Source of the DNA: Pyrobaculum sp. WP30
GTDB lineage: Archaea; Thermoproteota; Thermoprotei; Thermoproteales; Thermoproteaceae
DNA: 64,000 nt
NCBI GenBank assembly: GCA_001189275.1
Contig: CP012158.1
Coordinates: 186,001 to 250,000, forward strand
Direction: 5' to 3'
Translations under genes and position numbers: made by a program
Notes under the pieces: generated by a model
What the model saw: the letters and a program-made list of their open reading frames with translations, nothing else
What the model was told of the DNA's origin: nothing
Database searches by the model: none
In this document: positions 1-64,000 of the stretch, piece by piece
Layout: each line of letters begins with the position of its first letter
Position numbering within the stretch: the stretch's first letter is position 1

Positions 1-69
1 CACCGCGCCGCGCCCCCACACAACGCCGTTTTCATAACGCACGGAGAGGAGGTCGGGCACCGTGTCCAT
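1..69 (-). CDS. M20-family metallopeptidase, partial (cut by left window edge)
   Basis: Read on the minus strand, the first bases encode a peptide with HMDTVP followed by ENGVVWGRGAV. This matches the metal-binding HxDTVP and the GRGAxDxKG block of M20 peptidases and deacylases such as LysK, ArgE and DapE, which remove acyl groups or C-terminal residues with a di-zinc centre. The rest lies beyond the window. The His of HMDTVP sits just upstream of the first ATG (position 69), and the frame runs into a TAA before the roughly 60 residues that normally precede this motif. The N-terminus is therefore missing, frameshifted, or uses an unusual start. The family is fairly clear; whether the gene is intact is not. 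Confidence 0.5.
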   Translation of the reverse strand, partial: MDTVPDLLSVRYENGVVWGRGAV

Positions 70-135
70 GTGGGCGCTCTGCGTGTTAGGAACTGTGCCG
101 CTGGATAAATTTTATATCTATGCGGTGGGTTAGGT

Positions 136-888
136 ATGCGTCGGTGGGCTAGGTGGGTTTTTGCCGCTGTGTTTGTTTTGGTTGTTTTATATCTGCTGGA
201 CCTCGGCTGGGCGTGTATTTCTGGACACCTCCCCCGCTACCCCAAACCCCACTTCCCCGGAGAATGCACCGTCCTGTACCAGATGTGTGGATCTCTCACA
301 GAGAGGACACACATCTACGAGGTGCGCGACGGCGGGTCTTACGTAAAAAGCGAAATCACGCTTTTTAAACAACACAAGTTGTATATAGCCGGGATGGGTA
401 GCTTCATGCCGCCTTTTTACTACGTGGTGGCAAGGGGGCCTTTTGACGTGTGTTATCTTCTGCCTGACGAGTTTAACACTGTGGTGAAGGCGGAGAGGCT
501 GACTATAGACAGCGTTGAGGAGGCGTGGGAGCTGGCGAAGATCTACGTCTTCGCCGACGCCGCTGGGTTCCCCTTCAAAATAATAAACAACGCCACAGAG
601 ATACCCGGCCTATCTCCGCAGTACATAGAAGAGCTTAACAAAAGCAGCAACCCAGAAATGAGGAGGTGGGCGCAGAAGCACTACGCCCAGTACCTAAGGC
701 TGAAAAGCGTCATTACGCCGACGGAGGTCCGCGTTGTGGAAGACGGCTACCTCCTCCACTTCTACACCTGGTACGAAATAGGCGGCGTCGTGACGAGGTG
801 GACGATGAAAGTGGCAAGAGACGGCACAATAACCGCACAGAAGGAAAAAGTGGCAGAGGGGGTGGGAGAGTACCACTTGTTGCAATAA
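136..888 (+). CDS. Hypothetical membrane-anchored or secreted protein
   Basis: The 250-residue product begins RRWARWVFAAVFVLVVLYLL, a positively charged start followed by one hydrophobic helix (residues about 6-24). This is typical of a signal peptide or N-terminal anchor, so the remainder probably lies outside the membrane. I recognise no domain. Two cysteines (CTVLYQMC) near residues 44-51 could form a disulfide. A TATA-like box, AAATTTTATATC, lies 18-30 bases before the ATG, so the mRNA is probably leaderless. The gene diverges from the M20 fragment and shares the same A/T-rich spacer. Confidence applies to the gene being real; the function is unknown. Confidence 0.65.
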   Translation: MRRWARWVFAAVFVLVVLYLLDLGWACISGHLPRYPKPHFPGECTVLYQMCGSLTERTHIYEVRDGGSYVKSEITLFKQHKLYIAGMGSFMPPFYYVVARGPFDVCYLLPDEFNTVVKAERLTIDSVEEAWELAKIYVFADAAGFPFKIINNATEIPGLSPQYIEELNKSSNPEMRRWAQKHYAQYLRLKSVITPTEVRVVEDGYLLHFYTWYEIGGVVTRWTMKVARDGTITAQKEKVAEGVGEYHLLQ

Positions 889-987
889 TCATGGTACAGA
901 AAGAAAGAGCGGCAGAGAAGGTGGGAATCACTTGTTGGCGTGAAAAGAAGGTGGGAAGGGGGTTGGAAAAAGGGGGGTTGTTTTGTC

Positions 988-1349
988 TGTAGGTTTATCC
1001 GCCAGATTATTTGGTCTATTAGGTGTAGGATTTGTTGTTTAGTGAGTTGTAGTGGGGTTTCTGTGGTGTAGTCTTTGAGCCACTTTTCTATGGTTGGTTT
1101 TATGTCGTGTTTTAGCTTCTCCAGCGCGCCTTTAAAGTTGCCGGCGGTTAGCATGTTTTCCACGGCGTCGATCTTGTTGTGAAGGGCTTTACGCCGTTGT
1201 TGTGGGTTGTTGATAAAGCCGTAGTCTGGGATCGAGTCCACGGCGTCGTGGAGCAACTTGGTGAGGGGGTTGAACTCTACTGCGGCGTCTCCGTAACGTA
1301 TGAGGATCTTGGCGGCGTCGGCGGAACGGACACCTGCCGCGTGTTTGTC
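988..1349 (-). pseudogene. Remnant of a secreted-protein C-terminal domain
   Basis: A minus-strand frame encodes a coherent helical segment with DAVDSIPDYGF, then KALHNKIDAVENML and KLKHDIKPTIEKWL, ending near LIDQIIWRINL. The KLK(N/H)DIxPxxxxWL pattern resembles the helical C-terminal repeats seen in some large archaeal and bacterial extracellular proteins. The frame is closed upstream by a TAA at 1350-1352, has no clear start or upstream coding region, and runs into low-complexity sequence at its 3' side. I read it as the tail of a gene whose body is gone. It occupies most of the otherwise empty 889-1526 interval. The assignment rests on residue pattern only. Confidence 0.4.
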
Positions 1350-1526
1350 TTAGAAGCACCGCCGCCGGACAGGCGACTGCCGCGTGTTGTCTTCTCTGTA
1401 GTGCAGAGATTTCTCCGCAGACGTAGCTGTATCTACGGGCCTACGGGCGCGGCTCTTCCGAACGCCGCGGCGTCTGCGCGGGGTTCTGTGCCGTAAAGAC
1501 TTTTAAGAGACGACCCCGCCACTCCC

Positions 1527-2078
1527 ATGGTTGCTGAGCTTGTGGAGAGGTGTCTTCCCAAGCCCTCTGACGAGGGCTATATCAAGGCTAGACTTCTTGA
1601 GGCTTTGGGAGAGGCGAGGCTGGCGTTGGAGTATCTGGAGAGGGGCTTCACCCGCGACGCCGCCGGGATGGCTTTCCACGCCTGGAAGGCGCTTCTGGCC
1701 GCCCTCCTCCGGCTTGAGCTTGAGAGACTGAAAGCTCTTGTGAAGACTGAGGAGGAGCGGAGGTGGCTTGAGTCGAGGGCCGTGCCGCGTGTGCCGACGA
1801 CTAGGATGAAGGAGTTGGGTAGGCTTCTAGAGGAGGTAGGCCACTACGGCATCTCCGCCTGGACGGACAAGGCGCTTGACCTCCACGACTACCAGCACCA
1901 CGGCCCGGACCCAGACACGGCCCTCTCAAAATACACGACGAGGGAGTCCGCCGCCGCCGACGTCCTGCTACTCCTCAAAGAACTCGCCAGACGCGTCGAG
2001 ACGCTTAGAGGACGCGTCAAGTGGAGCGAGGAGCTGGAAAAGGCGCTGGAGGAGGTGAGGAGGGCCTTGGCGCGTTAG
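1527..2078 (+). CDS. PaREP1-family (HEPN-like) protein
   Basis: The 183-residue protein is nearly all helical. It carries a segment (AFHAWKALLAALL, then EEERRWLESRAVPRVPT) that I associate with the PaREP1/PaREP8 family, expanded in Pyrobaculum and Sulfolobus. These proteins resemble HEPN domains, which occur in RNA-cleaving or nucleotide-binding toxin and defence proteins. No biochemical role is established for PaREP1, and I do not see a clean RxxxxH HEPN catalytic motif here. The box ACTTTTAAG 19-27 bases upstream of the ATG indicates a leaderless transcript. The convergent ATPase gene overlaps its last four bases. Confidence 0.7.
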   Translation: MVAELVERCLPKPSDEGYIKARLLEALGEARLALEYLERGFTRDAAGMAFHAWKALLAALLRLELERLKALVKTEEERRWLESRAVPRVPTTRMKELGRLLEEVGHYGISAWTDKALDLHDYQHHGPDPDTALSKYTTRESAAADVLLLLKELARRVETLRGRVKWSEELEKALEEVRRALAR

Positions 2079-3079
2079 TTCTCCAACGCCCTCCTGACAA
2101 CCTCTCTGTGTATGGGTGTCTGCCACGCCACGTGTTTACCTATGCCCAGCTCCGGATCCCTCTCGGGAGGCGGCTGGTCAACCCAGAAGTATGGGTCTCT
2201 GTCGTACATATTATACACGACTAGGTTTTTTGCGATAAGCTCGTCCAGCAGTTCTTGCGGCGCGCCGCGGCCCCAAAGCGCCTCCGGGTCGTCGACGGCC
2301 TCCTCCAGCCACCTCCCCCAACGCCTGGCGAAATCTGCAGTTAACTCCTTAGTTCTCACGACCTCCTCGACCACCTTTTCCACGTCCCATCTCTTCACAT
2401 AGAGCTCGCGGAGCATGTAGGGATTTCCGCCTGTCCAACGCCAGACGTCGTCGAACGAGGGCTTGGGGCCAGGCAGTTTCTCGTATAGTTGCTGGAAGCC
2501 CTCCTTCGGCATGTTCCACATAGGACGTAGTTCGGCCCATCTATGTCTTCCAATTTCGCGTCTGCTTACGCCTTCACTAGTGGCGACAAGTACGGCGATG
2601 TTTTCGTAACTATATACGGGGTGTTCTATCATGTTTAGCAGTCCTTTCACGTAGGCGGCGGCTTTGTCCAGCCCTATTGCTTGGAAGACGTCGTCGGCGA
2701 TGATGGCGATTTTCCGCCTCCGCTTCTTTAGAATCTCCCGCGTGAGGTCAAACACCGCCAGCGCCAGCCGGCCCCACCTCTCATCCTCCAGAGTCTTCCG
2801 CACCAAATCTACAAAAAGCAACTTGACGTCGGAATCATCCACCTCAGCCAAAAAGACCCTATCCAGCGGATGCAGATAAAAGACGTCGTAACCCAAATCC
2901 CTAAGCATTACAGAGGCCTGCCGGAGGAAGGCAGTCTTCCCACAGCCCTCCGGGCCAAAGATGACGACAGGTGCCCACGTGCCTCTCTCCGCCCACTCCA
3001 CCACCTGCGCCAAGGCGCGGTCTCTATCCACAAACTCTGTCTCTACGCCAGGGGCAAACTCAAGCCTAATCCTCTTCAC
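2075..3079 (-). CDS. Archaeal STAND/AAA-type ATPase
   Basis: This 334-residue P-loop protein has a Walker A motif GPEGCGKT near residue 42 and a Walker B-like IAIIADDVF near 125. An arginine-rich region and a GGNPYMLRELY motif follow, characteristic of the archaeal ATPase domain (Pfam ATPase_2, STAND class). Such proteins are numerous in Thermoproteales. They couple nucleotide binding to sensing or scaffolding, often in accessory loci, but few have been studied. The C-terminus has a helical region with a short Pro/Asp-rich stretch (VDQPPPERDPEL). GTG is the likely start, with GTTTTAACTT about 25 bases upstream. The 3' end overlaps the convergent PaREP1 gene. Confidence 0.75.
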   Translation of the reverse strand: MKRIRLEFAPGVETEFVDRDRALAQVVEWAERGTWAPVVIFGPEGCGKTAFLRQASVMLRDLGYDVFYLHPLDRVFLAEVDDSDVKLLFVDLVRKTLEDERWGRLALAVFDLTREILKKRRRKIAIIADDVFQAIGLDKAAAYVKGLLNMIEHPVYSYENIAVLVATSEGVSRREIGRHRWAELRPMWNMPKEGFQQLYEKLPGPKPSFDDVWRWTGGNPYMLRELYVKRWDVEKVVEEVVRTKELTADFARRWGRWLEEAVDDPEALWGRGAPQELLDELIAKNLVVYNMYDRDPYFWVDQPPPERDPELGIGKHVAWQTPIHREVVRRALEN

Positions 3080-3550
3080 ATCTAACTAATATCTCAAAGT
3101 TAAAACTTCGACCATCTAAGACAAATACCTCTCAGCCACGCCGCAGATCGTTGGCTAAACCATGTGCAACCACCCAGCCGAGGCCCCACACGCCCACACC
3201 TCGCCAGCACGCCGCGCACATCGGCAAGACCCGAGCCGACGCCATCTACCTCATCCAGACGCCGTCGCAGACCTCCGCCACCCCCAGGTCGGGGGTCAGA
3301 AGGAGCGAGGTAAGATCTGGCTCCTTGGCAACATGGGTGATGCGGCGGCGTAGGGCGACTCTCTGGCCGGCGCTAGCTCTCAGAGACGCTCACGGCTGTG
3401 GGATTCACGCCTTCGCTTCTGCCGCTCTCGGCGTGCGGCGAGCCAGCTCCAGGTTTTTGGCGTGGGTGCCCAGCGCGGCAGACCGCTGGGCGCGCCGGCC
3501 TCCGTCAGTTTATATGTGCAATTTATAAGCTTATTACATCTGTAATTATT
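3080..3550. other. Intergenic stretch with no convincing gene
   Basis: This 470-base interval separates two ATPase genes. It holds the promoter of the right-hand one (ATTTATAAGC, about 20-29 bases before the ATG at 3551) and that of the left-hand one. The G/C-rich body has open frames on both strands, but their peptides are Arg/Pro/His-rich and resemble no family I know. A decayed insertion-sequence end is possible but unsupported. Confidence 0.4.
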
Positions 3551-4612
3551 ATGGCTGTAATAAAACTATACGGGAGGGAGAGGGAGCTGGGGCTCCTAAG
3601 GAGGCTGAGGGAGCCCTTCCTCGCCGTGGTCTACGGGAGGCGGCGCGTGGGGAAGACGGCCCTCGTGCTTAAGTTTCTGGAGGAGAGACTTCACCTCTAC
3701 TTCTTCGTGAACCCTAAGAAGCCTCCCCGCCTCCTGCTGGAGGAGTACGGCGAGGCGTTGAGGAGGGCGGCGGGGTTGCCGGGGTATGTCAGGTTTGCGA
3801 GCTGGGACGAGTTTTTCGATGTCCTCTTCTCGCTTAGGGGTTACGTGGTGGCTTTTGACGAGTTTCAGTGGTTTGCCGAGGTGGCTCCCGAGGTGCCGTA
3901 TATACTGCAGAGGTTTTGGGATACTAGGGCTGAGAAGCCCTCTGTAATCATCACGGGGTCTGTGGTGGGGCTTGTGAAGAGGCTTGTGGCTGAGTCGGGG
4001 TCGCCGCTGTTTGGCCGGGCTGACTTGGTACTGGAGCTGAGGGAGCTGGAGCCCTCCGCCGTCTTTCAGTGGCTCCGCGACATGGGGATCGCGGGGGAGG
4101 AGGCATTCAAGTTCTACATGCTCTTCGGCGGGGTGCCGTATTACTACCGCCTGGCCCAGCAGTGGGGCGTGAAGACCGTGGAGGAGGCAGTTCGCCTCTT
4201 GGTGGCGGGGGAGGGGGGTCCGCTTCGGCACGAAGTGGAGTTCGTCTTGGCTGAGGCGCTGGGCGGAGAGTACCGCACCCACCTGGCCATCCTAGACGCG
4301 GTGGCTAGGGGCGCCACGAAGCTGGAGCAGATAGCGTCGCACGCCGGGGTTAAGGCCACCTCCCTCCCGCCGTATATGAGGGATCTGACGGAGCTCCTCC
4401 ACGTATTGACGCGCTTCGGGGGGGGGGGGGTACGTATTACGAGTTTAGGGACAGACGAAATCCTCCCCAAGCTACGCGCCGCCGCCCAGGTCCTCACCCC
4501 CAGCGGCTGGGAGGTGAGATACGCCATATTCGCCAAATCCTTCACCAGAGAGACGCAGGTGGCGGACCTGATCACGGTGGAGGCCTTAATGCGGCTGGCC
4601 GCCGGCCTCTAA
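3551..4612 (+). CDS. Archaeal ATPase (ATPase_2 / DUF234 type), probably disrupted
   Basis: The ATG at 3551 with ATTTATAAGC upstream gives a 353-residue protein. Walker A is GRRRVGKTAL near residue 24, Walker B-like VVAFDEFQWF near 96, then IITGSVVGLV, the FGGVPYYYRL block, and a winged-helix region (LEQIASHAGV). This is the standard ATPase_2 plus DUF234 layout, in which a C-terminal DUF234 region follows the wing. Here that region is reached through a run of 13 G. The current frame reads GGGGVRITSLG, whereas the +1 frame reads TYYEFRD, which better matches the conserved start of DUF234. The remaining tail (SGWEVRYAIFAKSFTR) looks native, so at least two frame changes or a small deletion are likely. 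Function is unknown. Confidence 0.65.
   Translation: MAVIKLYGRERELGLLRRLREPFLAVVYGRRRVGKTALVLKFLEERLHLYFFVNPKKPPRLLLEEYGEALRRAAGLPGYVRFASWDEFFDVLFSLRGYVVAFDEFQWFAEVAPEVPYILQRFWDTRAEKPSVIITGSVVGLVKRLVAESGSPLFGRADLVLELRELEPSAVFQWLRDMGIAGEEAFKFYMLFGGVPYYYRLAQQWGVKTVEEAVRLLVAGEGGPLRHEVEFVLAEALGGEYRTHLAILDAVARGATKLEQIASHAGVKATSLPPYMRDLTELLHVLTRFGGGGVRITSLGTDEILPKLRAAAQVLTPSGWEVRYAIFAKSFTRETQVADLITVEALMRLAAGL
4418..4430. repeat. Poly-G tract (13 G) inside an ATPase gene
   Basis: There are thirteen consecutive G residues on the plus strand inside the coding region of the ATPase at 3551. Any length change shifts the downstream frame. The neighbouring +1 frame carries a more family-like sequence (TYYEFRD), so the tract is either variable in the population or a miscall. 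Confidence 0.9.
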
Positions 4613-4674
4613 GCCGGAAGGTCGGAGCGGCCGAGACACATGTGGCACATCTGCAGGCGCCAGCTCCGCCGTAA

Positions 4675-4728
4675 AACTGGTCTCTATCAGACCAGTTTGC
4701 TCAAAAAACTGGTCTCTAAAAGTCTAAA
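4675..4728. promoter_or_regulatory. Inverted/direct repeat and TATA-like box before the DUF4143 ATPase
   Basis: AAACTGGTCT is followed after a short spacer by its exact complement AGACCAGTTT, and a third copy (AAAACTGGTCTCTAAAAG) follows at about 4699. The A-rich TCTAAAAAC near 4721 lies about 26 bases before a GTG at 4751. The arrangement looks like an operator plus promoter for a gene starting at 4751. If the upstream ATG at 4640 were used, these repeats would be coding. Confidence 0.5.
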
Positions 4729-4750
4729 AACCCCAAGGCAGTTCCATCTC

Positions 4751-5998
4751 GTGAAGGAGCAGTTCAAGAGGGTTATCGCCGAGTGGCTCTCCGGCGGCCC
4801 CCCCGAGGCTTTAGACAGGGAGGTGGAGCTACCCCTGGCTCCAAACGAAGTGGTGACAGTCACCGGGGCGAGGAGGGCGGGCAAGACCTACCTGCTCTTC
4901 TCCACTATCCGTAAAATATTGGACAGAGGCTTGGCCTCGCAGGACGAGATACTATACGTCGACTTCGAGGACTCAAGGCTGAGGGGAGTTAGCGCCCAAG
5001 ATCTCGACGAGATGGTGGAGGCCTTCGTAGAGCTCGCCGGGAAGAGGCCCAGGTATCTCTTCCTCGACGAGGTTCAAAGGGTGGATGGCTACGGCGGCTG
5101 GCTCAGAAGGAGGCTGAATGCCTACGTCTACCTCTCAGGCTCGACCTCCGAGCTCACTCCGAGGAGGGTGGCGGACGAGATGAGGGGGAGAAGCGTGGGC
5201 TATGAGGTATACCCGCTCTCCTTCAGGGAATTTCTGAGGTTCAAGGGCGTCAAGCTGGGGAGGTATTTCGGCTACACCGAGGAGAGGGGGAAAGTCCTCT
5301 CCCTCCTCAGGGAGTATCTGCAGTACGGCGCCTACCCCGCCGTCGCGCTGAGCGGGGACAGAGAGAGGCTCCTGCGGTCGTACTTCGACTCGGTGGTCGT
5401 CAGAGACCTGAGCATAGTCAAGCCGGAAGTGGCTGAGTACTTCGCAGACTCCTTAATATGCGGCTACTCCTCGCTAATATCGATGAACAAAGTCTACGGC
5501 GATTTACGGTCAAGCTTCAGAGTGGGGAAGGAGACGGTCTCGTCTCTTTTCGACAGGGCTGAGGAGACCTACTTCGCGTTTTTCGTGGAGATCTTCGACA
5601 AAAGCCTAAGGAGGAGGCGGATAAACCCTAAGAAGCTCTACATCATAGATACCGGCTACGTGCACGTAAGGGGTTGCGAGTATTCCATCTCCAAGGCCAT
5701 GGAAAACGCAGTCTACCTGGAGCTCAAAAGGAGGGACATGGGAGACATATACTACTGGAAGGAATACGGGAAGAAGGACGGGAGGGAGGTGGACTTCGTT
5801 GTTGCTAGGAACTTCAGCCCGCTGGAGCTCATCCAAGTGACCTACGCCGAGGACAAGGTCGAAAGAAGAGAAGTCGAGGCCCTAAAGAAGGCGAAGGAGG
5901 AGCTGAAAGCCAAGAAGTGTACAGTAATTACCTGGGACTACGAAGGCGAGGAGGACGGCATCAAGTTCATCCCCCTCTGGAGGTGGCTCCTAGAATAG
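4751..5998 (+). CDS. AAA-14/DUF4143-type ATPase
   Basis: The product has Walker A GARRAGKTYL, Walker B YLFLDEVQRV and the sensor-like YLSGSTSEL. The block YPLSFREFLRFKG follows, then a C-terminal region with EVDFVV and LIQVTY, which is the DUF4143 nuclease-fold-like part. Proteins of this design are common and mobile in archaea and bacteria; their function is unknown, and toxin or defence roles have been suggested. I prefer the GTG start at 4751 because it has a TATA-like box about 26 bases upstream, giving 415 residues. An in-frame ATG at 4640 would add 37 poorly conserved residues encoded by inverted repeats. It may follow the preceding ATPase as an accessory pair. Confidence 0.75.
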   Translation: MKEQFKRVIAEWLSGGPPEALDREVELPLAPNEVVTVTGARRAGKTYLLFSTIRKILDRGLASQDEILYVDFEDSRLRGVSAQDLDEMVEAFVELAGKRPRYLFLDEVQRVDGYGGWLRRRLNAYVYLSGSTSELTPRRVADEMRGRSVGYEVYPLSFREFLRFKGVKLGRYFGYTEERGKVLSLLREYLQYGAYPAVALSGDRERLLRSYFDSVVVRDLSIVKPEVAEYFADSLICGYSSLISMNKVYGDLRSSFRVGKETVSSLFDRAEETYFAFFVEIFDKSLRRRRINPKKLYIIDTGYVHVRGCEYSISKAMENAVYLELKRRDMGDIYYWKEYGKKDGREVDFVVARNFSPLELIQVTYAEDKVERREVEALKKAKEELKAKKCTVITWDYEGEEDGIKFIPLWRWLLE

Positions 5999-6227
5999 GC
6001 GAGGCCTCAACAACAAGGCAAGAACAGGGTAAATAAGCCCCCTTTTACATCTTCATCAAACAATCAAACTACATACGTCGCGCAGTCAGCCGACACTGTG
6101 CCCCCGAAAAGCCCGGAAGATCGCGCCCTCTACAAGACTCCATCAGCAAAGAGCGCAAATCACCTCTAAAATACGGCGTATATATGGAATTAAGTATGTT
6201 TCTACAGCCATATGCGCTGTTGAGCTG

Positions 6228-6950
6228 TCAAGACATTGGTTTATCTCCCCCCTTTTGCTGGCTCCTCTTCCTCAGCACGAGGAGCTCCGCCTTCCGTCCG
6301 CCGCAACCGTCCACGGTGACGGTCCCCACCACGTCGTAGTGGGCGAGGAGACTGTCGAGGTCTGGCCCCGGCGACTTGATCCTGATGTTCTTGAGGTCTA
6401 TGTCCACGGCGCCGCAGGTTAGACACACCCCCACCGCCTTGTCCAACGCGTTAGATGCGCAGATGTAGCGGGCCCTGGGCGCGAGGTGGGCCACCCTGTC
6501 CCAGTCCATCAACGAGTTGAAAACCACGGCGACGGACTTGGCCTGCGGCACCTCGCCCCGGAAAGGCTCCAGCCTCTTGGCGAGCCCCTCCAGCCTTCTT
6601 AAAGATACATTTTCTGTGTAGAGCACAACCTCTGCTCTGTTGATTACAGAGACGGCATCCGGCGTCAAGACGTCGCCGGCGGTGTCCACTAGGTAGACGC
6701 CCTCCAGCTCGGGCTCAGGCACAAGCCTCTCGAGCCTCAACCTGTGCAGAAGCCGCTTCCCCCTGCCCGGCACCATGAAGGCCTCAACGTAGCCCTGCCG
6801 CCGCAGGGCCACCAACGCCGCCCTCAACGTCCTCACGGCGAGGCCCGTACCTCTTTGAAGCTCTTCAAAGGTGAACCACACCCTGCCGTTGTACACCAGC
6901 TCAAAGGCCATGTAGTAAAGCACGAGCCTCTGCGCCGGGGTGAGCTTCAC
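6228..6950 (-). CDS. Winged-helix regulator with a tetrapyrrole-methylase-like domain remnant
   Basis: Residues 1-75 form a helix-turn-helix or winged-helix domain (TFEELQRGTGLAVRTLRAAL, then RRQGYVEAF). From about residue 82 the sequence reads VYLVDTAGDVLTPDAV and INRAEVVLYTENV. This lines up with the first strand and glycine loop of tetrapyrrole/precorrin methylases (VYLVGaGpGdpxLLT, then ADVVLYD), although the glycine-rich SAM loop is altered. The later CLTCGAVDIDL and VTVDGCGG could bind a metal. I infer a transcription factor with a ligand-sensing domain derived from that fold; the ligand is unknown. GTG start, with TTTTTAAAC 19-28 bases upstream. Confidence 0.6.
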   Translation of the reverse strand: MKLTPAQRLVLYYMAFELVYNGRVWFTFEELQRGTGLAVRTLRAALVALRRQGYVEAFMVPGRGKRLLHRLRLERLVPEPELEGVYLVDTAGDVLTPDAVSVINRAEVVLYTENVSLRRLEGLAKRLEPFRGEVPQAKSVAVVFNSLMDWDRVAHLAPRARYICASNALDKAVGVCLTCGAVDIDLKNIRIKSPGPDLDSLLAHYDVVGTVTVDGCGGRKAELLVLRKRSQQKGGDKPMS

Positions 6951-6978
6951 AGTGGCGTCGTCGCGTCGGTTTAAAAAA

Positions 6979-7704
6979 CTATACGCCGCAGACGGGACAT
7001 GAGGGGTTACGCGCCACCTCCAACACGTCGAAGGCCATATGCTTCAGATCGACGACCAACAGCCTCCCGGCGAGGGCCGGCTTGCCGAGCGCCGCGTTGA
7101 ACACCTCAAGCGCCATGAGGGATGAGACGACCCCCACCGCCGGGCCGAGGACTGGGCAGAAGCCTGCTGTGCATGTGGGCAGGGACTTGAAGCGGCCGAA
7201 GAGGTCTTCGAGACAAGGCGTCGCTCTGGGCACCACCGTCGTGACGTGGCCGTACCACTCCTGCACGGCGCCGTGTACTAAAACCCTCCCGCGCCTCACC
7301 GCGGCGGCGTTGACCACATGCCTCGCCGCCCAGTTGTCCAGGGCGTCAACTGCGATGTCCACCTCCTTCAGCACCCCCTCGGCGAGGTCCGGGCTTATGG
7401 GCTCGTCCACCGGCACCACCTCCACCTCGGGGTTCACCGCCCTGAGCGCCTTGGCGGCGGCCTCGGCCTTGGGCCTCCCCACGTCTTCCGTGGTGTAGAG
7501 GATCTGGCGGTGGAGGTCTGATACAGACACGGCGTCGAAGTCCACCAGCACCACACGCCGAAAGCCGCCGCCGACCACATACCTAGCCACGAGGCTGCCG
7601 AGGCCCCCCACGCCGAACACAGCCACGGAGGTCTCCCTAATCCTCCGCTGTCCCTCCTCGCCTATTACGGGGATCTGCCTGCTGTAGCGGTCCAGCACCT
7701 TCAT
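6979..7704 (-). CDS. ThiF/MoeB/HesA-family E1-like adenylyltransferase
   Basis: The 241-residue protein begins DRYSRQIPVIGEEGQRRI, followed by FGVGGLGSLVARYV (nucleotide-binding Gly loop), the metal/ATP residues around DLHRQILY, and DALDNWAARHVVN. All are hallmarks of enzymes that adenylate the C-terminal glycine of ubiquitin-like sulfur carriers (ThiS, MoaD, SAMP). TCTAGFCP holds the candidate catalytic cysteine region, and the tail CPVC is half of the zinc site often seen in these enzymes. Likely roles are molybdopterin or thiamine sulfur transfer, tRNA thiolation or SAMP conjugation; the carrier protein is not in the window. The ATG overlaps the stop of the small gene upstream (ATGA), so the two are translationally coupled. 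Confidence 0.85.
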   Translation of the reverse strand: MKVLDRYSRQIPVIGEEGQRRIRETSVAVFGVGGLGSLVARYVVGGGFRRVVLVDFDAVSVSDLHRQILYTTEDVGRPKAEAAAKALRAVNPEVEVVPVDEPISPDLAEGVLKEVDIAVDALDNWAARHVVNAAAVRRGRVLVHGAVQEWYGHVTTVVPRATPCLEDLFGRFKSLPTCTAGFCPVLGPAVGVVSSLMALEVFNAALGKPALAGRLLVVDLKHMAFDVLEVARNPSCPVCGV

Positions 7705-7853
7705 CGCTCTTCGAGGTAGGCCGCTGCTAGGAGGATCAGCCCCGCTAGGCCAAGCAGAGCCTTCTTGAAGAAGGAGGCGCCGGCGGCGGGGCTGAGCACA
7801 AGCATAACCAGAAGACCCAGCAGGGCCAACTTCAGGGCTGAGAAGAAGCCCAT
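7701..7853 (-). CDS. Small two-helix membrane protein (50 residues), coupled to the E1-like gene
   Basis: A short frame from the ATG at 7853 encodes 50 residues. It has two hydrophobic stretches, roughly LALLGLLVMLVL and ALLGLAGLILLAAAY, separated by a short polar turn with FFKKA, and it ends EER. This predicts two membrane helices with a basic connector. The TGA overlaps the ATG of the ThiF-like gene, a strong sign that the frame is translated. The AT-rich ATATATAAGC box 19-28 bases upstream also serves the divergent phosphodiesterase gene. No homologue comes to mind. It might tether the E1-like enzyme to the membrane, which is only inference from gene order. Confidence 0.65.
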   Translation of the reverse strand: MGFFSALKLALLGLLVMLVLSPAAGASFFKKALLGLAGLILLAAAYLEER

Positions 7854-7871
7854 GCGATATAGGGCAATAGA

Positions 7872-7881
7872 ACATATATAA
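7872..7881. promoter_or_regulatory. Shared TATA-like box for two divergent genes
   Basis: ACATATATAAGC is nearly palindromic in its core. It lies about 20 bases from the start of the small membrane protein gene on the left (7853) and about 23 bases from the phosphodiesterase ATG on the right (7900). It can therefore serve leaderless transcripts in both directions. Confidence 0.55.
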
Positions 7882-7899
7882 GCTTATGTCTGACCGGTT

Positions 7900-8586
7900 A
7901 TGGATATTTTCGAGTTGCTGAGGCGGCGGGTTGTGGTAGGCCACAGGGGGTTCCCGCGCCGGGAGCTTGAGAACACCTTGCCCTCCATAGAGGCCGCGAT
8001 AAACAGCGGCGCCGACGTAGTGGAGGTGGACGTCCAGGTGACCGCCGACGGCGTGCCTGTGTTGAGCCACGACGACACTTTGGAGAGGACCTTCGGCGTG
8101 TCTCTAAACGTACGGACTGCCACCCTGGCTGAGGTGAAGAAGGTGGAGAAGGGGAGGTACAAAGTCCCCACTTTAGAAGAGGCGCTGGAGGTTGCGGCAG
8201 GCCGCGTGGGGATGTTCATAGAAATAAAACACCCAGAAGACACGCCGAAAATCGTCAAAGTAATCAAGGAGATGGGCGCCGAGAGCTGGACGGCGGTGAT
8301 AAGCTTCCACGAGGAGGCCCTGGCCGGCGTCGACCTATACAAGGGGCTTGTCTACGCCAAGCCCCCCGGCCGCGTGGCAGACGCGAAGAAGCTGGGGTGC
8401 AACCTGGTGCTCCCCCACTTCCGCCTTGCCACGGAGAAAGCCATAGCCTTCGCACACCGCCTCGGCCTCGCCGTAGTGGCCTGGACCGTTAACGACGAGA
8501 CGACCGCCGCGCGGCTGTGGAGTGCCGGAATAGACGGCATCGCCACAGACGACGTAGAGAAGATACGGGAAACAAAGCCGCGTTAA
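7900..8586 (+). CDS. ugpQ: Glycerophosphodiester phosphodiesterase
   Basis: This 228-residue GDPD-family TIM barrel would hydrolyse glycerophosphodiesters to glycerol phosphate and an alcohol, a step in lipid turnover. The catalytic HRG opens the protein (VVGHRGFPRRELENT). ELENT and EVDVQVTADGVPVLSHDD supply the metal-binding Glu and Asp and the second catalytic His. FIEIKHP and AWTVND are the later conserved strands. Length is normal for single-domain members. There is no signal peptide, so it is probably cytoplasmic. In archaea the substrate might derive from glycerol-1-phosphate lipids, which I cannot tell from sequence. Confidence 0.88.
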   Translation: MDIFELLRRRVVVGHRGFPRRELENTLPSIEAAINSGADVVEVDVQVTADGVPVLSHDDTLERTFGVSLNVRTATLAEVKKVEKGRYKVPTLEEALEVAAGRVGMFIEIKHPEDTPKIVKVIKEMGAESWTAVISFHEEALAGVDLYKGLVYAKPPGRVADAKKLGCNLVLPHFRLATEKAIAFAHRLGLAVVAWTVNDETTAARLWSAGIDGIATDDVEKIRETKPR

Positions 8587-8810
8587 TGGTCGCCCAAACA
8601 ACGCCGCTATGTAGCTGGCGAACTCTAAGATCTTGCCGGAAGCGCCCGGCCTTACCAACAAGCTCATGCCCGGCGCCGGCTTAAGCTCAAGCCGTTAATG
8701 TTCTAAATTCTTAATCCTCTTCTCCGGAAACACGTACAGCATCGGCGGATGAGGCGCCGGTTGTGCTCCACTGGTGTCTTTAATATTTTTAAACGAATCT
8801 ACTTGGGGGT

Positions 8811-8868
8811 TTTGTGATGTGTGGGAGACCTCGCCTGAGTTGTGAGGATTTTGCCGAGTGCTGAGTAC
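8811..8868 (+). ncRNA. Box C/D guide sRNA, predicted to target 23S rRNA
   Basis: In order: box C GTGATGT (8814-8820), a guide of 14 bases, box D' CTGA (8835-8838), a 3-base spacer, box C' GTGAGGA (8842-8848), a 12-base guide TTTTGCCGAGTG, and box D CTGA (8861-8864). The spacing is that of compact archaeal C/D RNAs, which direct fibrillarin, Nop5 and L7Ae to 2'-O-methylate RNA. The D guide is complementary to ACTCGGCAAA, which from memory occurs in the archaeal 23S rRNA region before the UAACUUCGGG hairpin. A TATA-like box (TAATATTTTTAAA, 8780-8792) sits about 25 bases upstream. This explains much of the 8587-8946 gap. Confidence 0.7.
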
Positions 8869-8946
8869 AGAGGTTGTCTTTATGGAGGGGAACCCATGTC
8901 GCTATGAATATATATATAACTCTGGCACGGCCTCCGGCATGGGGTC

Positions 8947-10326
8947 GTGTGGAGTTTGTTGACGGTGTTGTTGGCCCTCTCCGCCACGTTTATCCGGATG
9001 GGTGTAGCTCTCGTGGTTACTGTCGCAGTTGCGTATGCCGTTGGATACGCCATGTATAAGTCTAGACGAGTCGAGGCGGCGGCTCTGCCTATTCTTGACG
9101 TCTTGCAGTCGGTTCCCATTCTCGGCTTTTTCCCGCTTGCCCTATACGTATTTATAGCGTTGCTACCCGCCGTGGGCGCCGAGCTCGCCGCGGTGTTTCT
9201 CATATTTACCTCGATGGCGTGGAACCTCATCTTCGGGGTATACCAATCTCTCAAGACTCTGCCGAGGGAGTACGCGGAGTACGCCCGGCTTTACCTCAAC
9301 GAGCGGCTGAGCCTAGGCCACGTCTACGTCCCGGCGGCGCTTAGAAGCGTCTACTACAACGTGCTGATCTCGTGGGCGAACGCCTTCTTCTTCATAACGG
9401 CGTCGGAGGTCATCACGCTGGGCACTGAGATCAAGCTCTTCGGCATCGGGAGCCTCGTGGTGTCTGCCTTCGAGAACAACGACTACACCACGGCGTATGT
9501 GGGAATTGTAGCTGGCGTGTTGGCCAACCTGGCTCTGTACGTCTTTGTGTTGAGGCGGCTTGTGGAAGAGGTTCCACAGCCCCCCACCTACCTGCTTGAG
9601 AAGCTTGCCGTCTGGGTGAAGCACGGCTTCTATGTAGTTCTAGGCGGCGTAGTTCTGTTTCTGGCGTTGGTGATCTACTACGCCTTGCAGTCGCCCATCT
9701 CGATACCTGTTCTGGAAGATCTCTGGCGCGGACTCGTCAACTCCGTGCTGGACTCCCCGTACAGCTTCGCCAGAGTGTTAACTGTGCTCGGGATCTCCGC
9801 GGCGTTGGGTCTGCCGACGTTGGCGGCTGTGGTGAAGAGACCTAGACTCGAGTTGGGCGTGTTGATCTCTCTTTCTATACTGTCTTCTGTGCCGGCCGTG
9901 TTTTTATATCCGCTTTTCGCCTCTTTCGTGAAAGGGGAAGCCCTCGCCCTGGTCCTCCTCATCCCCGGCAGCGTCGTGTATACAGTCTTTAACCTATTGG
10001 CTGCTAGACGCGACGTGCCGCTGGAGCTGGTAAAGGCATATAAAATCGGGGGAGTCGTCTACTATCTCCACGTGTTGATACCTGCCTCGCTCCCCTACAT
10101 GGTGACCGGCCTCTTGACGGCTTGGGGCGGCGCGTGGAACGCCACAGTCGTCGCGGAGCCTCTTGCAGACGTCACAGGGCTTGGAAGCTACATGAGCTCC
10201 GCCGCGGATAGAGGTGACGTCGCTGGGCTACTCGCCTCGGTGTTTGTAATGACGTCGATAGTGGTGGCTGTGAACAAGGGGGTGTGGAAAAAACTTTACG
10301 AAGTGGCGGCACGATGGCGCTCTTAG
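8947..10326 (+). CDS. ABC transporter permease, two fused BPD domains (NitT/TauT-like)
   Basis: The roughly 459-residue polytopic membrane protein has two permease halves. The first half contains the cytoplasmic coupling loop around ASEVITLGTEIKLFGIGSL, the second around VAEPLADVTGLGSYMSSAA. These resemble the EAA-loop region of the SsuC/NrtB/TauC family importing nitrate, sulfonates or similar anions. Having two domains in one chain is a variant of the usual homodimeric permease. The start is GTG, with ATATATATATAACT (8908-8921) about 30 bases upstream. The ATPase gene overlaps the 3' end by 13 bases. No substrate-binding protein gene is nearby, so the substrate is open. Confidence 0.8.
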   Translation: MWSLLTVLLALSATFIRMGVALVVTVAVAYAVGYAMYKSRRVEAAALPILDVLQSVPILGFFPLALYVFIALLPAVGAELAAVFLIFTSMAWNLIFGVYQSLKTLPREYAEYARLYLNERLSLGHVYVPAALRSVYYNVLISWANAFFFITASEVITLGTEIKLFGIGSLVVSAFENNDYTTAYVGIVAGVLANLALYVFVLRRLVEEVPQPPTYLLEKLAVWVKHGFYVVLGGVVLFLALVIYYALQSPISIPVLEDLWRGLVNSVLDSPYSFARVLTVLGISAALGLPTLAAVVKRPRLELGVLISLSILSSVPAVFLYPLFASFVKGEALALVLLIPGSVVYTVFNLLAARRDVPLELVKAYKIGGVVYYLHVLIPASLPYMVTGLLTAWGGAWNATVVAEPLADVTGLGSYMSSAADRGDVAGLLASVFVMTSIVVAVNKGVWKKLYEVAARWRS

Positions 10327-11048
10327 AGGCCGAGAAAATAAAGAAAACCTACGGACGCGTTGTGGTGTTTAACGACCTGTCGCTGGCGGTGGAGCATGGA
10401 GAATTTCTGGCTCTGCTGGGGCCCTCCGGTTGCGGCAAAAGCACGTTGCTCCGCATGTTCGCCGGCCTCGAGAAGCCAGACGAAGGAGTCGTTAAGTTCA
10501 GAGGAGAGCCCATCACGGGGCCGAGAAGAGAGATCGCCCTCATGTTCCAAAGCCCCACGTTGCTCCCCTGGAAGACCGCCATGGACAACGTGGCCCTGCC
10601 CCTGGTGGCGCGGGGCATGCGTTGGAAAGAGGCGCGGGAGGCCGCCGCGAGATACCTAGCCTTCGTGGGCCTCTCAGGCTTCGAAGAGGCGTACCCCAAC
10701 CAACTGTCCGGAGGGATGCAACAGAGAGTAGCCCTGGCCAGGGCGCTCGCGGTGGAGCCGGAGGTGTTGCTACTCGACGAGCCCTTCTCCGCGCTGGACC
10801 CCCTCACGGCCGAGAGCCTAAGAGCAGAGTTGGTGAGGCTTTGGCACGACAACTTGACCACGGTGCATACGGCGGTGATGGTCACACATTCAGTAGACGA
10901 AGCGGTCTACATGGCAAACCGCGTGGTAGTCCTAAGCACCAGGCCCGCCAAGGTGGTGGCCGACTTGAGGATAGACCTGCCCTACCCCCGCAACAGGAAG
11001 AGCTCCGACTTCCAGCGCTACCTAGACCAGGTCTACAGCTACATCTAA
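10314..11048 (+). CDS. ABC transporter ATP-binding protein (NitT/TauT-like)
   Basis: The 244-residue ATPase has Walker A GPSGCGKST, Q-loop MFQSPTLLPW, signature LSGGMQQRVALARAL, Walker B VLLLDEPFSALD and the H-loop VMVTHSVDEAV. The Q-loop text is typical of SsuB/TauB/NrtD. It powers the permease encoded just upstream. I chose the ATG at 10314, which overlaps the permease 3' end, over an in-frame ATG at 10284 deeper inside the permease gene. The chain ends soon after PRNRKSSDFQRYLDQVY, without the C-terminal AAA-associated domain carried by many relatives. A protein with that domain is encoded convergently next door. Confidence 0.88.
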   Translation: MALLEAEKIKKTYGRVVVFNDLSLAVEHGEFLALLGPSGCGKSTLLRMFAGLEKPDEGVVKFRGEPITGPRREIALMFQSPTLLPWKTAMDNVALPLVARGMRWKEAREAAARYLAFVGLSGFEEAYPNQLSGGMQQRVALARALAVEPEVLLLDEPFSALDPLTAESLRAELVRLWHDNLTTVHTAVMVTHSVDEAVYMANRVVVLSTRPAKVVADLRIDLPYPRNRKSSDFQRYLDQVYSYI

Positions 11049-11491
11049 GAAGGCACCACCCACTCTCCCTCCTCGATCTCCACAATCTGCGCAAAGACGG
11101 CCCAGTCTAAAACCCTCTTCGCCCCCTCATCGCCGTAGCCAAAGCTTGAAAGAAACTCTAACACCTCCCCCACCTCCACTCTGCCCCTCTCCGAGACAAA
11201 CCTAGCCAAACTGGCGAAGGGCTCTACTTCGGAAAGCCTCCTCTTTAGATACTTCTGAAACTCCCGCAACGGCCTCTCCACGGCGTCGCGGCCCGCCGCA
11301 GTTAGCTCCAGATCGCCGCCGGACGCCTTCAACAAGCCGAGGAACTCCGCCGCGTCCACCACATGGGCGAGGTCGCCGAGATCCGCATCCACGGCATCGT
11401 TTATGTACATGGCGTCTGTCCTCCCACCCAAGTTGTGAATCACCTTCAGAAGCCCAAGGACTTGGTCAACCCCCACAGGGGGAAACCTCAC
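11045..11491 (-). CDS. Stand-alone AAA-associated domain protein (AAA_assoc_C-like)
   Basis: The 148-residue product starts PPVGVDQVLGLLKVIHNLGG and continues DAVDADLGDLAHVVDAAEFLGLL and LELTAAGRDAV. It ends in a helical part with LARFVSERG and FLSSFGYGDEGAKRVLDW. This matches the domain usually fused to the C-terminus of nitrate/sulfonate-type ABC ATPases, which resembles winged helices and is thought to regulate transport. The GTG at 11491 lies about 22 bases after TTTTTAAAG. Its end overlaps the ATPase gene tail-to-tail by four bases. Detachment and inversion relative to the ATPase are unusual and suggest regulation in trans. Confidence 0.7.
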   Translation of the reverse strand: MRFPPVGVDQVLGLLKVIHNLGGRTDAMYINDAVDADLGDLAHVVDAAEFLGLLKASGGDLELTAAGRDAVERPLREFQKYLKRRLSEVEPFASLARFVSERGRVEVGEVLEFLSSFGYGDEGAKRVLDWAVFAQIVEIEEGEWVVPS

Positions 11492-11656
11492 ACCCCTCTC
11501 TACACTACACTTTAAAAACTTGTCGCACACACCTCGCCAAGCATCGGCGCGCTACGCGGCACGTTCCCAGGAGCTGGTAATTCATACAACGCAGAGGCTT
11601 TGCGGCTGTGGGTCGGTTTTAGCGTCGTAACCGTCGGCCGGCGCCTCGCGCTCTGG

Positions 11657-11950
11657 CTACGCGTAGCGGTCCAGGTTCTCGATGGCCTCTGCGAAACCCC
11701 TCCTCTTGAGCTCCTCCACATCTCTCTTGTCGTATTTGTGGACTATGTCGCCTTTCTCTGGGTCGAAGTCCCAGAGCGCCACGATTACGTAGTCCCCGGC
11801 CTTGAGCCAGAGCCTCCTCCTCAGCCGGCCGGGGAGCCGCGCCACGCGTATCTGGCCGTCGGCGCATATCACCTTGAACCTCCCATCGCCCAGCATCTCT
11901 ATGACCTTGCCCAAGGTCTCGCCTGCGTCGGGCACACGAAACTCAGACAT
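11657..11950 (-). CDS. eif1A: Translation initiation factor aIF1A
   Basis: The 97-residue single OB-fold protein matches archaeal IF1A, which binds the ribosomal A site and helps place initiator tRNA. Conserved blocks are DAGETLGKVIEMLGDGRFKV, RVARLPGRLRRRLWLKAGD and VIVALWDFDPEKGDIVHKYD. The C-terminus is short, as in other Thermoproteales. The box ATTTTTAAAC lies about 17-26 bases before the ATG. It is flanked by unrelated genes and stands as a single-gene transcription unit. Confidence 0.92.
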   Translation of the reverse strand: MSEFRVPDAGETLGKVIEMLGDGRFKVICADGQIRVARLPGRLRRRLWLKAGDYVIVALWDFDPEKGDIVHKYDKRDVEELKRRGFAEAIENLDRYA

Positions 11951-12024
11951 GTCGATCCCCGGGCCACCGGTTTAAAAATGTTGCCTGCAGGAAATTTTTT
12001 TAAAAAGGGGGGTGGGTGGTTTGC

Positions 12025-12756
12025 ATGTTCACCTATTTTCTGCGGTGCGACGCTGAGAAGACGAGAGAGGCGCTGGGAGGCGACTATAAGGTTGTTGAGC
12101 TGGGCGGCGTGGTGAGGCTAGTGGAGAGCTTCGTGTCGCTATACGCCGGCGACCTGCCGCTTTGCGTCTATAAAAGCTGGAGGATGACGTATACAGACCC
12201 CACACAGTTCGGCGTGACCAAGGCGGAGGTGCTCGTGCGGAGAGACGGCGCCGTGGTGCGGCTCGTGCGGCCCGACGAGAAGACGGGCCTGCCGGAGCTC
12301 GTGGAGGGATCTCCCTTCGTGGTGCATGCCATGGACGTAAACGAAAACGGCGTAATATTCCGCGTCTTCAGGATGGGGGGCTACGTCGAGCTGGCAGCCA
12401 AGGGGGTCGCCGGGGGCGTAAAGGAGGCCTTCCACCCAAAGAAGGGGGTAAACGTGCTCGTGGTGGATCTCCCCATACTGCCCAAGTTCCAGCACCTCCT
12501 CGCGGAGGTCTTTGAGCTGGCCCGCGACCACTACGTGGAGCTCCACACCACAATGCTCTCCGACGTGTGCCCCCTCTGCGGCGGAAGGATGGAGAAGCGC
12601 GGCAGACTCGTGCGGTGCCCCACCTGCAGGATCCAGCTGAGCAGAGACGTCAACGCCGTGTGGACGCTGGCCCGCAACATCGTGAGGAGGCTGGGCCGCG
12701 AGCAACAGCTGGCGGAGCTCAGGGAGATATTCAGGCTCTACTACCCAAACGTTTAG
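12025..12756 (+). CDS. Uncharacterised protein with a TnpB-like C-terminal zinc ribbon
   Basis: The 243-residue product has no domain I recognise over its first 180 residues. The C-terminal part reads CPLCGGRMEKRGRLVRCPTC followed by QLSRDVNAVWTLARNI. A CxxC-x(n)-CxxC ribbon followed by (D/S)RDVNA and a helix with ARNI is the pattern at the end of TnpB/OrfB (IS200/IS605) proteins. The RuvC nuclease part is absent and the chain is about half of TnpB length. It could be a domesticated derivative or a convergent zinc ribbon. ATG 12025 follows AAATTTTTTTAAAAAGG by about 25 bases. The phosphoesterase gene begins three bases after its stop, so the two are probably co-transcribed. Confidence 0.6.
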   Translation: MFTYFLRCDAEKTREALGGDYKVVELGGVVRLVESFVSLYAGDLPLCVYKSWRMTYTDPTQFGVTKAEVLVRRDGAVVRLVRPDEKTGLPELVEGSPFVVHAMDVNENGVIFRVFRMGGYVELAAKGVAGGVKEAFHPKKGVNVLVVDLPILPKFQHLLAEVFELARDHYVELHTTMLSDVCPLCGGRMEKRGRLVRCPTCRIQLSRDVNAVWTLARNIVRRLGREQQLAELREIFRLYYPNV

Positions 12757-12759
12757 GCC

Positions 12760-13386
12760 ATGCGCCTACTGCTTGTGGCTGACGTACACGACGCGGCCAA
12801 AACAGCTGAGAAGATTCCCGGCAACTACGACGCCGTAATCGCGGCAGGCGACTTCACGTACCGCAGATCGCTGGAGGCGGCTGTGGAGGCCTTAGAGGCG
12901 CTTGCCCGCATCGCCCCCGTCTACTTCGTCCCGGGAAACACAGACCCTCCTGAGCTAGCCCGCTACGAAAACGCCGCGGTGAAGCCGGTGCACGGCAGGG
13001 TACTCCCGCTGGGCCCCTACGCGGTGGGCGGAGCCGGCGGTAGCCTCCCCACACCCTTCAACGACCTCTTCCGCGTGACGGAGGAGGAGCTGGAACGCCT
13101 CCTACAGCGCCTGACGCCGACCCCCCAGATACTCGTGGTGCACAACCCGCCCCGGGGGGTTCTGGATAAGGTGGGCGGAGTCAAGCCCGTGGGTAGCGCC
13201 GCCGTTAGGAGATACATAGAAGAGAGGCAACCGGCGATGTCGGTACACGGCCACATCCACGAAGACAGGGGGTTAGACATGTTAGGCGGCACCATAGTCG
13301 TCAACCCGGGCCCGCTTAAGGAGGGCTTCTATGCAGAGGCCCTGCTAGACGGGACGAAGATCACCGTGCGGCTAAGGAGGGTCTAA
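12760..13386 (+). CDS. Calcineurin-like metallophosphoesterase (YfcE/MJ0936-type)
   Basis: The 208-residue enzyme has all the family's metal-binding blocks in order: ADVHD near residue 7, AAGDFTY near 30, FVPGNTD near 58, VVHNPP near 125 and GHIHEDRG near 163. A late NPGPLKEG loop is typical of archaeal members. These use two metal ions to hydrolyse phosphomono- or phosphodiesters; the natural substrate of this subgroup is unknown. The gene follows the zinc-ribbon gene without a promoter gap, and its end overlaps the convergent KaiC-like gene by four bases. Confidence 0.88.
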   Translation: MRLLLVADVHDAAKTAEKIPGNYDAVIAAGDFTYRRSLEAAVEALEALARIAPVYFVPGNTDPPELARYENAAVKPVHGRVLPLGPYAVGGAGGSLPTPFNDLFRVTEEELERLLQRLTPTPQILVVHNPPRGVLDKVGGVKPVGSAAVRRYIEERQPAMSVHGHIHEDRGLDMLGGTIVVNPGPLKEGFYAEALLDGTKITVRLRRV

Positions 13387-14150
13387 CGCACCTGCCTCAT
13401 CTCGATGCCCAGCTCCCTCAGCTGCTTGCTAAGCATCTTCAACATGGTCCTCACATCTACCTCCACCACGCGCCCATTCACAATCTCGAAGTGGATCCAG
13501 TCGTGCGCCACCTTAAGCCTCCTAGCACGCGCGATCCTCATACGCCGCACGTAGAGCCCCATCTCCTCTAGGTTGGGATCCACCTCGATCTGGAGTATAA
13601 CGTCGGCCAGGTGCTCCGCCGTTGCCATAACGCCGTAGACCTCCTCAACGTCTGTATGCGCCGTGGCCACCACCACGGAGTCGGTAGATCTGGCGAAAAT
13701 CTTGAAGGCCCGGAAGAGGTCAAGCGCGGAGCCGGGGCTCCTCATAACCACCTCGTTGAGGGAGTCCACCACCACGACTCCACCCCTGAACTCGTTGGCG
13801 AACTCCACCAGCTTGTTCATCAAGGCGAAGGCGTCGGGGGTCTCCAGCCTGTGTCTTGTAGGAGGCTTGAGCTTTGAGTAACGCTCGCTGGGCGCCGCGA
13901 AGCCGTCCACCACAACTAGGCGCTCCGCAGAGGCGCCCCCTCTCTGCATCTCCTCAACAACCTCGTCAGCCATGGCGTCGATGGAGAAGAAGAGGACCGG
14001 CGCGCCCGCATTAGCCGCCGTGGCCGCCATGGTAGATGCAAAGAACGTCTTGCCAACCCCCAGGTATCCCTCAATGAGCACTACGTAACCCGCAGGAATC
14101 CCATCGGGAATCTGCTCGTCAATAGGCTGAATCCCAGTCTTGAAACCCAT
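13383..14150 (-). CDS. KaiC/RadA-like RecA-superfamily ATPase
   Basis: Residues near the N-terminus read TGIQPIDEQIPDGIPAGYVV and then GYLGVGKTFFASTM, the Walker A of the RecA/KaiC group. FFSIDAMADEVVEEM follows, and Walker B is GGVVVVDSLNEVV. The chain of about 255 residues has one KaiC domain. Archaeal single-domain KaiC-like proteins are thought to be signalling ATPases, often next to regulators; no clock function is implied. I place the start at the ATG at 14150 because AATAAAAATC lies about 25 bases upstream. Two in-frame starts slightly further upstream (14162, 14165) would leave too little promoter spacing. Confidence 0.8.
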   Translation of the reverse strand: MGFKTGIQPIDEQIPDGIPAGYVVLIEGYLGVGKTFFASTMAATAANAGAPVLFFSIDAMADEVVEEMQRGGASAERLVVVDGFAAPSERYSKLKPPTRHRLETPDAFALMNKLVEFANEFRGGVVVVDSLNEVVMRSPGSALDLFRAFKIFARSTDSVVVATAHTDVEEVYGVMATAEHLADVILQIEVDPNLEEMGLYVRRMRIARARRLKVAHDWIHFEIVNGRVVEVDVRTMLKMLSKQLRELGIEMRQVR

Positions 14151-14199
14151 ATAAGACCACATCAACCGAAATAAAAATCATGATATACATAATACATGT

Positions 14200-14454
14200 G
14201 CCGAGGGCTGACTAAGGGACATCCATGTCGCTTCTGCATTTCACCCGATAGGGCTCCACCTGGAGAGCTCTGTAGTGGGCTTGGGAAGCGGAAAACGAAA
14301 CCTGCAGAGAGCGCTAGACATAGCTTTGACCCATAAAATCAGTCTACGACGACTTGTGGTCCAGGCCGGGAGGCACGGCGCCTTGTTGAGGCGAGACCTA
14401 AACAAGCCGAGACAGCCCAAAGACTTAGTAGCTATAACATTTCAAACTCCGGCT
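14200..14454 (+). other. Candidate structured RNA region, unidentified
   Basis: This non-coding interval has several perfect local hairpins: GACAT-CC-ATGTC near 14219, CTCC-ACCT-GGAG near 14254, and CGCCT-TGTTG-AGGCG near 14379 nested in CTTGTT...AACAAG. Its ends can pair over seven positions with one mismatch (GCCGAGG with CTCCGGC). An A/T-rich box lies about 25 bases before position 14200. I cannot match it to SRP RNA, RNase P RNA or tRNA. It may be an uncharacterised RNA or simply G/C-rich spacer. Confidence 0.3.
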
Positions 14455-14525
14455 TAGATGCTTGAATGCGGCTACGTCAGGTGGCGGCCGACGTAAATGA
14501 TTTATCCTGGACTCGCCCTATTTCT

Positions 14526-15434
14526 GTGCGCATAAGCCTCAGCGTGGTGCGGCCGTTTGACCCCTGGCAGAACCCCCTCTGTACCTGTCCCTTTAAATAC
14601 GGCCTGAACCCATACACCGGTTGCGGCCACGGCTGTCTATACTGCTACATAACGTCTTACATCCCAGACGCCTTCAACCCAAGGCCTAAGGAGGGGCTTT
14701 TGGAGAAGGTGAGGAGAGACCTCGAAAAGATACCGCGCGGCGCCGTGGTGGCGCTCTCTAACTCTTCAGACCCCTACACGCCGCCGGAGGCCCAGCTGGG
14801 GCTGACCAGGAGAGTACTGCAGATCCTCCTGGAGAGGGGCTACAGAGTGGTCATAACGACGAAGTCGCCGCTGGTTTTGAGAGACCTGGACATCCTATGG
14901 CGCCACAGAGGCTCCGTGGCGGTGCAAATCACCGTGACGACGCTGAGGGAGGAGCTGGCGGCCGTGCTGGAGCCCAAGGCGCCGAGGCCGGCGGGGAGGA
15001 TAGAGGCGGCTAGACGCCTCGCCGAGGCCGGGATACCGGTGGCGATACGCCTAGACCCCATAGTGCCCTACCTCACAGACGACGAGGAGAACACGACGGA
15101 GGTGGTCAACGCCGCCGCGGAGGCCGGGGCCGTCCAGCTGGTGGCAAGCACATACAAGGCGAAGCGGGACAACTTCGCCAGACTCGCCGCCGCCTTTCCC
15201 GAAAAGGCGCCCCTCTGGCGCAGGCTCTACTTCCAAGAGGGTAAGTACTTCCACGGCCAGTGGTACGCTCCCGAGAGCTACCGGAGAAAAGTCCTGGAGT
15301 TCGCCGCAGAAGCCGCCCGGAGACGCGGCCTCCAGTTCACCATATGCCGCGAGGAGTTCCTCCAGCTGAACACCCCCGGCGCCTACTGCGACAGTAGCCA
15401 CCTCCTCAACGGCACACGCGGCGAGGGAGGCTAA
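14526..15434 (+). CDS. Radical SAM protein, SplB-like
   Basis: The core motif is TGCGHGCLYCY, a CxxxCxxC cluster site that binds the [4Fe-4S] used to cleave S-adenosylmethionine. VVALSNSSDPYTPPE and VVITTKSPLVLRDLDIL follow, matching the spore-photoproduct-lyase-like (SplB, COG1533) family. Archaeal members are not known to repair spore photoproduct, and their substrates are undetermined. A GTG at 14526 lies 19-25 bases after TTTATCC and gives 302 residues. An ATG at 14466 would add 20 residues that straddle this promoter. The window edges of the gene are otherwise clear, and it is probably monocistronic. Confidence 0.8.
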   Translation: MRISLSVVRPFDPWQNPLCTCPFKYGLNPYTGCGHGCLYCYITSYIPDAFNPRPKEGLLEKVRRDLEKIPRGAVVALSNSSDPYTPPEAQLGLTRRVLQILLERGYRVVITTKSPLVLRDLDILWRHRGSVAVQITVTTLREELAAVLEPKAPRPAGRIEAARRLAEAGIPVAIRLDPIVPYLTDDEENTTEVVNAAAEAGAVQLVASTYKAKRDNFARLAAAFPEKAPLWRRLYFQEGKYFHGQWYAPESYRRKVLEFAAEAARRRGLQFTICREEFLQLNTPGAYCDSSHLLNGTRGEGG

Positions 15435-15754
15435 GCCGCAACAAACAGCTCCGGCGTCGACACGACGAGGCGGATGCGCCCTCCTCAGGTACAACACGCG
15501 AGCGATGAAAATGTTAATATGCGGAGCCGGCACGTGTTCACTCCCGCGCCTCCAAGAGGGCGGGGGAGCCGTAGGCGTCAGGCCTAGAGTCGTCTCCTCG
15601 GGAGAGGCGGCGCTAAGGATCCGGCGGGTGCCTGATTTATATTTTTCAAAGGTGGTGGATTGGGGGCTCCGCCGGTGTGTTTATTTTCAATGTACTCTCT
15701 CTTCTGTGCTTATTATTAGCTGTATCGATATATATATCCAGAATACTGTTTTTC
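15435..15754. other. Intergenic stretch upstream of the polymerase gene
   Basis: These 320 bases carry two TATA-like boxes, GATTTATATTTTTC near 15631 and CGATATATATATCC near 15726. The second is correctly spaced for the polymerase GTG at 15755. The first has no good start codon at leaderless distance and could drive a short RNA. A short hairpin (CTCC-TC-GGGAG) lies near 15594. I see no protein gene. Confidence 0.4.
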
Positions 15755-17413
15755 GTGTATGTAATTGGCCCCAGGCCGCCTGTAAAGGCTGAGAGGGTTG
15801 ACCTCGTGCCTCTGGTGAGGCGTGGGCTTGTATACGCCGAGTTCAGCGGCGCGGTGTGGCGAGTCGCCGAGCCGGCCAGGCGCTGGGAGCCGCTTAGGGC
15901 GAAGCTGGTGTCTAAGGGCTACAAAGTGGCGCAGTCTTACATCCCGCGGTCTGTGCGTAGTTATTTAGAGGGGGTTAGGAGGCCGGAGCTGGGGGGCGGG
16001 GCCGCCGCCGTCTACGCCGCAGACGGCGTGTGGAGGTGGAGCATGGGGGAGGAGCGTGGGGTGGGTTGCCCGCCTGCGCGGTACGTGGCGTATTGGGGAC
16101 AGCGGCCGCGTTGCGGAGGCGTCTTGGTGGACTTGAAGTTGCTCTACAGGAGGGGGTTCTGGATAGAGGCCGCGGAGAGGCTCGGCGACGGGTGGCTCCT
16201 CAAGGCGTGGAGGAGGGATCCCGACGACGTGCTAGACGCCCTTTACGCCCTCGCGGCGGAGGCGGTGCGCCTCCTAGAGGCCTTCGCCTCCGTGACGGGG
16301 GTCGGGGTGGACGCCATTTTGGAGGTATTTGAGACCAACTCGGTGGCGGCGCTGGCGGAGGCGGTTTTCCACTTCGAGGCGGAGAAGAGGGGCTACGTGG
16401 TGGAGGACTCGCGGCGGAGTTTCGACATGCCGTATCTCGACGCGGCTAGGGGCAGGGCGCCTGGGGTCTACAGGCGGGTGGCTGAGCTGGACTTCAAATC
16501 TCTCTTCCCCTCGCTTGTGGCGAAGTACGGCGTTGATCCCACCACGGCTAGGCCTTGCGCCTCCGGCCTAAGAGCCGGCCTGCTGGGCAGGTTCTGCTTC
16601 GACGGGGGCCCCGTGGCCGACGTCGTCGGCGGGTGGCTGAGGAGGAGGCTCGGGGCTGTGGATAGGTGGGAGTCTGAGGCGCTTAAGTGGCTTATGAACG
16701 CAGGCATAGGGGCGTGGGGGAAGGCGGGGTGGGGGATGATATGCGAGCCGTGTCTTCTCGCAGTTAGGGCCGAGGCCGCCCGCCTCTTCGACGAGGCCTG
16801 GAGGCTTTTTTCGCCCATCTACGGCGATACAGATTCTATATACGTCGAGGAGGGCCGCGTCGGCGACGTGCTCCGCTGGGCAGAGACGCTTGAGGGGCTG
16901 AGGCTCGAGCTGAAGGGGGTCTGGGACGTCTTCCTGCTGGCGCCGGCCAGAGGCGGCGGCGCCGCGGAGAAGAACTACGTCAAGCTGAGGGCCGGGGGCT
17001 TGGAGGTGAAGGGCGGGCTGCTGAGGCCGCACGACCTCCCCCTGGCCGCGAGGCTTCGGTACCGCGACGTGGTGCGCGCCGCCGTGGAGGGCGGCGACCC
17101 GTTGCACGCGGCGGTTGAGGCGTTGCTGGAGGCCCCGCCTGAGCAGTTGTTTATATACAAGGCGGTGTGGAGGCGGAGACTTGCCGAAGTTAAGAAGACG
17201 ACGCCTCTCCACGTCGCGGCTGGCTACTTCGCCAAGAGGTGTAGCTGCGACCCAGTTGACGTGTTCTACCTGCCGGGCCGCGGCGTCGTCTACGTCCCCT
17301 GGCTGGCGCTGGGCAGGTCGCCGAGGCCGGCCGACGTGGAGGAGGTGAGGAGAGCCGCCGTGGAGTACGTAAGAAGGCTGTGGAAACTCCGCGCCTTAGA
17401 GCTCGTCTCATGA
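15755..17413 (+). CDS. Short family B DNA polymerase with degraded exonuclease motifs (PolB2-like)
   Basis: Polymerase motifs are present: motif A ELDFKSLFPSL, a motif B-like KWLMNAGIGAWG, and motif C IYGDTDSIYV with both catalytic aspartates. The region before motif A aligns by eye with the proofreading domain (VLVDLKLLYRR, then DALYALAAEAVRLLEAF), but the Exo III Tyr-x3-Asp is not there and I find no Exo I DxE. Proofreading is probably lost. The chain of 552 residues is far shorter than replicative PolB (about 780-900), and resembles the PolB2 group of unknown cellular role. GTG 15755 fits a TATA-like box about 24 bases upstream. The next gene overlaps by four bases. Confidence 0.75.
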   Translation: MYVIGPRPPVKAERVDLVPLVRRGLVYAEFSGAVWRVAEPARRWEPLRAKLVSKGYKVAQSYIPRSVRSYLEGVRRPELGGGAAAVYAADGVWRWSMGEERGVGCPPARYVAYWGQRPRCGGVLVDLKLLYRRGFWIEAAERLGDGWLLKAWRRDPDDVLDALYALAAEAVRLLEAFASVTGVGVDAILEVFETNSVAALAEAVFHFEAEKRGYVVEDSRRSFDMPYLDAARGRAPGVYRRVAELDFKSLFPSLVAKYGVDPTTARPCASGLRAGLLGRFCFDGGPVADVVGGWLRRRLGAVDRWESEALKWLMNAGIGAWGKAGWGMICEPCLLAVRAEAARLFDEAWRLFSPIYGDTDSIYVEEGRVGDVLRWAETLEGLRLELKGVWDVFLLAPARGGGAAEKNYVKLRAGGLEVKGGLLRPHDLPLAARLRYRDVVRAAVEGGDPLHAAVEALLEAPPEQLFIYKAVWRRRLAEVKKTTPLHVAAGYFAKRCSCDPVDVFYLPGRGVVYVPWLALGRSPRPADVEEVRRAAVEYVRRLWKLRALELVS

Positions 17414-18009
17414 CTACACACGGCTTTGTCAACGCAGGCGACTTGCTCAAGGCGGCTGAGGCGGCTAGGGGGCTGGGAGGAGAGGTGGCCTTTTGGCATC
17501 TCTATAGACGTTGGGGCAACTACGCCTTTGCGGTGCTGGAGGCGGCTCTGCAGCTGGGGGTCTTGAAGTGGGCGAGGCGCGAAGACGGGAGGACCAAGGT
17601 GGTGTACGCGCTGGGAGAACGCGGCGTAGCTCTTCTAGATATGACGGGGGATCTCCGCCCGGTGGAGGCGTATGTATATAGAGGGAGGCTTAGGCTACAG
17701 ACCCCACTAGGGACATTCGAGGCAGAGCTAGACCCCGGCCACCTCCTCTCCATTGCGTATAAACTCGCCGAGGCGCTCGGCGAAGATCCCCGCGGACTGG
17801 CGCCTAAGGTGAAGCACGCGGCCGAGAGGGCGGCGAGAGGCGCCAGAGGCCTTGAGAAGTGGCTTCTGACAAGGCCGCCAAAGGCGGAACGGCCGCTGGG
17901 TCAACGCGCAACCACGGCAACCGGGGACCCAGCCGCCGTTCAACAGGCGGAATTCACAGGAGGAACGCAAAACAAGGGCGTTCCCCACGCGGAAGGAAGA
18001 CATTCCTAA
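17410..18009 (+). CDS. Uncharacterised protein coupled to the short PolB gene
   Basis: The ATG overlaps the polymerase stop (ATGA), so this 199-residue protein is almost certainly made from the same transcript. Residues 1-90 look like a helical DNA-binding unit of winged-helix type: YRRWGNYAFAVLEAALQLGVL, then a basic strand REDGRTKVVYALGERGVALL. The C-terminal third is rich in Ala, Arg, Gly and Thr with little predicted order. I recognise no family. Partnership with the polymerase, for example as a DNA-binding accessory, is inferred from the overlap alone. Confidence 0.65.
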   Translation: MTTHGFVNAGDLLKAAEAARGLGGEVAFWHLYRRWGNYAFAVLEAALQLGVLKWARREDGRTKVVYALGERGVALLDMTGDLRPVEAYVYRGRLRLQTPLGTFEAELDPGHLLSIAYKLAEALGEDPRGLAPKVKHAAERAARGARGLEKWLLTRPPKAERPLGQRATTATGDPAAVQQAEFTGGTQNKGVPHAEGRHS

Positions 18010-18032
18010 AAAAGCCGTCAGTGCGAGCCCCC

Positions 18033-18971
18033 ATGGGTCCCAAAACCGGCATATACCTGCTGGCGCTGGCGACGCTGGCGCTCGCGGCCACCAACGGGAC
18101 AACGGTGGCGACGCCCTCGGGCAACATATACATAACGTACGTGGACAACGGTACGTTGGTTGTAGTAAATATAAACAACAACAAGGTAATAACAGTAAAC
18201 ATAAAGATGAACGTCACAGTGGGCAACGAGCAGTACTTCCTCCACGTCGTCGGCATGGCCAAGGGCCAGTTTGACAACGCCACCGTAAGCCGCTTCCTCT
18301 CACTCCTAAACAAGACTAAAGACCCAGACGCCTTAATCGCCGCCTTCAAGACTTTGATAGACACAAACCAGACCAAGAAGCTGGAAGTCAAAGCCATGCT
18401 GACGGGGAGGTCGCCCAACGCCACAGCTCCCAACGCCACCTACCTCAAGATGAAGATAGAGTATGAGCTCGAACGGCGCCTATCTAAGCTCAACAAGACC
18501 CTCACCGCAGAAGACGAGTACGAGATCAAGATAATCACGCGAGACCTCAACAAGACCGCCGACGTCCTGGCGGCCATGGCGGCTAGACTCGCCAAATACA
18601 ACATCAGCGACGCCAACACCTTAATGTACATAGCACAAAGACTAAAACAAATTACACCAACCATTAAAAACCTTGAGTTCTACGTCAACGGCACAGAAGT
18701 CAAGATTAAATTCAACAAAAACACCTACACAATAGAAATTGAGAAAGAAAACAAGAAAGGCAAAGATTCAGAACACGAAGAAAAAGGTAGCAAATACGAA
18801 GACAAGAAAAGCGGCGTAGGCAAAGACGAGGAGAAGAAAGACAAGGCCAAATCTGACGACAGAGATAAGTCCAAGTCTAACGACAAAGAGGAGAATGAAA
18901 AGAAGAGCGACACGAAGGACAAGAAGGAGGATAAGAAGTCTAAGGAAGATAAGGACAAGAAGGGGAAGTAA
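18033..18971 (+). CDS. Secreted glycoprotein-like protein with a charged Lys/Asp/Glu tail
   Basis: The 312-residue product starts with a signal peptide (GIYLLALATLALAATNG). It has many Asn-x-Thr/Ser sites (NGT, NVT, NAT, NKT), suggesting N-glycosylation on the cell surface, and a helical middle section around LKMKIEYELERRLSKLNKT. The last 70 residues are a low-complexity run of Lys, Asp, Glu and Ser ending KDKKGK, probably an extended polyelectrolyte tail. The ATG at 18033 lies about 25 bases after TCCTAAAAAAG. The gene directly downstream encodes a membrane-spanning winged-helix protein with its own extracellular domain, so the two may form a surface sensor pair. Function is unknown. Confidence 0.7.
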   Translation: MGPKTGIYLLALATLALAATNGTTVATPSGNIYITYVDNGTLVVVNINNNKVITVNIKMNVTVGNEQYFLHVVGMAKGQFDNATVSRFLSLLNKTKDPDALIAAFKTLIDTNQTKKLEVKAMLTGRSPNATAPNATYLKMKIEYELERRLSKLNKTLTAEDEYEIKIITRDLNKTADVLAAMAARLAKYNISDANTLMYIAQRLKQITPTIKNLEFYVNGTEVKIKFNKNTYTIEIEKENKKGKDSEHEEKGSKYEDKKSGVGKDEEKKDKAKSDDRDKSKSNDKEENEKKSDTKDKKEDKKSKEDKDKKGK

Positions 18972-19001
18972 ACCAATATATTTTTTCCCTTTCGCTCTCT
19001 C

Positions 19002-19922
19002 ATGTTGTGGGTTCTTCTGCTCTTCGCCAACGGTACGGCGTTGATGATGCTGAACGCCACGGTGGCTGTGCCCATCTTCAACGTCACCCTGCCGGCGGAG
19101 CCCGCGTGGGGGCCTGTGGTGAAGCTAGACGGCGTACCTGTCCCAGCCTTGGTGGATGGGCGTCGGGTTTCTGTGGTGACTGGTGGAGGAGGCGTAGTCA
19201 CGATTGAGTACGTGCCCCGCCTCGTAGACGTGGGCGGCGTGCCGGCGGTCAACATAACGACACAAGACCTCCTCCTCATATGGGCCAACGGGTCGCTCCT
19301 CGTCATGCCGACTGTCAAAATCCTCAACTTCACCAGGTTGAACCACTCCCTAGTCATCGTGGCCAGAGGGCCCGGCTACGTGGCCTACGCAACGCCTCTA
19401 GCCAACGCCGCAACGCAGACAACAGCGACAACCGCCGCACAGCCCACAAGGCCCCAGACCAACACCGCTACGCAACCCACAACCGCTGTACAGACTACGA
19501 CGAGACAAGAGACCCCTCAGCCATCTGCCGCAATTACGACGCCCCCCCAGATGACCTCCACCGTAGCCTGGATGTCCACGCCGCAGACCCCTCCACCGAC
19601 GCAGGCGGCCCAGCCCGGCGCCTCTGCGCCTGGGGCCTTCGACGCGTGGTGGCCGGTGGCCGCCGCGGCGGCGGCGGGCGCGGCTCTGGTTGCGGCGTAT
19701 TTAGGCAGGCGCCGGCCGGTGGAGCTGGGGGAGGTGGGGGAGGTGGACGCCAAGATTCTGGAGTATGTGAGGCGTAGGGGCGGCGCCTACGAGGCCGACG
19801 TGGCGAGGGAGTTGGGCATACCGCGGACTACGGTGTTTAGAGCGGTGAGGAGACTCGAGGAGAGGGGTCTTGTGAGGGTTGAGAAGAGAGAGGGGAGGAA
19901 CTGGGTGGCTCCGGCCGGGTGA
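19002..19922 (+). CDS. Membrane-spanning winged-helix regulator with extracellular domain
   Basis: Domain order in 306 residues: a short hydrophobic start (probable signal sequence), an extracellular beta-rich domain with N-glycosylation sites (about 15-130), and a Thr/Pro/Gln-rich stalk (about 130-205). A single membrane helix follows (WWPVAAAAAAGAALVAAYLG), then a cytoplasmic winged helix (DAKILEYVRRRGG, VARELGIPRTTVFRAVRRL, RGLVRVEKREGR). This layout predicts a one-component sensor that binds DNA from the membrane. Its promoter (AATATATTTTTT about 20 bases upstream) lies just after the secreted-protein gene. The natural ligand is unknown; that secreted protein is a candidate partner. Confidence 0.75.
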   Translation: MLWVLLLFANGTALMMLNATVAVPIFNVTLPAEPAWGPVVKLDGVPVPALVDGRRVSVVTGGGGVVTIEYVPRLVDVGGVPAVNITTQDLLLIWANGSLLVMPTVKILNFTRLNHSLVIVARGPGYVAYATPLANAATQTTATTAAQPTRPQTNTATQPTTAVQTTTRQETPQPSAAITTPPQMTSTVAWMSTPQTPPPTQAAQPGASAPGAFDAWWPVAAAAAAGAALVAAYLGRRRPVELGEVGEVDAKILEYVRRRGGAYEADVARELGIPRTTVFRAVRRLEERGLVRVEKREGRNWVAPAG

Positions 19923-20000
19923 CCACATCAAACAATATATATAACTATGTATCTATGTGGTAAGATAGTCAAGTTTATATAATAGAATCGATGTTAGCAC

Positions 20001-20816
20001 ATGAAATGCGTCCGGTCGGTGGGGTGCGTTTCTGAGCTGGGGGTTGGGACCTTCGGGGCGGGTGGCGATTTCTGGACGGAGCGTCCGGAGGAGGACTACC
20101 TGTGGATCTCTGCGTTGAGGAGGGCCTTGGAGCTGGGTATCAAGGTGGTGGACACCTCTGAGCTCTACGGCCGCGGGAGGGCGGAGATGCTTGTGGGGAT
20201 CGCCGGCGCTGGGTTCGACGACTTGCTTATAGTAACTAAGGTCCAGCCGCCTAGGTTCACAGCAGATGAGGTGGCTGGGCGGCTCTACGCGTCTCGGGAG
20301 AGACTTAAGCGGTTCCCCACGGTGGTTATGAACCACTGGATTCCCGCCGACTCCGACATATGCGACGTGGTTCAGTCGCTCGAGGCGGCGGTGGCCAAGG
20401 GATTGGCTTCTTACTACGGTCTAAGCAACGTCTCCGGCCGACGGCTAGAGGCGGCGCTGACCTGCGCCAGGAGGATAGAGCCCGCCGTGGTGGAGAACCA
20501 CTACAGCCTGATATACAGGAGAGACGAAATAGACGTCTTGCCGCTGGTCCAGAAGTTGGGCCTCCTCTACTTGGCCTACTCCCCCCTAGAGAGAGGCCTT
20601 CTCTCTCTTGACCCCTACTTGGCGTCGGTCGGCGCCAGGTACGGAAAGTCTGCGGCCCAGGTGGCGTTGAATTGGCTAATCTCTGTGCCAAACGTAGTCC
20701 CCATAGTCCGCGCCCTGCGGCACGTGGAGGAAAACGCCGCAGCCGCCGGGTGGCGCCTCAGTCCTCAAGACTGGGAGGAGATAAACAAGCGATTTATCCA
20801 GTACCGCCACGGGTAA
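20001..20816 (+). CDS. Aldo/keto reductase
   Basis: The 271-residue NAD(P)H-dependent oxidoreductase has the AKR TIM-barrel signatures. KVVDTSELYGRGRAEML carries the catalytic Asp and Tyr, LLIVTKVQ the catalytic Lys, and VVMNHWIP the His. GLSNVSGRRLE and a C-terminal NWLISVPNVVPIVRA bind cofactor. The first residues are somewhat short compared with typical members, but the barrel is complete. The substrate is not predictable. AGTTTATATAAT about 20-30 bases upstream of the ATG indicates a leaderless single-gene transcript. Confidence 0.88.
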   Translation: MKCVRSVGCVSELGVGTFGAGGDFWTERPEEDYLWISALRRALELGIKVVDTSELYGRGRAEMLVGIAGAGFDDLLIVTKVQPPRFTADEVAGRLYASRERLKRFPTVVMNHWIPADSDICDVVQSLEAAVAKGLASYYGLSNVSGRRLEAALTCARRIEPAVVENHYSLIYRRDEIDVLPLVQKLGLLYLAYSPLERGLLSLDPYLASVGARYGKSAAQVALNWLISVPNVVPIVRALRHVEENAAAAGWRLSPQDWEEINKRFIQYRHG

Positions 20817-20845
20817 ACGTTTTAAAAGCCGCGGGAGGGTGAGGC

Positions 20846-21539
20846 GTGGCTCTTCCGATACGCGACATAAACCCAACCTCCACGTACCCAGTCGTCACCA
20901 AGGCCCTTGTCTTTGTCAACGTTGCTGTGTTTATCTACGAGCTCATAAACCCCAGGCTGGTGTCTCAGTACGCCTTTATCCCCGCCTTGGCGTGGGAACA
21001 GCCGTACCGCTGGGTCACCCACATGTTTCTACACGGCGGGATTCTACACATAGTGGGCAACATGATATACCTCTGGGTCTTCGGCGACAACGTGGAGGAC
21101 CACTACGGCCACCTACGCTTCCTCCTCCTCTACCTCCTCTGGGGGGGTCGCCGCGGCCTTCGTCCACTACTGGGCGTCTGCAACAGAGGCTGCCCTAATG
21201 GGAGCCGTGGGACCTGTGGGTAACCCCATGTATATCCCCGCGGTGGGCGCCTCCGGCGCAATAAGCGGCGTTTTGGGGGCATACCTCGTGCTGTATCCAA
21301 GAGCCCGCATCTTGACGCTGATCTTCTTCATCGTGATAACGCTTATCGAGGTTCCCGCCTGGGCCTACATCGGCTTTTGGTTCCTGTACCAGCTCTTCTA
21401 CGGCTTCGCCGAGTTGCTGAGCCCAGGAAAAGTAAGCGGTGTGGCCTACTTCGCACACATCGGCGGCTTCGTCGCGGGGGCGCTGACGGCGCTGATCTAC
21501 AGGAGAAGGAGGCAGGTCTACTACTGGTGGTACTCCTGA
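20846..21539 (+). pseudogene. Rhomboid-family intramembrane serine protease, frameshifted
   Basis: The first frame (GTG 20846) encodes [20 protein letters not shown] and [10 protein letters not shown] second frame continues as VAAAFVHYW, then GASGAISGVLGAYLVLYP (the GxSG catalytic serine) and YFAHIGGFVAGAL (the catalytic His). Together they form a complete rhomboid of about 230 residues. The shift occurs at a run of seven G (21141-21147); six G would restore the frame as LLWGVAAAF. If genuine, no active protease is made from this copy. Length variation or a sequencing miscall at the G run is equally possible. The family assignment is firm, the inactivation is not. Confidence 0.85.
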
Positions 21540-21540
21540 C

Positions 21541-21789
21541 TTACTTTATCTGTTTAGTTACCGCCTTCTCTACGGCTTCCAGCTTCCTAAGGACGTTTGC
21601 GCAGTTGAGTATGTATATAGTTGTTCCATTTATATTTGCCGACTTTATATAGCCGTTGTTCTCAAGCCAGAAGAGGTGCCACTGGGCGGCGCCCCAGCTC
21701 AAGCCGAGCTCTTTCACTATATCCGTCGCTGTGGCGTACCCCTCCGTAGCTATCTTCCTTAGGATCTGAACCTTCAAGTTGTCAAGCAT
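21541..21789 (-). CDS. Small winged-helix DNA-binding protein
   Basis: The 82-residue product is a single winged-helix domain: LKVQILRKIATEGYATATDI, then VKELGLSWGAAQWHLFWLEN (recognition helix) and NGYIKSANINGTTIYIL (wing). A C-terminal helix, VLRKLEAVEKAVTKQI, probably dimerises. It resembles ArsR/MarR-like archaeal regulators but lacks metal-binding cysteines. CATATAAATAAAG lies about 20-30 bases before the ATG. It is convergent with the rhomboid gene, and its target is unknown. Confidence 0.75.
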   Translation of the reverse strand: MLDNLKVQILRKIATEGYATATDIVKELGLSWGAAQWHLFWLENNGYIKSANINGTTIYILNCANVLRKLEAVEKAVTKQIK

Positions 21790-21969
21790 ATGACTTGGAG
21801 AATGCTTTATTTATATGTCTTCCGGAGAATCTGTTTTAAACTAAGGCTACTTTTGTTCAGCCCCAGGCGTGGGGTGTCGAGGCGCCGTGTCGGCGGCTGT
21901 GAAAACGCCCCCTCCGAGGGGCGTACATCCCCGGCGGAGTGGTTTTTATATCCACGTCCCTAGAGAGAT

Positions 21970-22332
21970 GTGGGCGTCGTAATTTCGACATCTTTACTGG
22001 GGCTCGTAGGCGGGCTCGTGGTGTTGTTTACCGCGCTGGGGCGGATCCCGCCGTGGGTAGGATACCCCCTGGGAGGCGCCCTCTTGTTCATCTACGTCTT
22101 GGCAGTGGCGGCGGGTTTCAAGTCGATGCGGGACTTCAGAAAGAGGCGTCCGCCTTCGATCTCGGTGGTGGGCCTGAGAGGCGTAGTGGCCGAGGTGGAG
22201 GGAGGCGGCTGGGCGCTGGTCAAGATAGAGGGCGTCTACTGGCGGGCATACTGCGGAGACTGCGCGCCCGGCGACTCCGTGGAGGTGGTGGAGCTGGGAG
22301 ACACAGGTCTCGTGGTTAGGCGGAGGCGGTGA
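21970..22332 (+). CDS. NfeD-like membrane protein, short form
   Basis: Two hydrophobic helices (STSLLGLVGGLVVLFTAL and PLGGALLFIYVLAVAAG) are followed by a small beta domain. It contains GLRGVVAEVEGGGWALVKIEG, YWRAYCGD and GDSVEVVELGDTGLVVR, the OB-fold seen at the end of NfeD proteins, which partner with stomatin/SPFH proteins. The chain is 120 residues and lacks the ClpP-like protease part of long NfeD. The GTG start has TTTTTATATCC about 20-28 bases upstream. The methyltransferase gene overlaps its stop. No stomatin gene is in the window. Confidence 0.7.
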   Translation: MGVVISTSLLGLVGGLVVLFTALGRIPPWVGYPLGGALLFIYVLAVAAGFKSMRDFRKRRPPSISVVGLRGVVAEVEGGGWALVKIEGVYWRAYCGDCAPGDSVEVVELGDTGLVVRRRR

Positions 22333-22817
22333 CTTGGCTTGTTGCGCTTGTCGCCGCCGCGCTTGCGGCGGTTCTCCACTTCCTTTGGCCTTACGCGGCT
22401 AGACGCGGCGGGGCCTACAGCACCTCCAGCGCCGAGGCCGCCGAGTGGGCGTTTCGACGCATCGGCGTCGCCGGGAAGAGGGTCTACGACCTCGGCTGCG
22501 GCTATGGCCGCGTCCTCCTCATAGCCAGACGCCTCGGCGCCGTGCCCATCGGCGTCGAGCTGGACCCGCTGAGGTGGTTGATATGCAGGCTCCGGTGCAG
22601 ATGCAGAGTTATCTACGGCGACATGTTCAAGACACCGCTCTCCGACGCAGACGTGGTCTACATCTTCCAGTGGCCCACGGTCAACGCCAAGCTCGCCGAG
22701 AGGTTCAGAAACGAGCTGAGGCCGGGCACGTACGTCGTCTCGTATATGTGGGAGGTGCCTGGCCTGCGGCTGGTGGCGCACGAGCGCAGGCTCAAGGTCT
22801 ACATCTACGAGGTGTAG
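22329..22817 (+). CDS. Membrane-anchored SAM-dependent methyltransferase
   Basis: An N-terminal hydrophobic helix (LVALVAAALAAVLHFLWPY) is followed by a Rossmann methyltransferase core. VYDLGCGYGRVLLIARR is the SAM-binding motif I, GVELDPLRWLI the acidic loop, and VIYGDMFKTPLSDADVVYIF motifs II and III. Length is 162 residues, the minimal size for the fold. GTG start, overlapping the NfeD-like stop (GTGA), so both are co-translated. Related small archaeal membrane methyltransferases have been linked to protein lysine methylation, but the substrate cannot be stated here. Confidence 0.78.
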   Translation: MTWLVALVAAALAAVLHFLWPYAARRGGAYSTSSAEAAEWAFRRIGVAGKRVYDLGCGYGRVLLIARRLGAVPIGVELDPLRWLICRLRCRCRVIYGDMFKTPLSDADVVYIFQWPTVNAKLAERFRNELRPGTYVVSYMWEVPGLRLVAHERRLKVYIYEV

Positions 22818-22863
22818 CCCGGCGGCGTTCTTAATGTTTTTATAAAGCTGGCATTTTGACCAC

Positions 22864-25701
22864 ATGAGCGAGCTGTCACGCTTCTTTATAGAGCTCGCCG
22901 GGCGGTGGCAGAAGAGGTGGAGAGAGGCTAAGGTCTTTGAGCCCGAGCCGTCGCCGGGGACGCCCAAGTTCTTCATCACGGCCGCATACCCCTACCCCAA
23001 CGGCGCTATCCACATAGGCCACGGCAGGACCTACCTAATCGCCGACGTGTTGGCGCGGTTCCACAGACACTTCGGCCGCAGAGTCTTCTACCCCATGGGC
23101 TTTCACTATACCGGCACGCCTATACTTACAGTAGCTGAAGTCATAGCGGCGGGGGACAAGACGGTGATGGAGGAGTATATGGAGATCTACGGCGTCCCCG
23201 AGGAGGAGATGAAAAAGATGGGCGATCCCCTCTACCTGGCGCGGTACTTCCACCTCCAGTCGAAGAGGGCGATGGAGGCCTTCGGCCTCAGCATAGACTG
23301 GACGCGGGAGTTCACCACCATAGACCCCGAGTACCAGCGCTTCATCCAGTGGCAGTTCGAGAAGCTGAGGAAGAAGGGGCTGGTGGTGAGGGGGAGGCAC
23401 CCGGTGGGGTGGTGCCCCCGGCACTCCATGCCGGTCGGCGCCCATGACACGAAGGACGACAAGGAGCCCGACATCGGCCAGTGGACGCTTATATACTTCG
23501 CCGACGGGGAGGGGCTGACCTTCCCCACGGCCACCCTCCGGCCTGAGACCGCCCCCGGCGTCACCAACCTGTGGATAAACCCAGACGCCGATTACGTAGT
23601 TGCTGAGCTCAACGGGAGGAGGGTGGTGGTGAGCAGAGACGCGGCGTTTCGCCTATCTTTCCAAGGCGAGGTGAAGGTGCTGAGGGAGGCCAGGGGCCGG
23701 GAGTTCGTGGGCAGGTGGGTCCAGAACCCGGTGACCGGCGAGTGGGTCGAGATATATGAAGCGCGCTTCGTGGACCCCAAGGTGGGGACCGGCGTCGTGA
23801 TGTCTGTCCCCGCCCACGCGCCTTACGACTATGCGGCGCTTAGAGACATGGGCTTGGAGCGGCTGATCCCGTTGATAAAAGTGGAGGGATACGGCGAATA
23901 CCCCGCCAAGGAGGTGGTGGAGAGGATGGGCGTCAAGAACCAGACCGACCCCGCCCTCGAAGACGCCACTAAGGAGGTCTACTCCGCCGAGTACAGCCGC
24001 GGCGTGATGCGGGAGGACGTGGCCGACCTAGTCGCCCGCCACCTGCCGGAGCCCGCCAGGTCCATGGTGCGCGCCGTCTTTAAGATGTACTTCGCCGGGA
24101 GGCCCGTCAAAGAGGCGAGGGAGTTCATATCCAAGTGGCTCGTGGAGTCGGGTCTCGGCGGGGTCATGTACGACATAATGAACAAGCCGGTATACTGCCG
24201 TTGCGGCACCGAGATCGTGGTGAAGGTCCTCGAGGACCAGTGGTTCCTGAACTACGGCGACCCAAAGTGGAAGGAGGCGGCCCGTAGGCTGATAGAGGAG
24301 ATGGCCATGGTGCCGAGCGACGCCAAGGCGCACTTCTTGGCCACGGTGGACTGGCTCGACAAGAGGGCCTGCGCCAGGACCCGGGGGCTGGGCACCCCGC
24401 TTCCCTGGAGCCCGGGCTGGGTCGTGGAGAGCCTTAGCGACTCCACCATATACATGGCCTACTACACGGTGATAAAGAAGATAAGGCAGTTCGGCCTCAA
24501 GCCGGAGCAACTGACCGAGGAGTTCTGGGACTTCGTCCTCCTGGGCGTCGGCGACGTCGGGGAGGTGGCGAAGAAGACCGGAGTCTCGCCGGAGGCGCTG
24601 AAGGCGATCAGGGAGGAGTTCGAGTACTGGTACCCCCTGGACTCCAGAAACTCGGGCAAAGACCTAATACCGAACCACCTCACCTTCTTCATATTTAACC
24701 ACGTGGCCATATTCCCCAGTGAGAAGTGGCCGAGGCAGATCGTGGCTAACGGCTGGGTGCTGAGGGAGGGCGAGAAGATGAGCAAGTCAAAGCGGAACGT
24801 CCTCCCGCTGGACAGGGCCGTGGAGATGTACGGCCCGGACCCGCTGAGGGCAACCCTCGTCATTGCCGCCGAGGTGGAGCAGGACCTTGACTTCAGAGAC
24901 GCCGAGGCGCGCCGCAACGCCCAGCAACTCATGGCCATATACGCCCTCGTCCAGAGGATCGCGCAGACGGCGGAGGACCGCGCCCCCAGCTGGCTGGATC
25001 TGTGGCTGGCGTCTGAAGTGGCGCAGATCCTGGAGAGGGTCAAGGAGGCGTACCAAAGGGTTAGGGTGAGGCAGGCCGCCGTGGATGTCTTGTACAACGT
25101 CAAGTCCGCCTTCGACCAGTACCTCTCCATGGTGGAGAGGCCGTCTAAGCTCGCGGTCGAGGCCGCCAAGGCGTGGGTCATCGCCATGGAGCCCATCGCG
25201 CCGCACCTCGCCGAGGAGCTCTGGGCTGTGCTGGGCGGCGGGGGCTTCGCCGCGTCGGCCCCCTGGCCCTCGCTTAAGGCAGACCCCGCGGCCCTCCTGG
25301 CGAAGAGATACGTGGACATGTTGATAGAAGACGTGAAGAAGATACCCGCCTTCGGCCCCGGGACGAGGAAGGTGGCGGTCTACGTGAACCGGCGCTTCGA
25401 GTGGGCTAAGGCCGCGCTCAGCGGCGATATACGCGCCGCGATACAAGCCGGGGCGCCGCCGCAAGCCGCCAAACGCCTCGTGGACCTCCTCAAGTCCCTG
25501 GGGGAGGAGGTCAGGTCGCTGGTGGCGTCTGTGGAGAAGTTCGACGAGCTGGAGGCGCTTACGTCCTACAAGCCCTACTTGGAGAAGGCGCTCGGCGCCT
25601 CCGTAGAGCTGTACGACGCCGAGGACGCCTCAGCCCCCGACCTGGGCGGCAAGAAGAAGGCGGCGCTACCCCTGAAGCCGGGGATATACCTCTCCTCCTA
25701 G
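22864..25701 (+). CDS. leuS: Leucyl-tRNA synthetase
   Basis: The 945-residue class I synthetase is of the archaeal/eukaryal type. It charges tRNA-Leu with leucine and hydrolyses misacylated products in its CP1 domain. The signature HIGHGRT lies near residue 52 in PYPNGAIHIGHGRTYLI, and KMSKSKRN near residue 638. The editing domain is present (TLRPETAPGVTNLWINP), as is the DWLDKRACARTRGLGTPLPW block of archaeal LeuRS. An anticodon-binding helical part and C-terminal extension complete the protein. GTTTTTATAAAG lies about 20-30 bases before the ATG. The end overlaps the convergent reverse gyrase by four bases. Confidence 0.95.
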   Translation: MSELSRFFIELAGRWQKRWREAKVFEPEPSPGTPKFFITAAYPYPNGAIHIGHGRTYLIADVLARFHRHFGRRVFYPMGFHYTGTPILTVAEVIAAGDKTVMEEYMEIYGVPEEEMKKMGDPLYLARYFHLQSKRAMEAFGLSIDWTREFTTIDPEYQRFIQWQFEKLRKKGLVVRGRHPVGWCPRHSMPVGAHDTKDDKEPDIGQWTLIYFADGEGLTFPTATLRPETAPGVTNLWINPDADYVVAELNGRRVVVSRDAAFRLSFQGEVKVLREARGREFVGRWVQNPVTGEWVEIYEARFVDPKVGTGVVMSVPAHAPYDYAALRDMGLERLIPLIKVEGYGEYPAKEVVERMGVKNQTDPALEDATKEVYSAEYSRGVMREDVADLVARHLPEPARSMVRAVFKMYFAGRPVKEAREFISKWLVESGLGGVMYDIMNKPVYCRCGTEIVVKVLEDQWFLNYGDPKWKEAARRLIEEMAMVPSDAKAHFLATVDWLDKRACARTRGLGTPLPWSPGWVVESLSDSTIYMAYYTVIKKIRQFGLKPEQLTEEFWDFVLLGVGDVGEVAKKTGVSPEALKAIREEFEYWYPLDSRNSGKDLIPNHLTFFIFNHVAIFPSEKWPRQIVANGWVLREGEKMSKSKRNVLPLDRAVEMYGPDPLRATLVIAAEVEQDLDFRDAEARRNAQQLMAIYALVQRIAQTAEDRAPSWLDLWLASEVAQILERVKEAYQRVRVRQAAVDVLYNVKSAFDQYLSMVERPSKLAVEAAKAWVIAMEPIAPHLAEELWAVLGGGGFAASAPWPSLKADPAALLAKRYVDMLIEDVKKIPAFGPGTRKVAVYVNRRFEWAKAALSGDIRAAIQAGAPPQAAKRLVDLLKSLGEEVRSLVASVEKFDELEALTSYKPYLEKALGASVELYDAEDASAPDLGGKKKAALPLKPGIYLSS

Positions 25702-28700
25702 CCGGCCTGCGTCAAGTGCGGCAATACCTCCTTCTTGAATTCGTGGAAGAGCTCGTTGAGGACCTCCTCGTAGCTTGCCTTCCCCACCTCTATGGCGTCC
25801 ATGTGTTGTTCTATGAGGCGCGTCCGCTCCTCGGAGACCAACTCGCCGAAGTTGCTCTCAAGGAATCGGTACACCTCGATGCCGCGTTTAGTGGGCACCA
25901 TCAGCTTGTTGCGCCCAGCCACGTAGACGTAGTACCGCCTCGCCAAGACCTGGAGGATCCTGGCGTAGGTGCTGGGCCTGCCGATGCCCCTCTGCCGCAT
26001 CAAGGCGAGGACGTCGGCCTGCGACAGTATCCTCCTGATCACGCGGTACCGCCTCACCACCACGTCAAGGGTGCCGATGGGTAGCTCAGGCTCCACGGGG
26101 ACGAGCTGATAAAGGACCTGGAACCCCTGGCGCTTCACGTTGACCGTCCTCTCAAGCTGGAGGACGTGGCCGTCAATCTCCACGGCGTATCTCGCCACCT
26201 CCACAACGCTGGGCTCCATCTGGCTCGCCATGAACCGCCTAAAGATGAGGTCGTAGAGCTGGTAGTGGCTCCGCGTAGGCCGTATGGCAAGTTGCAACAC
26301 GCCCGCGTTAACCAAGCCCCTCAGCTCCTCCACGTCGATAGGCCTCGTGGGCCTAATGGCCTCATGCGCCCCCTCAGCCGCCTCGCCCCAGGCCCTAGGC
26401 CTAAACGCCTCCTCGCCGAACCTCTTGGCGACGTACTCCCTGGCGATGGCTATGCCTGCGGCGGACACCCGCGTGCTGTCGGTGCGGTGGTATGTTATCA
26501 ACCCGCTTTCGAAAAGATCCTGCGCAAGCCTCATGGCGGAATCCGCAGAGAGGCCCAGCTTATTCACCGCGTCTCTCAGCAACTCGTCCGTGGTGTAGGG
26601 CGGAGGCGGGTTCACAGACCTGTCGACCCTCTCAAGCAGCTTTATGGCCACCCTCTTCTTCTTACGCAGAACCTGCAACACCTCCCCCGGCAACTGGAGC
26701 CTCAGATCCAAGTCGTCCAGCTGGAGGTCCACGTTGTACACCCTGTTTCTGAGAGACTCCTCGTAGGTCTTCACCACCCACCCCAACACCGGGGTCTGGA
26801 CCCTCCCCGCCGAGAGGTTGGGGTTCTGGTACCTACTCTGCAGGATCTTGCTGAGGCCGAAGCCCAGCCATCTGTCCTCCACCCTCCTCACGATCTGGCC
26901 CATAACCAGCGAGTAGTTCACCGCCCTCGGGCTGGCTAAGGCGTTTAGGATGGCCCTCCTCGTCACCTCGTGGAACTCCACCCTCCTGATGTCGGAGACA
27001 TAGGGCCGGAGGCCGAGGTAGAGGTCGAAGGCGATCTTCTCCCCCTCCGAGTCGGGGTCCGTGCCTATGAGAACGGCGTCTACCTCCACGGCGATGTTCC
27101 TAATCGCGGCGAGGACATCCAGCGGCCTGCAGTCGGGAGGCACGTCGGCGTCGTCCACATACACGCCGCCGCGGCACCTCCAGATCTTGTTGTAGACCGG
27201 CACGAAGCCGCCCTCCTTCACAACCACGGCGTACTCCCCCCCGTCGTACCCGTCGTGTTTGAAGCCGCCGAACCAGCGCTCCACCACCTCCCTCTGCCCC
27301 GCGTCCACCCTCTGGAGGGAGGTGGGCAACTCGTATATGTGGCCAAGGGAGGCGGTGACCATCAACACGGCGTCGCCGGTGGACACCTCATATATCGGCA
27401 CCCCATCTGTAATTATGAGGCTGGGCCTCCCGAAGAAGTTGGCTATGGTACGCGCCTTAGTCGGCGACTCCACCACCATGAGAACTGTGCGCAACAGCTC
27501 GACACCCCTCGCCTCCGGCGTCAGCCTCCCCTCCACTATATCCCTAATAACCTTCCTATCTCTATCCACCTCCGCCAGCACCGCGCCGAGATCCACCTCG
27601 TTTATGTGCCTAAACTCAGCCTCGTCGAACCTAAGCTTCAGCTCCCTCTGCAGGGCGTAGAAAACCTTCCTGTCATCCACCACCACCACGCTGAGGCCCT
27701 TGGACAAGCCGCCGGCATATAGGCGGGACGTCCTCCCGCTCCCCTGTATGTAGGTGGTCACGTCCGGCACAAGGACGTACAGCTCGCCATCTATGTAGGC
27801 CAACTTGACCTCCGTGGCGGACTCAACAGCCCTCTTCACCTCCTCCAGTTGCAGAAGCCCACCCACAAACTCCACAGCAGACCTCACCACCTCCACCGCG
27901 TGTCTATCGAAGCTGGACAGCTCCGCCCCCTCCATGGACTTCTTAAGGGCCGCCTGGACGCTGAGGGCGTAGGGCGCGAGGCGCTTCAGCTGGCCAATAA
28001 GCCTATCCGCCTTATACCGCAGGTCGCCCGCCAGGACGGATCGGACGTTGTAGAGGAAGGTGAGGTAAGCCGGTATGGAGAACTCCTCAATCCTAACCCT
28101 AAACCGGAACTTAGGCACCCCCACAAACACCACGTACCTAATCACATGCGGCAGATCTATCCCCCTCACAAGCGCCGACCTCGCCGAGGCGAGCCCCACC
28201 AACACCGCCACCTCCCCCCTCTCAAAGGCCTCAAGCACCCCCCTCCGCGGCCTGAAGAAATGCTCCACGGCCAAGCCCGCCTCCTTCGCCCTCTCCACGA
28301 TAGACGCGCCGAGGTCCCTGTCCTGCACATACACGATCCCCCCGGGGCCGAGCCTCCTGAGGAGCTCCACCACCTGCGCCGCCACGTCTTGCGAAGCCTC
28401 AACGTAGAGATCCACCACGTTGCGCAGCCCCTCCGCCCTACCCCCAACGTCGAAGCCCAAGATCTCCCTAAAGAGTAGCAGACGCGTGGTCCTCCTCGCC
28501 TTGGCCAAGGCCCCCGAGGCCACAAACACCCCCAGTCTAAGCCCCCGCACTGCCTCCTGAAGCCTAGACCTGAGGGAGGAGACCTCCTGCGAAAGCCGCT
28601 CAACCTCCTTCAAATCCCCCGCCACCTCCGCCTTCCTCAACTGCCTCGCCAGATTTATCACCTCAAGCGCCATCCCCAGCACCTCCTCAGAAACCCCCAT

Positions 28701-29390
28701 AAGCCTCAAGATCCTCTCTATGTTCTTGCTGGTAGCCCTCAACATGCTGTCCACGTCGTCAGCAGCCACGAAGTCGAACTTGTACCTGCTCAACAACCCG
28801 AAGTACTTAGGCAAGAAGGCCGAGGTCACGATCAACACGTCGAAATCCCCCCTCTCCACAGCCTCCAGCACCCCCCTCTTCTCCCCCTCCCCCAGCAGGG
28901 AGTGGTAAGCCAGCGCCCTAAGCGACACCCCCGCCCTCTCCGCATAGGCCACAAGCCTCCTGTGGGCCTGATGCGCAAGCGCGGAGGTGGGGAATATCAG
29001 CAGAACCCTCCCACCCCGCCGGGCGAAATGCAGAGCCGACACCAACACGAAGGTGGTCTTCCCCGACCCGGTAGGCGCCACAACGGCGAAGCTCTTCCCC
29101 CTCACAAGACGCCTCGCCCACAGCCTCTGCGCCCCCCACATCTCGTACCCAACCACCCCCCTAAAGAAGGCAGAAAACTCCTCATACGCCCTAAGGTACT
29201 CCCCAACCCACGCCATACCCCTCAACGCCCTCCTCCGCCTCAACGCCTCCACCACCTCGGCCACAGCCCTCGCCCTGACCTCCCTAGGCAGACACTCCCG
29301 GCAGGGGAGCCCAGCCGCCAGGCGATCCGACGTGATAGGCCCCCCGCAGTTGGGGCAACTATGGAGATACACCACCAGAGGCAACTCCAC
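25698..29390 (-). CDS. rgy: Reverse gyrase
   Basis: This enzyme of about 1,230 residues, the hallmark of hyperthermophiles, introduces positive supercoils. In order: an N-terminal zinc ribbon (CPNCGG...CREC), a SF2 helicase half with Walker A APTGSGKTTFV and the DEAD-equivalent AADDVD, a latch region, then a topoisomerase I half. The latter has the Toprim motif VVESPTKARTIANFFG, the acidic IGTDPDSEGEKIAF, and the catalytic tyrosine in GLITYHRTDSTRV. I prefer the GTG at 29390, which lies 26 bases after ACCTTTTTATTGG; a TTG at 29411 is possible but would overlap that box. Transcribed alone. Confidence 0.93.
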   Translation of the reverse strand: MELPLVVYLHSCPNCGGPITSDRLAAGLPCRECLPREVRARAVAEVVEALRRRRALRGMAWVGEYLRAYEEFSAFFRGVVGYEMWGAQRLWARRLVRGKSFAVVAPTGSGKTTFVLVSALHFARRGGRVLLIFPTSALAHQAHRRLVAYAERAGVSLRALAYHSLLGEGEKRGVLEAVERGDFDVLIVTSAFLPKYFGLLSRYKFDFVAADDVDSMLRATSKNIERILRLMGVSEEVLGMALEVINLARQLRKAEVAGDLKEVERLSQEVSSLRSRLQEAVRGLRLGVFVASGALAKARRTTRLLLFREILGFDVGGRAEGLRNVVDLYVEASQDVAAQVVELLRRLGPGGIVYVQDRDLGASIVERAKEAGLAVEHFFRPRRGVLEAFERGEVAVLVGLASARSALVRGIDLPHVIRYVVFVGVPKFRFRVRIEEFSIPAYLTFLYNVRSVLAGDLRYKADRLIGQLKRLAPYALSVQAALKKSMEGAELSSFDRHAVEVVRSAVEFVGGLLQLEEVKRAVESATEVKLAYIDGELYVLVPDVTTYIQGSGRTSRLYAGGLSKGLSVVVVDDRKVFYALQRELKLRFDEAEFRHINEVDLGAVLAEVDRDRKVIRDIVEGRLTPEARGVELLRTVLMVVESPTKARTIANFFGRPSLIITDGVPIYEVSTGDAVLMVTASLGHIYELPTSLQRVDAGQREVVERWFGGFKHDGYDGGEYAVVVKEGGFVPVYNKIWRCRGGVYVDDADVPPDCRPLDVLAAIRNIAVEVDAVLIGTDPDSEGEKIAFDLYLGLRPYVSDIRRVEFHEVTRRAILNALASPRAVNYSLVMGQIVRRVEDRWLGFGLSKILQSRYQNPNLSAGRVQTPVLGWVVKTYEESLRNRVYNVDLQLDDLDLRLQLPGEVLQVLRKKKRVAIKLLERVDRSVNPPPPYTTDELLRDAVNKLGLSADSAMRLAQDLFESGLITYHRTDSTRVSAAGIAIAREYVAKRFGEEAFRPRAWGEAAEGAHEAIRPTRPIDVEELRGLVNAGVLQLAIRPTRSHYQLYDLIFRRFMASQMEPSVVEVARYAVEIDGHVLQLERTVNVKRQGFQVLYQLVPVEPELPIGTLDVVVRRYRVIRRILSQADVLALMRQRGIGRPSTYARILQVLARRYYVYVAGRNKLMVPTKRGIEVYRFLESNFGELVSEERTRLIEQHMDAIEVGKASYEEVLNELFHEFKKEVLPHLTQAG

Positions 29391-29515
29391 GCCACGCGGA
29401 GACACATCCAATAAAAAGGTTTACTTTTCAGCAAGACACGCCGCGGTGATACAAGAAGAATAGCCCTGGGCCGAGGCGGCCAGACAAATTTATATAGATG
29501 TGCCCCACGACGCAG

Positions 29516-29908
29516 ATGGAAAAAATAACAGAATGGGTAGACGCCTTCAACAAAATCGCCCGCAACGAAAACAACTTCCACAGCTTCTACATCTACAAAA
29601 CCGGCGAGGACATCCAGGCAACCCTCACCCTCGAGGAGGTCGCCCCGGTGGAGCAGTGCAGAGGAGGCTCCTTCGCCGCCGCCACAGTCGCCATGCAGGG
29701 CGGCAAGGCGACGCTGGAAATGACAACAGGGACGTACAAGAAGTGCCCCACAGCCACGGGCTACGCCGCCGACTACACAAAGACAGCCGCCGAAAGACTC
29801 GACCTAGGCGACGACCCCGAACTCCTCAACTACGTAAAATCCATAAAAAACGAAGGCGACTTCATCGCCCTACTGGAGGCGGTGATCCAAGCCGCCGCTA
29901 GCCAATAA
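29516..29908 (+). CDS. Conserved-looking small protein of unknown function
   Basis: The 130-residue soluble protein begins MEKITEWVDAFNKIARNENN. It contains beta-strand-like segments (HSFYIYKTGEDIQATLTLEE, KATLEMTTGTY) and two cysteines (CRGG, KKCPT), and ends in a helix FIALLEAVIQAA. I recognise no family. The ATG at 29516 follows AAATTTATATAG by about 20-30 bases, supporting this start over a GTG or ATG a few codons upstream. It diverges from reverse gyrase and overlaps the convergent macrodomain gene by 11 bases. Confidence 0.6.
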   Translation: MEKITEWVDAFNKIARNENNFHSFYIYKTGEDIQATLTLEEVAPVEQCRGGSFAAATVAMQGGKATLEMTTGTYKKCPTATGYAADYTKTAAERLDLGDDPELLNYVKSIKNEGDFIALLEAVIQAAASQ

Positions 29909-30437
29909 ACACCTTTTTAAAAACCTCCACAAACTTGTTATACGCCTCGTCGCCATAAAGTACCACGAGGACCCTCCTCACGCTCCTCAGCCGCGGCGCC
30001 AAGTCCCTAAAAACCGCCGCCATCTCAAAAGCCACCGCGTCAAACGGACACCCAAACACCCCCGTGCTAATCGCCGGAAACGCAACAGAGGAAAGCCCCA
30101 GCTCCTCCGCCTTAAGAAGCGCGTTCCTCACAGCCTCCCCCACCTTCTCCACCGGCTCCACCCCACACCGCGGCCCCACCGCGTGGATCACATACCTCGC
30201 CCTAAGCCGCCCCGCCGAAGTCACCGCCACACCCCCCACAGGAACAGGCCCAAACCGCCTAACCCACTCCCTACTCTCCTCCTGAATCACCCAGCCACCC
30301 CTCCTCACGATAGCCCCAGCCACCCCACCCCCGTGCTCAAGATACGAATTGGCGGCGTTGACTACGGCATCAGCCTCCACCTCCGTGATATCCCCCTTAA
30401 GAAGCACAACAGAAACCTCCCCCACCCGAAACTCCAT
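29898..30437 (-). CDS. Macrodomain (ADP-ribose-binding) protein
   Basis: The 179-residue protein is a complete macrodomain. LLKGDITEVEADAVVNAANS is the defining N-terminal block, with the Asp and Asn that contact ADP-ribose. LEHGGGVAGAIVRRGG is the glycine-rich loop, followed by TSAGRLRARYVIHAVGP and FPAISTGVFGCPFD. Such proteins hydrolyse ADP-ribosyl esters or O-acetyl-ADP-ribose. GTTTATAAGTG lies about 20-28 bases before the ATG at 30437. Nothing in the neighbourhood points to a specific partner, although the CRISPR leader starts about 140 bases upstream. Confidence 0.9.
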   Translation of the reverse strand: MEFRVGEVSVVLLKGDITEVEADAVVNAANSYLEHGGGVAGAIVRRGGWVIQEESREWVRRFGPVPVGGVAVTSAGRLRARYVIHAVGPRCGVEPVEKVGEAVRNALLKAEELGLSSVAFPAISTGVFGCPFDAVAFEMAAVFRDLAPRLRSVRRVLVVLYGDEAYNKFVEVFKKVFIG

Positions 30438-30578
30438 ACAAACACCACAGCCCACACTTATAAACATACCCCGCCGACAAACCAGCCACCACCCCCAACC
30501 AACCCCCACGCCCAGCCCCCAGCAACACGCAGACGCAGAGAACACGCCACCACGCACCACTATAGGCTATATAAACTA

Positions 30579-30869
30579 CGGCGTTTTTAAAACGTCGTGC
30601 AACATGCGCTTTACATCTGTTAAAGCGTTCAGCTGTTTCGGCGGGTTAAGTATGTAAAGCGTAGATCCAATTTATAAAACGTCGTGCAACTTCTCGGCAG
30701 ACGCCGACGCCGAGGAGAAAAACACGCAAATACACACACCACCACCCCCCACACACCAACACAAAAAACAAAACCAAAACAACCACAGCCAACAAGCCCC
30801 CGTAAGAAACCCACACACCACCACCAACAAAACTTAAAAACCCACAAAAACCAACAAAAAGAACCCCCA
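30579..30869 (+). promoter_or_regulatory. Leader of CRISPR array 1
   Basis: The 291 bases immediately before the first repeat differ at a single position (30858, A versus C) from the leader of array 2. A TATA-like box (CTATATAAAC) lies just upstream at about 30568, and a second (AATTTATAAAACG) inside at about 30669. AAAACGTCGTGCAAC occurs twice. An inverted repeat CGCTTTA...TAAAGCG occurs near 30610, with a third TAAAGCG copy near 30655. The distal half is A/C-rich. Leaders promote transcription and polarised spacer insertion; the repeated motifs are candidate protein-binding sites for Cas adaptation or regulator proteins. Confidence 0.9.
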
Positions 30870-33800
30870 GCATCTCAAATAGAGAATTGAAAGTTCTTGA
30901 GATTCTAGAGTGGAACTTAGGCTTAGTCAGGCCCTGCATCTCAAATAGAGAATTGAAAGTCTGCCCTTACGGCGTCAGCCGCCGCCGCCGCGGTGGCCAC
31001 GGGCATCTCAAATAGAGAATTGAAAGACGCGTCAAGTAGAGCCCCAGGGCAAGCACGTAGAAACCCAGATCGCATCTCAAATAGAGAATTGAAAGCTCGA
31101 CCAGGTGGTAGGCTACATCAACGGCCTAGCTAGGCTTGGGCATCTCAAATAGAGAATTGAAAGTTGCGGAATGCGTCGAGGAGGTTCTCCGCGGATATGA
31201 ACGCGCATCTCAAATAGAGAATTGAAAGGATTAGACATATTTCAAGAACCATGCAACGCGTCGGTCGTGCTGGCATCTCAAATAGAGAATTGAAAGGGTC
31301 TTCCTTGTCCACCACGTCTGCAGATGTGGAGAAGGTGCATCTCAAATAGAGAATTGAAAGTACATGGCATTTGGCCCAGATCCAGACTACATGGTATCCG
31401 GCATCTCAAATAGAGAATTGAAAGCGTCTTTGCCCCAGGCCCAGGCGGCCTAGGCGGCGGCGACCGCGCATCTCAAATAGAGAATTGAAAGCGCTGAACC
31501 CCGTCACGTTGAATTCTTTGTCTAGAGTTACCGCATCTCAAATAGAGAATTGAAAGTGTAAAGAGGAGGTGAGGGTTTCCGTCGTGAGGGTGCGCCGCAT
31601 CTCAAATAGAGAATTGAAAGATTACAGTCATCAACTTCACACGCATGCGAAATACCATGTGCATCTCAAATAGAGAATTGAAAGCCTAGCTCTTTAACGG
31701 AGTCCAGGGGTCATGTGGCAAATGTGCATCTCAAATAGAGAATTGAAAGTGCGGATGTTGCCGAGGAACTGTTGCGGCGCGAAGAAGCTGGCATCTCAAA
31801 TAGAGAATTGAAAGCCCTCGTTTCCGATGACCCGCCCGACTCCGATGAGGGCGGTGAGGCAGTTCGTGCATCTCAAATAGAGAATTGAAAGTTCATAGCG
31901 GCCACACAGGCGATCATAAACGAGGCCTTTGGCCCCCTGCATCTCAAATAGAGAATTGAAAGGCATCTTTACGGCGTCTTTACGCGCCACGCGATCAGCC
32001 TGTGGGCATCTCAAATAGAGAATTGAAAGGAGGCCCTTGACCACTACTGGTGGCGTGCCGTGCCTCTAATCAGCATCTCAAATAGAGAATTGAAAGGACG
32101 TTAAGCGCGCTACACAGCGCAGAAGTGGCGATGCACCCGCATCTCAAATAGAGAATTGAAAGGCATAATATTGTAGCTATGGTGCGCCGCAAAGAGTCCG
32201 AAAAGGCGCATCTCAAATAGAGAATTGAAAGCCTCCGCATGCTGGAGCGGGAGGGGGCCGTGCGGAGGCGCGCATCTCAAATAGAGAATTGAAAGGCTAT
32301 AGGAAACGAGCCGAGGGCAGACGAGGGGGAGTTGCGCATCTCAAATAGAGAATTGAAAGTGTAAAATTTAGGGGGTTCTCCCCCCGCCCTGATTTCGCGC
32401 ATCTCAAATAGAGAATTGAAAGTCATATGTCGATAATATGCGTTGCGTAACACCGGAGTATTTTGCATCTCAAATAGAGAATTGAAAGAAGGGCCTCCTC
32501 CGCCGCCCAGACGTATCTGTCCTCGTCCACGCATCTCAAATAGAGAATTGAAAGCTCGGCGCTGTACAGGGCTGTGGGGCTTTGGCAGGAGGAGCCGCAT
32601 CTCAAATAGAGAATTGAAAGACGAGTTGCGGCGTTGTGCCGTGTGTAAGATCGATACGTTTGCATCTCAAATAGAGAATTGAAAGAACGACGTGATAGTC
32701 GTTGCGACGCTAAGGGCGCCACAGACATCTCAAATAGAGAATTGAAAGATACGAAAACGTCGCACGAGCTTCAGGGAGGGGGTAGGGGGCATCTCAAATA
32801 GAGAATTGAAAGCTTTCCGTCTCTCAGCACAACGTGATCTGCCAACTTCTCCAGGAAGCGATCTGCATCTCAAATAGAGAATTGAAAGCTCAGCCTGCCC
32901 CACCGTCCACCGCCCCCCCACCGCCGCCTGTGCATCTCAAATAGAGAATTGAAAGAGCGGTGCTGTTAGCCACACACGTCTGCCCTACAGGTATCTGCGG
33001 CATCTCAAATAGAGAATTGAAAGCGCGTTCAGCACCTGCCTGAACCTCATGCCGTAGGGCCCGCATCTCAAATAGAGAATTGAAAGCCTGCCGCCCCTGT
33101 CTGTCCCGAAGTTGCAGTACACGCATCTCAAATAGAGAATTGAAAGAAAGTGTTCACTAGATACGGAGGGGCTGTGTGGCAGTACATGGCATCTCAAATA
33201 GAGAATTGAAAGATTGTTGTCGTTGCAGTGATGCCAGCAGAGGGGGTATGAGCGGTGCATCTCAAATAGAGAATTGAAAGGCTCAGCGCCTTGAGACAGC
33301 AGGCGCTGGTGAGGGGGCAGAGGGGGGCATCTCAAATAGAGAATTGAAAGCGCCAAAAACGCCGCAGTCGCCAGGGAGCGCCTCGACGGCATCTCAAATA
33401 GAGAATTGAAAGTCCACCTCCGTCTCAGGTGGCTTGAACTCCGGCTCTTTCGCATCTCAAATAGAGAATTGAAAGAGGCCACTGCGTCGCCTCGTTGTTA
33501 ACTCTCCACACGGTAGATGCGGCATCTCAAATAGAGAATTGAAAGAGTCATAAACCACGACGCCCAGCCGCCGCGGCGGCAGGCGCATCTCAAATAGAGA
33601 ATTGAAAGCGTGCCGTGGTTTCCAGACCTGCTGAACTCCTTACGCGTCGGGCATCTCAAATAGAGAATTGAAAGTAGCCCACACCCTCACGTAGACGTAG
33701 CCTTGCTGTATGGCATCTCAAATAGAGAATTGAAAGACTGCCATGTGGTTCGCGTAGTAGAGCTCCGAGTTCGCGCATCTCAAATAGAGAATTGAAAGGG

Positions 33801-35462
33801 ATTCTGTCTATCGGGATCTTGGTGGGGAGGGAGTAGTACCGCATCTCAAATAGAGAATTGAAAGCTCCACCTCCTCGCAGAGCTCCCTGTGTCTCCACTC
33901 CTCCGCCGCATCTCAAATAGAGAATTGAAAGAATGATGAAGTCTTTGAAGAAGCCGCTCCCCCTCCTTATCTTTGCATCTCAAATAGAGAATTGAAAGGC
34001 GCCTTTTCTGTAAAGCGCGGCCGCCATTCATCTGCGAGCATCTCAAATAGAGAATTGAAAGCGCTAGCGCGTTTAAACACGGCTGAGTCGTTGTGCCGCA
34101 AGGCACGCATCTCAAATAGAGAATTGAAAGAAGTTCAGCTTGCGCAAGGCCACTACATGTGAAGGCGACGCGTGGCATCTCAAATAGAGAATTGAAAGAA
34201 ACCCTTCCGACGCGGACAGGCTGGCAAATGCTGAGTATTGAGCATCTCAAATAGAGAATTGAAAGTGGCCCTCTCGCCTGGCGTCCGCCCCACGCCGCGC
34301 GTGCGTCTCGGCATCTCAAATAGAGAATTGAAAGAGCCATCGCCAGCACCTCGTCCACCTTCGTAACCGTGGTCTCGCATCTCAAATAGAGAATTGAAAG
34401 AGTTGAAGCGGCTCACCGCCTGTAGCCAAATCTCCTGTGCATCTCAAATAGAGAATTGAAAGCGTTATTACGTCCTCCACAGTGCCGCCGTTTTGCCACA
34501 CCTCAGCATCTCAAATAGAGAATTGAAGGCAGTAGTCATCAATCGGCACGAACAGGTACGCATCCGCTGGGCATCTCAAATAGAGAATTGAAAGCCTCTT
34601 AAACGCCGCGGCGGCTGTTTGCGCCAGCTCGGCCAGGCATCTCAAATAGAGAATTGAAAGCTCCCCCCTGCGCTCGCACCTGACGCGCTTCACCATCCTG
34701 GCGATGCCGGCATCTCAAATAGAGAATTGAAAGACTGAGTCCATAGACCTGCCACTCCACGTCGCCATGCATCTCAAATAGAGAATTGAAAGGTAGGCCT
34801 CTCCACGGCTAAGCGCGTCGACTACAGCTGCATCTCAAATAGAGAATTGAAAGAGCTAGCTAAGACGGTGGTGAACTACATATACAACTTGCCCGACGAA
34901 GCATCTCAAATAGAGAATTGAAAGATGACGTTGTGGCAGTACTGCCCGGCCAGTACGTGGTGCTGGCATCTCAAATAGAGAATTGAAAGGCGAAGGCGAT
35001 GGTGACGAAGGCCCTCACGTCGCTTTCGGTCAGCATCTCAAATAGAGAATTGAAAGCTCAGGACCGTGTAGGCCTTGGCCCCATTGGGGTACTTCACTAT
35101 GGCATCTCAAATAGAGAATTGAAAGATAATCATAGCTCCCTAACCGACAGTGGTACCGCGTCGGCCGGCATCTCAAATAGAGAATTGAAAGGTATCCTTA
35201 TGGCAATTTGCTTAGCAACCTCCGGGATTATTGCGCATCTCAAATAGAGAATTGAAAGGCACGTTCCACGCCGCTTACCACCTCAGCGGCGGCGACGTGA
35301 GGGCATCTCAAATAGAGAATTGAAAGTTTCGCACACGTCTTGTCTAGCGTTGCATTTGACAAGTTTGACGTGCATCTCAAATAGAGAATTGAAAGCATAT
35401 ATTCACTTTATCTGCAGTCATGCCGTCTACGGAGAAGCGCATCTCAAATAGAGAATTGAAAC
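30870..35462 (+). CRISPR. CRISPR array 1, about 70 repeats
   Basis: A 24-base repeat (GCATCTC...GAATTGAAAG) recurs about 70 times with 69 unique-looking spacers averaging 42 bases. The terminal ATTGAAAG matches the 8-base 5' handle of type I-A crRNAs, and with the leader it shows transcription on the plus strand. Most repeats are identical. Exceptions are near 32726 (ACATCTC start), near 34506 (ending GAAGG), and the last at 35439 (ending GAAAC), the usual decay at the leader-distal end. The array shares repeat and leader with array 2, which adjoins the cas genes, so both should be served by the same Cas6 and Cascade proteins. Short open frames inside are repeat artefacts. Confidence 0.98.
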
Positions 35463-35537
35463 GCGACTTACAGCTCCTGCTAACGGCATGGTGTCGGTGC
35501 GGGGGGTGGCAGAGCCGCGTGGTGAAAGGCCCTCGGG

Positions 35538-35999
35538 CTATGTTCCGCCGGATCGGCCGCAGGCGGCGCGTCTATGGTAGCCCGCCAGCACGTCGGCCAG
35601 CTGTATCCCGGGCACCTTGTGGGACGGCCTAGATATGGTGCGCGGGAAGGCGCGCGGGTTGACCAGCCCGTCGTCTACCACGTAGAGGTGGGCCCTTAGC
35701 CTCCTCATGAGGGACCAGAGGGCCTCTGCCAGGCTCGCCTGTCCGCGGTAGTGCAGAGAGACCCAGGCCGTTTCGAACAGCTTCTCGAGCTCCTCGGCCG
35801 CGGCGGCGCCGCCCCTCCTCCACAGCTCCCTCCACTTCAGCTCGCCTGCTATGCCGTAGCGCCTCCTGAGGGCATCTACGTAGTCGCCGAACGCGTAGAC
35901 GTAGCTGGCGGGGCCCTCGTATACAATGCCAGCCAAGACGACGCAGTTACAGACGGCGGTCTGTCCCGAGCCGTCTATAAACGCCACGCGCCTCGTCAC
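35538..35999 (-). CDS. DUF3800-like protein
   Basis: The product reads VAFIDGSGQTAVCNCVVLAG near its start, GELKWRELWR in the middle and VPGIQLADVLAGYHRRA near the end. This is the outline of DUF3800 (xIDESG, ELK, LQLADxxAG), an RNase H-like fold family common in mobile and defence regions. The normally conserved Glu after the first Asp is Gly here (IDGSG), so catalysis may be lost. The GTG at 35999 sits 26 bases after GTTTAAAAG; an ATG at 36038 would overlap that box. The gene lies just beyond the end of array 1 and faces it. Confidence 0.55.
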   Translation of the reverse strand: MTRRVAFIDGSGQTAVCNCVVLAGIVYEGPASYVYAFGDYVDALRRRYGIAGELKWRELWRRGGAAAAEELEKLFETAWVSLHYRGQASLAEALWSLMRRLRAHLYVVDDGLVNPRAFPRTISRPSHKVPGIQLADVLAGYHRRAACGRSGGT

Positions 36000-36052
36000 G
36001 CCGCCCGCCGTGGAAAGACTTTTAAACGTATACGCCATGAAAAGAGAGATGT

Positions 36053-36142
36053 GGGCGGGGATGCGGCCCCGCGAGGGGCAGAAGCACCGCCTGAATCGAG
36101 TGGGGGCGGGGATGCGGCCCCGCGAGGGGCAGAAGCACCGCC
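36053..36142. repeat. Tandem duplication of a 39-bp G/C-rich unit
   Basis: Positions 36053-36091 recur exactly at 36104-36142, separated by 12 bases. The unit contains a hairpin-capable core (GCGGGG...CCCCGC) and the text GAGGGGCAGAAGCACCGCC. In one frame each copy would encode GMRPREGQKHR. No leader or further copies are seen, so it is not a CRISPR. It could be the duplicated 3' tail of a lost coding region or mobile element. Confidence 0.8.
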
Positions 36143-36149
36143 CGAGCTG

Positions 36150-36503
36150 ATGCTATATCCTACCTCCGTCGGTCTGCTTGGCATCTCGGCGTTCGGTTTG
36201 CCGAGCTTTGCGCAGACCACATCTATCGTCCGTTTGGGGGATCTTACCAAGTGGCTTGCGGTTGCGTTTGACAGACGCCTCGGGTCTTGGGAGTCGGCTA
36301 TGGTGCGTTTTCTGGCGTGTGTGGGGCGGACGCCGTATTCAGGCCCGGGCGAGTTCTCCATGTGGGAGGCCGAGGCGTTTCTCGGACGGCTCGTGGATTT
36401 CGGCGGGCTGATGGCGACCGGAGGCTACCCCTCCCCAGGGCCGTTGCATGAGCAACACCTGACCTCTCCCATTGCCTCGCTCAAGGGCGTACCGCGGCCT
36501 TGA
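36150..36503 (+). CDS. Hypothetical protein, possibly a fragment
   Basis: The ATG at 36150 opens 117 residues starting LYPTSVGLLGISAFGLPSFA, a hydrophobic stretch. The continuation TKWLAVAFDRRLGSWESAMV and RFLACVGRTPY looks like genuine protein. The C-terminus (GYPSPGPLHEQHLTSP) is disordered. I find no recognisable domain or convincing promoter. The interval before the YeeE/YedE pseudogene is part of the degraded island, so this may be a gene relic. Confidence 0.35.
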   Translation: MLYPTSVGLLGISAFGLPSFAQTTSIVRLGDLTKWLAVAFDRRLGSWESAMVRFLACVGRTPYSGPGEFSMWEAEAFLGRLVDFGGLMATGGYPSPGPLHEQHLTSPIASLKGVPRP

Positions 36504-36572
36504 CTGTCGAGGTGTCGGGGGCCGAGAGAGGCGCCCAGCGGCCGCGGTGACTGAGCCGGCGTCGCGTCTCAA

Positions 36573-37627
36573 CCGCGTACAGTTAGGCCGGTCCTCTGAT
36601 TATTCTGACGGGCATAGCCGTATCTGCGTTTTTGGCGGGGTTGTTGGTCGCGCTGGGCGTGATCCCCGCCGTAGACGCGTATGCCTACATGCCGGGCGCC
36701 TGCTGGTACACGGTGTTGGGTAGCTTCATATTCGGCTTCGGCATAATGCTGGGCCAGGGCTACATGGTCGGCATGCTCTGGAAAAGCGGGCAGGGCTACG
36801 TGGTCAACTGGATAGAGATCCTCGGCATGATAGTGGGGACCATAATATTCTCCTTCCCCATATATCTGGGCCTCGACCTAGAGTACTGGTGGCACGCCGC
36901 AACCGGCCTCAGCATCGCCGACAGATCTCCGTCGAACTACGTCCCGTATCTGCTGTCCTCGACGCTTCCCATGAGGCTGGCCGTGTTCCTCGCAGGGCTT
37001 ATCTTCTCGGCAGCGATACTCGCCGTGGTCTGGAAGATCAGGTGGAACAGGCTGGAGTTCGAGGGGAAGGAGAGCCTCAGGAGATCTCCTCTGCTCTACG
37101 GCGCCCTCTTCGCCATCTTCATGGTGGTCTCCTTCGTCTTCCTCGCGGGACGCGGATTCAACTACCTAGGCGTCACTACGCCCGTGGGCTTGTTGGCCGA
37201 ATACGCCACGGTCCCGTTCGGCGACCCCTCGACGCCGAAGAACTAGTTCCAGACGGTCCCCGTGCTCAACCCATTCACGTTCTTCGTCCTGATGGCGGTG
37301 GCGGGGGCCGCCGTGGCCTCGATAGCCAGTGGCACCTTCTCCATAAGCTCCCGCCGCCCAACACGAATAGAGTTGCCGAGCTAGGCTTGGCCTTCGTCGG
37401 AGGCGCGGTCCTGGCCATAGGGGTGAGGATAGCGCAGGACTGCAACGTCGGAGGGTTCTGGACCGGGCTCGCCGGCCTCTCGCTCTTCGGGCTCCTCTTC
37501 ACGCTGGGTTGCCGCGGGCCTCGTACCGATAGCCATAGCGTTCACCTTGGTCGGCATAGTCCTCTTGGCGATGAAGACTCGACAAAGAGCCAGTCACAGC
37601 TACAACATAGTCCTCTGCAATATCTAA
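36573..37627 (+). pseudogene. YeeE/YedE-family (sulfur transport) membrane protein, degraded
   Basis: Two halves of a YeeE/YedE (DUF395) transporter are visible, a family importing thiosulfate or selenium/sulfur species. The first half has IFGFGIMLGQGYMVGMLWKS and the second IRIAQDCNVGGFWTGLAGLS with the characteristic cysteine, followed by LFGLLFTLG. Reading the second half requires passing an in-frame TAG at 37244-37246, a frameshift near 37345-37375, and another near 37508. The last frame ends VAAGLVPIAIAFTLVGIVLL. The first-half motif has Tyr where many members have Cys. The gene is clearly inactive as sequenced. Confidence 0.75.
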
Positions 37628-37743
37628 AACAAAATAAATTATTTATACGTAATACACATCAAACATTCTTTAATTAGCTAGGTATATTTCTATATATACG
37701 TAAAGAAAGGCAACGAATATAAAGTGACAAGATAATACTCCTC

Positions 37744-39288
37744 ATGATGCGGGGTGTCTCCAGGACTACCGCGATAGCAATAGTGGTAGTTCTAGCGGTA
37801 TTAGCTATAATTACTGCCATATTGGCCACCCAAAAGCCCGCCCCGCCCACCACCACCTCGGCTCCGCCCGCCACCTCGACCTCCACGCCGCCAGCCACGA
37901 CGTCAGCTCCGCCTACCACTACCTCGGCTCCGCCGCAGAAGCTCGTGGTCTACGGGCCGTGGGGCGTCAACACGCCGGAGGGCCAGATATTCCTCCAGCT
38001 GATTAAGCCCTTCGAGCAGCAGTACAACGTCAAGATTGAGTACGTCGGCACCACCGACTACGGCACCGTGGCCCAGCAGATCACCAGCGGAAGTCCTCCG
38101 TTCGATGTGGTGATATTCGCGCCGGTGGGCCTGGCCAGACAGCTCGCCGAGGGCGGATACCTCACCGACCTAACTCCGTATCTACAGCAGAGCGGCGTCA
38201 TGAGCCAACTGATACCGTATTACGTCGAGCCTGTCAACGTCGGCGGTAGCATCTACGGCGTTCCGGTCGCCGCTTGGTCTAAGCCGGGCATATATGTCTA
38301 CGTCCCCACTTTGCAGAAATACGGCATACCGACCCCCACGGAGATCAGCCAGAGGTGGAACTGGGGCCAGTTCCTAGGATATGTCCAAGAGCTGAAGGCC
38401 AACGGGGTCGTCCCGCTGGGCTCCGGCGCGGCCGACCAATGGCCCTTGGTGATAGTCTTCGCGCACATAGTCGCCTCCCTGGGCGGCAAGGACCTATACT
38501 ACGCCATAATGTGCCACAAGATCAGCTACACCTCGCCCATAGTTCAGCAGGCCTTCGAATTCTACCTATCCCTCGTAGCGTCGGGCGCCTTCGGCCCGTC
38601 CGCCTTCGCCGCCGGCCAGCACTTCGTCGACGTGTACGCCCTCATGAAGAACGGCACCGTGGCCATGTACTTCATGGGCGACTGGACGCCGTTCTTCAAC
38701 AAAAACTACACGGCCTTCATGCCGGTGATGGCGCCCTCCATCAATCCGCAGCTGGCCGGCCAGTACTTCGTCGTGACCGGAGGCGACTGGGCGCTGGTGC
38801 CCAAGAACGTCCCGCACGACAAGAACCTGGCCATACAGTTCGTCATATGGCTGGCCTCGCAGGACTTCCAGGAGGCCGTCCTCAAGTCTGGCTGGAGGGC
38901 CGCGTCGCCCAACAAGGCCGCCATGCAGGCGGCTCTGTCCGGCCAGATATCCGTGCCGCCCTCTAGCAAGGTGGTCGCGTCATGGCTCCTCCAGTTCAGC
39001 GACAACCTGTTGCCCGACATAGCCGACAACATGCCGCCGCAGTTCGCGATCCAAGTGTTCTGGCCCACACTGGCCAAGATGATATCCGACCCGGCCCGTT
39101 GGCTCGACTATCTGAGCCAGATGGAGCAGCTCGCCAACAGGATCTACAACCAGACCAACTGGGACGCCACATACCCGTTGTGCCAGGACGTCACCTACAC
39201 CGGTCCCACAGTCTATACGGGCCCGATGTACAACGTCACGGCGATACTCAGGGCCGCCGGAATACCGTTGCCTGACTGGCAGAGGTAG
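37744..39288 (+). CDS. Carbohydrate-type ABC transporter substrate-binding protein
   Basis: The 514-residue lipid-free archaeal binding protein has an N-terminal membrane helix (TAIAIVVVLAVLAIITAILA) and a Thr/Ser/Pro stalk (PPTTTSAPPATSTST), then a family 1 solute-binding fold: KLVVYGPWGVNTPEGQIF, FDVVIFAPVGLARQLAEGGY and AVLKSGWRAASPNKA. Such proteins capture sugars or oligosaccharides outside the cell and deliver them to the two permeases encoded directly downstream. The first ATG (37744) is followed by a second in-frame ATG. Unlike its neighbours in this island the gene appears intact. Sugar identity cannot be predicted. Confidence 0.82.
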   Translation: MMRGVSRTTAIAIVVVLAVLAIITAILATQKPAPPTTTSAPPATSTSTPPATTSAPPTTTSAPPQKLVVYGPWGVNTPEGQIFLQLIKPFEQQYNVKIEYVGTTDYGTVAQQITSGSPPFDVVIFAPVGLARQLAEGGYLTDLTPYLQQSGVMSQLIPYYVEPVNVGGSIYGVPVAAWSKPGIYVYVPTLQKYGIPTPTEISQRWNWGQFLGYVQELKANGVVPLGSGAADQWPLVIVFAHIVASLGGKDLYYAIMCHKISYTSPIVQQAFEFYLSLVASGAFGPSAFAAGQHFVDVYALMKNGTVAMYFMGDWTPFFNKNYTAFMPVMAPSINPQLAGQYFVVTGGDWALVPKNVPHDKNLAIQFVIWLASQDFQEAVLKSGWRAASPNKAAMQAALSGQISVPPSSKVVASWLLQFSDNLLPDIADNMPPQFAIQVFWPTLAKMISDPARWLDYLSQMEQLANRIYNQTNWDATYPLCQDVTYTGPTVYTGPMYNVTAILRAAGIPLPDWQR

Positions 39289-39290
39289 GC

Positions 39291-40124
39291 ATGAATCGGC
39301 TAATATACTTCCTCGTTTTTTCCGTGCCCGCCCTCCTCTTTATTTTTATCTACATAATATATCCCCTTGCCTTGAACGTAATTTCCAGCTTCACCAACTG
39401 GTCGCCCACGTCCTACGCGTACGTGGGCCTCCAGAACTACGAATACCTCTTCACGGACCCGCTCTTCACACAGTCGCTGACCACCAACCTGATATGGCTC
39501 GGCATTAACGTCCCCGCCTCCATGTTCCTCGGCATGCTCTTCGCCCTTCTGCTGACTAACGAAAACGCCAAGGGCGCCCGCGCCTTTAGGACCATGGTCT
39601 TCGCCGCCTTGGCGATACCGCCTACAGTCGCGGCCTTCATGTTCGGCTATATGCTTTTCGCCGCCAACACGGGCATAGTCAACGCGTTGCTGTTCGGCAA
39701 CGGGCTCAACGTCTACGGCCTCTACTGGCCGGGCCTCCTCATGATGGTGTTGATAACCATATGGAGCTCCACGCCTCTGGCCACCATAATATACATGGCG
39801 GGGATAGCCATAATACCGAGGAGCGTGATAGAGGCGGCGTCCATAGACGGGGCCCCCATCCTCACGAGGTTCGCCAGAATATATCTGCCATTGCTCAGGC
39901 CGGCCCATATAGTGTCCTTCGTGATGCTGTCGATCCTCACCCTTAAGGTGTTCGACGTGGTCTACACCCTAAGGGCTCCGGGAGGCGCCTCCGTGATGCT
40001 CTACTACATGTACCAGAACTTCAGCTACGGCATGTGGGGCTACGCGAACACCGTCATAGTGGTCGTATCGGCCATAGTGTTGGCCATAGCGATACCCCTG
40101 ACGATAGCCATGTTCAGAAGATGA
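39291..40124 (+). CDS. ABC transporter permease, MalF/UgpA-like
   Basis: The 277-residue polytopic protein has about six membrane helices. The EAA loop that docks the ATPase reads VIEAASIDGAPILTRFARIY followed by LPLLRP, typical of carbohydrate uptake permeases (CUT1). It starts three bases after the binding-protein stop and overlaps the second permease by four bases (ATGA), so the three form an operon. No ATPase gene (MalK/MsmX type) follows, and one must be supplied from elsewhere in the genome. Confidence 0.85.
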   Translation: MNRLIYFLVFSVPALLFIFIYIIYPLALNVISSFTNWSPTSYAYVGLQNYEYLFTDPLFTQSLTTNLIWLGINVPASMFLGMLFALLLTNENAKGARAFRTMVFAALAIPPTVAAFMFGYMLFAANTGIVNALLFGNGLNVYGLYWPGLLMMVLITIWSSTPLATIIYMAGIAIIPRSVIEAASIDGAPILTRFARIYLPLLRPAHIVSFVMLSILTLKVFDVVYTLRAPGGASVMLYYMYQNFSYGMWGYANTVIVVVSAIVLAIAIPLTIAMFRR

Positions 40125-40939
40125 GGGGCCGGACGTTGATATTCACCCTGCTGGCGGCCCTCGTGGGGCTCGGCTGGCTGTTCCCCCTAATCGCGACGCT
40201 ACTCGGCTCCATAACTCCCTACGAGACCGCAGTGCTCTACGGATGGTGGGGCCTCAAGGCGTTGACCGACAGCAACTACGTCGATTTGGTTAGGGAGGGC
40301 ATCTACCGCTACGTCCTCAACAGCCTCGCCATAGCCGGGGCCTCCACGGCTCTGCCGATACTTCTGGGCATGGCGCTGGCCTTCTCCATCAGGCGCCGCC
40401 ACATACCGGGCGGCGAGATATGGGCGCCCATCCTCTACGTCCTGCAGGTCCTCCCGCAGCAGTCCATAACCGTGCCGATTCTCAGCCTATACAGCAAGGC
40501 GCAGTGGATAATGCAGAGCTACCTAGGCGTCGTCCTGGTCCACACGGCCTTCGCCCTCCCTTGGATAACCTTCTTCTTCTACAACTTCCTGGCGTCGCTC
40601 CCCAGGGAGCTGGTGGAGTCGGCCGAGATAGACGGGGCGTCCGACTTCAGGATCTTCTCCAGCGTGGCCCTCCCGATGATGACCACCGCCATCATAAGCG
40701 TCGCGGCCATACAGTTCGTCTTCGTCTACAACGACCTCTACTTCGGCCTCGTCTTCATCAGAGACAGGTCGCTGTTCCCAGTGACGGTGTTCATAGCCAA
40801 CTCGGTCTCGGCCTACTTCGTCAACGTGGCGCACATGGCGGCGGCCGCCGTCGTGGCCGTCCTGCCCCCCATAATAATCTTCCTCGCGCTACAGAGGTAC
40901 TACGTGACCGGCATACTCGGCGGCTTCATGAAGGGTTGA
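40121..40939 (+). CDS. ABC transporter permease, MalG/UgpE-like
   Basis: The 272-residue partner permease has six hydrophobic segments and the EAA loop ELVESAEIDGASDFRIFSSV followed by ALPMM. The N-terminal loop (SITPYETAVLYGW) is the usual short periplasm-side segment of MalG-like proteins. ATG 40121 overlaps the preceding stop. The 3' end overlaps the terminal bases of a decayed convergent vapC gene. With the upstream permease it forms the channel of the sugar importer. Confidence 0.85.
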   Translation: MRGRTLIFTLLAALVGLGWLFPLIATLLGSITPYETAVLYGWWGLKALTDSNYVDLVREGIYRYVLNSLAIAGASTALPILLGMALAFSIRRRHIPGGEIWAPILYVLQVLPQQSITVPILSLYSKAQWIMQSYLGVVLVHTAFALPWITFFFYNFLASLPRELVESAEIDGASDFRIFSSVALPMMTTAIISVAAIQFVFVYNDLYFGLVFIRDRSLFPVTVFIANSVSAYFVNVAHMAAAAVVAVLPPIIIFLALQRYYVTGILGGFMKG

Positions 40940-41340
40940 CGCGCGGCCGCGAGGCCAGGCCCGGGAACCTCTCCGCAGGTTTTCCGTCAAGCGTTATGAG
41001 GACGCCTCCGAGGGCCTCGGCGAGGGCCGCGTAGGCGGCGTCGTAGACCGTCACGCCGCGGTCCGCCGCATCCTTAAGGCCTCACGCGCGACCTCGCCGC
41101 AGGCGCTGACCTCAACCGACCTCAGGAACTCCAATATCTCGCCCAACACCGCCTCGGCGCGGCCCAGCTCCACATCGCCCCACCTGGCGTGTTTCCAGAG
41201 CACGTCGGCCGCCTCGCAGAAGGCGAGGTCCAGGATGGCCACCGAGTCCGCACTCCTCAGGGCCTCCTCGACGGCGTCGCTGTCCCCCTCCGGCAGGTTG
41301 AGCGCCGCTAGGCCGAGGCGTCAACGACGACCTTCCGCAT
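40926..41340 (-). pseudogene. VapC-type PIN-domain toxin, frameshifted twice
   Basis: Pieces in different frames assemble into a PIN ribonuclease. The start is MRKVVVDASA (first catalytic Asp). A shift near 41305-41320 leads to LAALNLPEGDSDAVEEALRS and AILDLAFCEAADVLWKHARW. A second shift near 41065-41080 leads to DRGVTVYDAAYAALAEALGG and VLITLDGKPAERFPG, with the late acidic residues. VapC toxins cleave tRNA or rRNA and are restrained by VapB. With two shifts no active toxin is expected. The last 14 bases overlap the permease gene. Confidence 0.8.
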
Positions 41341-41554
41341 CCCGGTCCTCTCTGATGAGCTCGGCGCCGCTGGGCAGAAGACCCACCTCGCCCTCCAGTT
41401 CCCTCCTCAGGGCCCACGCCCTGTCCAGAACGCGCCTAAGCCTCTACCTGGCGACCAGCTCCTCGAGGAATCTCCTTATCTTCTCGGCGTAGTCAACGCC
41501 CAGCTCCTCGAGCCCCCTCTTGAGCTCTCTCCTAACCCTCACCGATATGACCTC
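41321..41554 (-). pseudogene. VapB-type antitoxin with internal stop
   Basis: The frame encodes EVISVRVRRELKRGLEELGV followed by DYAEKIRRFLEELVAR, the ribbon-helix-helix or AbrB-like DNA-binding start of an archaeal VapB. It then meets a TAG (41444-41446) and continues in the same frame as RLRRVLDRAWALRRELEGEV and LLPSGAELIREDRD, a typical toxin-binding tail. Its end overlaps the start of the vapC remnant, the usual operon layout. The start codon is unclear. Two copies of GTATAC, each a palindrome, lie at 41563-41580 next to CTTATTTCTT and may have been the operator. Confidence 0.7.
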
Positions 41555-41666
41555 GCTCGCGCGTATACAGATGCGTATACAAGAAATAAGACCCGCCTCT
41601 CCATCTAGGCTAACGCCGCATCTGAATAGAAGATGCCTTGAATAAGAGATGCCGCACGGCGGAGGG

Positions 41667-42057
41667 CTAGGAGGGAGGGGCAGGCGGCGGTTGTTGTTGC
41701 CCCACCCCACCCATTACCTCGCCGAGCATCACGTATAAAGCCGATGAACGCGGTGACCACTATCGCCGTCAGCATCCCGCCGATCTCCGTCGAGCCGTTG
41801 TCGAACTTGCTACCCACCGAATAGATCGCGATGCCCGTCAGTATAATCCCCACGAAGTTGATGAACAGAATCACCATCAGGATCACCCCCACCCTCCCAA
41901 GGCCGGCGTCGCCCACCCGGGGCCTCAGCCCCGAAAAACCGCCGTACATGTAGAACAAGCCGATGACGGCGAACACCACGGAGAGCACCATAGCCAGAAG
42001 AAACAGGTAGGGAATCAACGCCAGGGACCAAACCAGCACGGCGATGACCTCGGACAA
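41667..42057 (-). pseudogene. Small polytopic membrane protein, C-terminally frameshifted
   Basis: About four hydrophobic helices are seen (VIAVLVWSLALIPYLFLLAM, VLSVVFAVIGLFYMYGG, VILMVILFINFVGIIL, IGGMLTAIVVTAFIGF). The pattern resembles DUF973-like archaeal membrane proteins. After IGF the open frame runs into unrelated residues and only stops at 41605. The neighbouring frame continues VMLGEVMGGVGQQQPPPAPP and stops at 41667, the Pro/Gln-rich tail expected for such proteins. One base change near 41731 would restore it. A TTG start at 42057 is assumed. Confidence 0.55.
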
Positions 42058-42214
42058 GGACCCCCGCCGAAGGCGGCCAAGCGACTAGTACAAACCCGGA
42101 GCGCTCATACAGGCAACTCCCCAGGAGTAGGTGATGCCAGCCCGCCGCGCGCAAGCCGTCCACAGCCGGAGCGGCCGAGGGGCGAACACGTCGATATATA
42201 GTCTATATAAATTT

Positions 42215-42505
42215 CGGCGTTTTTAAAACGTCGTGCAACATGCGCTTTACATCTGTTAAAGCGTTCAGCTGTTTCGGCGGGTTAAGTATGTAAAGCGTAG
42301 ATCCAATTTATAAAACGTCGTGCAACTTCTCGGCAGACGCCGACGCCGAGGAGAAAAACACGCAAATACACACACCACCACCCCCCACACACCAACACAA
42401 AAAACAAAACCAAAACAACCACAGCCAACAAGCCCCCGTAAGAAACCCACACACCACCACCAACAAAACTTAAAAACCCACAAAAACCAACAACAAGAAC
42501 CCCCA
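42215..42505 (+). promoter_or_regulatory. Leader of CRISPR array 2
   Basis: This leader is identical to the leader of array 1 over 291 bases except position 42494 (C instead of A). A TATA-like box (TCTATATAAAT) lies just upstream near 42203. The same double AAAACGTCGTGCAAC motif and CGCTTTA...TAAAGCG inverted repeat are present. Sequences further upstream diverge, so the duplicated unit starts at about the TATA box. Confidence 0.9.
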
Positions 42506-43606
42506 GCATCTCAAATAGAGAATTGAAAGATGGGTCTGATTTGGAAATCATCTCAGAGCCCAAGGTCGCGGCATCTCAAATAGAGAATTGAAAGGCCAGC
42601 TCCTGCAACGCCACCGGTATCACATCTAACTGTATGTGCATCTCAAATAGAGAATTGAAAGAACGTATACGTTATGACTAGATACCGCTCTGGTCGCTGA
42701 TACGCCGCATCTCAAATAGAGAATTGAAAGGGCGCACTTACCCACGGCGCACCCAAAGTGCAGGTCTACGCATCTCAAATAGAGAATTGAAAGCTATGTG
42801 GAGGGCGGCTGTGGTCTTCCCACTGCCCGGATCGCCCAGGAGAACAAGCATCTCAAATAGAGAATTGAAAGGCCCTTCAGGGGCGGGTCAGGACTTGAGA
42901 CACGGCGCATGTTGCATCTCAAATAGAGAATTGAAAGTAGGGTAATAACGAAGGGAGAAAAAAGGGTGGAGTTTTAGGCAAGCATCTCAAATAGAGAATT
43001 GAAAGGTTGCGACAGACATATCGCCTGAGGAGGTGGCATGACCGGCATCTCAAATAGAGAATTGAAAGCCTCCGAGGACGCCGCCAGGAACGCCGCCACC
43101 TTATATCCCGCGCATCTCAAATAGAGAATTGAAAGATCAGCGCATCCGTCAAGTACTGCACCTCAACTTCGACAACGTGCATCTCAAATAGAGAATTGAA
43201 AGTTTCCGCCATCGCCGACAGCGTTCTGGAGCGCGTGCGCCATCTGCATCTCAAATAGAGAATTGAAAGTGACATTGATGAGCTGAGGAAACAAGCACAG
43301 GGATGGGTCGAGAAGTTGCATCTCAAATAGAGAATTGAAAGGCGAGACACCACACCGACATCTTCCCAATCACGTATTCTTCTGCATCTCAAATAGAGAA
43401 TTGAAAGCAACTTCTTGGCAAGCGCCGTGCCGCCGTCTACCGAAACCGTGGCCTCAAATAGAGAATTGAAAGCAACCGCCTTTGTCGGTCACGTATTCCA
43501 TTGTGAACGTGGTTTGGCATCTCAAATAGAGAATTGAAAGCTCCTCCAGCCGCCAAGGCCAGGCTGTGGAGGTACGACGCAGGTATCTCAAATAGAGAAT
43601 TGAAAG
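42506..43606 (+). CRISPR. CRISPR array 2, 17 repeats
   Basis: Same 24-base repeat as array 1, 17 copies, with 16 spacers averaging about 43 bases. The fifteenth repeat lacks two bases (GCCTCAAAT instead of GCATCTCAAAT) and the last begins GTATCTC, marking the old end. Spacer 5 (42794-42847, 54 bases, unusually long) reads on its reverse strand as LLGDPGSGKTTAALHI, a Walker A motif, so its protospacer lies in a P-loop ATPase gene. The array ends 46 bases before the cas4 coding end, and is the one physically linked to the cas genes. Confidence 0.97.
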
Positions 43607-43652
43607 CTCTATCCAGCTATATGGCTTCTATTGTTGTTGGTGTTGTGGCGCA

Positions 43653-44195
43653 CTATTTGCGGTACCAGCATCCGGGGCATTTGTTGGGGTGTGGGCGTGG
43701 TTGTGGGGTGTGTCCTGTGTATATCTGGCGGATTTTGTCGGCGGTGTAGAGGACTAGGGTTTTGAGGTCTTGGGTGAGGGGTATCTCGGCGGTTTCGCCG
43801 GTTTCGGCGTAGTAGATGTAGCCTCTCTGGACTGCCTTGCCGTAGTGGGCCTGGGCGGCGAGCATGTAGGCGCCTAGTTGGGCTTTGTGGGGGGTTGGGA
43901 CGCGGCGGGGTTTGGTGGTGGTTTTTACCTCTAGTGGGGCTGGTCTGCCGTCTATGATGAGGACTGCGTCTATGACGCCGCAGAAGCCTGCCCCTCTGAG
44001 CTGGACTGAGTGTTCCACGGCCTCTGCGCCGAGGGCCTTCGCCACGGCTTCGACGGCCTCTTTCTGTGTTTCTTTGCCTTTTTTCATCCTCTCGGTGGGG
44101 GGCTCGGCGAGGCCCGCTATTACGTAGTAGGCGGCGGCTGGGCAGTAGAGGTACTGCCGTATCAGCGAGGGGTTAATGCAAGGCGGGGCCGTCAT
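43653..44195 (-). CDS. cas4: Cas4 nuclease of the adaptation module, truncated by a nonsense codon
   Basis: Cas4 is a RecB-like, iron-sulfur exonuclease that trims and selects prespacers with Cas1-Cas2. The first cluster cysteine is in LIRQYLYCPAAAYYV. The nuclease core has GVIDAVLIIDGRPAPLEVKT (Asp and ExK) and HKAQLGAYMLA (QxxxY). The C-terminus reads KCPGCWYRK, then TAG (43653-43655), then TGC. The family pattern CPGCxYRxxC therefore places a stop exactly at the residue before the fourth cysteine. Reading on would add about 11 codons to a second TAG at 43617. Cluster assembly should be impaired. It overlaps cas2 by 23 bases. Confidence 0.85.
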   Translation of the reverse strand: MTAPPCINPSLIRQYLYCPAAAYYVIAGLAEPPTERMKKGKETQKEAVEAVAKALGAEAVEHSVQLRGAGFCGVIDAVLIIDGRPAPLEVKTTTKPRRVPTPHKAQLGAYMLAAQAHYGKAVQRGYIYYAETGETAEIPLTQDLKTLVLYTADKIRQIYTGHTPQPRPHPNKCPGCWYRK

Positions 44196-44451
44196 GTCTG
44201 GGGGGCGGGATGGAGCCTATTCTGATCATTGTGTCTAGCGTCTTTTTGTCTATTTTGAGGATTATGACGTCTGCGTTGGCGTTTTTTATGACGCGTCTCA
44301 ACCTCTCGGCGAGCTCCTTCACCAGCGCGGGCGGGAGCCGGCCCACGTAGGCGGACTTTTGAACTCTGGCGAGGCCGAAGGCTTTTAGGGTCTCTGCAAC
44401 TTTGTTCCTCACGTCGTCTTCCGTCACGTCGTAGACCACCACTAAGTACAT
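44173..44451 (-). CDS. cas2: CRISPR-associated Cas2
   Basis: The 92-residue ferredoxin-fold protein forms the central dimer of the Cas1-Cas2 integrase. It starts YLVVVYDVTEDDVRNKVAET with the conserved Asp, continues LARVQKSAYVGRLPPALVKE, and carries the final strand DVIILKIDK. It overlaps cas1 upstream by 10 bases and cas4 downstream by 23 bases, indicating one co-translated adaptation operon read leftward. Confidence 0.93.
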   Translation of the reverse strand: MYLVVVYDVTEDDVRNKVAETLKAFGLARVQKSAYVGRLPPALVKELAERLRRVIKNANADVIILKIDKKTLDTMIRIGSIPPPRHDGPALH

Positions 44452-45326
44452 AGGGCCTTGGCCAGGGCCCGCGCCTCGCGGTGTATCTCCGCCGAGACGG
44501 GCCTCTTGGCGGCCGAGAACTCCTCGAGCACGGCGGCCGCGACGGCGAGGCGCGAGGCGTGGGTGAGGAGACCGTCTTTTGTCTCCAGCCTGTGCCTCAT
44601 CTGGGCCACCACGGCGTCTACCCGGGGCCTCCACTGCTCCATGAAGTCCAAGACGAGGGAGGGCCTCCCCGACTTGTCTACGTGGAGGAACCCAACGTAG
44701 GGGTCCAGCCCAGCCAGCAGTAGGGATTTGAAGCAGAGGGTCTTGAGGATGCCGTAGCCGTAGTTCAGCCCGGCGTTTACTGGGTCCCTCCCTTCTTGGT
44801 CTCTGCCGGGGAAGCCGGTCACCTCTCTGTAGGCGGCCCAGTAGGCCTCCGCCGCCGCGGCCTCGGCCTCCATCACCTTGTGCGGGGTGTCCGCCTTGGC
44901 GAGGGCCTCCTGGGCGGCGCGGATGGCATCGACGTAGTCGGCGTACCGCTGGAGCCTCCGGCGCCAGGACCTTACGTTCTCCAGCTGGCCCCGGATCTTG
45001 AGCCAGACCCACCTCTTGGCGGTTTCCAGCCCCCTCCCGTCGAGGGCGGCTTGGTACTGGCACCTCCTCTTGGCGCCGGTGGCGTCTCCCACAGGTCTCA
45101 TGAAGACGCCTAGGGGCCCGCCCCTCTGGTCGAAGACCGCCACCACGGCGCCTGCCCTGAGGAGCGCCCTCAGCGCCTTGGTGGTTATGGAGATGCCGCC
45201 GGTCAGCAGAAGCACCTCGTCTACCTCGTGTAGCGGGTACTGCCTCGCGCCGTCTTTCCCCTCCACCACCAGGAGGCCCTTCCTGGCCCTGATCCTGGTG
45301 CCGTAGGTGGCCACTACGATCTGCAT
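44442..45326 (-). CDS. cas1: CRISPR-associated integrase Cas1
   Basis: The 294-residue protein has the Cas1 N-terminal beta domain (IRARKGLLVVEGKDGARQYP, VDEVLLLTGGISITTKAL) and the helical catalytic domain. The active-site Glu is in VMEAEAAAAEAYWAAY, the His in GFLHVDKSGRPSLVLD, with the following FMEQWRP. It integrates spacers at the leader end of both arrays. The ATG at 45326 starts 13 bases inside the csa1 3' end. There is no sign of damage, unlike cas4. Confidence 0.95.
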   Translation of the reverse strand: MQIVVATYGTRIRARKGLLVVEGKDGARQYPLHEVDEVLLLTGGISITTKALRALLRAGAVVAVFDQRGGPLGVFMRPVGDATGAKRRCQYQAALDGRGLETAKRWVWLKIRGQLENVRSWRRRLQRYADYVDAIRAAQEALAKADTPHKVMEAEAAAAEAYWAAYREVTGFPGRDQEGRDPVNAGLNYGYGILKTLCFKSLLLAGLDPYVGFLHVDKSGRPSLVLDFMEQWRPRVDAVVAQMRHRLETKDGLLTHASRLAVAAAVLEEFSAAKRPVSAEIHREARALAKALCT

Positions 45327-46186
45327 ATGTGGTAGAAGGGGCAGGTCTTGGGGCACTGGGGCGGGGTGCCGGGGTCTCTGGCGGAGGCCACCACGTCCAC
45401 CGCCTCGTCTCTCGCCTCGAGGAACTTGAGGCGGGGCCCCTCGCCGAGGTGGTAGGCCTGGGCTCTGTACTCCACGGAGCCGTCCACCCAGATCTGGACG
45501 TGTATGCCGTAGTCTATGGGCATGCCGTACTCCGCCTCAATGGCCATGGCGTAGCCCGCCAGCGCCGCGTCGACGTTTTGAGAGGGGCCGAATTTGAACT
45601 CCACAACGGCGCCCAGCGCCACGCCGTCTGCCACCACGTAGCCGAGGCCGAGGGGTGCGCCGTCTACCGCCACCTGTGTGTGTATGGGCGCGGCGTAGAA
45701 GGCGGCTGAGTCCCTGCCCCAGGCGAGGCCGGAGGCCAGTACGTAGTGGTACTCGCCGAGGAGCCTCGCCGCCACGTATCTATAAAGCGCCTCAGCCTTG
45801 GGCTTGAACTCCTCCGGCACAGCCTCGCCGGGGCCGGACATGGGGACACCTGCGTAGACAAACCTTCTGAAGTCCTCCAGCGCCTTGAACAAGGCGGCGT
45901 GGAGGGCGGAGCCCTCTAGGAGGGGCTTCGCGGGCTGGGGCCTCTCTCTGAGCACGTACTTTAGGTATAGGTTTCTGCCGGTGGGGCAGTAGCCGTAGGC
46001 GAAGTCAGACAGCGCGATGCCGAGGTGAGCAGGAGGCCTCACCGGCGGCTTGTCAAAGGACCACCCCCTCAGCTCAGGGGGCGTGTCGGGCTGGCCGCCT
46101 GTTATGCGCACCCGGCGGAGGAGTCTGGCTATCTCCATGAGGGTTAGCACGAAGTTTTGATCAACTCCCCGTATTATCCGTGACAT
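45314..46186 (-). CDS. csa1: Csa1, Cas4-related type I-A adaptation protein
   Basis: The 290-residue RecB-like protein has the nuclease core as AALAGYAMAIEAEYG preceded by LGAVVEFKFGPS (ExK), with cluster cysteines at YGYCPTGRNLYL and near the end in CPKTCPFYHIC. Csa1 forms part of the type I-A adaptation complex with Cas1, Cas2 and Cas4. All four cysteine positions seem present, so Csa1 might partly substitute for the damaged Cas4. It is the first gene of the leftward operon and diverges from csa3 across a 42-base spacer with a palindrome. Confidence 0.85.
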   Translation of the reverse strand: MSRIIRGVDQNFVLTLMEIARLLRRVRITGGQPDTPPELRGWSFDKPPVRPPAHLGIALSDFAYGYCPTGRNLYLKYVLRERPQPAKPLLEGSALHAALFKALEDFRRFVYAGVPMSGPGEAVPEEFKPKAEALYRYVAARLLGEYHYVLASGLAWGRDSAAFYAAPIHTQVAVDGAPLGLGYVVADGVALGAVVEFKFGPSQNVDAALAGYAMAIEAEYGMPIDYGIHVQIWVDGSVEYRAQAYHLGEGPRLKFLEARDEAVDVVASARDPGTPPQCPKTCPFYHICRS

Positions 46187-46209
46187 ACTGCAGTGAAAAG
46201 GCTTAAAAC

Positions 46210-46223
46210 TGCAGGCGCCTGCA
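46210..46223. promoter_or_regulatory. Perfect 14-bp palindrome between csa1 and csa3
   Basis: TGCAGGCGCCTGCA is a perfect palindrome located five bases before the csa3 ATG and within the promoter spacing of csa1. ACTGCAG also occurs at 46188-46194 and 46208-46214. The box GCTTAAAACT lies about 20-28 bases before the csa3 start. A site here is well placed for Csa3 to control itself and the adaptation operon. Confidence 0.6.
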
Positions 46224-46228
46224 ATTAA

Positions 46229-46843
46229 ATGCGCCTCGCCGTCACGCTCAGCTTTGAGAGCACTCTGGTGATTAGGGCCGTGGCGAGGCTCCCCCGTGCC
46301 GACGACTACGTCCTCCTGCGGGCGCAGACCGGCACAGAGGGCGACGTCAAGTCCGCGGAGACCGCCGCCGACGTCATAAAGGCGCTGGGGAGGGGGCGGG
46401 AGTTCGCCGTTGACATCCGCGACTTGGCGAGGGGGATAGAGCAGCTAGCCTCGCTCGACTTCGACGCGGTGGCGCTGGCAGGCGGGCCCAGGTCGCTGGT
46501 CCTCTTGGCTTTTGTGGCGGCTGCGCTGAGGGGCGCCAAGATCTACGTAGTTCCGGAGTACGCGGCTGACCCCTTCGACGCGACTGCTCTGGCCGCCGCC
46601 TTCAAGCTCACCTGCCTAACCCCGGCGAAGCTCAGAGTCTTGGCTGAGGCCGACGGCCCAGCCGACGAGGTGGCGCGGAGACTCGGCATTGACAGCTCCA
46701 CAGCTTACAGGCATCTGGAGGACCTGGCGGAGAGGGATCTCGTAAGGGTTGAGGGCAGTAGGTCGAAGACGTATAGAACCGATACGGTAATTAGGACCCT
46801 TGCCAAAATGTTTTTGCAAAGGTCTACACAGCACCGATATTAG
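46229..46843 (+). CDS. csa3: Csa3, CARF-wHTH regulator of the cas locus
   Basis: The 204-residue protein has an N-terminal CARF/Rossmann domain (LAVTLSFESTLVIRAVARL, AVALAGGPRSLVLLAFVAA) and a C-terminal winged helix (LTPAKLRVLAEADGPADEVA, RRLGIDSSTAYRHLEDLAER). In Sulfolobus, Csa3 proteins bind cas and leader promoters and respond to cyclic oligoadenylate. Position between the two divergent cas operons supports the same role. A perfect palindrome immediately upstream is a likely binding site. Fewer than 50 bases separate it from the interference operon start. Confidence 0.88.
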   Translation: MRLAVTLSFESTLVIRAVARLPRADDYVLLRAQTGTEGDVKSAETAADVIKALGRGREFAVDIRDLARGIEQLASLDFDAVALAGGPRSLVLLAFVAAALRGAKIYVVPEYAADPFDATALAAAFKLTCLTPAKLRVLAEADGPADEVARRLGIDSSTAYRHLEDLAERDLVRVEGSRSKTYRTDTVIRTLAKMFLQRSTQHRY

Positions 46844-46857
46844 TTTTGTATACAGGA

Positions 46858-46872
46858 AAATTTATATATATT
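46858..46872 (+). promoter_or_regulatory. TATA-like promoter of the interference operon
   Basis: AAATTTATATATATT lies 17-31 bases before the csa5 ATG at 46888. It is the only strong promoter-like element ahead of seven overlapping cas genes, so transcription of csa5 through cas6 probably starts here with a leaderless message. Confidence 0.65.
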
Positions 46873-46887
46873 CACTATCATGATCCT

Positions 46888-47319
46888 ATGGTTGGGGGTA
46901 TAGAGATCGATAAAGAAACATTATCTGAATTCACGTCGCTGTTCAAATTCTACATCGATGCGGGGAAATACAGCGTTGTGGATCGGTTTGCCTACGCCAT
47001 AAGTCCAGTAAGTGCGATCTATGCGCTCTACGAAGCTGTCAGAGAGATTAGAAGCGCTCTCGACCGAGCCGTTGAGGTCGAGTATGAAAAAGAAGGCAAA
47101 AAGAACCGCGTCAGGTGTTGCGAATACGAAGAATTTAGAGGCGAATGCAAGTGGCTTGTAGGCGTCGCAGGTGGCGAAAAGAAGTATTGCTGTCTCCCGT
47201 GTCCACATATACCCAGCGATGAAGCTGTGGCGAAGCTTGTGGAGGTTCTGAGGAGAGACGTATCTGTAGCCACAAAAATCGCCGCTATGGCGATGGCGTA
47301 TAGGGCTAGGAGGGAGTAG
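46888..47319 (+). CDS. csa5: Csa5, small subunit of the type I-A effector
   Basis: The 143-residue mostly helical protein opens the interference operon, the expected place for the small subunit of Cascade/I-A. It begins VGGIEIDKETLSEFTSLFKF, contains ISPVSAIYALYEAVREIRSA, and ends DVSVATKIAAMAMAYRARRE. An unusual cysteine cluster (RCCEYEEFRGECKW and KKYCCLPC) could bind zinc or iron-sulfur. The assignment relies on position, size and helical pattern more than on sequence motifs. ATG 46888 fits the TATA-like box. The next gene starts one base after its stop. Confidence 0.7.
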   Translation: MVGGIEIDKETLSEFTSLFKFYIDAGKYSVVDRFAYAISPVSAIYALYEAVREIRSALDRAVEVEYEKEGKKNRVRCCEYEEFRGECKWLVGVAGGEKKYCCLPCPHIPSDEAVAKLVEVLRRDVSVATKIAAMAMAYRARRE

Positions 47320-47320
47320 T

Positions 47321-48310
47321 ATGTTCCTCTCCTTCTCCCTGCGGGTTCTGGTGGATGCCGAAGCCCTAAACATGGTTGAAAGCACTGGCAACTACACGAA
47401 GCACAGGAGGGCCCCTCTGGTGGTCCCCGTGGAGGGCGGGTTCGAAATCCGCTACGTGCCGGCGGTAAGCGGGGAGTCGCTTGCCCACGCTTACCAAGCG
47501 ATTCTGGCGGAACTTGCGAAGGAGCGAAAGTTGCCTGTCTGCGAGAGATGCGCCACAGGCGAGTTTCTTAAACACGCAGAAGATGAGATTTTTGGAGATA
47601 GTGAATGGGAGAAACAGGTTCAGAGCTATGCCAAAAATAAAGACTTCCACAGCGCCGAAAAGACATTGATAACCAACTGCATGGTGGAGGACGTCGGAGG
47701 CTTCCTCTACACCAATGGCAATGTCAAGAGGACTTCACGCGCGGCGTTTGGCTACATGTTGCCAGCCAGAGACTTCGCACAAGCCGCCGCTGTCGAGCCC
47801 CAGTTCCACGTGAGACATGTGCCGTCTCAACCCGAAAGAGGTAAGCAGATGATATACTACGTAGAGACGAGCTCGGCGCTTTACGTTCTAAGCGGCTATT
47901 TGGATATTTGCGGTGTCGGTTGCACCTCCATGATACGGAGAGAGTGTCTGCAAGACGCTGACAAGCGTCGTGAAACCGCGTTAAAGGCGCTAGTGCTAAT
48001 GCTGGCGAATCAGTTATACGGCGCGAAGCGGAGCAGGTTTCTGCCAGCATGGACTGTGGCAAGTGCGGTCTTCGCCGCGGCAAAGTCTCCGTTTATGGTC
48101 ACTCCTGGCCACGTTAAGGACTACATAGACGAGACGATAAAAAGAGCCAAGGCCTATTCCAAGAATTTCGGCGACGAGGTCTTTATCTATTACTACATAA
48201 GGGAGGGTTATGATAAGTCTCCTGCCGAAAGCGGCGGTGAGAAGGTGGCTGCGAATAAGCTTGGACAAATAGAGGAGCTAGCCGGGATGCTGAAATGGAA
48301 GTGCTCATAG
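47321..48310 (+). CDS. cas7: Cas7 (Csa2/DevR family), backbone subunit
   Basis: The 329-residue RRM-fold protein polymerises along the crRNA. The start FLSFSLRVLVDAEALNMVES and YVPAVSGESLAHAYQAILAE are conserved Csa2 blocks, and VCERCATGEFLKH is a cysteine-containing insert. The C-terminal part has FVTPGHVKDYIDETIKRAKA-type helices (with MVTP in this protein). Complete and of normal length. It overlaps cas5 by 16 bases. Confidence 0.88.
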   Translation: MFLSFSLRVLVDAEALNMVESTGNYTKHRRAPLVVPVEGGFEIRYVPAVSGESLAHAYQAILAELAKERKLPVCERCATGEFLKHAEDEIFGDSEWEKQVQSYAKNKDFHSAEKTLITNCMVEDVGGFLYTNGNVKRTSRAAFGYMLPARDFAQAAAVEPQFHVRHVPSQPERGKQMIYYVETSSALYVLSGYLDICGVGCTSMIRRECLQDADKRRETALKALVLMLANQLYGAKRSRFLPAWTVASAVFAAAKSPFMVTPGHVKDYIDETIKRAKAYSKNFGDEVFIYYYIREGYDKSPAESGGEKVAANKLGQIEELAGMLKWKCS

Positions 48311-49014
48311 TCCGTGGGAGACTTCACTGGGGATTTTCGGTAAAGTACCCGCTCCAATCTGCAGCGCAGTTTCCGTTGCTAATCCCGCCGCCTACTACGC
48401 TGGTGGGGGCTCTTGCCTATGGGTGCAACGAAGGTGTTGAAACTTCCGAGGATAGAGTGTCGGCTGCCGCAAGGCTTCTTAATAACGTAAAATGGGCGGC
48501 GTTTGGATTCGACGAAACCCTCCGCGGCTTGCGGCTCTCTTTGTTGGCTGTGGCAGACATGTCGCGGAATATAGCTGCGCCATATGTGCGGAAGGCGGAG
48601 CAGGCACTTTTTGCGGTACAGGCTATGGGGAGAGTATATGCGGCTGGAATGCGCATTAAGATTGTATATCTCGGTGAGGGGCTTTCAAAACTTGTAAAAT
48701 GTGGATGGCAGATCACGCGGATAGGGAGCAAGGAGTCTCTATTTGAGCCGAGTGATGTTGAGCTTCATAAGGTAGAGAGAGTAGATGCAAAAACTTTCGC
48801 CACTTCGCTATATGTGCGTGCAGACGTGGCGAGACCTACTGATCCAAGCAAGGTTACTGAGTGGGAAGTGTGGCCTCTTGCTGAGGGGTCGTTTCACTTC
48901 TGGAGAGGGGGGCCGCAGGAGGTCGTCAAACTTTACCTACCTCTAAGGCTTGAGGAGGTCTCTTACGAGAGTGAAAGGGTAATTAAGTTCGGCGAGGAGC
49001 TCTATGCGCTGTAG
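48295..49014 (+). CDS. cas5: Cas5 (type I-A), crRNA 5'-end binding subunit
   Basis: The 239-residue RAMP protein caps the 5' handle of crRNA. The N-terminus has GRLHWGFSVKYPLQSAAQFP and LLIPPPTTLVGALAYG, the Cas5a signature. A glycine-rich part follows (RVYAAGMRIKIVYLGEGLS). The chain ends EERIKFGEEL-like helical residues. It begins inside the cas7 3' end and overlaps cas8a2 by 11 bases, so stoichiometry is probably set by translational coupling. Confidence 0.85.
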   Translation: MEVLIVRGRLHWGFSVKYPLQSAAQFPLLIPPPTTLVGALAYGCNEGVETSEDRVSAAARLLNNVKWAAFGFDETLRGLRLSLLAVADMSRNIAAPYVRKAEQALFAVQAMGRVYAAGMRIKIVYLGEGLSKLVKCGWQITRIGSKESLFEPSDVELHKVERVDAKTFATSLYVRADVARPTDPSKVTEWEVWPLAEGSFHFWRGGPQEVVKLYLPLRLEEVSYESERVIKFGEELYAL

Positions 49015-49999
49015 CAACCCCCCTCCCAGGGATACGCTTGGCTATATCTTCTATATGCACGCCTGTCCCCAGGGAGTCTCATGGAGCGAAGTGAGAGAGA
49101 GATGTCTCACGGCGGTCGACGAGGCCAGAAAGAGGAATATACGCGTATTTGTCTCAGGTAACGACAGTAGATATGTCGTCGGTGCGATGGCAAAGAACCT
49201 AGGTATAAAAACTGAGGGAGAAGGAAAGACGAAGAAGAAAGGGAAAGGCGGTAGCGAAGTCCTGTTAGATGTGCTTGGGGAGTTCTTTCGACGAGATATG
49301 GACGACCAGAAACACTACGCCATGCCGAATCTATTTAGGGCGACCTACTATGAGAACGACCGGAGTCTTAAGGACGTAGAAATGAAACTTACGGGGACGC
49401 AAGTGGCTCTTTCGTACTGCGGCGCTTTGCTCACATATGTTGGCGATGTATACCGCGGGTTAGAGGGTCAGATATATCTGCTGGCCGACGTGGAGAACCC
49501 AGTAAACTATGATGTTCTTCAAATCCTTGAAAGACTTGTGGAGAAGTACAGAGAGGCGCCGATAAAGGAGGCTAGCTTCGCGTTAAAGAGGCTCTATTTG
49601 TCCGCGTGCGTCGATAGACCTATCGAACCTGTGGAGCTATTCATTGCGAGAGGCAATAGAGCTACGCTTGTTGCGACAACTAGGTTCATGCTTTACGACT
49701 TGCCCGGTAAGGTCAGAGAAGACTTGATGCGGTCTATGGCCTTGCTCTCCAACGACAAGGTGTTTGAGTATGCTACAAAACTCGCAACTTTATTGGAACT
49801 TTTCTTTGAGAGCACATACAGGCAGAGCGGGGGGAAGAAATACAGAAGGGTCGAGTGGCTCTATGAGGCCGGGAGGATATTGGAGTCTTTAGCAAATATG
49901 AAGACTGAGGATAAAGATATGGCGCAAGTCAGGAGGTATGCGGAAATAGTGCGCCCGGCGCTGAGGGACCTCATACATGAAGCTATGTTAGAGATATAA
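49004..49999 (+). CDS. cas8a2: Cas8a2 (Csa4), large subunit of type I-A effector
   Basis: The 331-residue protein is the short large-subunit type used by I-A systems for PAM recognition. Seen segments are GYIFYMHACPQGVSWSEVRE, a charged linker GEGKTKKKGKGG, ALSYCGALLTYVGDVYRG and RLYLSACVDRPIEPVELF. Identity rests on position between cas5 and cas3' and on length, plus a resemblance of the N-terminal DTLGYIFYxH block to Csa4. It ends with TAATG overlapping the helicase start. Confidence 0.75.
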   Translation: MRCSNPPPRDTLGYIFYMHACPQGVSWSEVRERCLTAVDEARKRNIRVFVSGNDSRYVVGAMAKNLGIKTEGEGKTKKKGKGGSEVLLDVLGEFFRRDMDDQKHYAMPNLFRATYYENDRSLKDVEMKLTGTQVALSYCGALLTYVGDVYRGLEGQIYLLADVENPVNYDVLQILERLVEKYREAPIKEASFALKRLYLSACVDRPIEPVELFIARGNRATLVATTRFMLYDLPGKVREDLMRSMALLSNDKVFEYATKLATLLELFFESTYRQSGGKKYRRVEWLYEAGRILESLANMKTEDKDMAQVRRYAEIVRPALRDLIHEAMLEI

Positions 50000-51495
50000 T
50001 GCGGAAGCTGGCGCGAGAGGTCTCTGAGAGATTTACCGGGAGGCGAGGCGGCGTTGTGGTCTTCGTTGCGCCGACGGGCTACGGCAAGACAGAGGCGGCG
50101 CCTTATGCCTTTAAGAACAGCGGTATGCCGCGGGCGGTGCACGTAGCGCCTATGAGAACACTTGTCAATGCCGTATACGAGAAGTGGCTTAAGCATGCAA
50201 CCAGCATCGGGCTACCTCAGGAGGAGGTGGGCTGGCAACACATGTCCGCTTACACATACGGAAAATCTCCATATTTTCTACGTAGGGCGGTCGCGACCAC
50301 GTTCGACTCTTTTATCTATAACCTCTTCAAGATGCCTGTTGCTAGATTTGGTGAGGAGAGGGCGCACTATGAGCTCCCCAGATCTGCTATCTTCAGCGCC
50401 TTGGTTATATATGACGAAGTTCATCTCTACGGGGGAGATCCCGGCAACTCGGACGAAAAGATGTTTTCGTCGTTTCTCGCGGCATATCGAAGTACTTTAG
50501 ACAACCCATTGTTGGTTATCACTGCCACTCTTCCCAAGTGCGTGTTGGAACAGCTTGAAAGAGAGGCCCGCGGAAGTGGGGTAAATTTCGAGATCGTGGA
50601 TTATTACGAAACTCCAGATAGGGAGTTCGAGGAAGAGCTGAATAGAGTGAAGATAGAAACTGAGATAGTAGACTCGATAGATGAGGTGCGTTCGTGCGGG
50701 AAGACGCTTTACATATTTAACACAGTGGAGAGGGCGGTTAATTTCTATAGAAAGATAGAGAGCGGCGACGCCGTGTTGATACACGGCAGATTCACTGCGG
50801 CGGACAGGGAGGGGAAAGAGCAAATGATAGAAAAGGCTAAGGTTATAGTTTCGACGCAGGTCGTGGAGGTCGGAATCGATATAGATGCCGACACTCTGGT
50901 GACCGACGCCGCGCCTCTGACTTCGCTGGTTCAACGGGCCGGCAGAGTATGCCGATACCCAAGAAAGGGCAGGCGGTGCAAAGTCTATGTCATACGGGGC
51001 AACGGCGATGGAATATACGACGAGAAGATCGTAGAGAGGTCTCTTAAAGTTATTGACACTGATTTCGACTGGAGGCATCCCAAAGATGCCATAGCTAAGG
51101 CATATGGGAACTGCAACATTGAGTACAGAGCAGGTATTGTCATGTGGCTTAGAGCCATTGATCTTCGTCCTTTTGCGACAACCAGTCGTAGCGCCAGAAT
51201 ATTTGAGGAGCTGTGCGGAGCGGTTAGAGACAGCGTATTGGTACCTGTATACGTCGCCCATGATCCACCCAAGACCTTGAGGGAGCTGGGGATACATAGC
51301 GTTGCCGTGAGCGAGGGCTTGGCGAAGAAAATAATTGAAGCAGGTGGGAAGGCAATTGTCGAGGGAGCGGATGGGAGGCTGGAAATAAAAGAGGGCTCGC
51401 CGAGCGGAAACATATGTCGAGAATTTCTCTCTAAGAAGTTATTGGCGCTTTACTATCCGCAGGGCTATAGCAGAGAATACGGGCTAGTCATATGA
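49999..51495 (+). CDS. cas3': Cas3' helicase
   Basis: The 498-residue SF2 helicase unwinds targeted DNA. Motif I is VAPTGYGKTEAAPYAF, motif II IYDEVHLYGGD (DEVH box), motif III VITATLPK, and motifs V/VI STQVVEVGIDIDAD and LVQRAGRVCRYP. The C-terminal third is helical with no added nuclease; the HD nuclease is the separate next gene, as usual for type I-A. Start and stop overlap both neighbours. All catalytic motifs look intact. Confidence 0.92.
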   Translation: MRKLAREVSERFTGRRGGVVVFVAPTGYGKTEAAPYAFKNSGMPRAVHVAPMRTLVNAVYEKWLKHATSIGLPQEEVGWQHMSAYTYGKSPYFLRRAVATTFDSFIYNLFKMPVARFGEERAHYELPRSAIFSALVIYDEVHLYGGDPGNSDEKMFSSFLAAYRSTLDNPLLVITATLPKCVLEQLEREARGSGVNFEIVDYYETPDREFEEELNRVKIETEIVDSIDEVRSCGKTLYIFNTVERAVNFYRKIESGDAVLIHGRFTAADREGKEQMIEKAKVIVSTQVVEVGIDIDADTLVTDAAPLTSLVQRAGRVCRYPRKGRRCKVYVIRGNGDGIYDEKIVERSLKVIDTDFDWRHPKDAIAKAYGNCNIEYRAGIVMWLRAIDLRPFATTSRSARIFEELCGAVRDSVLVPVYVAHDPPKTLRELGIHSVAVSEGLAKKIIEAGGKAIVEGADGRLEIKEGSPSGNICREFLSKKLLALYYPQGYSREYGLVI

Positions 51496-52127
51496 TATTC
51501 TCGTGGCCTGGTGAGGACTTATTTGAACATGGACGCGATGTAGCGCTAATAGGTGAATGTCTCTTCCCAGAGGAGACGCGCTACTATAATGCGCTCCTGA
51601 ATGAGCTTGAAAACCAAGACAACAACTGGTGGAGGGTAGCCGCGGCCCTTCACGACATAGGAAAGGCGCATAAAGAGTTCCAAGTGACGATCTGGAGAAA
51701 ACCCAGCTTTACCTGCCACGAACTCCTCTCAGCACTCTACATCTGGGAGGCGCTAGAGGCAAGCCCAAAAATACGTGCGGCGGTCGCTCTCACTGTTCTA
51801 TTGCACCATCATGCCATGGACCGCTTCGAGACATGTATAAAATCCGTAAAAAGATTCGAGACAGCCGACGGATTTACAGATTATGTGAGTAGATTTTCCA
51901 AATGGTTAGGCGTAGGTATTCGACCTATTGAAAACATCACCGCCGATATCGGAGCTCTCAAGAGGTGGATAGATCAAAGGATATATAGAATCGCCGTGAT
52001 AGGGGTCGGCCCCATTGCCGTGGCTGATCACGTTGCCGCCGCGAGGCGCGGCGGCTATTCATCAAGGCTTTTGGAAGAGCTTAAACACGAAATAGGGGGA
52101 CGTCTCGAGAAGTGTAAAGCAATATGA
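51492..52127 (+). CDS. cas3'': Cas3'' HD nuclease
   Basis: The 211-residue HD-superfamily nuclease degrades the DNA strand displaced by the effector. AAALHDIGKAHKEFQ carries the His-Asp doublet, FTCHELLSALYIWE and LLHHHAMDRFE supply further metal ligands, and GPIAVADHVAAARR the last Asp. It begins in the helicase stop (ATGA) and overlaps cas6 in the same way. Intact, in contrast to the HD remnant about 1 kb downstream. Confidence 0.9.
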   Translation: MIFSWPGEDLFEHGRDVALIGECLFPEETRYYNALLNELENQDNNWWRVAAALHDIGKAHKEFQVTIWRKPSFTCHELLSALYIWEALEASPKIRAAVALTVLLHHHAMDRFETCIKSVKRFETADGFTDYVSRFSKWLGVGIRPIENITADIGALKRWIDQRIYRIAVIGVGPIAVADHVAAARRGGYSSRLLEELKHEIGGRLEKCKAI

Positions 52128-52888
52128 TTGTAGAAGTTAAAGGGATTCTGGCAGAAAACGCGGTAATCAGCACATTTTCCGGAGCGATAGCGCAGTCCAT
52201 TGTACTCTCTCTATTAAACAATCCAAGTCTTCACGGGATGAGACCGAAGCCTTTCACCGTATGGCCGCTTGTTGTGGATGGCAAGCCTCTATGGGATAGG
52301 GGAATCGTCAACTCAGGCGCTCTTTTGGAATTGAGAGTTGCCTTTCTCAATCGCGCGCTTGGAGAGGAGTTTTTCAGCATTATGGCGAGCACGCGCCGAT
52401 TTCTTTTATTCAAGTCGGAGGTAGTTATAGACACCATTTCGGCTAGGGAAGTTAGACTCACCAGCAGTTCCTCATCTGCGTTTCGCGTTGAGTTCCTCTC
52501 GCCGACGCGTTTCGAGACTCCTCCATATGTGAAACGGCCTACGCCAGTTTACGACTTGACGCCTAGGCCGCTGAATCTTTTCAAGTCTGCTGTCAAGACC
52601 GCCATGAGGCTGGGGCTTGTGGATGCGCGGTGGGCTCGGAGGTTTCTGCGGTGGGCCTACGCCTCGGTGGGCGTGGCGGACTTCGGTTGCCGCGGGAGGT
52701 GTGTGGTGTCTGTGCGGCTGTCGGGGGGCCGGAGACTTCGGGGTTTTGTAGGGTGGGCCCTGTACCGAGCCTTCGAGACGTCCATGCTGGGGGACATGTG
52801 GCGTATGCTCTCCGTGGCGGAGGCCTTCGGCGTGGGGAGCAACAGACCGCTGGGGCTCGGGGCTGTCAGAGTCACGCCTCTGCAGTAG
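52124..52888 (+). CDS. cas6: Cas6 CRISPR RNA endonuclease, copy 1
   Basis: The 254-residue double-RRM RAMP endonuclease cuts the repeat to leave the ATTGAAAG handle. AIAQSIVLSLLNNPSLHG, KPFTVWPLVVDGKPLWDRG and VEFLSPTRFETPPYVKR are shared with copy 2. The C-terminal glycine-rich loop is FGVGSNRPLGLGAVRV. It closes the interference operon. The last 60 bases are almost identical to those of the second cas6, suggesting recent duplication or gene conversion. Confidence 0.88.
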   Translation: MIVEVKGILAENAVISTFSGAIAQSIVLSLLNNPSLHGMRPKPFTVWPLVVDGKPLWDRGIVNSGALLELRVAFLNRALGEEFFSIMASTRRFLLFKSEVVIDTISAREVRLTSSSSSAFRVEFLSPTRFETPPYVKRPTPVYDLTPRPLNLFKSAVKTAMRLGLVDARWARRFLRWAYASVGVADFGCRGRCVVSVRLSGGRRLRGFVGWALYRAFETSMLGDMWRMLSVAEAFGVGSNRPLGLGAVRVTPLQ

Positions 52889-53089
52889 GAAGGGGTTGCT
52901 CAGTCGAAAGGTATAGCCTGCTCGTCGTGTCTAGATCCGCCGTGTTTGATGACGAGGCTGGGTTGGGAGTCGAGCTGATTCGGGGGATGGCCGCCGGCGG
53001 ATTGAAGTCGACAGCTACAAGAAGGCGGAGGTATGGAAAGATGGCATGACCTATTGCTCCGCGTAACACGGGATTGGGACAAAGGAGTA

Positions 53090-53399
53090 CTGTAGGCATA
53101 AAGAGCTGGCCCTCGAGGAGCGGTGCAAATTAAGGCCTTACTACGGGAGGTGGCTCAAGAGGATGTTGGGCGACAAAGACGTCGTAGAGCTTGCCATACT
53201 GTTCCACGACATGAGTACTTTGCAACGTATGAGCCTACGGCGTTCAGCGCATCGGGCGAGTACGCGCTATTCGGCGGGGTGGCGAGGCAGATGCTCTCAG
53301 CGTTAAGAGGCTCGGGGAAGGACTCGGTAAGAGGGAGGAAAGCCCGTAGCCTAATGGCAGACTTGGAGAAAGTTACAAATATCCTCCTCAGTGCCGAAC
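53090..53399 (+). pseudogene. HD-nuclease (second Cas3''-like) remnant
   Basis: One frame gives RHKELALEERCKLRPYYGRW, LKRMLGDKDVVELAILFHDM, an HD-type motif after a helical start. Just after it the frame shifts and continues EYFATYEPTAFSASGEYALF, GGVARQMLSALRGSGKDSVR and ADLEKVTNILLSAERW, which ends two bases before the ATPase gene. The text resembles an HD nuclease whose catalytic middle is partly deleted. It probably headed the downstream ATPase-nuclease-cas6 module. The 200 bases before it (52889-53089) show only fragments in broken frames. Confidence 0.5.
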
Positions 53400-53400
53400 G

Positions 53401-54243
53401 ATGGAATTTGAGGTAAGCATTCGGCCTAATGCGGAGAAGCCGCTTCTCGAAGGCTCAGGCACACTAGGCGACATTACTGTCATAATGGGGAGGCCCAGGA
53501 CCGGGAAGTCGCTTTTCCTCCGCTACCTCTTTGCGTTGTTTTCAGAGGATTACGAGCTGGCCATGCGCACCTCTGAGCAAATCCTTGATAACGGCGGATG
53601 GGCGAAGCTGAGGGTAGGCAACATCCTGCTTAGTTGTTCAAAGTCTGATGGAGACGAGGTGGGATGCGACATAACACCTCACCCGAGGGAGGAGGCGTAT
53701 TTGTTTTATGAGGGCGTCCTTTTCACGTTGAAATATCGCCTTATGAGCCCGGAGTCAGCTGAGGTGACAAATGCCATGGCGAGACTGTTGGAGCGCATTG
53801 CTAGGTATAGGGAGGGGAGGTGGAGGTATGATGTTGCGTATTCCTACGGCGACAAAAAATTTTATGAGCGCGTAGACGGAAGGCAGATAGACTTAGCCTT
53901 TGCCTCTGCCGCGGTTGTGACGGTTGGTGTGTTGGAGAGGGCGTTTCTGCTCGACGCGTGGCTTCTGCTTGACGGCACTCTGGATGAGCTGTTTCCCGAG
54001 GAGGTGTTTTACCTCGCTGGTCGGGCTTCTTCGGCTAGGGCGCGTCTTGTCGTGGCGACGCATTCGCCGTGGGTTCGTAGGGTTTTTCGATGTCACCGTA
54101 GCGTGGCGGAGGCGCAGGTTATGCCTGCGGCGGATAAGTCCGCGATGGCGTACGAGTTTGTGGACGGGACGGTGCGGGAGATCGACCTCGCCTCGGAGAC
54201 CTACGGGAAGGCGTTTGGGAGGCTGTATGAAGTTTGTGAGTAG
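53401..54243 (+). CDS. P-loop ATPase (ABC/SMC-like) inside the cas locus
   Basis: The 280-residue protein has Walker A MGRPRTGKSLFLRYLF near residue 30, a Walker B-like WLLLDGTLDELFP near 185, and VVATHSPWVRRVF near 218, the D-loop/H-loop region of ABC-type AAA ATPases (AAA_21/OLD class). Between them GDKKFYERVDGRQIDLAFAS may represent the signature helix. A cysteine pair (CSKSDGDEVGC) lies in the insert. This is not a standard Cas protein. The downstream nuclease-like gene overlaps by 17 bases and cas6 copy 2 follows, so the three should act together. A TATA-like ACAAATATCC lies about 20-28 bases upstream. Confidence 0.75.
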   Translation: MEFEVSIRPNAEKPLLEGSGTLGDITVIMGRPRTGKSLFLRYLFALFSEDYELAMRTSEQILDNGGWAKLRVGNILLSCSKSDGDEVGCDITPHPREEAYLFYEGVLFTLKYRLMSPESAEVTNAMARLLERIARYREGRWRYDVAYSYGDKKFYERVDGRQIDLAFASAAVVTVGVLERAFLLDAWLLLDGTLDELFPEEVFYLAGRASSARARLVVATHSPWVRRVFRCHRSVAEAQVMPAADKSAMAYEFVDGTVREIDLASETYGKAFGRLYEVCE

Positions 54244-54742
54244 CTGTCCATGTGTGGTCAGAGTTGTGACATCTATAGAGGGCAGGTTGTGCAACTTCTT
54301 CGTGAGGTCTGCGCGGATGAGGCTGAGCGATGGGAATGAGCGGGCGAGGTACGGCAGGTCTGTCCTAGACGACGAGGTGGAGCGGTGTCCCATGCCGTCT
54401 GGGGAGGGGGAGGTGGACTGCTTGGCCGACTGCGGCGGCGGTGTGCGCGGCGTTGAATTTAAAAGCTACATGGGCAGGTCTGAAGGCCGTGGGGGGAGGG
54501 TGGGCGGGATGTGGAGTGAGCTTTCTAGGAAGCGGGTTCTGGGTAGCCCTTGCGGCTCTAGATGTTCCTTGGCTCTTGTGGTGTTTGAAGAGGATCTTAC
54601 CTACGCCCGGGAGGAGGCGGAAAGCACCGCCGCGCGGCCGCGCGTGGGCATTGCGTATACGGTAGACGAGCTGACGCAGAAGGTCTGTGGCTACGACATT
54701 GTGTTTCTAGTCGTTAGACAGGCTGGGGTTTGTTGCCGCTGA
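54227..54742 (+). CDS. Cysteine-rich PD-(D/E)XK-like nuclease candidate
   Basis: The 171-residue product starts KFVSSCPCVVRVVTSIEGRL and contains GEVDCLADCGGGVRGVEFKS. The Asp in GEVD (about residue 64), a turn, then GVEFKS with Glu and Lys (77 and 79) reproduces the D-x(12)-ExK core of PD-(D/E)XK nucleases such as Cas4 and RecB. An arginine-rich linker and IAYTVDELTQKVCGYDIVFL strand follow. There are about a dozen cysteines, so an Fe-S or zinc site is plausible. The start overlaps the ATPase end and the stop overlaps the cas6 ATG (TGATG). I know no described family for it; the nuclease reading is inference. Confidence 0.55.
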   Translation: MKFVSSCPCVVRVVTSIEGRLCNFFVRSARMRLSDGNERARYGRSVLDDEVERCPMPSGEGEVDCLADCGGGVRGVEFKSYMGRSEGRGGRVGGMWSELSRKRVLGSPCGSRCSLALVVFEEDLTYAREEAESTAARPRVGIAYTVDELTQKVCGYDIVFLVVRQAGVCCR

Positions 54743-55551
54743 TGGCCGCTGTGGTTACTGTGCGCGGCCTCGCCTCCAGCGGCTTTGTGGTAAATGTGTT
54801 TTCCGGCGTCGTTGCGCAGTCCGTAGTGCTTGCCTTGCTGAATGAGCCCAGGCTTCACGATGTGAGGCCTAAGCCTTTTACAGTGTGGCCGCTTGTGGTC
54901 AACGGAAGGGTGGTGTGGAACAGAGCCCTGGCCCCCGCTGGCGCCGCGGTGGAGCTTAGGGCGGCTTTCTTCGACGGGGGGCTTGCCGAGGTGTTTATGG
55001 AGAGGGTTATGGAGGCTGGGCGCTTTAGATTATTCAATGCCGAGGTGGCCGTGGGGGAGGTGGAGGTGCGGCGCGTCGCACCTGCGGCAGGTTCCTCGTC
55101 TAAGTTCAAGGTGGAGTTCCTCTCGCCTACGCGTTTCGAGACGCCGCCGTATGTGAAGCGGCGTGTGCCCGTGTTCGACATGGCGCCGTCGCCGCGCAAC
55201 TTATTCAAGTCTGCGATTAAAACCGCCATGAGGCTCGGCTTGGTGGATCTGAGGTGGGCTAAGAAGTTCTTTCGCTGGGCAATAGCATCCGTTGGGGTTC
55301 TCGACTTCGGCTGTAGATGCGAAACGCACCGGGGACGCGACCAGAGAAGCAACGTCGGAAAGTGCACAGCAGCGGCTAAGCTATCTGGCGGCAGGGTCCT
55401 CCGCGGCTTCGTGGGCTGGGCCGTGTACCGGGCTTTCGAGACGTCCATGCTGGAAGACATGTGGAGGATGCTGTCGGTCGCCGAGGCCTTTGGCGTGGGG
55501 AGCAACAGACCGCTGGGGCTCGGGGCTGTCAGGGTCATGCACCTGCAGTAA
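54742..55551 (+). CDS. cas6: Cas6 CRISPR RNA endonuclease, copy 2
   Basis: The 269-residue paralogue of the first Cas6 carries the same blocks: VVAQSVVLALLNEPRLHD, KPFTVWPLVVNGRVVWNRA, VEFLSPTRFETPPYVKR and FGVGSNRPLGLGAVRV. It differs by an insertion of about 15 residues (CETHRGRDQRSNVGKC) with extra cysteines. N-terminal halves are diverged while the 3' end is nearly identical at DNA level to copy 1. It is overlapped with the ATPase/nuclease pair, and might process the same repeats or a different array elsewhere. Confidence 0.85.
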   Translation: MAAVVTVRGLASSGFVVNVFSGVVAQSVVLALLNEPRLHDVRPKPFTVWPLVVNGRVVWNRALAPAGAAVELRAAFFDGGLAEVFMERVMEAGRFRLFNAEVAVGEVEVRRVAPAAGSSSKFKVEFLSPTRFETPPYVKRRVPVFDMAPSPRNLFKSAIKTAMRLGLVDLRWAKKFFRWAIASVGVLDFGCRCETHRGRDQRSNVGKCTAAAKLSGGRVLRGFVGWAVYRAFETSMLEDMWRMLSVAEAFGVGSNRPLGLGAVRVMHLQ

Positions 55552-55676
55552 GGCTTTTTATGGCATTCGTAGGCGGAGGTGAGCGAGGCGTATGCGCTGG
55601 CTGTGTAAGACAGGCTGAAGAGCGAGGGTCGTGCTGTGGTTTTTGCGGTGAGGAGAGTGGGGCGTGGCTGGGTGAG

Positions 55677-55771
55677 TGGGCCCGCCGGGATTTGAACCCG
55701 GGACTTCCCGGTTATGAGCCTTACGCGGGGCTGGGCCCCAGGGCGCTCTGACCGGGCTAAGCTACGGGCCC
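55677..55771 (-). tRNA. tRNA with CAT anticodon (Met or Ile2), non-canonical intron
   Basis: On the minus strand the acceptor stem GGGCCCG pairs with CGGGCCC and is followed by discriminator A. A D-arm and a T-arm CCGGG-TTCAAAT-CCCGG are clear. The anticodon loop is CTCATAA with stem CCCGG/CCGGG, but the 5' strand is interrupted after CCC by 20 bases (55721-55740) that form GGGGC-CCA-GCCCC, a bulge-helix-bulge-like insert at tRNA position 29/30. Removing it leaves 75 nt. CAT can specify elongator Met or, with agmatidine, Ile2; the G1-C72 pair argues against initiator. CTTTAAATC lies about 20-29 bases upstream. Confidence 0.88.
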
Positions 55772-55840
55772 CTTGTTACTGTTTTTGTTGTGATTTAAAG
55801 TTTTCTGCCGTGGCCGCGCGGTGGTGGGTGTGGAGAAAGG

Positions 55841-56389
55841 CTAGGTTTGTTGCGGCGGCTTCCACTCTTTTAGTCTGTTGTAGCCTAGTAGGGCAAAGAT
55901 TCTGCCGACTAGCGCCAAGATGGCGCCGACGATTACTATGAAGAGGAGGGCGCCTAGCCACGTCCACTTTGCGGCGTCTCTGAATTCAGATATGCCGCTG
56001 GAGTTGGCCAGTTCGTTGTAGAGGTCTCTGTAGTATCTGCCCGACAGGAGGACGAAGACATAGGCTACGACGAATATTGCCGCAGCTATGCCTATGTAGA
56101 GTAATGGGTATAGGTAGGGGTTCATGGGTATAGGTAACAGCGGGAATCCGAAGATAAACGCGAAGATGCTGGCGATGAGCACCACGGTGCCCACTATGGC
56201 TGTGATTACGGCATTTAACGCGTTGCGCCAGATGGCTGGGTTGTTGAAGGCTTCTGAGAGTCTCTGTATGGCGATCAACTCCACAACATAGCCGGCGAGG
56301 GTTGCTAAGCCTCCTAGCAGTAGACCTGCCAGCTGTATGATCACGCCAATGAAGGCCAGCTCGCCGGCCGACCTCACCTGCTCTTGCAT
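55841..56389 (-). CDS. DUF996-family membrane protein
   Basis: The protein of about 182 residues has five hydrophobic segments, including GVIIQLAGLLLGGLATLAGY, VITAIVGTVVLIASIFAFI and LYIGIAAAIFVVAYVFVLLS. A conserved RLSEAFNNPAIWRNALN follows the first pair, and the sequence ends in a short basic tail. This matches DUF996, an archaeal integral membrane family of unknown role. ATG 56389 has TTTATTAAC about 20-29 bases upstream; the longer frame from 56437 lacks such a promoter. Transcribed alone, downstream of the tRNA on the same strand. Confidence 0.7.
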   Translation of the reverse strand: MQEQVRSAGELAFIGVIIQLAGLLLGGLATLAGYVVELIAIQRLSEAFNNPAIWRNALNAVITAIVGTVVLIASIFAFIFGFPLLPIPMNPYLYPLLYIGIAAAIFVVAYVFVLLSGRYYRDLYNELANSSGISEFRDAAKWTWLGALLFIVIVGAILALVGRIFALLGYNRLKEWKPPQQT

Positions 56390-56597
56390 AATTATCGTGA
56401 ATAATGTGTTAATAAACTTTATCCATATGTTGAACATCTGTCCCCCTAGCTGCGATTGAAGACCTGGGGAGACGCATCGACGGCCTCAAGCGGCCGTGGA
56501 CTTGTTGTGGTTGGAGCGTTAGCGGCTTTGCCGTTTGCGCCTCGGGCTGGGAACCTCTTAGGCGTGGCTTAGCGGCGGGGCGGCTGGGGAGTCGCGG

Positions 56598-56999
56598 CTA
56601 GGTGACGAGGTCTAGGGCGAATTTGGTGATTTTCCAGGGGTCGTATTCGCCTTGTGGGTGGTGGGGCTGTCCGCGGGGCATTTCTATCTTTTCTAGGGCG
56701 TCTCTGGGGCCGAGGGCGGCGCATATGGCTTCTGTGGAGCCGGCGGCGGAGGCGGCGAGGGCGTCCTTAATCTGGCCTTTCTGCGTTAAGAAGAGGAGTG
56801 CGGATATGTTGGGGTTTTTGGCGGGGCCTTTCCAGTGGTATGCGTAGTAGAGCGCCTGGGCCAGCTGGAGCCAGTGGGTGACGGCGTCTGGCTTGACGCA
56901 GATGGCTACTGCGTCTTCGGCGTCTATCTCGATCTTGTGGGGCGGCGTCTGGAAGAAAACCTTCTCGACTCTTAGGCAGAGGTCTTGGGCGCAGTGCAC
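56598..56999 (-). CDS. Cgi121-like KEOPS subunit
   Basis: The 133-residue protein has DAVAICVKPDAVTHWLQLAQ, ALYYAYHWKGPAKNPNISAL and LLFLTQKGQIKDALAAS. The strand-helix with LFLTQKGQI and its genomic partner resemble archaeal Cgi121, which binds tRNA 3' ends and presents them to the Kae1-Bud32 complex making t6A. Conservation to distant Cgi121 is weak, so I keep moderate confidence. GTG start one base after the atpB stop, so co-transcribed with it. An alternative is an uncharacterised Thermoproteales protein of the same size. Confidence 0.6.
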   Translation of the reverse strand: MHCAQDLCLRVEKVFFQTPPHKIEIDAEDAVAICVKPDAVTHWLQLAQALYYAYHWKGPAKNPNISALLFLTQKGQIKDALAASAAGSTEAICAALGPRDALEKIEMPRGQPHHPQGEYDPWKITKFALDLVT

Positions 57000-57000
57000 G

Positions 57001-58404
57001 TCAGAGTTTTACGCTTTCGAATATGTGTCTGCGGTAGAACTTCTGGGTGATCTGGGGCCTTGCGTTTGTGAGTTCGTCTTCTGGCAGAATGGAGAGGACG
57101 TCCCAGCCGATGTCCAGCGTCTCCTCGAAGCTACGCCTCTCGTAGTAGCCTTGTTTGATGAACCTCTGCTCGAAGGCGTCGGCGAAGCGGAGGTAGCGGC
57201 GTTCTCTCCAGCCGAGGTTGCGTTCGCCGACGAGGGTGGCGAGGCTTCTGAGTTCTAGGGCTTTGGAGTAGGCAGAGATGAGGGTGTTGGCCACGTCTTT
57301 GTGGTCTTCCCGGGTCTTGCCTTCGCCGATGGCGTCTTTGGCGAGGCGGGAGAGGGACATGATGACGTCGAAGGGTGGGTAGATGCCTTTGCCCCACATG
57401 GCTCTGCTGAGGACTAGCTGGCCTTCGGTTATGTAGCCCGTGAGGTCGGGGATGGGGTGGGTGATGTCGTCGTGGGGCATGGTCAAGATGGGGAACTGGG
57501 TGACGGAGCCCTTCCTGCCGTGGGCCCTCCCGGCTCTTTCGTATATGGTGGCTAGGTCTGTGTACATGTATCCCGGGTAGCCCCGCCTACCCGGCAGCTC
57601 GCCTCTGCCGGAGGACAGCTCCCGGAGACCTTCGCAGTAGTTGGTCATGTCTGTGATGACGACGAGGACATGGTAGCCCAGTTGCCACGCGAGGTACTCG
57701 GCTATTGTGAGGCCTACGCGGGGGGCCAGGATGCGTTCGGCGACTGGGTCAGAGGCGAGGTTGAGGACGGCGACGGCTCTCCTGAGGGCGCCGGTCCTCC
57801 GGAACTCGTCCATGAAGAAGAGGGCTTCCTCAGTCTTGATGCCCACGCCGACGAAAACCACGGCGAATCCCTCCTCGGAGCCCCTCACCGTGGACTGCCG
57901 CACCACCTGCGCCGCCATCATGTTGTGGGGTAGGCCGGTGCCGGAGAAGATGGGTAGCTTCTGGCCTCTGACTAGGGTGTAGAGGCCGTCTATTGCCGAT
58001 ATCCCCGTCTCGATGGGCTCCTCTGGGTACTCCCTGGAGTAGGGGTTGAGGGGCTCGCCGTTGACGTCGCGGAAGTCCTCAGGCGGTGGGAGGGGCATGT
58101 GGTCTCTGGGCTGGCCCTTGCCGTCTAGTATGCGGCCGATGAGTTGCTCCGACACGGGCATCTTGAGGGTTTTGCCGTAGAACCTGACGGTGGAGCCCTT
58201 GGCGGGGAGGCCGAGGGTGCCGCCGAGGACCTGCGCCACGGCGTAGTCCGTAGCCACCTCGATCACCTGCACCCTCCTGGGCTCGCCGTCTGGGCCCATC
58301 ACCTCTCCTATCTCGCCGTAGGAGACGCCTCTCGTCTTTTCAATAACGATGAGAGGTCCTTTGACCTCTCGGACGGTTGTATACGACACGACGGGGGTAA
58401 GCAT
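57001..58404 (-). CDS. atpB: A-type ATP synthase subunit B
   Basis: The 467-residue subunit B of the archaeal H+-ATP synthase is the non-catalytic nucleotide-binding partner of subunit [30 protein letters not shown]-like [36 protein letters not shown] (modified P-loop) and [20 protein letters not shown] are hallmark blocks. The C-terminus shows [11 protein letters not shown] 58404 follows GATTTATATATATTA by about 20-30 bases. Only the Cgi121-like gene follows; the other ATP synthase subunits are elsewhere. Confidence 0.93.
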
Positions 58405-58421
58405 GGTGTACTGCAAGAACT

Positions 58422-58437
58422 GATTTATATATATTAA
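58422..58437. promoter_or_regulatory. Shared TATA-like region between atpB and a dehydrogenase gene
   Basis: GATTTATATATATTAA sits 18-33 bases before the atpB ATG (58404, leftward) and 12-27 bases before the dehydrogenase ATG (58449, rightward). One A/T box probably serves both leaderless transcripts, so their expression may compete. Confidence 0.5.
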
Positions 58438-58448
58438 CAGAGAGAAAC

Positions 58449-59303
58449 ATGCGGGTCGGAGTCGTCGGCCTCGGCATCATGGGCGCCCCGATGGCGATGC
58501 ATCTCCACAAGGCCGGCTTCTTGGCGGCGGTGTACAACAGGACGCGGGCCAAGGCGGAGCCCTTTGCCAAGCTCGGGGTATACGTTGCGGAGTCGCCTGC
58601 CGACCTGGCGAGGAGGGTGGACGTGGTGATTGTTATGGTGTCCGACGGGCCCGACGTGGAGCAGGTCTTGTTCGGCCCGGGGGGAGTGGCGGAGGGGGCG
58701 AGGCCCGGCCTCGTGGTGGTGGACATGTCTACCAACTCGCCGGATTGGGCGAAGAGGTTCGCCGAGAGGCTTGCGCAACTCGGCGTGGAGTTCCTAGACG
58801 CCCCGGTGACGGGCGGCCAGAAGGGCGCCGTGGAGGGGACCTTGACCATAATGGTGGGAGGCAGGGAGGAGACGTTCCAGAGGCTCCTCCCAGTCTTTAA
58901 GGCCTTCGGCAAGAATGTGATATACGTGGGGCCTGTGGGGTACGGCCAGGCCATGAAGCTGGTTAACCAGGTAGCGGTGGCCTTGAACACGGTGGCGATG
59001 GTGGAGGGCCTGCGCCTCGCCAAGGCGCTGGGGCTGGACATGGAGAAGGTGGCGCAAGTGTTGACCGGCGGCGCGGCTAGGTCCGGCTCCATCGAGCTGT
59101 ATCTGCCCAAGCTCCTCAAGGGCGACCTCTCGCCGGGGTTCAAGGCCGCCCACCTCAAGAAGGATCTCGCATATGCCATGGAGCAGGCGAACCGGCTGAG
59201 CCTGTTCCTCCCCGCCACGTCGCTGGCGCTGGAGCTGTATAAGAAGATGGTGGAGAAGGGGCTGGGGGAGCTGGGGACCCACGCGCTGGGCGAGGTGTAT
59301 TAG
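58449..59303 (+). CDS. 3-hydroxyisobutyrate/6-phosphogluconate-type dehydrogenase
   Basis: The 284-residue NAD(P)-dependent beta-hydroxyacid dehydrogenase has [20 protein letters not shown] as the Rossmann glycine loop, [34 protein letters not shown] (substrate loop) and [12 protein letters not shown] with the catalytic Lys. The C-terminal helical domain contains [20 protein letters not shown]. Relatives reduce or oxidise 3-hydroxyisobutyrate, tartronate semialdehyde or similar acids. The downstream CoA-transferase genes suggest a carboxylic-acid pathway. Confidence 0.88.
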
Positions 59304-59337
59304 CGGAATACTTAAAAACGAACGTTTTTCTACATAT

Positions 59338-60648
59338 ATGGATTATTTTAAAAGTTTACAAAGTTTTTTTGGCACTACTGCAAATTCTAGGCCGCTTGAG
59401 GGCATAAAAGTTGTTGAGTTTTCGCACTACATCCTGGGGCCTAACGTCCCGCGTCTCCTTGCGCAACTGGGCGCCGAGGTGGTGAAGGTGGAGCCCCCGC
59501 CGCGGGGCGATAGGTGGAAGTAGGCCCCAATGTGGGGAGGCAAGGGCTTCTACAAGGGCATGCGTATAGACTACCTCTACCTCAACGCCAACAAGTACTT
59601 CTTGGGGCTCGACTTCCGCAAGGAGGAGGGGTATAGACTGCTGATTGAGCTGGTGAAGAAGGCGGATGTGTTTGTGGAGAACATGGAGCCGGGCACCTTG
59701 GATAGATACGGCTTGGGCTACCTCCAGCTGAGGGAGGTGAATCCCTGGCTGATTTACGTAAGCGCCTCGGGCTACGGTCAGTTTGGACCTCTCCACAGGC
59801 TCCCCAGCTACGACATCATCGGGCAGGCGGAGTCCGGCATAATGGACACCACGGGGTGGGAGGAGGACGAGGTGGACGAGCTTTACAGGTTGCCGGACTA
59901 CCCCGGTGACTGGCTCCCCTCGACCATGGCTGTCAGTGCCGTGTTAGCGGCGTTGATATATAGGGAGCGGACGGGCCGCGGCCAGTATATAGACTTGTCG
60001 CAGGCGGCGAGCCTGCAACGGTTTATGTATCACTTCGTATATATGAGCGCCTCGGGGAGGCTGAAGAGGAGCGGTTTCTTCGACCCGTTTGCGCCTGTGT
60101 CGGGGGTTTTCAAGACCCGCGACGGTAAGTATGTGGCTATTGCGGCGATGACGGAGGGCCAGGTGAAGGCGTTGGCAGGGGAGGTGGCGGGCCTCGTCGA
60201 GGCGCTTGGCGACAGATGGAGAGTATTCAGGGTCGTGCAAGAGTGGGCCTCTGGGAAGATGTTGGAGGAGGTGCTTGAGGCGGGTAGGCGGCTCAAGGTG
60301 CCGATTCAGCCCGTGATGACGGACATCGACGTGTTGAGGGATCCGTGGCGGTGGGAGAGGGGGTCCGTGGTGAGGATAAACGACAGACTATACGGCGAAA
60401 TAGTGGTGCCGGGGCCGTTGTTTAAGATGGCCGGGGCGGACATCGGAGTGAGGTGGGTGGCGCGGCCCGTGGGGTACCACAACAAGCTGGTGTTGAAGAA
60501 GTGGCTGGGGTACAGCCCTGAGGAGGCTGACGGGCTTGTCCAGAGGGATGTCTTGGGGTATTGGGACGGACAGCCGGGCAACATGCCGCCGCCTGGCTGG
60601 AAAGCCGAGGAGGACCCGGTGTATCAAGGCGAGAGAGACGAGGTATGA
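59338..60648 (+). pseudogene. Class III (CaiB/BaiF) CoA-transferase with an in-frame TAG
   Basis: The frame begins with LEGIKVVEFSHYILGPNVPR and LLAQLGAEVVKVEPPPRGDR, then hits TAG at 59521-59523, and continues without shift as PMWGGKGFYKGMRIDYLYLN, SYDIIGQAESGIMDTTGWEE (with the likely catalytic Asp) and GRGQYIDLSQAAS. Together they make a full CoA-transferase of about 436 residues. As read, only a 61-residue peptide forms, unless translation restarts at the ATG at 59530, which would lack the CoA-binding N-terminus. The rest is undamaged, so the mutation is recent or an error. ATG 59338 follows ACTTAAAAACG. Confidence 0.8.
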
Positions 60649-61799
60649 TGGACAGAGAGGCCATCTTGCGGGAGCTTTTTAGGCCCGAGGGGAAGCCGGC
60701 CGCCCTTGAGGGCGTTAAGGTGCTTGAGATATGCGGCGTGAACTTCGGTTGCATGATAGCGGGGTCTCTACTGGCTGAGCTGGGGGCGGAGGTGCACACA
60801 GTGCCGGACGAAAGAGCCGTGAAGATCACTGCAGATGAGGTGTACATAGAAGGCGTTGGGGTGCCGTATTTCGTCGAGGGGAGGGGCAAGAAGAGGGTGG
60901 AGTGGCGCGACGTGGAGTCGCTTCTGCCGCAGGTGGACGTACTCCTCGACGGGCTGGGGCCTGGGAAGCTGGCGGAGAGGGGGCTGGGATATCCGGACCT
61001 CGCCAAGAGGTATCCCCAACTTATCTACGTAGCTGTGTCGCCCTTTGGCCACTACCCGACGGCTAAGGCGAGGGATTATGCCAACGTCCCCGACTCCGAC
61101 TTGACCGGGCAGGCCTACAACGGCTACATGGCAATGCTGGGGAACCCCAGCTTGCCGGAGCCCTACTCCTACCCCATAAGGGCGGGTATATGGCTTGCCT
61201 GGGCATTCGCCGGCGCCGCGGCGGCCATGGGGGCCCTCTCGGCGTATTGGCAGAGGATGAAGACTGGGAGGGGCACTTTCGTCGACGTCGCCACAAACGA
61301 TGTCTTGTCCGTTGACCACCCGTACCAGGTAGGCGCCGCCTTCGTACTCGGCGTAGCTAGAAGGAGATCCCCCACGATAGATGCCAACCTCTACGTTACA
61401 TACACCACGGCCAGGGCTAAGGACAGGTTCGTGGCAATAGCCACTGTGATATGGCCCGAGATCGAGGCCTTCTTCGAGATCATAGGCAGGCCCGAGCTGG
61501 CGGAGAAGTGGAGAGACGCCATGACGCAGGTGGAGAAGGACCCCGACGCAATTAAGCCTCTGGAGAAGGAGGTCTTCGCCGTGGTGAGGGAAATCCCGGC
61601 GGAGGAGCTTGTTAGGAGAAGCCGCGAGAAGGGGAAGCCGCCTATTGCCGTTGTGAAGACGTTGGAGGAGGTGGCGTCTCAGGTGCACTGGAGGCAGAGG
61701 AGGGCTATAGTCGAGGTTAACTGCGGTAAAAAGCTACTGAGTCCCGGGACTCCCTACGCCATGTCGGAAACCCCCGGCAGAGTCAATCCTCCTTGCTGA
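60645..61799 (+). CDS. Class III (CaiB/BaiF) CoA-transferase
   Basis: The 384-residue enzyme moves CoA between organic acids through an aspartyl-CoA thioester. ALEGVKVLEICGVNFGCMIA and LLAELGAEVHTVP match the N-terminal CoA-binding part. DSDLTGQAYNGYMAMLG carries the candidate Asp, and GRGTFVDVATNDVLSVDHPY the later conserved block. It starts in the stop of the preceding CoA-transferase (ATGATG), so the two were presumably subunits of a heteromeric enzyme. If the first is inactive, this one may have lost its partner. Substrates are unknown. Confidence 0.82.
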   Translation: MMDREAILRELFRPEGKPAALEGVKVLEICGVNFGCMIAGSLLAELGAEVHTVPDERAVKITADEVYIEGVGVPYFVEGRGKKRVEWRDVESLLPQVDVLLDGLGPGKLAERGLGYPDLAKRYPQLIYVAVSPFGHYPTAKARDYANVPDSDLTGQAYNGYMAMLGNPSLPEPYSYPIRAGIWLAWAFAGAAAAMGALSAYWQRMKTGRGTFVDVATNDVLSVDHPYQVGAAFVLGVARRRSPTIDANLYVTYTTARAKDRFVAIATVIWPEIEAFFEIIGRPELAEKWRDAMTQVEKDPDAIKPLEKEVFAVVREIPAEELVRRSREKGKPPIAVVKTLEEVASQVHWRQRRAIVEVNCGKKLLSPGTPYAMSETPGRVNPPC

Positions 61800-62055
61800 G
61801 CCTATAAACTCCCTCCTCCACCTTTTTGAATACGTAAACCCCCGCCTCTGTCCTAACCACCACCTGCCGCGGCCACCTGGACGCGTCGACGGCCTCCTCT
61901 CTGAAGCCGGCCTCTTTAAACACGGCCTCTATTTCGTCGGCGGGCAGATCCTCGGGGATGAGCACAGCGTAGCCGAAGACCCCAGTCTTTATGAGCTGTG
62001 CCAGCTCCTTCCGGTCCTCAGCCTCCGTGATGTCGTAGAACGACCTCGGCTCCAT
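61783..62055 (-). CDS. Hypothetical small protein
   Basis: The 90-residue product EPRSFYDITEAEDRKELAQL... has an alternating pattern suggesting a two-helix, four-strand alpha/beta domain (FGYAVLIPEDLPADEIEAVF, QVVVRTEAGVYVFKKVEEG). No family recognised. AACTATATATAC lies about 20-33 bases before the ATG, which supports a real gene. The 3' end overlaps the convergent CoA-transferase by 17 bases. Confidence 0.6.
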   Translation of the reverse strand: MEPRSFYDITEAEDRKELAQLIKTGVFGYAVLIPEDLPADEIEAVFKEAGFREEAVDASRWPRQVVVRTEAGVYVFKKVEEGVYRLSKED

Positions 62056-62085
62056 GACGCTGGTGCTCCGGGAAGTATATATAGT

Positions 62086-62778
62086 TTAGAGCTCCATGGC
62101 GTATAGCACATGTGTCGCGTACCGTTCCTTGTAGCCGTCGGGGCTCAGCGAGGTGACGTCTACGCCGGGGTCCCCCACGGCCCCGCCGAAGGAGAATCTG
62201 CCTAGGTAGAGGGCGCCGCCGGAGATACATGGGGTCCCCCTGCTCAGGATATCCCAGGGAGACACGGCCGTGCAGACCCAGGGCTCGTCGGGGAGGCAGG
62301 CGTAGCCCCTGCTCCTCCCCAGGGCCTCCGCCACCGCCTCGTACGCCTCGAGGCCGGAGAGGCATCTTCCGCCGGCACCGCCGGCCGGCCTGCCGCCGTA
62401 AATGCTGACCCGCTCCTTGAAGCCCACCTTCTTCACCAAGGCGCGGCTCGGGGCGTTCCACTCGGCCACGAGAAGCGTCGCGACCGCCGCCCCCCTCCTC
62501 CGCGCCTCTTCCAACAAGAAGCGGGTCATGGCCTCACCGACCCCGCGGCCCCTCAGCTCCGGCCTAACCCTCAGCCCCTGGAGATACGCCGACCTCCCCA
62601 CCTGCACCATCGCCGCCACGGCCGCAATGCGGTCCCCCCACACCGCCACGTAGGCCCTCCCCTCCTTTATCCACCTCCCGATTACGTGCGGGATGTAATC
62701 GCCCCACTCCCATGTGTCCATGGTGAAGGACACTATCTCCGGTATGTCTCCCTCCTCCGCCTTGCGGAAAGTCAACAT
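62086..62778 (-). CDS. GNAT-family acetyltransferase with C-terminal extension
   Basis: Residues 1-140 are a GNAT fold. LTFRKAEEGDIPEIVSFT opens it, AAVAAMVQVGRSAYLQGLRV precedes the acetyl-CoA loop RPELRGRGVGEAMTRFLLEE, and AEWNAPSRALVKKVGFKERV is motif B. A further 90 residues with several Cys and Gly (GGRCLSGLEAYEAV, YACLPDEPWVCTAVSP) form a second domain I cannot name. The substrate is unknown; N-terminal protein or small-molecule acetylation are options. ATG 62778, with GCATAATAAC about 20-28 bases upstream on this strand. Confidence 0.82.
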   Translation of the reverse strand: MLTFRKAEEGDIPEIVSFTMDTWEWGDYIPHVIGRWIKEGRAYVAVWGDRIAAVAAMVQVGRSAYLQGLRVRPELRGRGVGEAMTRFLLEEARRRGAAVATLLVAEWNAPSRALVKKVGFKERVSIYGGRPAGGAGGRCLSGLEAYEAVAEALGRSRGYACLPDEPWVCTAVSPWDILSRGTPCISGGALYLGRFSFGGAVGDPGVDVTSLSPDGYKERYATHVLYAMEL

Positions 62779-62804
62779 AAAAAGGGCTGTTGTCTTGCGT
62801 TATT

Positions 62805-63572
62805 ATGCATTATCTCTACCGGGTGGCTTACGACGGGTCTCTCTTCTACGGCTTTACCGGCCACCCCAGCTCCGTGGAGTCTGCGTTGAGGCGTGTCTTC
62901 GGCGAGGTGCTGGGCCGCGGTAGCAGGACGGACCCGGGGGTCTCGGCGGTGGCGAACGTGGTGATGACGCGGCAGAGGTTGCCCATTGGGTTTATCAACT
63001 CCCGACTGCCCCGGGGCCTCTGGGTCTGGGCGGTGGCGGAGGTGCCGGAGGGCTTCAACCCCCGGCGGGCCCGGCTGAGGCGGTATCTCTACGTGGCGCC
63101 GCACTGGGGCGAGGATCTAGACGTCATGCGGGAAGCCGCCGAGCTTCTGGCCGGGACGCACGACTACGCCTCTTTTATCCAGAGGCGGGGGGAGGAGGGC
63201 TCTACGGTGACCACGGTTTATGAAATAAAGGTGGAGGTCAGGCGGGATCTGGTGTATATCTACTACACGGGGCGGGGCTTTAGGAATAAGATGCTCCGCA
63301 AGTTGACGTGGGCTATCCTCGCCGCGGGCCGCGGCGTTTTGAGGCGGAGAGACATCGAGGAGCTTCTGGCAAGGCCCAGGCCGGGCGCCGTCCCGTCGGC
63401 CCCCGCCGAGGGGCTGGTGCTTCTGGACATAGACTACGGCGTTGAGTTCCAGGTGGATAAGGCCGCCTTGAGGAGTGCCTACACGTACTTCATGGCCAAA
63501 TACAGACACACGGCGGCGCACGCAACCGCGCTGAAGGCCGCGGGCGAGGCACTGGCCGGTTGGGATGAGTAA
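62805..63572 (+). CDS. truA: tRNA pseudouridine synthase A
   Basis: The 255-residue TruA-family enzyme converts uridines at positions 38-40 of tRNA to pseudouridine. YRVAYDGSLFYGFTGHPSSV opens the fold, GRGSRTDPGVSAVANVV carries the catalytic Asp, and GTHDYASFIQRRGEE plus YTGRGFRNKMLRKLTWAI are the later conserved blocks. ATG 62805 is 21-28 bases after CATAAAAAG; an upstream in-frame start at 62790 would leave no promoter room. It diverges from the GNAT gene with overlapping promoters. Confidence 0.9.
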   Translation: MHYLYRVAYDGSLFYGFTGHPSSVESALRRVFGEVLGRGSRTDPGVSAVANVVMTRQRLPIGFINSRLPRGLWVWAVAEVPEGFNPRRARLRRYLYVAPHWGEDLDVMREAAELLAGTHDYASFIQRRGEEGSTVTTVYEIKVEVRRDLVYIYYTGRGFRNKMLRKLTWAILAAGRGVLRRRDIEELLARPRPGAVPSAPAEGLVLLDIDYGVEFQVDKAALRSAYTYFMAKYRHTAAHATALKAAGEALAGWDE

Positions 63573-63603
63573 AGTCTTTTAAATATGGAATTGGATAGTA
63601 GCC

Positions 63604-64000
63604 ATGAGTTATTACTGTGATTTTGACTCCGCGGCGGCGGCTATAGAGGGGATGCTGGGGGAGCTGGTCAGGGAGCAGTTCGGCGACATGCCCCGCGGCG
63701 AGCTGGATGCTATTAGGGAGTTTGTATTTAGAGACTTCATGCATTATTTAGCCACGCGGGCTGGTATATACTACTGGAGGAGGTTCTCGGAAAAGAAGGC
63801 AAGGCAGGTCCTCTGCGTATATATAGAGAAGATGTGGGGAAAGCTGTGGGACATGGCCGCCGAGTGGTTCGCCCTTTGGAAGATGAAGTGGAACCAGCGG
63901 GTGAGGCTTGTGTTTTCCGACGACGAATTTAAGCGTGCCACCCAGTCGGTCAAGTGGGCCAGCGGGCTGGAGGCAGTCATGAATAAAATCGACATGGGGG
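63604..64000 (+). CDS. Hypothetical helical protein, cut by right window edge
   Basis: An ATG at 63604 opens a frame with no stop to the end of the window, giving at least 132 residues. It begins SYYCDFDSAAAAIEGMLGEL, with YYWRRFSEKKARQVLCVYIE and KLWDMAAEWFALWKMKWNQR later. The sequence is helical and rich in aromatic residues. No family recognised. The box CTTTTAAATATGG lies about 20-30 bases upstream. Confidence 0.6.
   Translation, partial: MSYYCDFDSAAAAIEGMLGELVREQFGDMPRGELDAIREFVFRDFMHYLATRAGIYYWRRFSEKKARQVLCVYIEKMWGKLWDMAAEWFALWKMKWNQRVRLVFSDDEFKRATQSVKWASGLEAVMNKIDMG

What the first reader, a model, noticed from the sequence alone, without database searches (positions are those of the whole stretch)
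43617..43655. Nonsense codon in cas4 removes the fourth iron-sulfur cysteine
The Cas4 tail reads KCPGCWYRK, TAG, then a Cys codon. The family motif CPGCxYRxxC shows that the TAG replaces the residue just before the last cluster cysteine, most simply TAC or TAT to TAG. The remaining gene and all other adaptation genes look intact. If real, prespacer trimming is impaired and Csa1 may compensate, or spacer acquisition has stopped.
Basis: partly seen in the sequence, partly recalled or inferred. Interest (0 to 1): 0.65.

Follow-up and report, generated by a model that had tools for sequence, protein, structure and literature searches.

The report
Early stop codon in archaeal cas4
One gene of an archaeon's CRISPR memory-making machinery carries an early stop codon just before its last metal-binding residue; it looks like an ordinary recent mutation or a sequencing error, not a new mechanism.

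Summary
On the minus strand the cas4 ORF (43653-44195) ends KCPGCWYRK-TAG and the next codon is Cys. All nine orthologues found in the family read Trp, Tyr or Ile there, then Cys, then ten residues, and stop where the second TAG lies here (43617). None ends early. The 11 codons behind the TAG still match the relatives' tails about as well as those tails match one another, and the gene is not evolving faster than its sister's. So the stop is very young, or an assembly error. TAG is the commonest stop in the window and PylS is far below cut-off, so recoding is unlikely. The product should lack its Fe-S cluster; whether it is dead is open, because published Cys mutants are insoluble in SSO0001 but keep nuclease activity in Pcal_0546 and SSO1391. 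Csa1 and a solo Cas4 are intact. This is the genome's only cas1 module, so lower adaptation fidelity is plausible but unshown; nothing shows that acquisition stopped. Broken csa1 or cas4 copies are frequent in this family, mostly in second modules. Interest is low.

The parts
43653..44195 (-). cas4 ORF as encoded: 180 aa, N-terminal Cys18, D76, E89-V-K91, Q106..Y110, Cys173 and Cys176; ends at TAG
   Evidence: PF01930 over cut-off; residue numbers counted on the translation
43653..43655 (-). in-frame TAG at codon 181, where the nine relatives have Trp (3), Tyr (5) or Ile (1)
43617..43652 (-). untranslated remainder of cas4: Cys codon 182, ten more residues, second TAG at 43617-43619, the family's normal end
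44173..44451 (-). cas2 (92 aa), open
   Evidence: (60-80% identity to relatives)
44442..45356 (-). cas1 (304 aa), open; the only cas1 match in the genome
45314..46186 (-). csa1 (cas4', 290 aa), open, C-terminal QCPKTCPFYHIC intact
46229..46843 (+). csa3-like regulator with HTH domain, divergent from csa1 (the name csa3 is from my knowledge of such loci)
   Evidence: HTH domains; 42-73% identity to the gene in the same place in relatives
42506..43606 (+). CRISPR array 2, 17 repeats, 24-nt unit GCATCTCAAATAGAGAATTGAAAG; its trailer end faces cas4 and stops 10 bp from the second TAG
30870..35462 (+). CRISPR array 1, same repeat, 69 pattern matches plus one variant repeat

Best explanation
This is the ordinary CRISPR-associated cas4 gene of the csa1-cas1-cas2-cas4 adaptation operon, carrying a very recent nonsense change in the last 12 codons. 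Shown: the TAG, its position, the intact remainder, and the absence of older decay. Inferred: the product cannot assemble its Fe-S cluster because the fourth ligand is missing, and it has lost the last 12 residues; like SSO0001, and unlike Pcal_0546, it lacks the N-terminal extension proposed to hold the nuclease core together without the cluster, so it is probably unstable or weak. Adaptation would then rest on Cas1-Cas2 with Csa1, with less exact definition of one prespacer end (PAM, length or orientation), rather than stop.
For: TAG and tail. Nine of nine orthologues read through to Cys and end at the same distal place. In 46 class loci examined, own is the only one with a stop between the third and fourth Cys. 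Tail still under coding constraint. No acceleration of own Cas4 against sister G007 (own-only/G007-only changes 9/20, 11/15, 10/17, 8/16 and 15/8 with five outgroups) and dN/dS 0.145 with G007. Such lesions are usual in this family: G006 second cas4 with 1 TGA and 2 TAG, csa1 in pieces in G000, G002, G003, G011, G012 and G014. Cluster loss in Cys mutants of Pcal_0546 and SSO1391 and insolubility of SSO0001 mutants: passages of PMC4176176 and PMC3466216. Own protein has 17 residues before the N-terminal Cys against 63 in Pcal_0546 (Cys64).
Against: Reads were not available, so the base itself is unverified. Cys-to-Ala mutants of two family members keep nuclease activity, so loss of function does not follow automatically. 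No adaptation assay, protospacer or PAM evidence exists for this strain. The absence of any decay also fits a base-call error or a stop that is tolerated or read through.
Confidence: 0.6

Rival explanations
1. Sequencing, consensus or assembly error: the organism's cas4 is intact and the TAG does not exist.
For: A single wrong base would be enough; the tail is undecayed and the body under constraint, which an error explains perfectly.
Against: The genome is one contig with estimated completeness 99.84 and contamination 0.19, and every other cas ORF of the cluster in the window is open, so the local error rate is not visibly high. Broken adaptation genes are also common in complete relatives.
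Confidence: 0.25
2. The TAG is a tolerated end: a cluster-free, 12-residue-shorter Cas4 still works in the Cas1-Cas2-Csa1 complex.
For: Pcal_0546 and SSO1391 Cys-to-Ala proteins have wild-type nuclease level (PMC4176176). Catalytic residues are retained.
Against: Four cysteines are described as present in all Cas4 family members (PMC5704561); all 9 orthologues keep the tail; SSO0001 Cys mutants are insoluble or inactive. Point changes are also milder than loss of 12 residues.
Confidence: 0.11
3. Stop-codon readthrough or a TAG-decoding tRNA lets a fraction of ribosomes make full-length Cas4.
For: The sequence behind the TAG is conserved as protein, with the family's normal length.
Against: TAG is the commonest stop in the window (27 of 49 ORFs of 150 aa or more; 7 of the 11 cas-cluster ORFs listed, cas4 included). 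The family's own end here is also TAG, and reading both would carry the frame into the CRISPR array (next non-TAG stop at 43389). PylS scores 17.5 bits at best against a cut-off of 178.15. ARAGORN names no CUA tRNA, but it resolved only part of the tRNA loci.
Confidence: 0.04

Closest known systems
CAS-Cas4 of the Pyrobaculum type I submodule cas4'-1-2-4 (PMC3396285)
   Same: Gene order csa1-cas1-cas2-cas4 with the divergent regulator in 9 of 9 relatives fetched; CRISPR repeats facing the 3' end of cas4 in 8 of 9 (G014 has them on the other strand)
   Different: Last Fe-S Cys and ten following residues lie behind a TAG
Pcal_0546 (4R5Q) and SSO0001, solo Cas4 nucleases
   Same: RecB-type core and the Cys pattern C...C-x2-C-x5-C
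   Different: Those proteins are complete; Pcal_0546 has a longer N-terminus; the likely counterpart of Pcal_0546 here is the intact solo gene at genome 690 kb
Decayed cas4 of a second module in G006 (coordinates fit P. oguniense, Table A1 of PMC3396285)
   Same: cas4 of an adaptation module carrying in-frame stops
   Different: Three stops there (1 TGA, 2 TAG) in a second module; a single terminal TAG here in the only module with cas1

Membership tests
Cas4 (PF01930, CAS-Cas4) | Sequence homology over the domain, above the curated cut-off | tested here: met
   54.6 bits against cut-off 22.7
Cas4 (PF01930, CAS-Cas4) | PD-(D/E)XK residues D, E-x-K, Q...Y | tested here: met
   D76, E89/K91, Q106/Y110 read and aligned; motif list from PMC4176176
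Cas4 (PF01930, CAS-Cas4) | Four conserved cysteines, one N-terminal and three C-terminal | tested here: not met
   Encoded product has three of four; the fourth is behind the TAG. It is a cas4 orthologue by descent, not a complete Cas4.
Cas4 (PF01930, CAS-Cas4) | Lies in an operon with cas1 and cas2 | tested here: met
Cas4 (PF01930, CAS-Cas4) | Binds an Fe-S cluster and trims prespacers | not testable with these tools
   needs protein
Pyrrolysine or other TAG recoding | PylS homologue above cut-off | tested here: not met
   best 17.5 bits, cut-off 178.15
Pyrrolysine or other TAG recoding | tRNA with CUA anticodon | tested here: inconclusive
   none named, but ARAGORN left 10 of 26 loci without a tRNA
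Pyrrolysine or other TAG recoding | TAG avoided as an ordinary stop | tested here: not met
   27 of 49 long ORFs end in TAG

The most novel reading that the evidence does not exclude
The strain makes a cluster-free Cas4, or a mixture of short and read-through forms, and adapts with it. It would be a natural test of whether the Fe-S staple is needed for prespacer processing when Csa1 is present.
Probability: 0.07. Interest if true: 0.5.

Novelty: new member of a known kind. Interest (0 to 1): 0.2.

Why it matters
If the base is real, this strain is a ready natural cas4 C-terminal truncation in a genome with one adaptation module and an intact Csa1. New spacers from it could show what Cas4's cluster-bearing tail adds beyond Csa1. 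Otherwise it is one more broken adaptation gene in a family where such losses are frequent.

Tried and rejected
TAG recoding: rejected on stop usage and PylS. A natural short Cas4 in relatives: rejected, 0 of 9. Old pseudogene: rejected, as there is no decay and no acceleration against the sister. A back-up adaptation module elsewhere: one cas1 only; a second csa1 at genome 512 kb is in pieces. PAM evidence from spacers: blastn of both arrays against the phage collection found nothing, and exact 20-base pieces of four leader-end spacers (4 of about 85) found nothing in viral contigs. The named-genome scan gave one distant locus only and says that near genomes may be left out, so it did not name the organism; a paper search for the genome's sequencing method listed nothing useful. 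One search read several minus-strand matches on the wrong strand and was replaced. In one search the csa1 row for G001 and the cas1 row for G015 were cut short by the script and were not used. Structure prediction was not run: a single sequence gives a poor model, and the relatives' proteins come from sources outside the tool's stated list.

Full report
Observation. The minus-strand frame of cas4 reads ...AACAAATGCCCCGGATGCTGGTACCGCAAA TAG TGC GCC..., so the ORF stops at 43653-43655 and the next codon is Cys. Reading on gives CATTPTTIEAI and a second TAG at 43617-43619. The product is Cas4 by Pfam, and the genome search flags one in-frame TAG in this match.

Relatives. Among 19 genomes of the family (own included) 15 had a match. 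Nine besides own carry the close orthologue (56-75% identity): G007, G009, G003, G001, G006, G002, G014, G015 and G005. At the TAG codon they have Trp (G007, G005, G015), Tyr (G009, G003, G001, G002, G014) or Ile (G006); then all nine have Cys, ten residues and a stop at the same place. None ends early. For the wider class I looked at 46 loci (not all of the 75 matches listed; L005 and L063 are the same gene). A script found the C-terminal Cys pattern in 43, own included with its TAG. The other three have it by eye: L043 and L071 and L021, a copy with three upstream stops. Own is the only one with a stop between the third and fourth Cys. PMC5704561 (passages seen) states that all Cas4 family members have four conserved cysteines.

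Age. The tail is conserved as protein (mean 4.9 of 11 identical to the nine relatives; relatives with one another 5.2; random control 0.54, 0 of 14,451). Own Cas4 has no consistent excess of private changes against G007 (fewer with four outgroups, more with one), and its dN/dS with G007 is 0.145, in the range of cas1 (0.178), csa1 (0.115) and cas2 (0.072); dS is near saturation in several pairs, so these ratios are rough. Own cas4 against G009 and G001 gives 0.311 and 0.289, higher than the other cas4 pairs printed (0.16-0.21); I read this as noise in dS, but it is the one hint of relaxed constraint. The stop is therefore young or unreal.

Context. The order csa1-cas1-cas2-cas4 with the divergent regulator is kept in 9 of 9 relatives fetched, and CRISPR repeats face the 3' end of cas4 in 8 of 9. 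This matches the submodule described for Pyrobaculum (PMC3396285, section 11 and passages). cas1 is single in the genome. csa1 in the window is complete; a second csa1 at genome 512 kb is in two pieces without its C-terminus. A solo Cas4 at genome 690 kb is open with its cysteines. Lesions in such modules are frequent: csa1 pieces in G000, G002, G003, G011, G012 and G014 (G011 and G012 are drafts, and contig ends may explain some), and a decayed cas4 in G006. Of 75 Cas4 matches listed in the class search, 3 contain stops: own, G006 and G071.

Recoding. In the window 27 of 49 ORFs of at least 150 aa end in TAG, as do cas1, csa1, csa3, csa5, cas7 and cas5; the family end of cas4 itself is TAG here (cas5 and csa3 are my labels, not Pfam's). 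PylS is far below cut-off. tRNA finding was incomplete: ARAGORN left 10 of 26 loci without a tRNA, so absence of a CUA tRNA is not proved.

Consequence. PMC3466216 (passages) reports that each Cys-to-Ala change in SSO0001 gave insoluble protein. PMC4176176 (passages) reports that Cys mutants of Pcal_0546 and SSO1391 lose the cluster but keep nuclease activity, credited for Pcal_0546 to an extra beta-sheet that includes N-terminal residues 39-44; SSO1391 mutants were weaker in one unwinding assay. Own Cas4 has only 17 residues before its N-terminal Cys, so it should lack that part and resemble SSO0001; this is inference. PMC6519985 (passages) summarises in vivo work: cas4 deletion lowers adaptation and lets in spacers without the right PAM, and in P. 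furiosus two Cas4 proteins define the two prespacer ends. With Csa1 intact here, reduced fidelity is more likely than arrest.

Spacers. The two arrays hold about 85 spacers with clean leader-end repeats. No protospacer was found, so no statement about recent PAM use is possible.

Print. A search for Cas4 with 'premature stop codon' listed 11 papers, none of them by title on an archaeal cas4 (listing only). Verdict: a correct and careful observation, most likely a recent nonsense allele or a base error, of low general interest.

Noticed in passing
30580-30869 and 42216-42505: The leaders of the two CRISPR arrays are nearly identical over about 290 bases (about one mismatch) although the arrays share no spacer, suggesting recent duplication or conversion of the leader.
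   Followed up: partly
43607-43616: Only 10 bp separate the last repeat of array 2 from the family end of cas4, whereas the first repeat lies about 60-140 bp behind cas4 in G007, G006 and G005; possible trailer-end deletion.
   Followed up: partly
L114 about 7291-7843 (genome 512290-512842): A second csa1 in two pieces without the C-terminal cysteines: remnant of another adaptation module. A repeated peptide in an ORF at L114 8363-8611 hints at CRISPR repeats beside it, not tested.
   Followed up: partly
L108 5784-6435: In G015 the cas1 match skips query residues 146-230 with almost no DNA between the pieces: apparent internal deletion in cas1.
   Followed up: no
34443-34574: Array 1 holds one variant repeat ending GAAGG, so a simple pattern search reports one 108-base spacer.
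   Followed up: yes
L021 (G006:C1:941232-941705): cas4 of a second module with 1 TGA and 2 TAG; the published gene table lists cas4', cas1 and cas2 there but no cas4, which the decay would explain.
   Followed up: partly

Follow-up and report, generated by a model that had tools for sequence, protein, structure and literature searches.

Septu (PtuA-PtuB), including the PtuA effector of retron Ec78/I-A, is a two-gene defense module in which an ABC-type ATPase of approximately 550 aa is accompanied by a small nuclease-like partner, the HNH nuclease PtuB. PARIS (AriA-AriB) likewise joins an ABC-type ATPase to a partner effector, AriB, which is a TOPRIM/DUF4435 protein. Gabija consists of GajA, an ATPase-TOPRIM protein, and the helicase GajB, and the OLD-family ATPases carry a C-terminal TOPRIM nuclease domain. 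Among CRISPR-Cas systems, accessory effectors are known for type III. Bernick et al. (2012; PMC3396285) described a cluster of nurA, csm6, and herA close to CRISPR arrays of Pyrobaculum. The gene pair analyzed here, encoding an ABC/OLD-type ATPase and a cysteine-rich nuclease-like protein (NUC), is likewise a CRISPR-linked combination of an ATPase and a nuclease-like protein in the same genera, but its protein families and position differ from those of that cluster.

The ATPase and NUC look like a new CRISPR accessory pair that resembles two-gene ATPase-nuclease defense modules and is undescribed in the literature covered. Table A1 of Bernick et al. (2012; PMC3396285) skips both genes, which, judging from the numbering, bear the tags Tneu_1130/1131, PAE0203/0204, and Pogu_1141/1142, between those that the table lists. 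A search of open-access CRISPR papers for some of the locus tags of the pair found no mention of them. No model of Pfam, NCBIfam, or PADLOC covers NUC or names the ATPase, and neither protein belongs to a named Cas or PADLOC family, as an earlier annotation made from the letters alone (the sequence-only reading) had supposed.

The pair was found in a 64,000-nt stretch of Pyrobaculum sp. WP30 DNA (the window), where all parts named in the sequence-only reading were located and the three genes in question were intact and overlapping. The ATPase gene (53401–54243, + strand) encodes 280 aa with the Walker A motif GRPRTGKS (53488–53511), the motifs LLLDGTLDE and ATHS, and the Walker B residue Asp191 (53971–53973). 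NUC (54227–54742, + strand) is a 171-aa protein when read from the ATG at 54227, and it contains an N-terminal CPC, a DGNE, and the motif GEVDC...GVEFKS, in which Asp64 (54416), Glu77 (54455), and Lys79 (54461) carry the numbering given before. A second cas6 (54742–55551, + strand; 269 aa from its ATG) lies 3′ of NUC and matches PF10040 (E value, 4e-14) and TIGR01877 (E value, 1e-19). Given a 17-nt overlap between the ATPase and NUC genes and one base common to NUC and cas6 (TGATG), the translation of these genes is probably coupled. Such coupling is usual for the pair, and the overlap of ATPase and NUC is approximately 4 nt at most loci.

The pair adjoins a complete type I-A operon (46229–52888, + strand) of csa3, csa5, cas7, cas5, an unclassified gene, cas3′, cas3′′, and cas6. 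The description of this operon as canonical held gene by gene, save for the unclassified gene in the place of cas8 (49004–49999, + strand), whose 331-aa product matched no Pfam or PADLOC family and may be a divergent large subunit. The adaptation genes csa1, cas1, and cas4 (43653–46186, − strand) are intact, with cas2 between cas1 and cas4, and a CRISPR array with 17 copies of a shared 20-mer lies beside the cas locus at 42506–43607. A second and much larger array with approximately 70 copies of a shared 20-mer is located upstream of the cas locus at 30870–35461.

By its sequence profile, the ATPase is ABC/OLD-like, as had been proposed. The best PDB relative of the profile was 6p74 of the OLD family (E value, 4e-10), and Pfam AAA_21 and AAA_15 were matched, mostly weakly, by five of eight members. 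The ABC core, with Walker A, the acidic residue of Walker B, the ...LHP motif, and the switch histidine, is common to these ATPases, to OLD-family ATPases, and to AAA_21/AAA_15. Unlike OLD proteins, however, the ATPase is only 280–337 aa long and has no TOPRIM or further domain according to Pfam scans; it comes with a small partner encoded by a gene of its own, and it occurs only in type I-A cas loci. PtuA chains (E value, 3e-4) and AriA (E value, 0.008) were among its weak PDB matches, although its length is well below that of PtuA. The pair also differs from Gabija in lacking TOPRIM and in having a non-helicase partner of 120–192 aa, and it gave no PADLOC match to Gabija or Septu.

The catalytic glutamate is absent from all 11 ATPases, in which the Walker B aspartate is followed by Gly, Asn, or Asp (Gly after Asp191 in the window), whereas the unlinked OLD-like paralogues of related genomes have two consecutive glutamates at Walker B (E-E-P-E). 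The Walker B aspartate and the switch histidine are kept in 11 of 11. In ABC enzymes, such a change of the catalytic glutamate slows hydrolysis and favors the ATP-bound dimer, and we infer the same for these ATPases. For an ABC-type ATPase, the uniform loss of this residue is an oddity that is both specific and testable.

To determine the distribution of the pair, 81 genomes of the class were searched with profiles, and NUC was also sought in a 398-genome sample of the phylum. The pair occurred in 10 Thermoproteales genomes, that of the window included, each time within a type I-A cas locus. The carriers include T. tenax (G015), P. neutrophilum (G005), P. aerophilum (G001), P. oguniense (G006), Vulcanisaeta sp. 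JCM 16159 (G075), and two Thermoproteaceae/Thermoproteales metagenome-assembled genomes (MAGs); P. neutrophilum, P. aerophilum, and P. oguniense were recognized by agreement of their CRISPR-array coordinates with Table A1 of PMC3396285. In an 11th genome (G003), the ATPase is accompanied by a frameshifted NUC, of which VDCVVDC...VYFKS is readable in another frame. Among the 81 genomes of the class, linked ATPases scored at least 138 bits and the next unlinked match 57 bits; the frameshifted Vulcanisaeta copy was split into pieces. NUC was present in 10 genomes, all of which also have the ATPase, and none was detected outside cas loci in the 81 class genomes or the phylum sample. Annotated neighborhoods of 16–20 kb confirmed a type I-A locus around every copy. 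Eight of the nine genomes of the order with PF09703 cas8a2 have the pair, and the four genomes with PF09703 elsewhere in the class are all without it. The pair was not found in the viral contigs, plasmids, or phages searched, and a scan of genome contigs matched only four named loci.

Several other matches were discarded. Those of the ATPase profile in G004 and G007 were unlinked OLD-like proteins with an E-E Walker B and no NUC. A NUC match in G258 (E value, 0.004) contained internal stops and was disregarded. The NUC of G265, a genome of another family, lies on a 4.5-kb contig (C129, locus L079) from which the ATPase is deleted; it was taken as a probable contaminant because the proteins of this contig are 94–100% identical to P. 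aerophilum type I-A references.

An adjacent pair that recurs in the type I-A loci of nine other genomes makes the find in the window far beyond chance, and conservation of the pair beside CRISPR loci of several Thermoproteales, which the sequence-only reading had suggested as a point to survey, was borne out. We are highly confident that the ATPase and NUC form a real and conserved module linked to type I-A.

The gene order around the pair varied among the carriers. In T. tenax, P. neutrophilum, P. oguniense, and the two MAGs, the pair comes 3′ of cas8a2 and shares its strand. It lies between cas3′′ and cas6 in G014 and between the broken cas3′′ and cas6 in the window, and in G003 the ATPase and broken NUC follow cas3′′. 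In G073 and Vulcanisaeta sp. JCM 16159, the pair is inverted between cas8a2 and cas6. In P. aerophilum, the ATPase follows cas8a2, and NUC is immediately convergent to it. The common neighbors are thus cas8a2 and cas3′′, and the window and G014 are the only cases of a cas6 after NUC. This variation indicates that the constant partner of the pair is the type I-A effector operon and not cas6; the earlier idea that the pair is tied to crRNA processing was therefore not supported.

Overall, the reading that we prefer, with a probability of roughly 0.4, is that the pair serves the type I-A CRISPR-Cas systems of the archaeal order Thermoproteales as an optional accessory module, with an ATP-gated, nuclease-like role in interference. 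The ATPase would dimerize around ATP and, without its catalytic glutamate, stay ATP-bound on DNA for a long time. The dimer would hold or position NUC, a small and putatively metal-dependent nuclease-like partner, and invader DNA opened by Cascade-Cas3 would then be further cut or held by NUC. This mode would be like that of the two-gene ABC-ATPase/nuclease defense pairs Septu and PARIS, here serving CRISPR interference. We hold this mechanism, in which the ATP-bound ATPase positions NUC on DNA, tentatively and at slightly less than even odds. A narrower version, in which the glutamate-less ATPase is an ATP-bound clamp gating a PD-(D/E)XK-like NUC for second-line DNA degradation or an abortive response in the type I-A systems of hyperthermophilic archaea, is doubtful. 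In vitro, DNA is targeted and degraded by the type I-A Cascade of T. tenax even when the pair is absent, and only six Cascade proteins were named in a Csa5 pull-down (PMC4005679; PMC4141822), so the pair is not a core subunit. It lies directly behind the T. tenax operon, the best-studied crenarchaeal type I-A Cascade operon, and is also present in classic genomes such as that of P. aerophilum. If a conserved ATPase and nuclease-like accessory for type I-A is confirmed, it would change the in vitro reconstitution of type I-A immunity.

The association of the two genes was analyzed by comparing protein distances. ATPase and NUC distances were correlated across all loci (r = 0.95) and across seven non-redundant loci (r = 0.74; exact Mantel p = 0.014). 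ATPase distances were uncorrelated with those of the effector helicase Cas3′ (r = 0.06, p = 0.30) and of the adaptation proteins (r = 0.16–0.29). With seven independent loci, such statistics carry modest weight. G071 and G073 share the same operon (Cas8a2 71% identical), but in G071 cas6 directly follows cas8a2 and the pair is missing, which indicates that the pair is an optional cassette. In the P. aerophilum-like contig, the ATPase is gone, and with it the end of NUC. These results show that the ATPase and NUC move and disappear as one unit within type I-A effector operons. Of the proposal that an independent defense pair had captured a cas6, the separable pair thus stood and the cas6 did not. 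Selection also acts on the ATPase, with a dN/dS of 0.21–0.25 in two close pairs; the values for NUC were 0.67 and 0.30.

The main rival to our reading is a self-sufficient ATPase-nuclease defense or addiction module with the logic of Septu, PARIS, or OLD; it would make no contact with Cas proteins but find shelter in cas loci, which it might guard, becoming active upon inhibition of CRISPR. The joint deletion fits this explanation, as do the survival of the pair in the window after decay of its parental operon and its movement between two divergent type I-A effector lineages, exemplified by G014 and P. oguniense, whose ATPases are 54% identical and whose Cas7 proteins are only 26% identical. 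However, a free-standing pair would not need to be confined to type I-A loci, where every NUC was found, and we consider this explanation unlikely.

The NUC proteins are 120–192 aa long. Their invariant or nearly invariant residues include an N-terminal cysteine pair (CPC; CISC in G073), D-x-N(E), a cysteine in the middle of the chain, V/A-D-C, E-F, and a later cysteine. D64 and E77 are invariant, and the hairpin D-C-x(10-11)-V/I/F-E-F-K/T resembles the D...E-x-K hairpin of PD-(D/E)XK enzymes. In the top hhalign alignments of NUC, with Hjc and Cas4, its D and E-x-K were paired with the catalytic D and E-x-K, and with Csa1 the E-x-K was paired; these alignments were non-significant, but control families aligned elsewhere. 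Cas4 and Csa1 are likewise small cysteine-containing D...ExK proteins of the same loci with matching motif registers, but both are present as separate genes, the cysteine spacing of NUC differs, the hhalign probability against their profiles was below 1%, and no PADLOC Cas4 model was matched. In contrast to PtuB, NUC has D...ExK/T with invariant D, N, C, D-C, E-F, and C; since it has no invariant histidine, assignment as an HNH nuclease was rejected. It also differs from AriB in matching no TOPRIM/DUF4435 model.

A nuclease fold of NUC is suggested, and the register of D...E-x-K agrees with the earlier assignment to PD-(D/E)XK. No profile or model confirmed it: nothing of note was matched in Pfam (E value limit, 10), NCBIfam, PADLOC, PHROGs, or PDB sequences, and the motif lysine, kept in the window and three other members, is a threonine (EFT) in five of nine, namely in T. 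tenax, P. neutrophilum, the two MAGs, and G073. AlphaFold2 models of the window and P. oguniense proteins had pLDDT values of 32.6 and 38.1, respectively, and gave no usable fold. The low-confidence P. oguniense model has the order helix-strand-strand(D59)-strand(E73-x-K75) expected of a PD-(D/E)XK core (alpha-beta-beta-beta-alpha-beta), and its Foldseek matches were meaningless glyoxalase-like noise. The missing profile matches, the threonine variants, the poor models, and the conserved cysteines would also fit a non-nuclease NUC, a cysteine-rich metal-binding or disulfide-stabilized partner with the hydrolysis-poor ATPase as a nucleotide switch that regulates or scaffolds the type I-A complex. 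The invariance of D64 and E77 and the pairing of motif residues in the alignments argue against this explanation, which is quite unlikely.

A role in adaptation was also considered, in which the pair would process DNA ends or prespacers. ATPase-nuclease pairs can process DNA ends, and the P. aerophilum NUC is directly behind csa3, beside the adaptation operon. Outside P. aerophilum, however, the pair follows effector genes. Both cas4 and csa1 are intact in the window, and neither cas1 nor csa1 co-varies with the pair (r = 0.16–0.32; Cas1, 0.16). Such a role is therefore very unlikely, and the suggestion that the pair replaces Cas4 was not supported.

In the window, the broken HD-nuclease gene reported 5′ of the ATPase is a frameshifted cas3′′ remnant (53082–53400, + strand), which was matched in tblastn by T. 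tenax Cas3′′ at 53082–53228 (43% identity; E value, 5e-12) before the frame is lost, and by the P. aerophilum protein (45%; E value, 9e-9). It was therefore rejected as a duplicate of the window's own cas3′′. Both matching proteins belong to the cas8a2-type operon, and PF09703 cas8a2 had no match in the window's genome. Given the type of the remnant, the pair here seems to be what survives of a second type I-A operon that was lost; the simplest reading is that it came with such an operon of the cas8a2 type and outlived it. That the pair is a functionless leftover in this genome, as its position behind a broken cas3′′, the missing cas8a2, and the broken NUC of G003 might suggest, is highly improbable, since both genes are intact, keep Walker A, the Walker B Asp, D64, E77, and K79, and overlap a complete cas6.

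The cas3′′ remnant and the pair are flanked by the two cas6 genes (52124–52888 and 54742–55551, both + strand), of which the second, overlapping NUC as had been noted, is not a conserved partner. The two Cas6 proteins are 64% identical. At the DNA level, the identity of their genes is highest at the 3′ end, where it rises to 80–88%, a pattern consistent with gene conversion or unequal recombination. Just beyond the second cas6, a tRNA-Gly (CCC) gene (55676–55771, − strand) lies at the outer edge of the cas locus.
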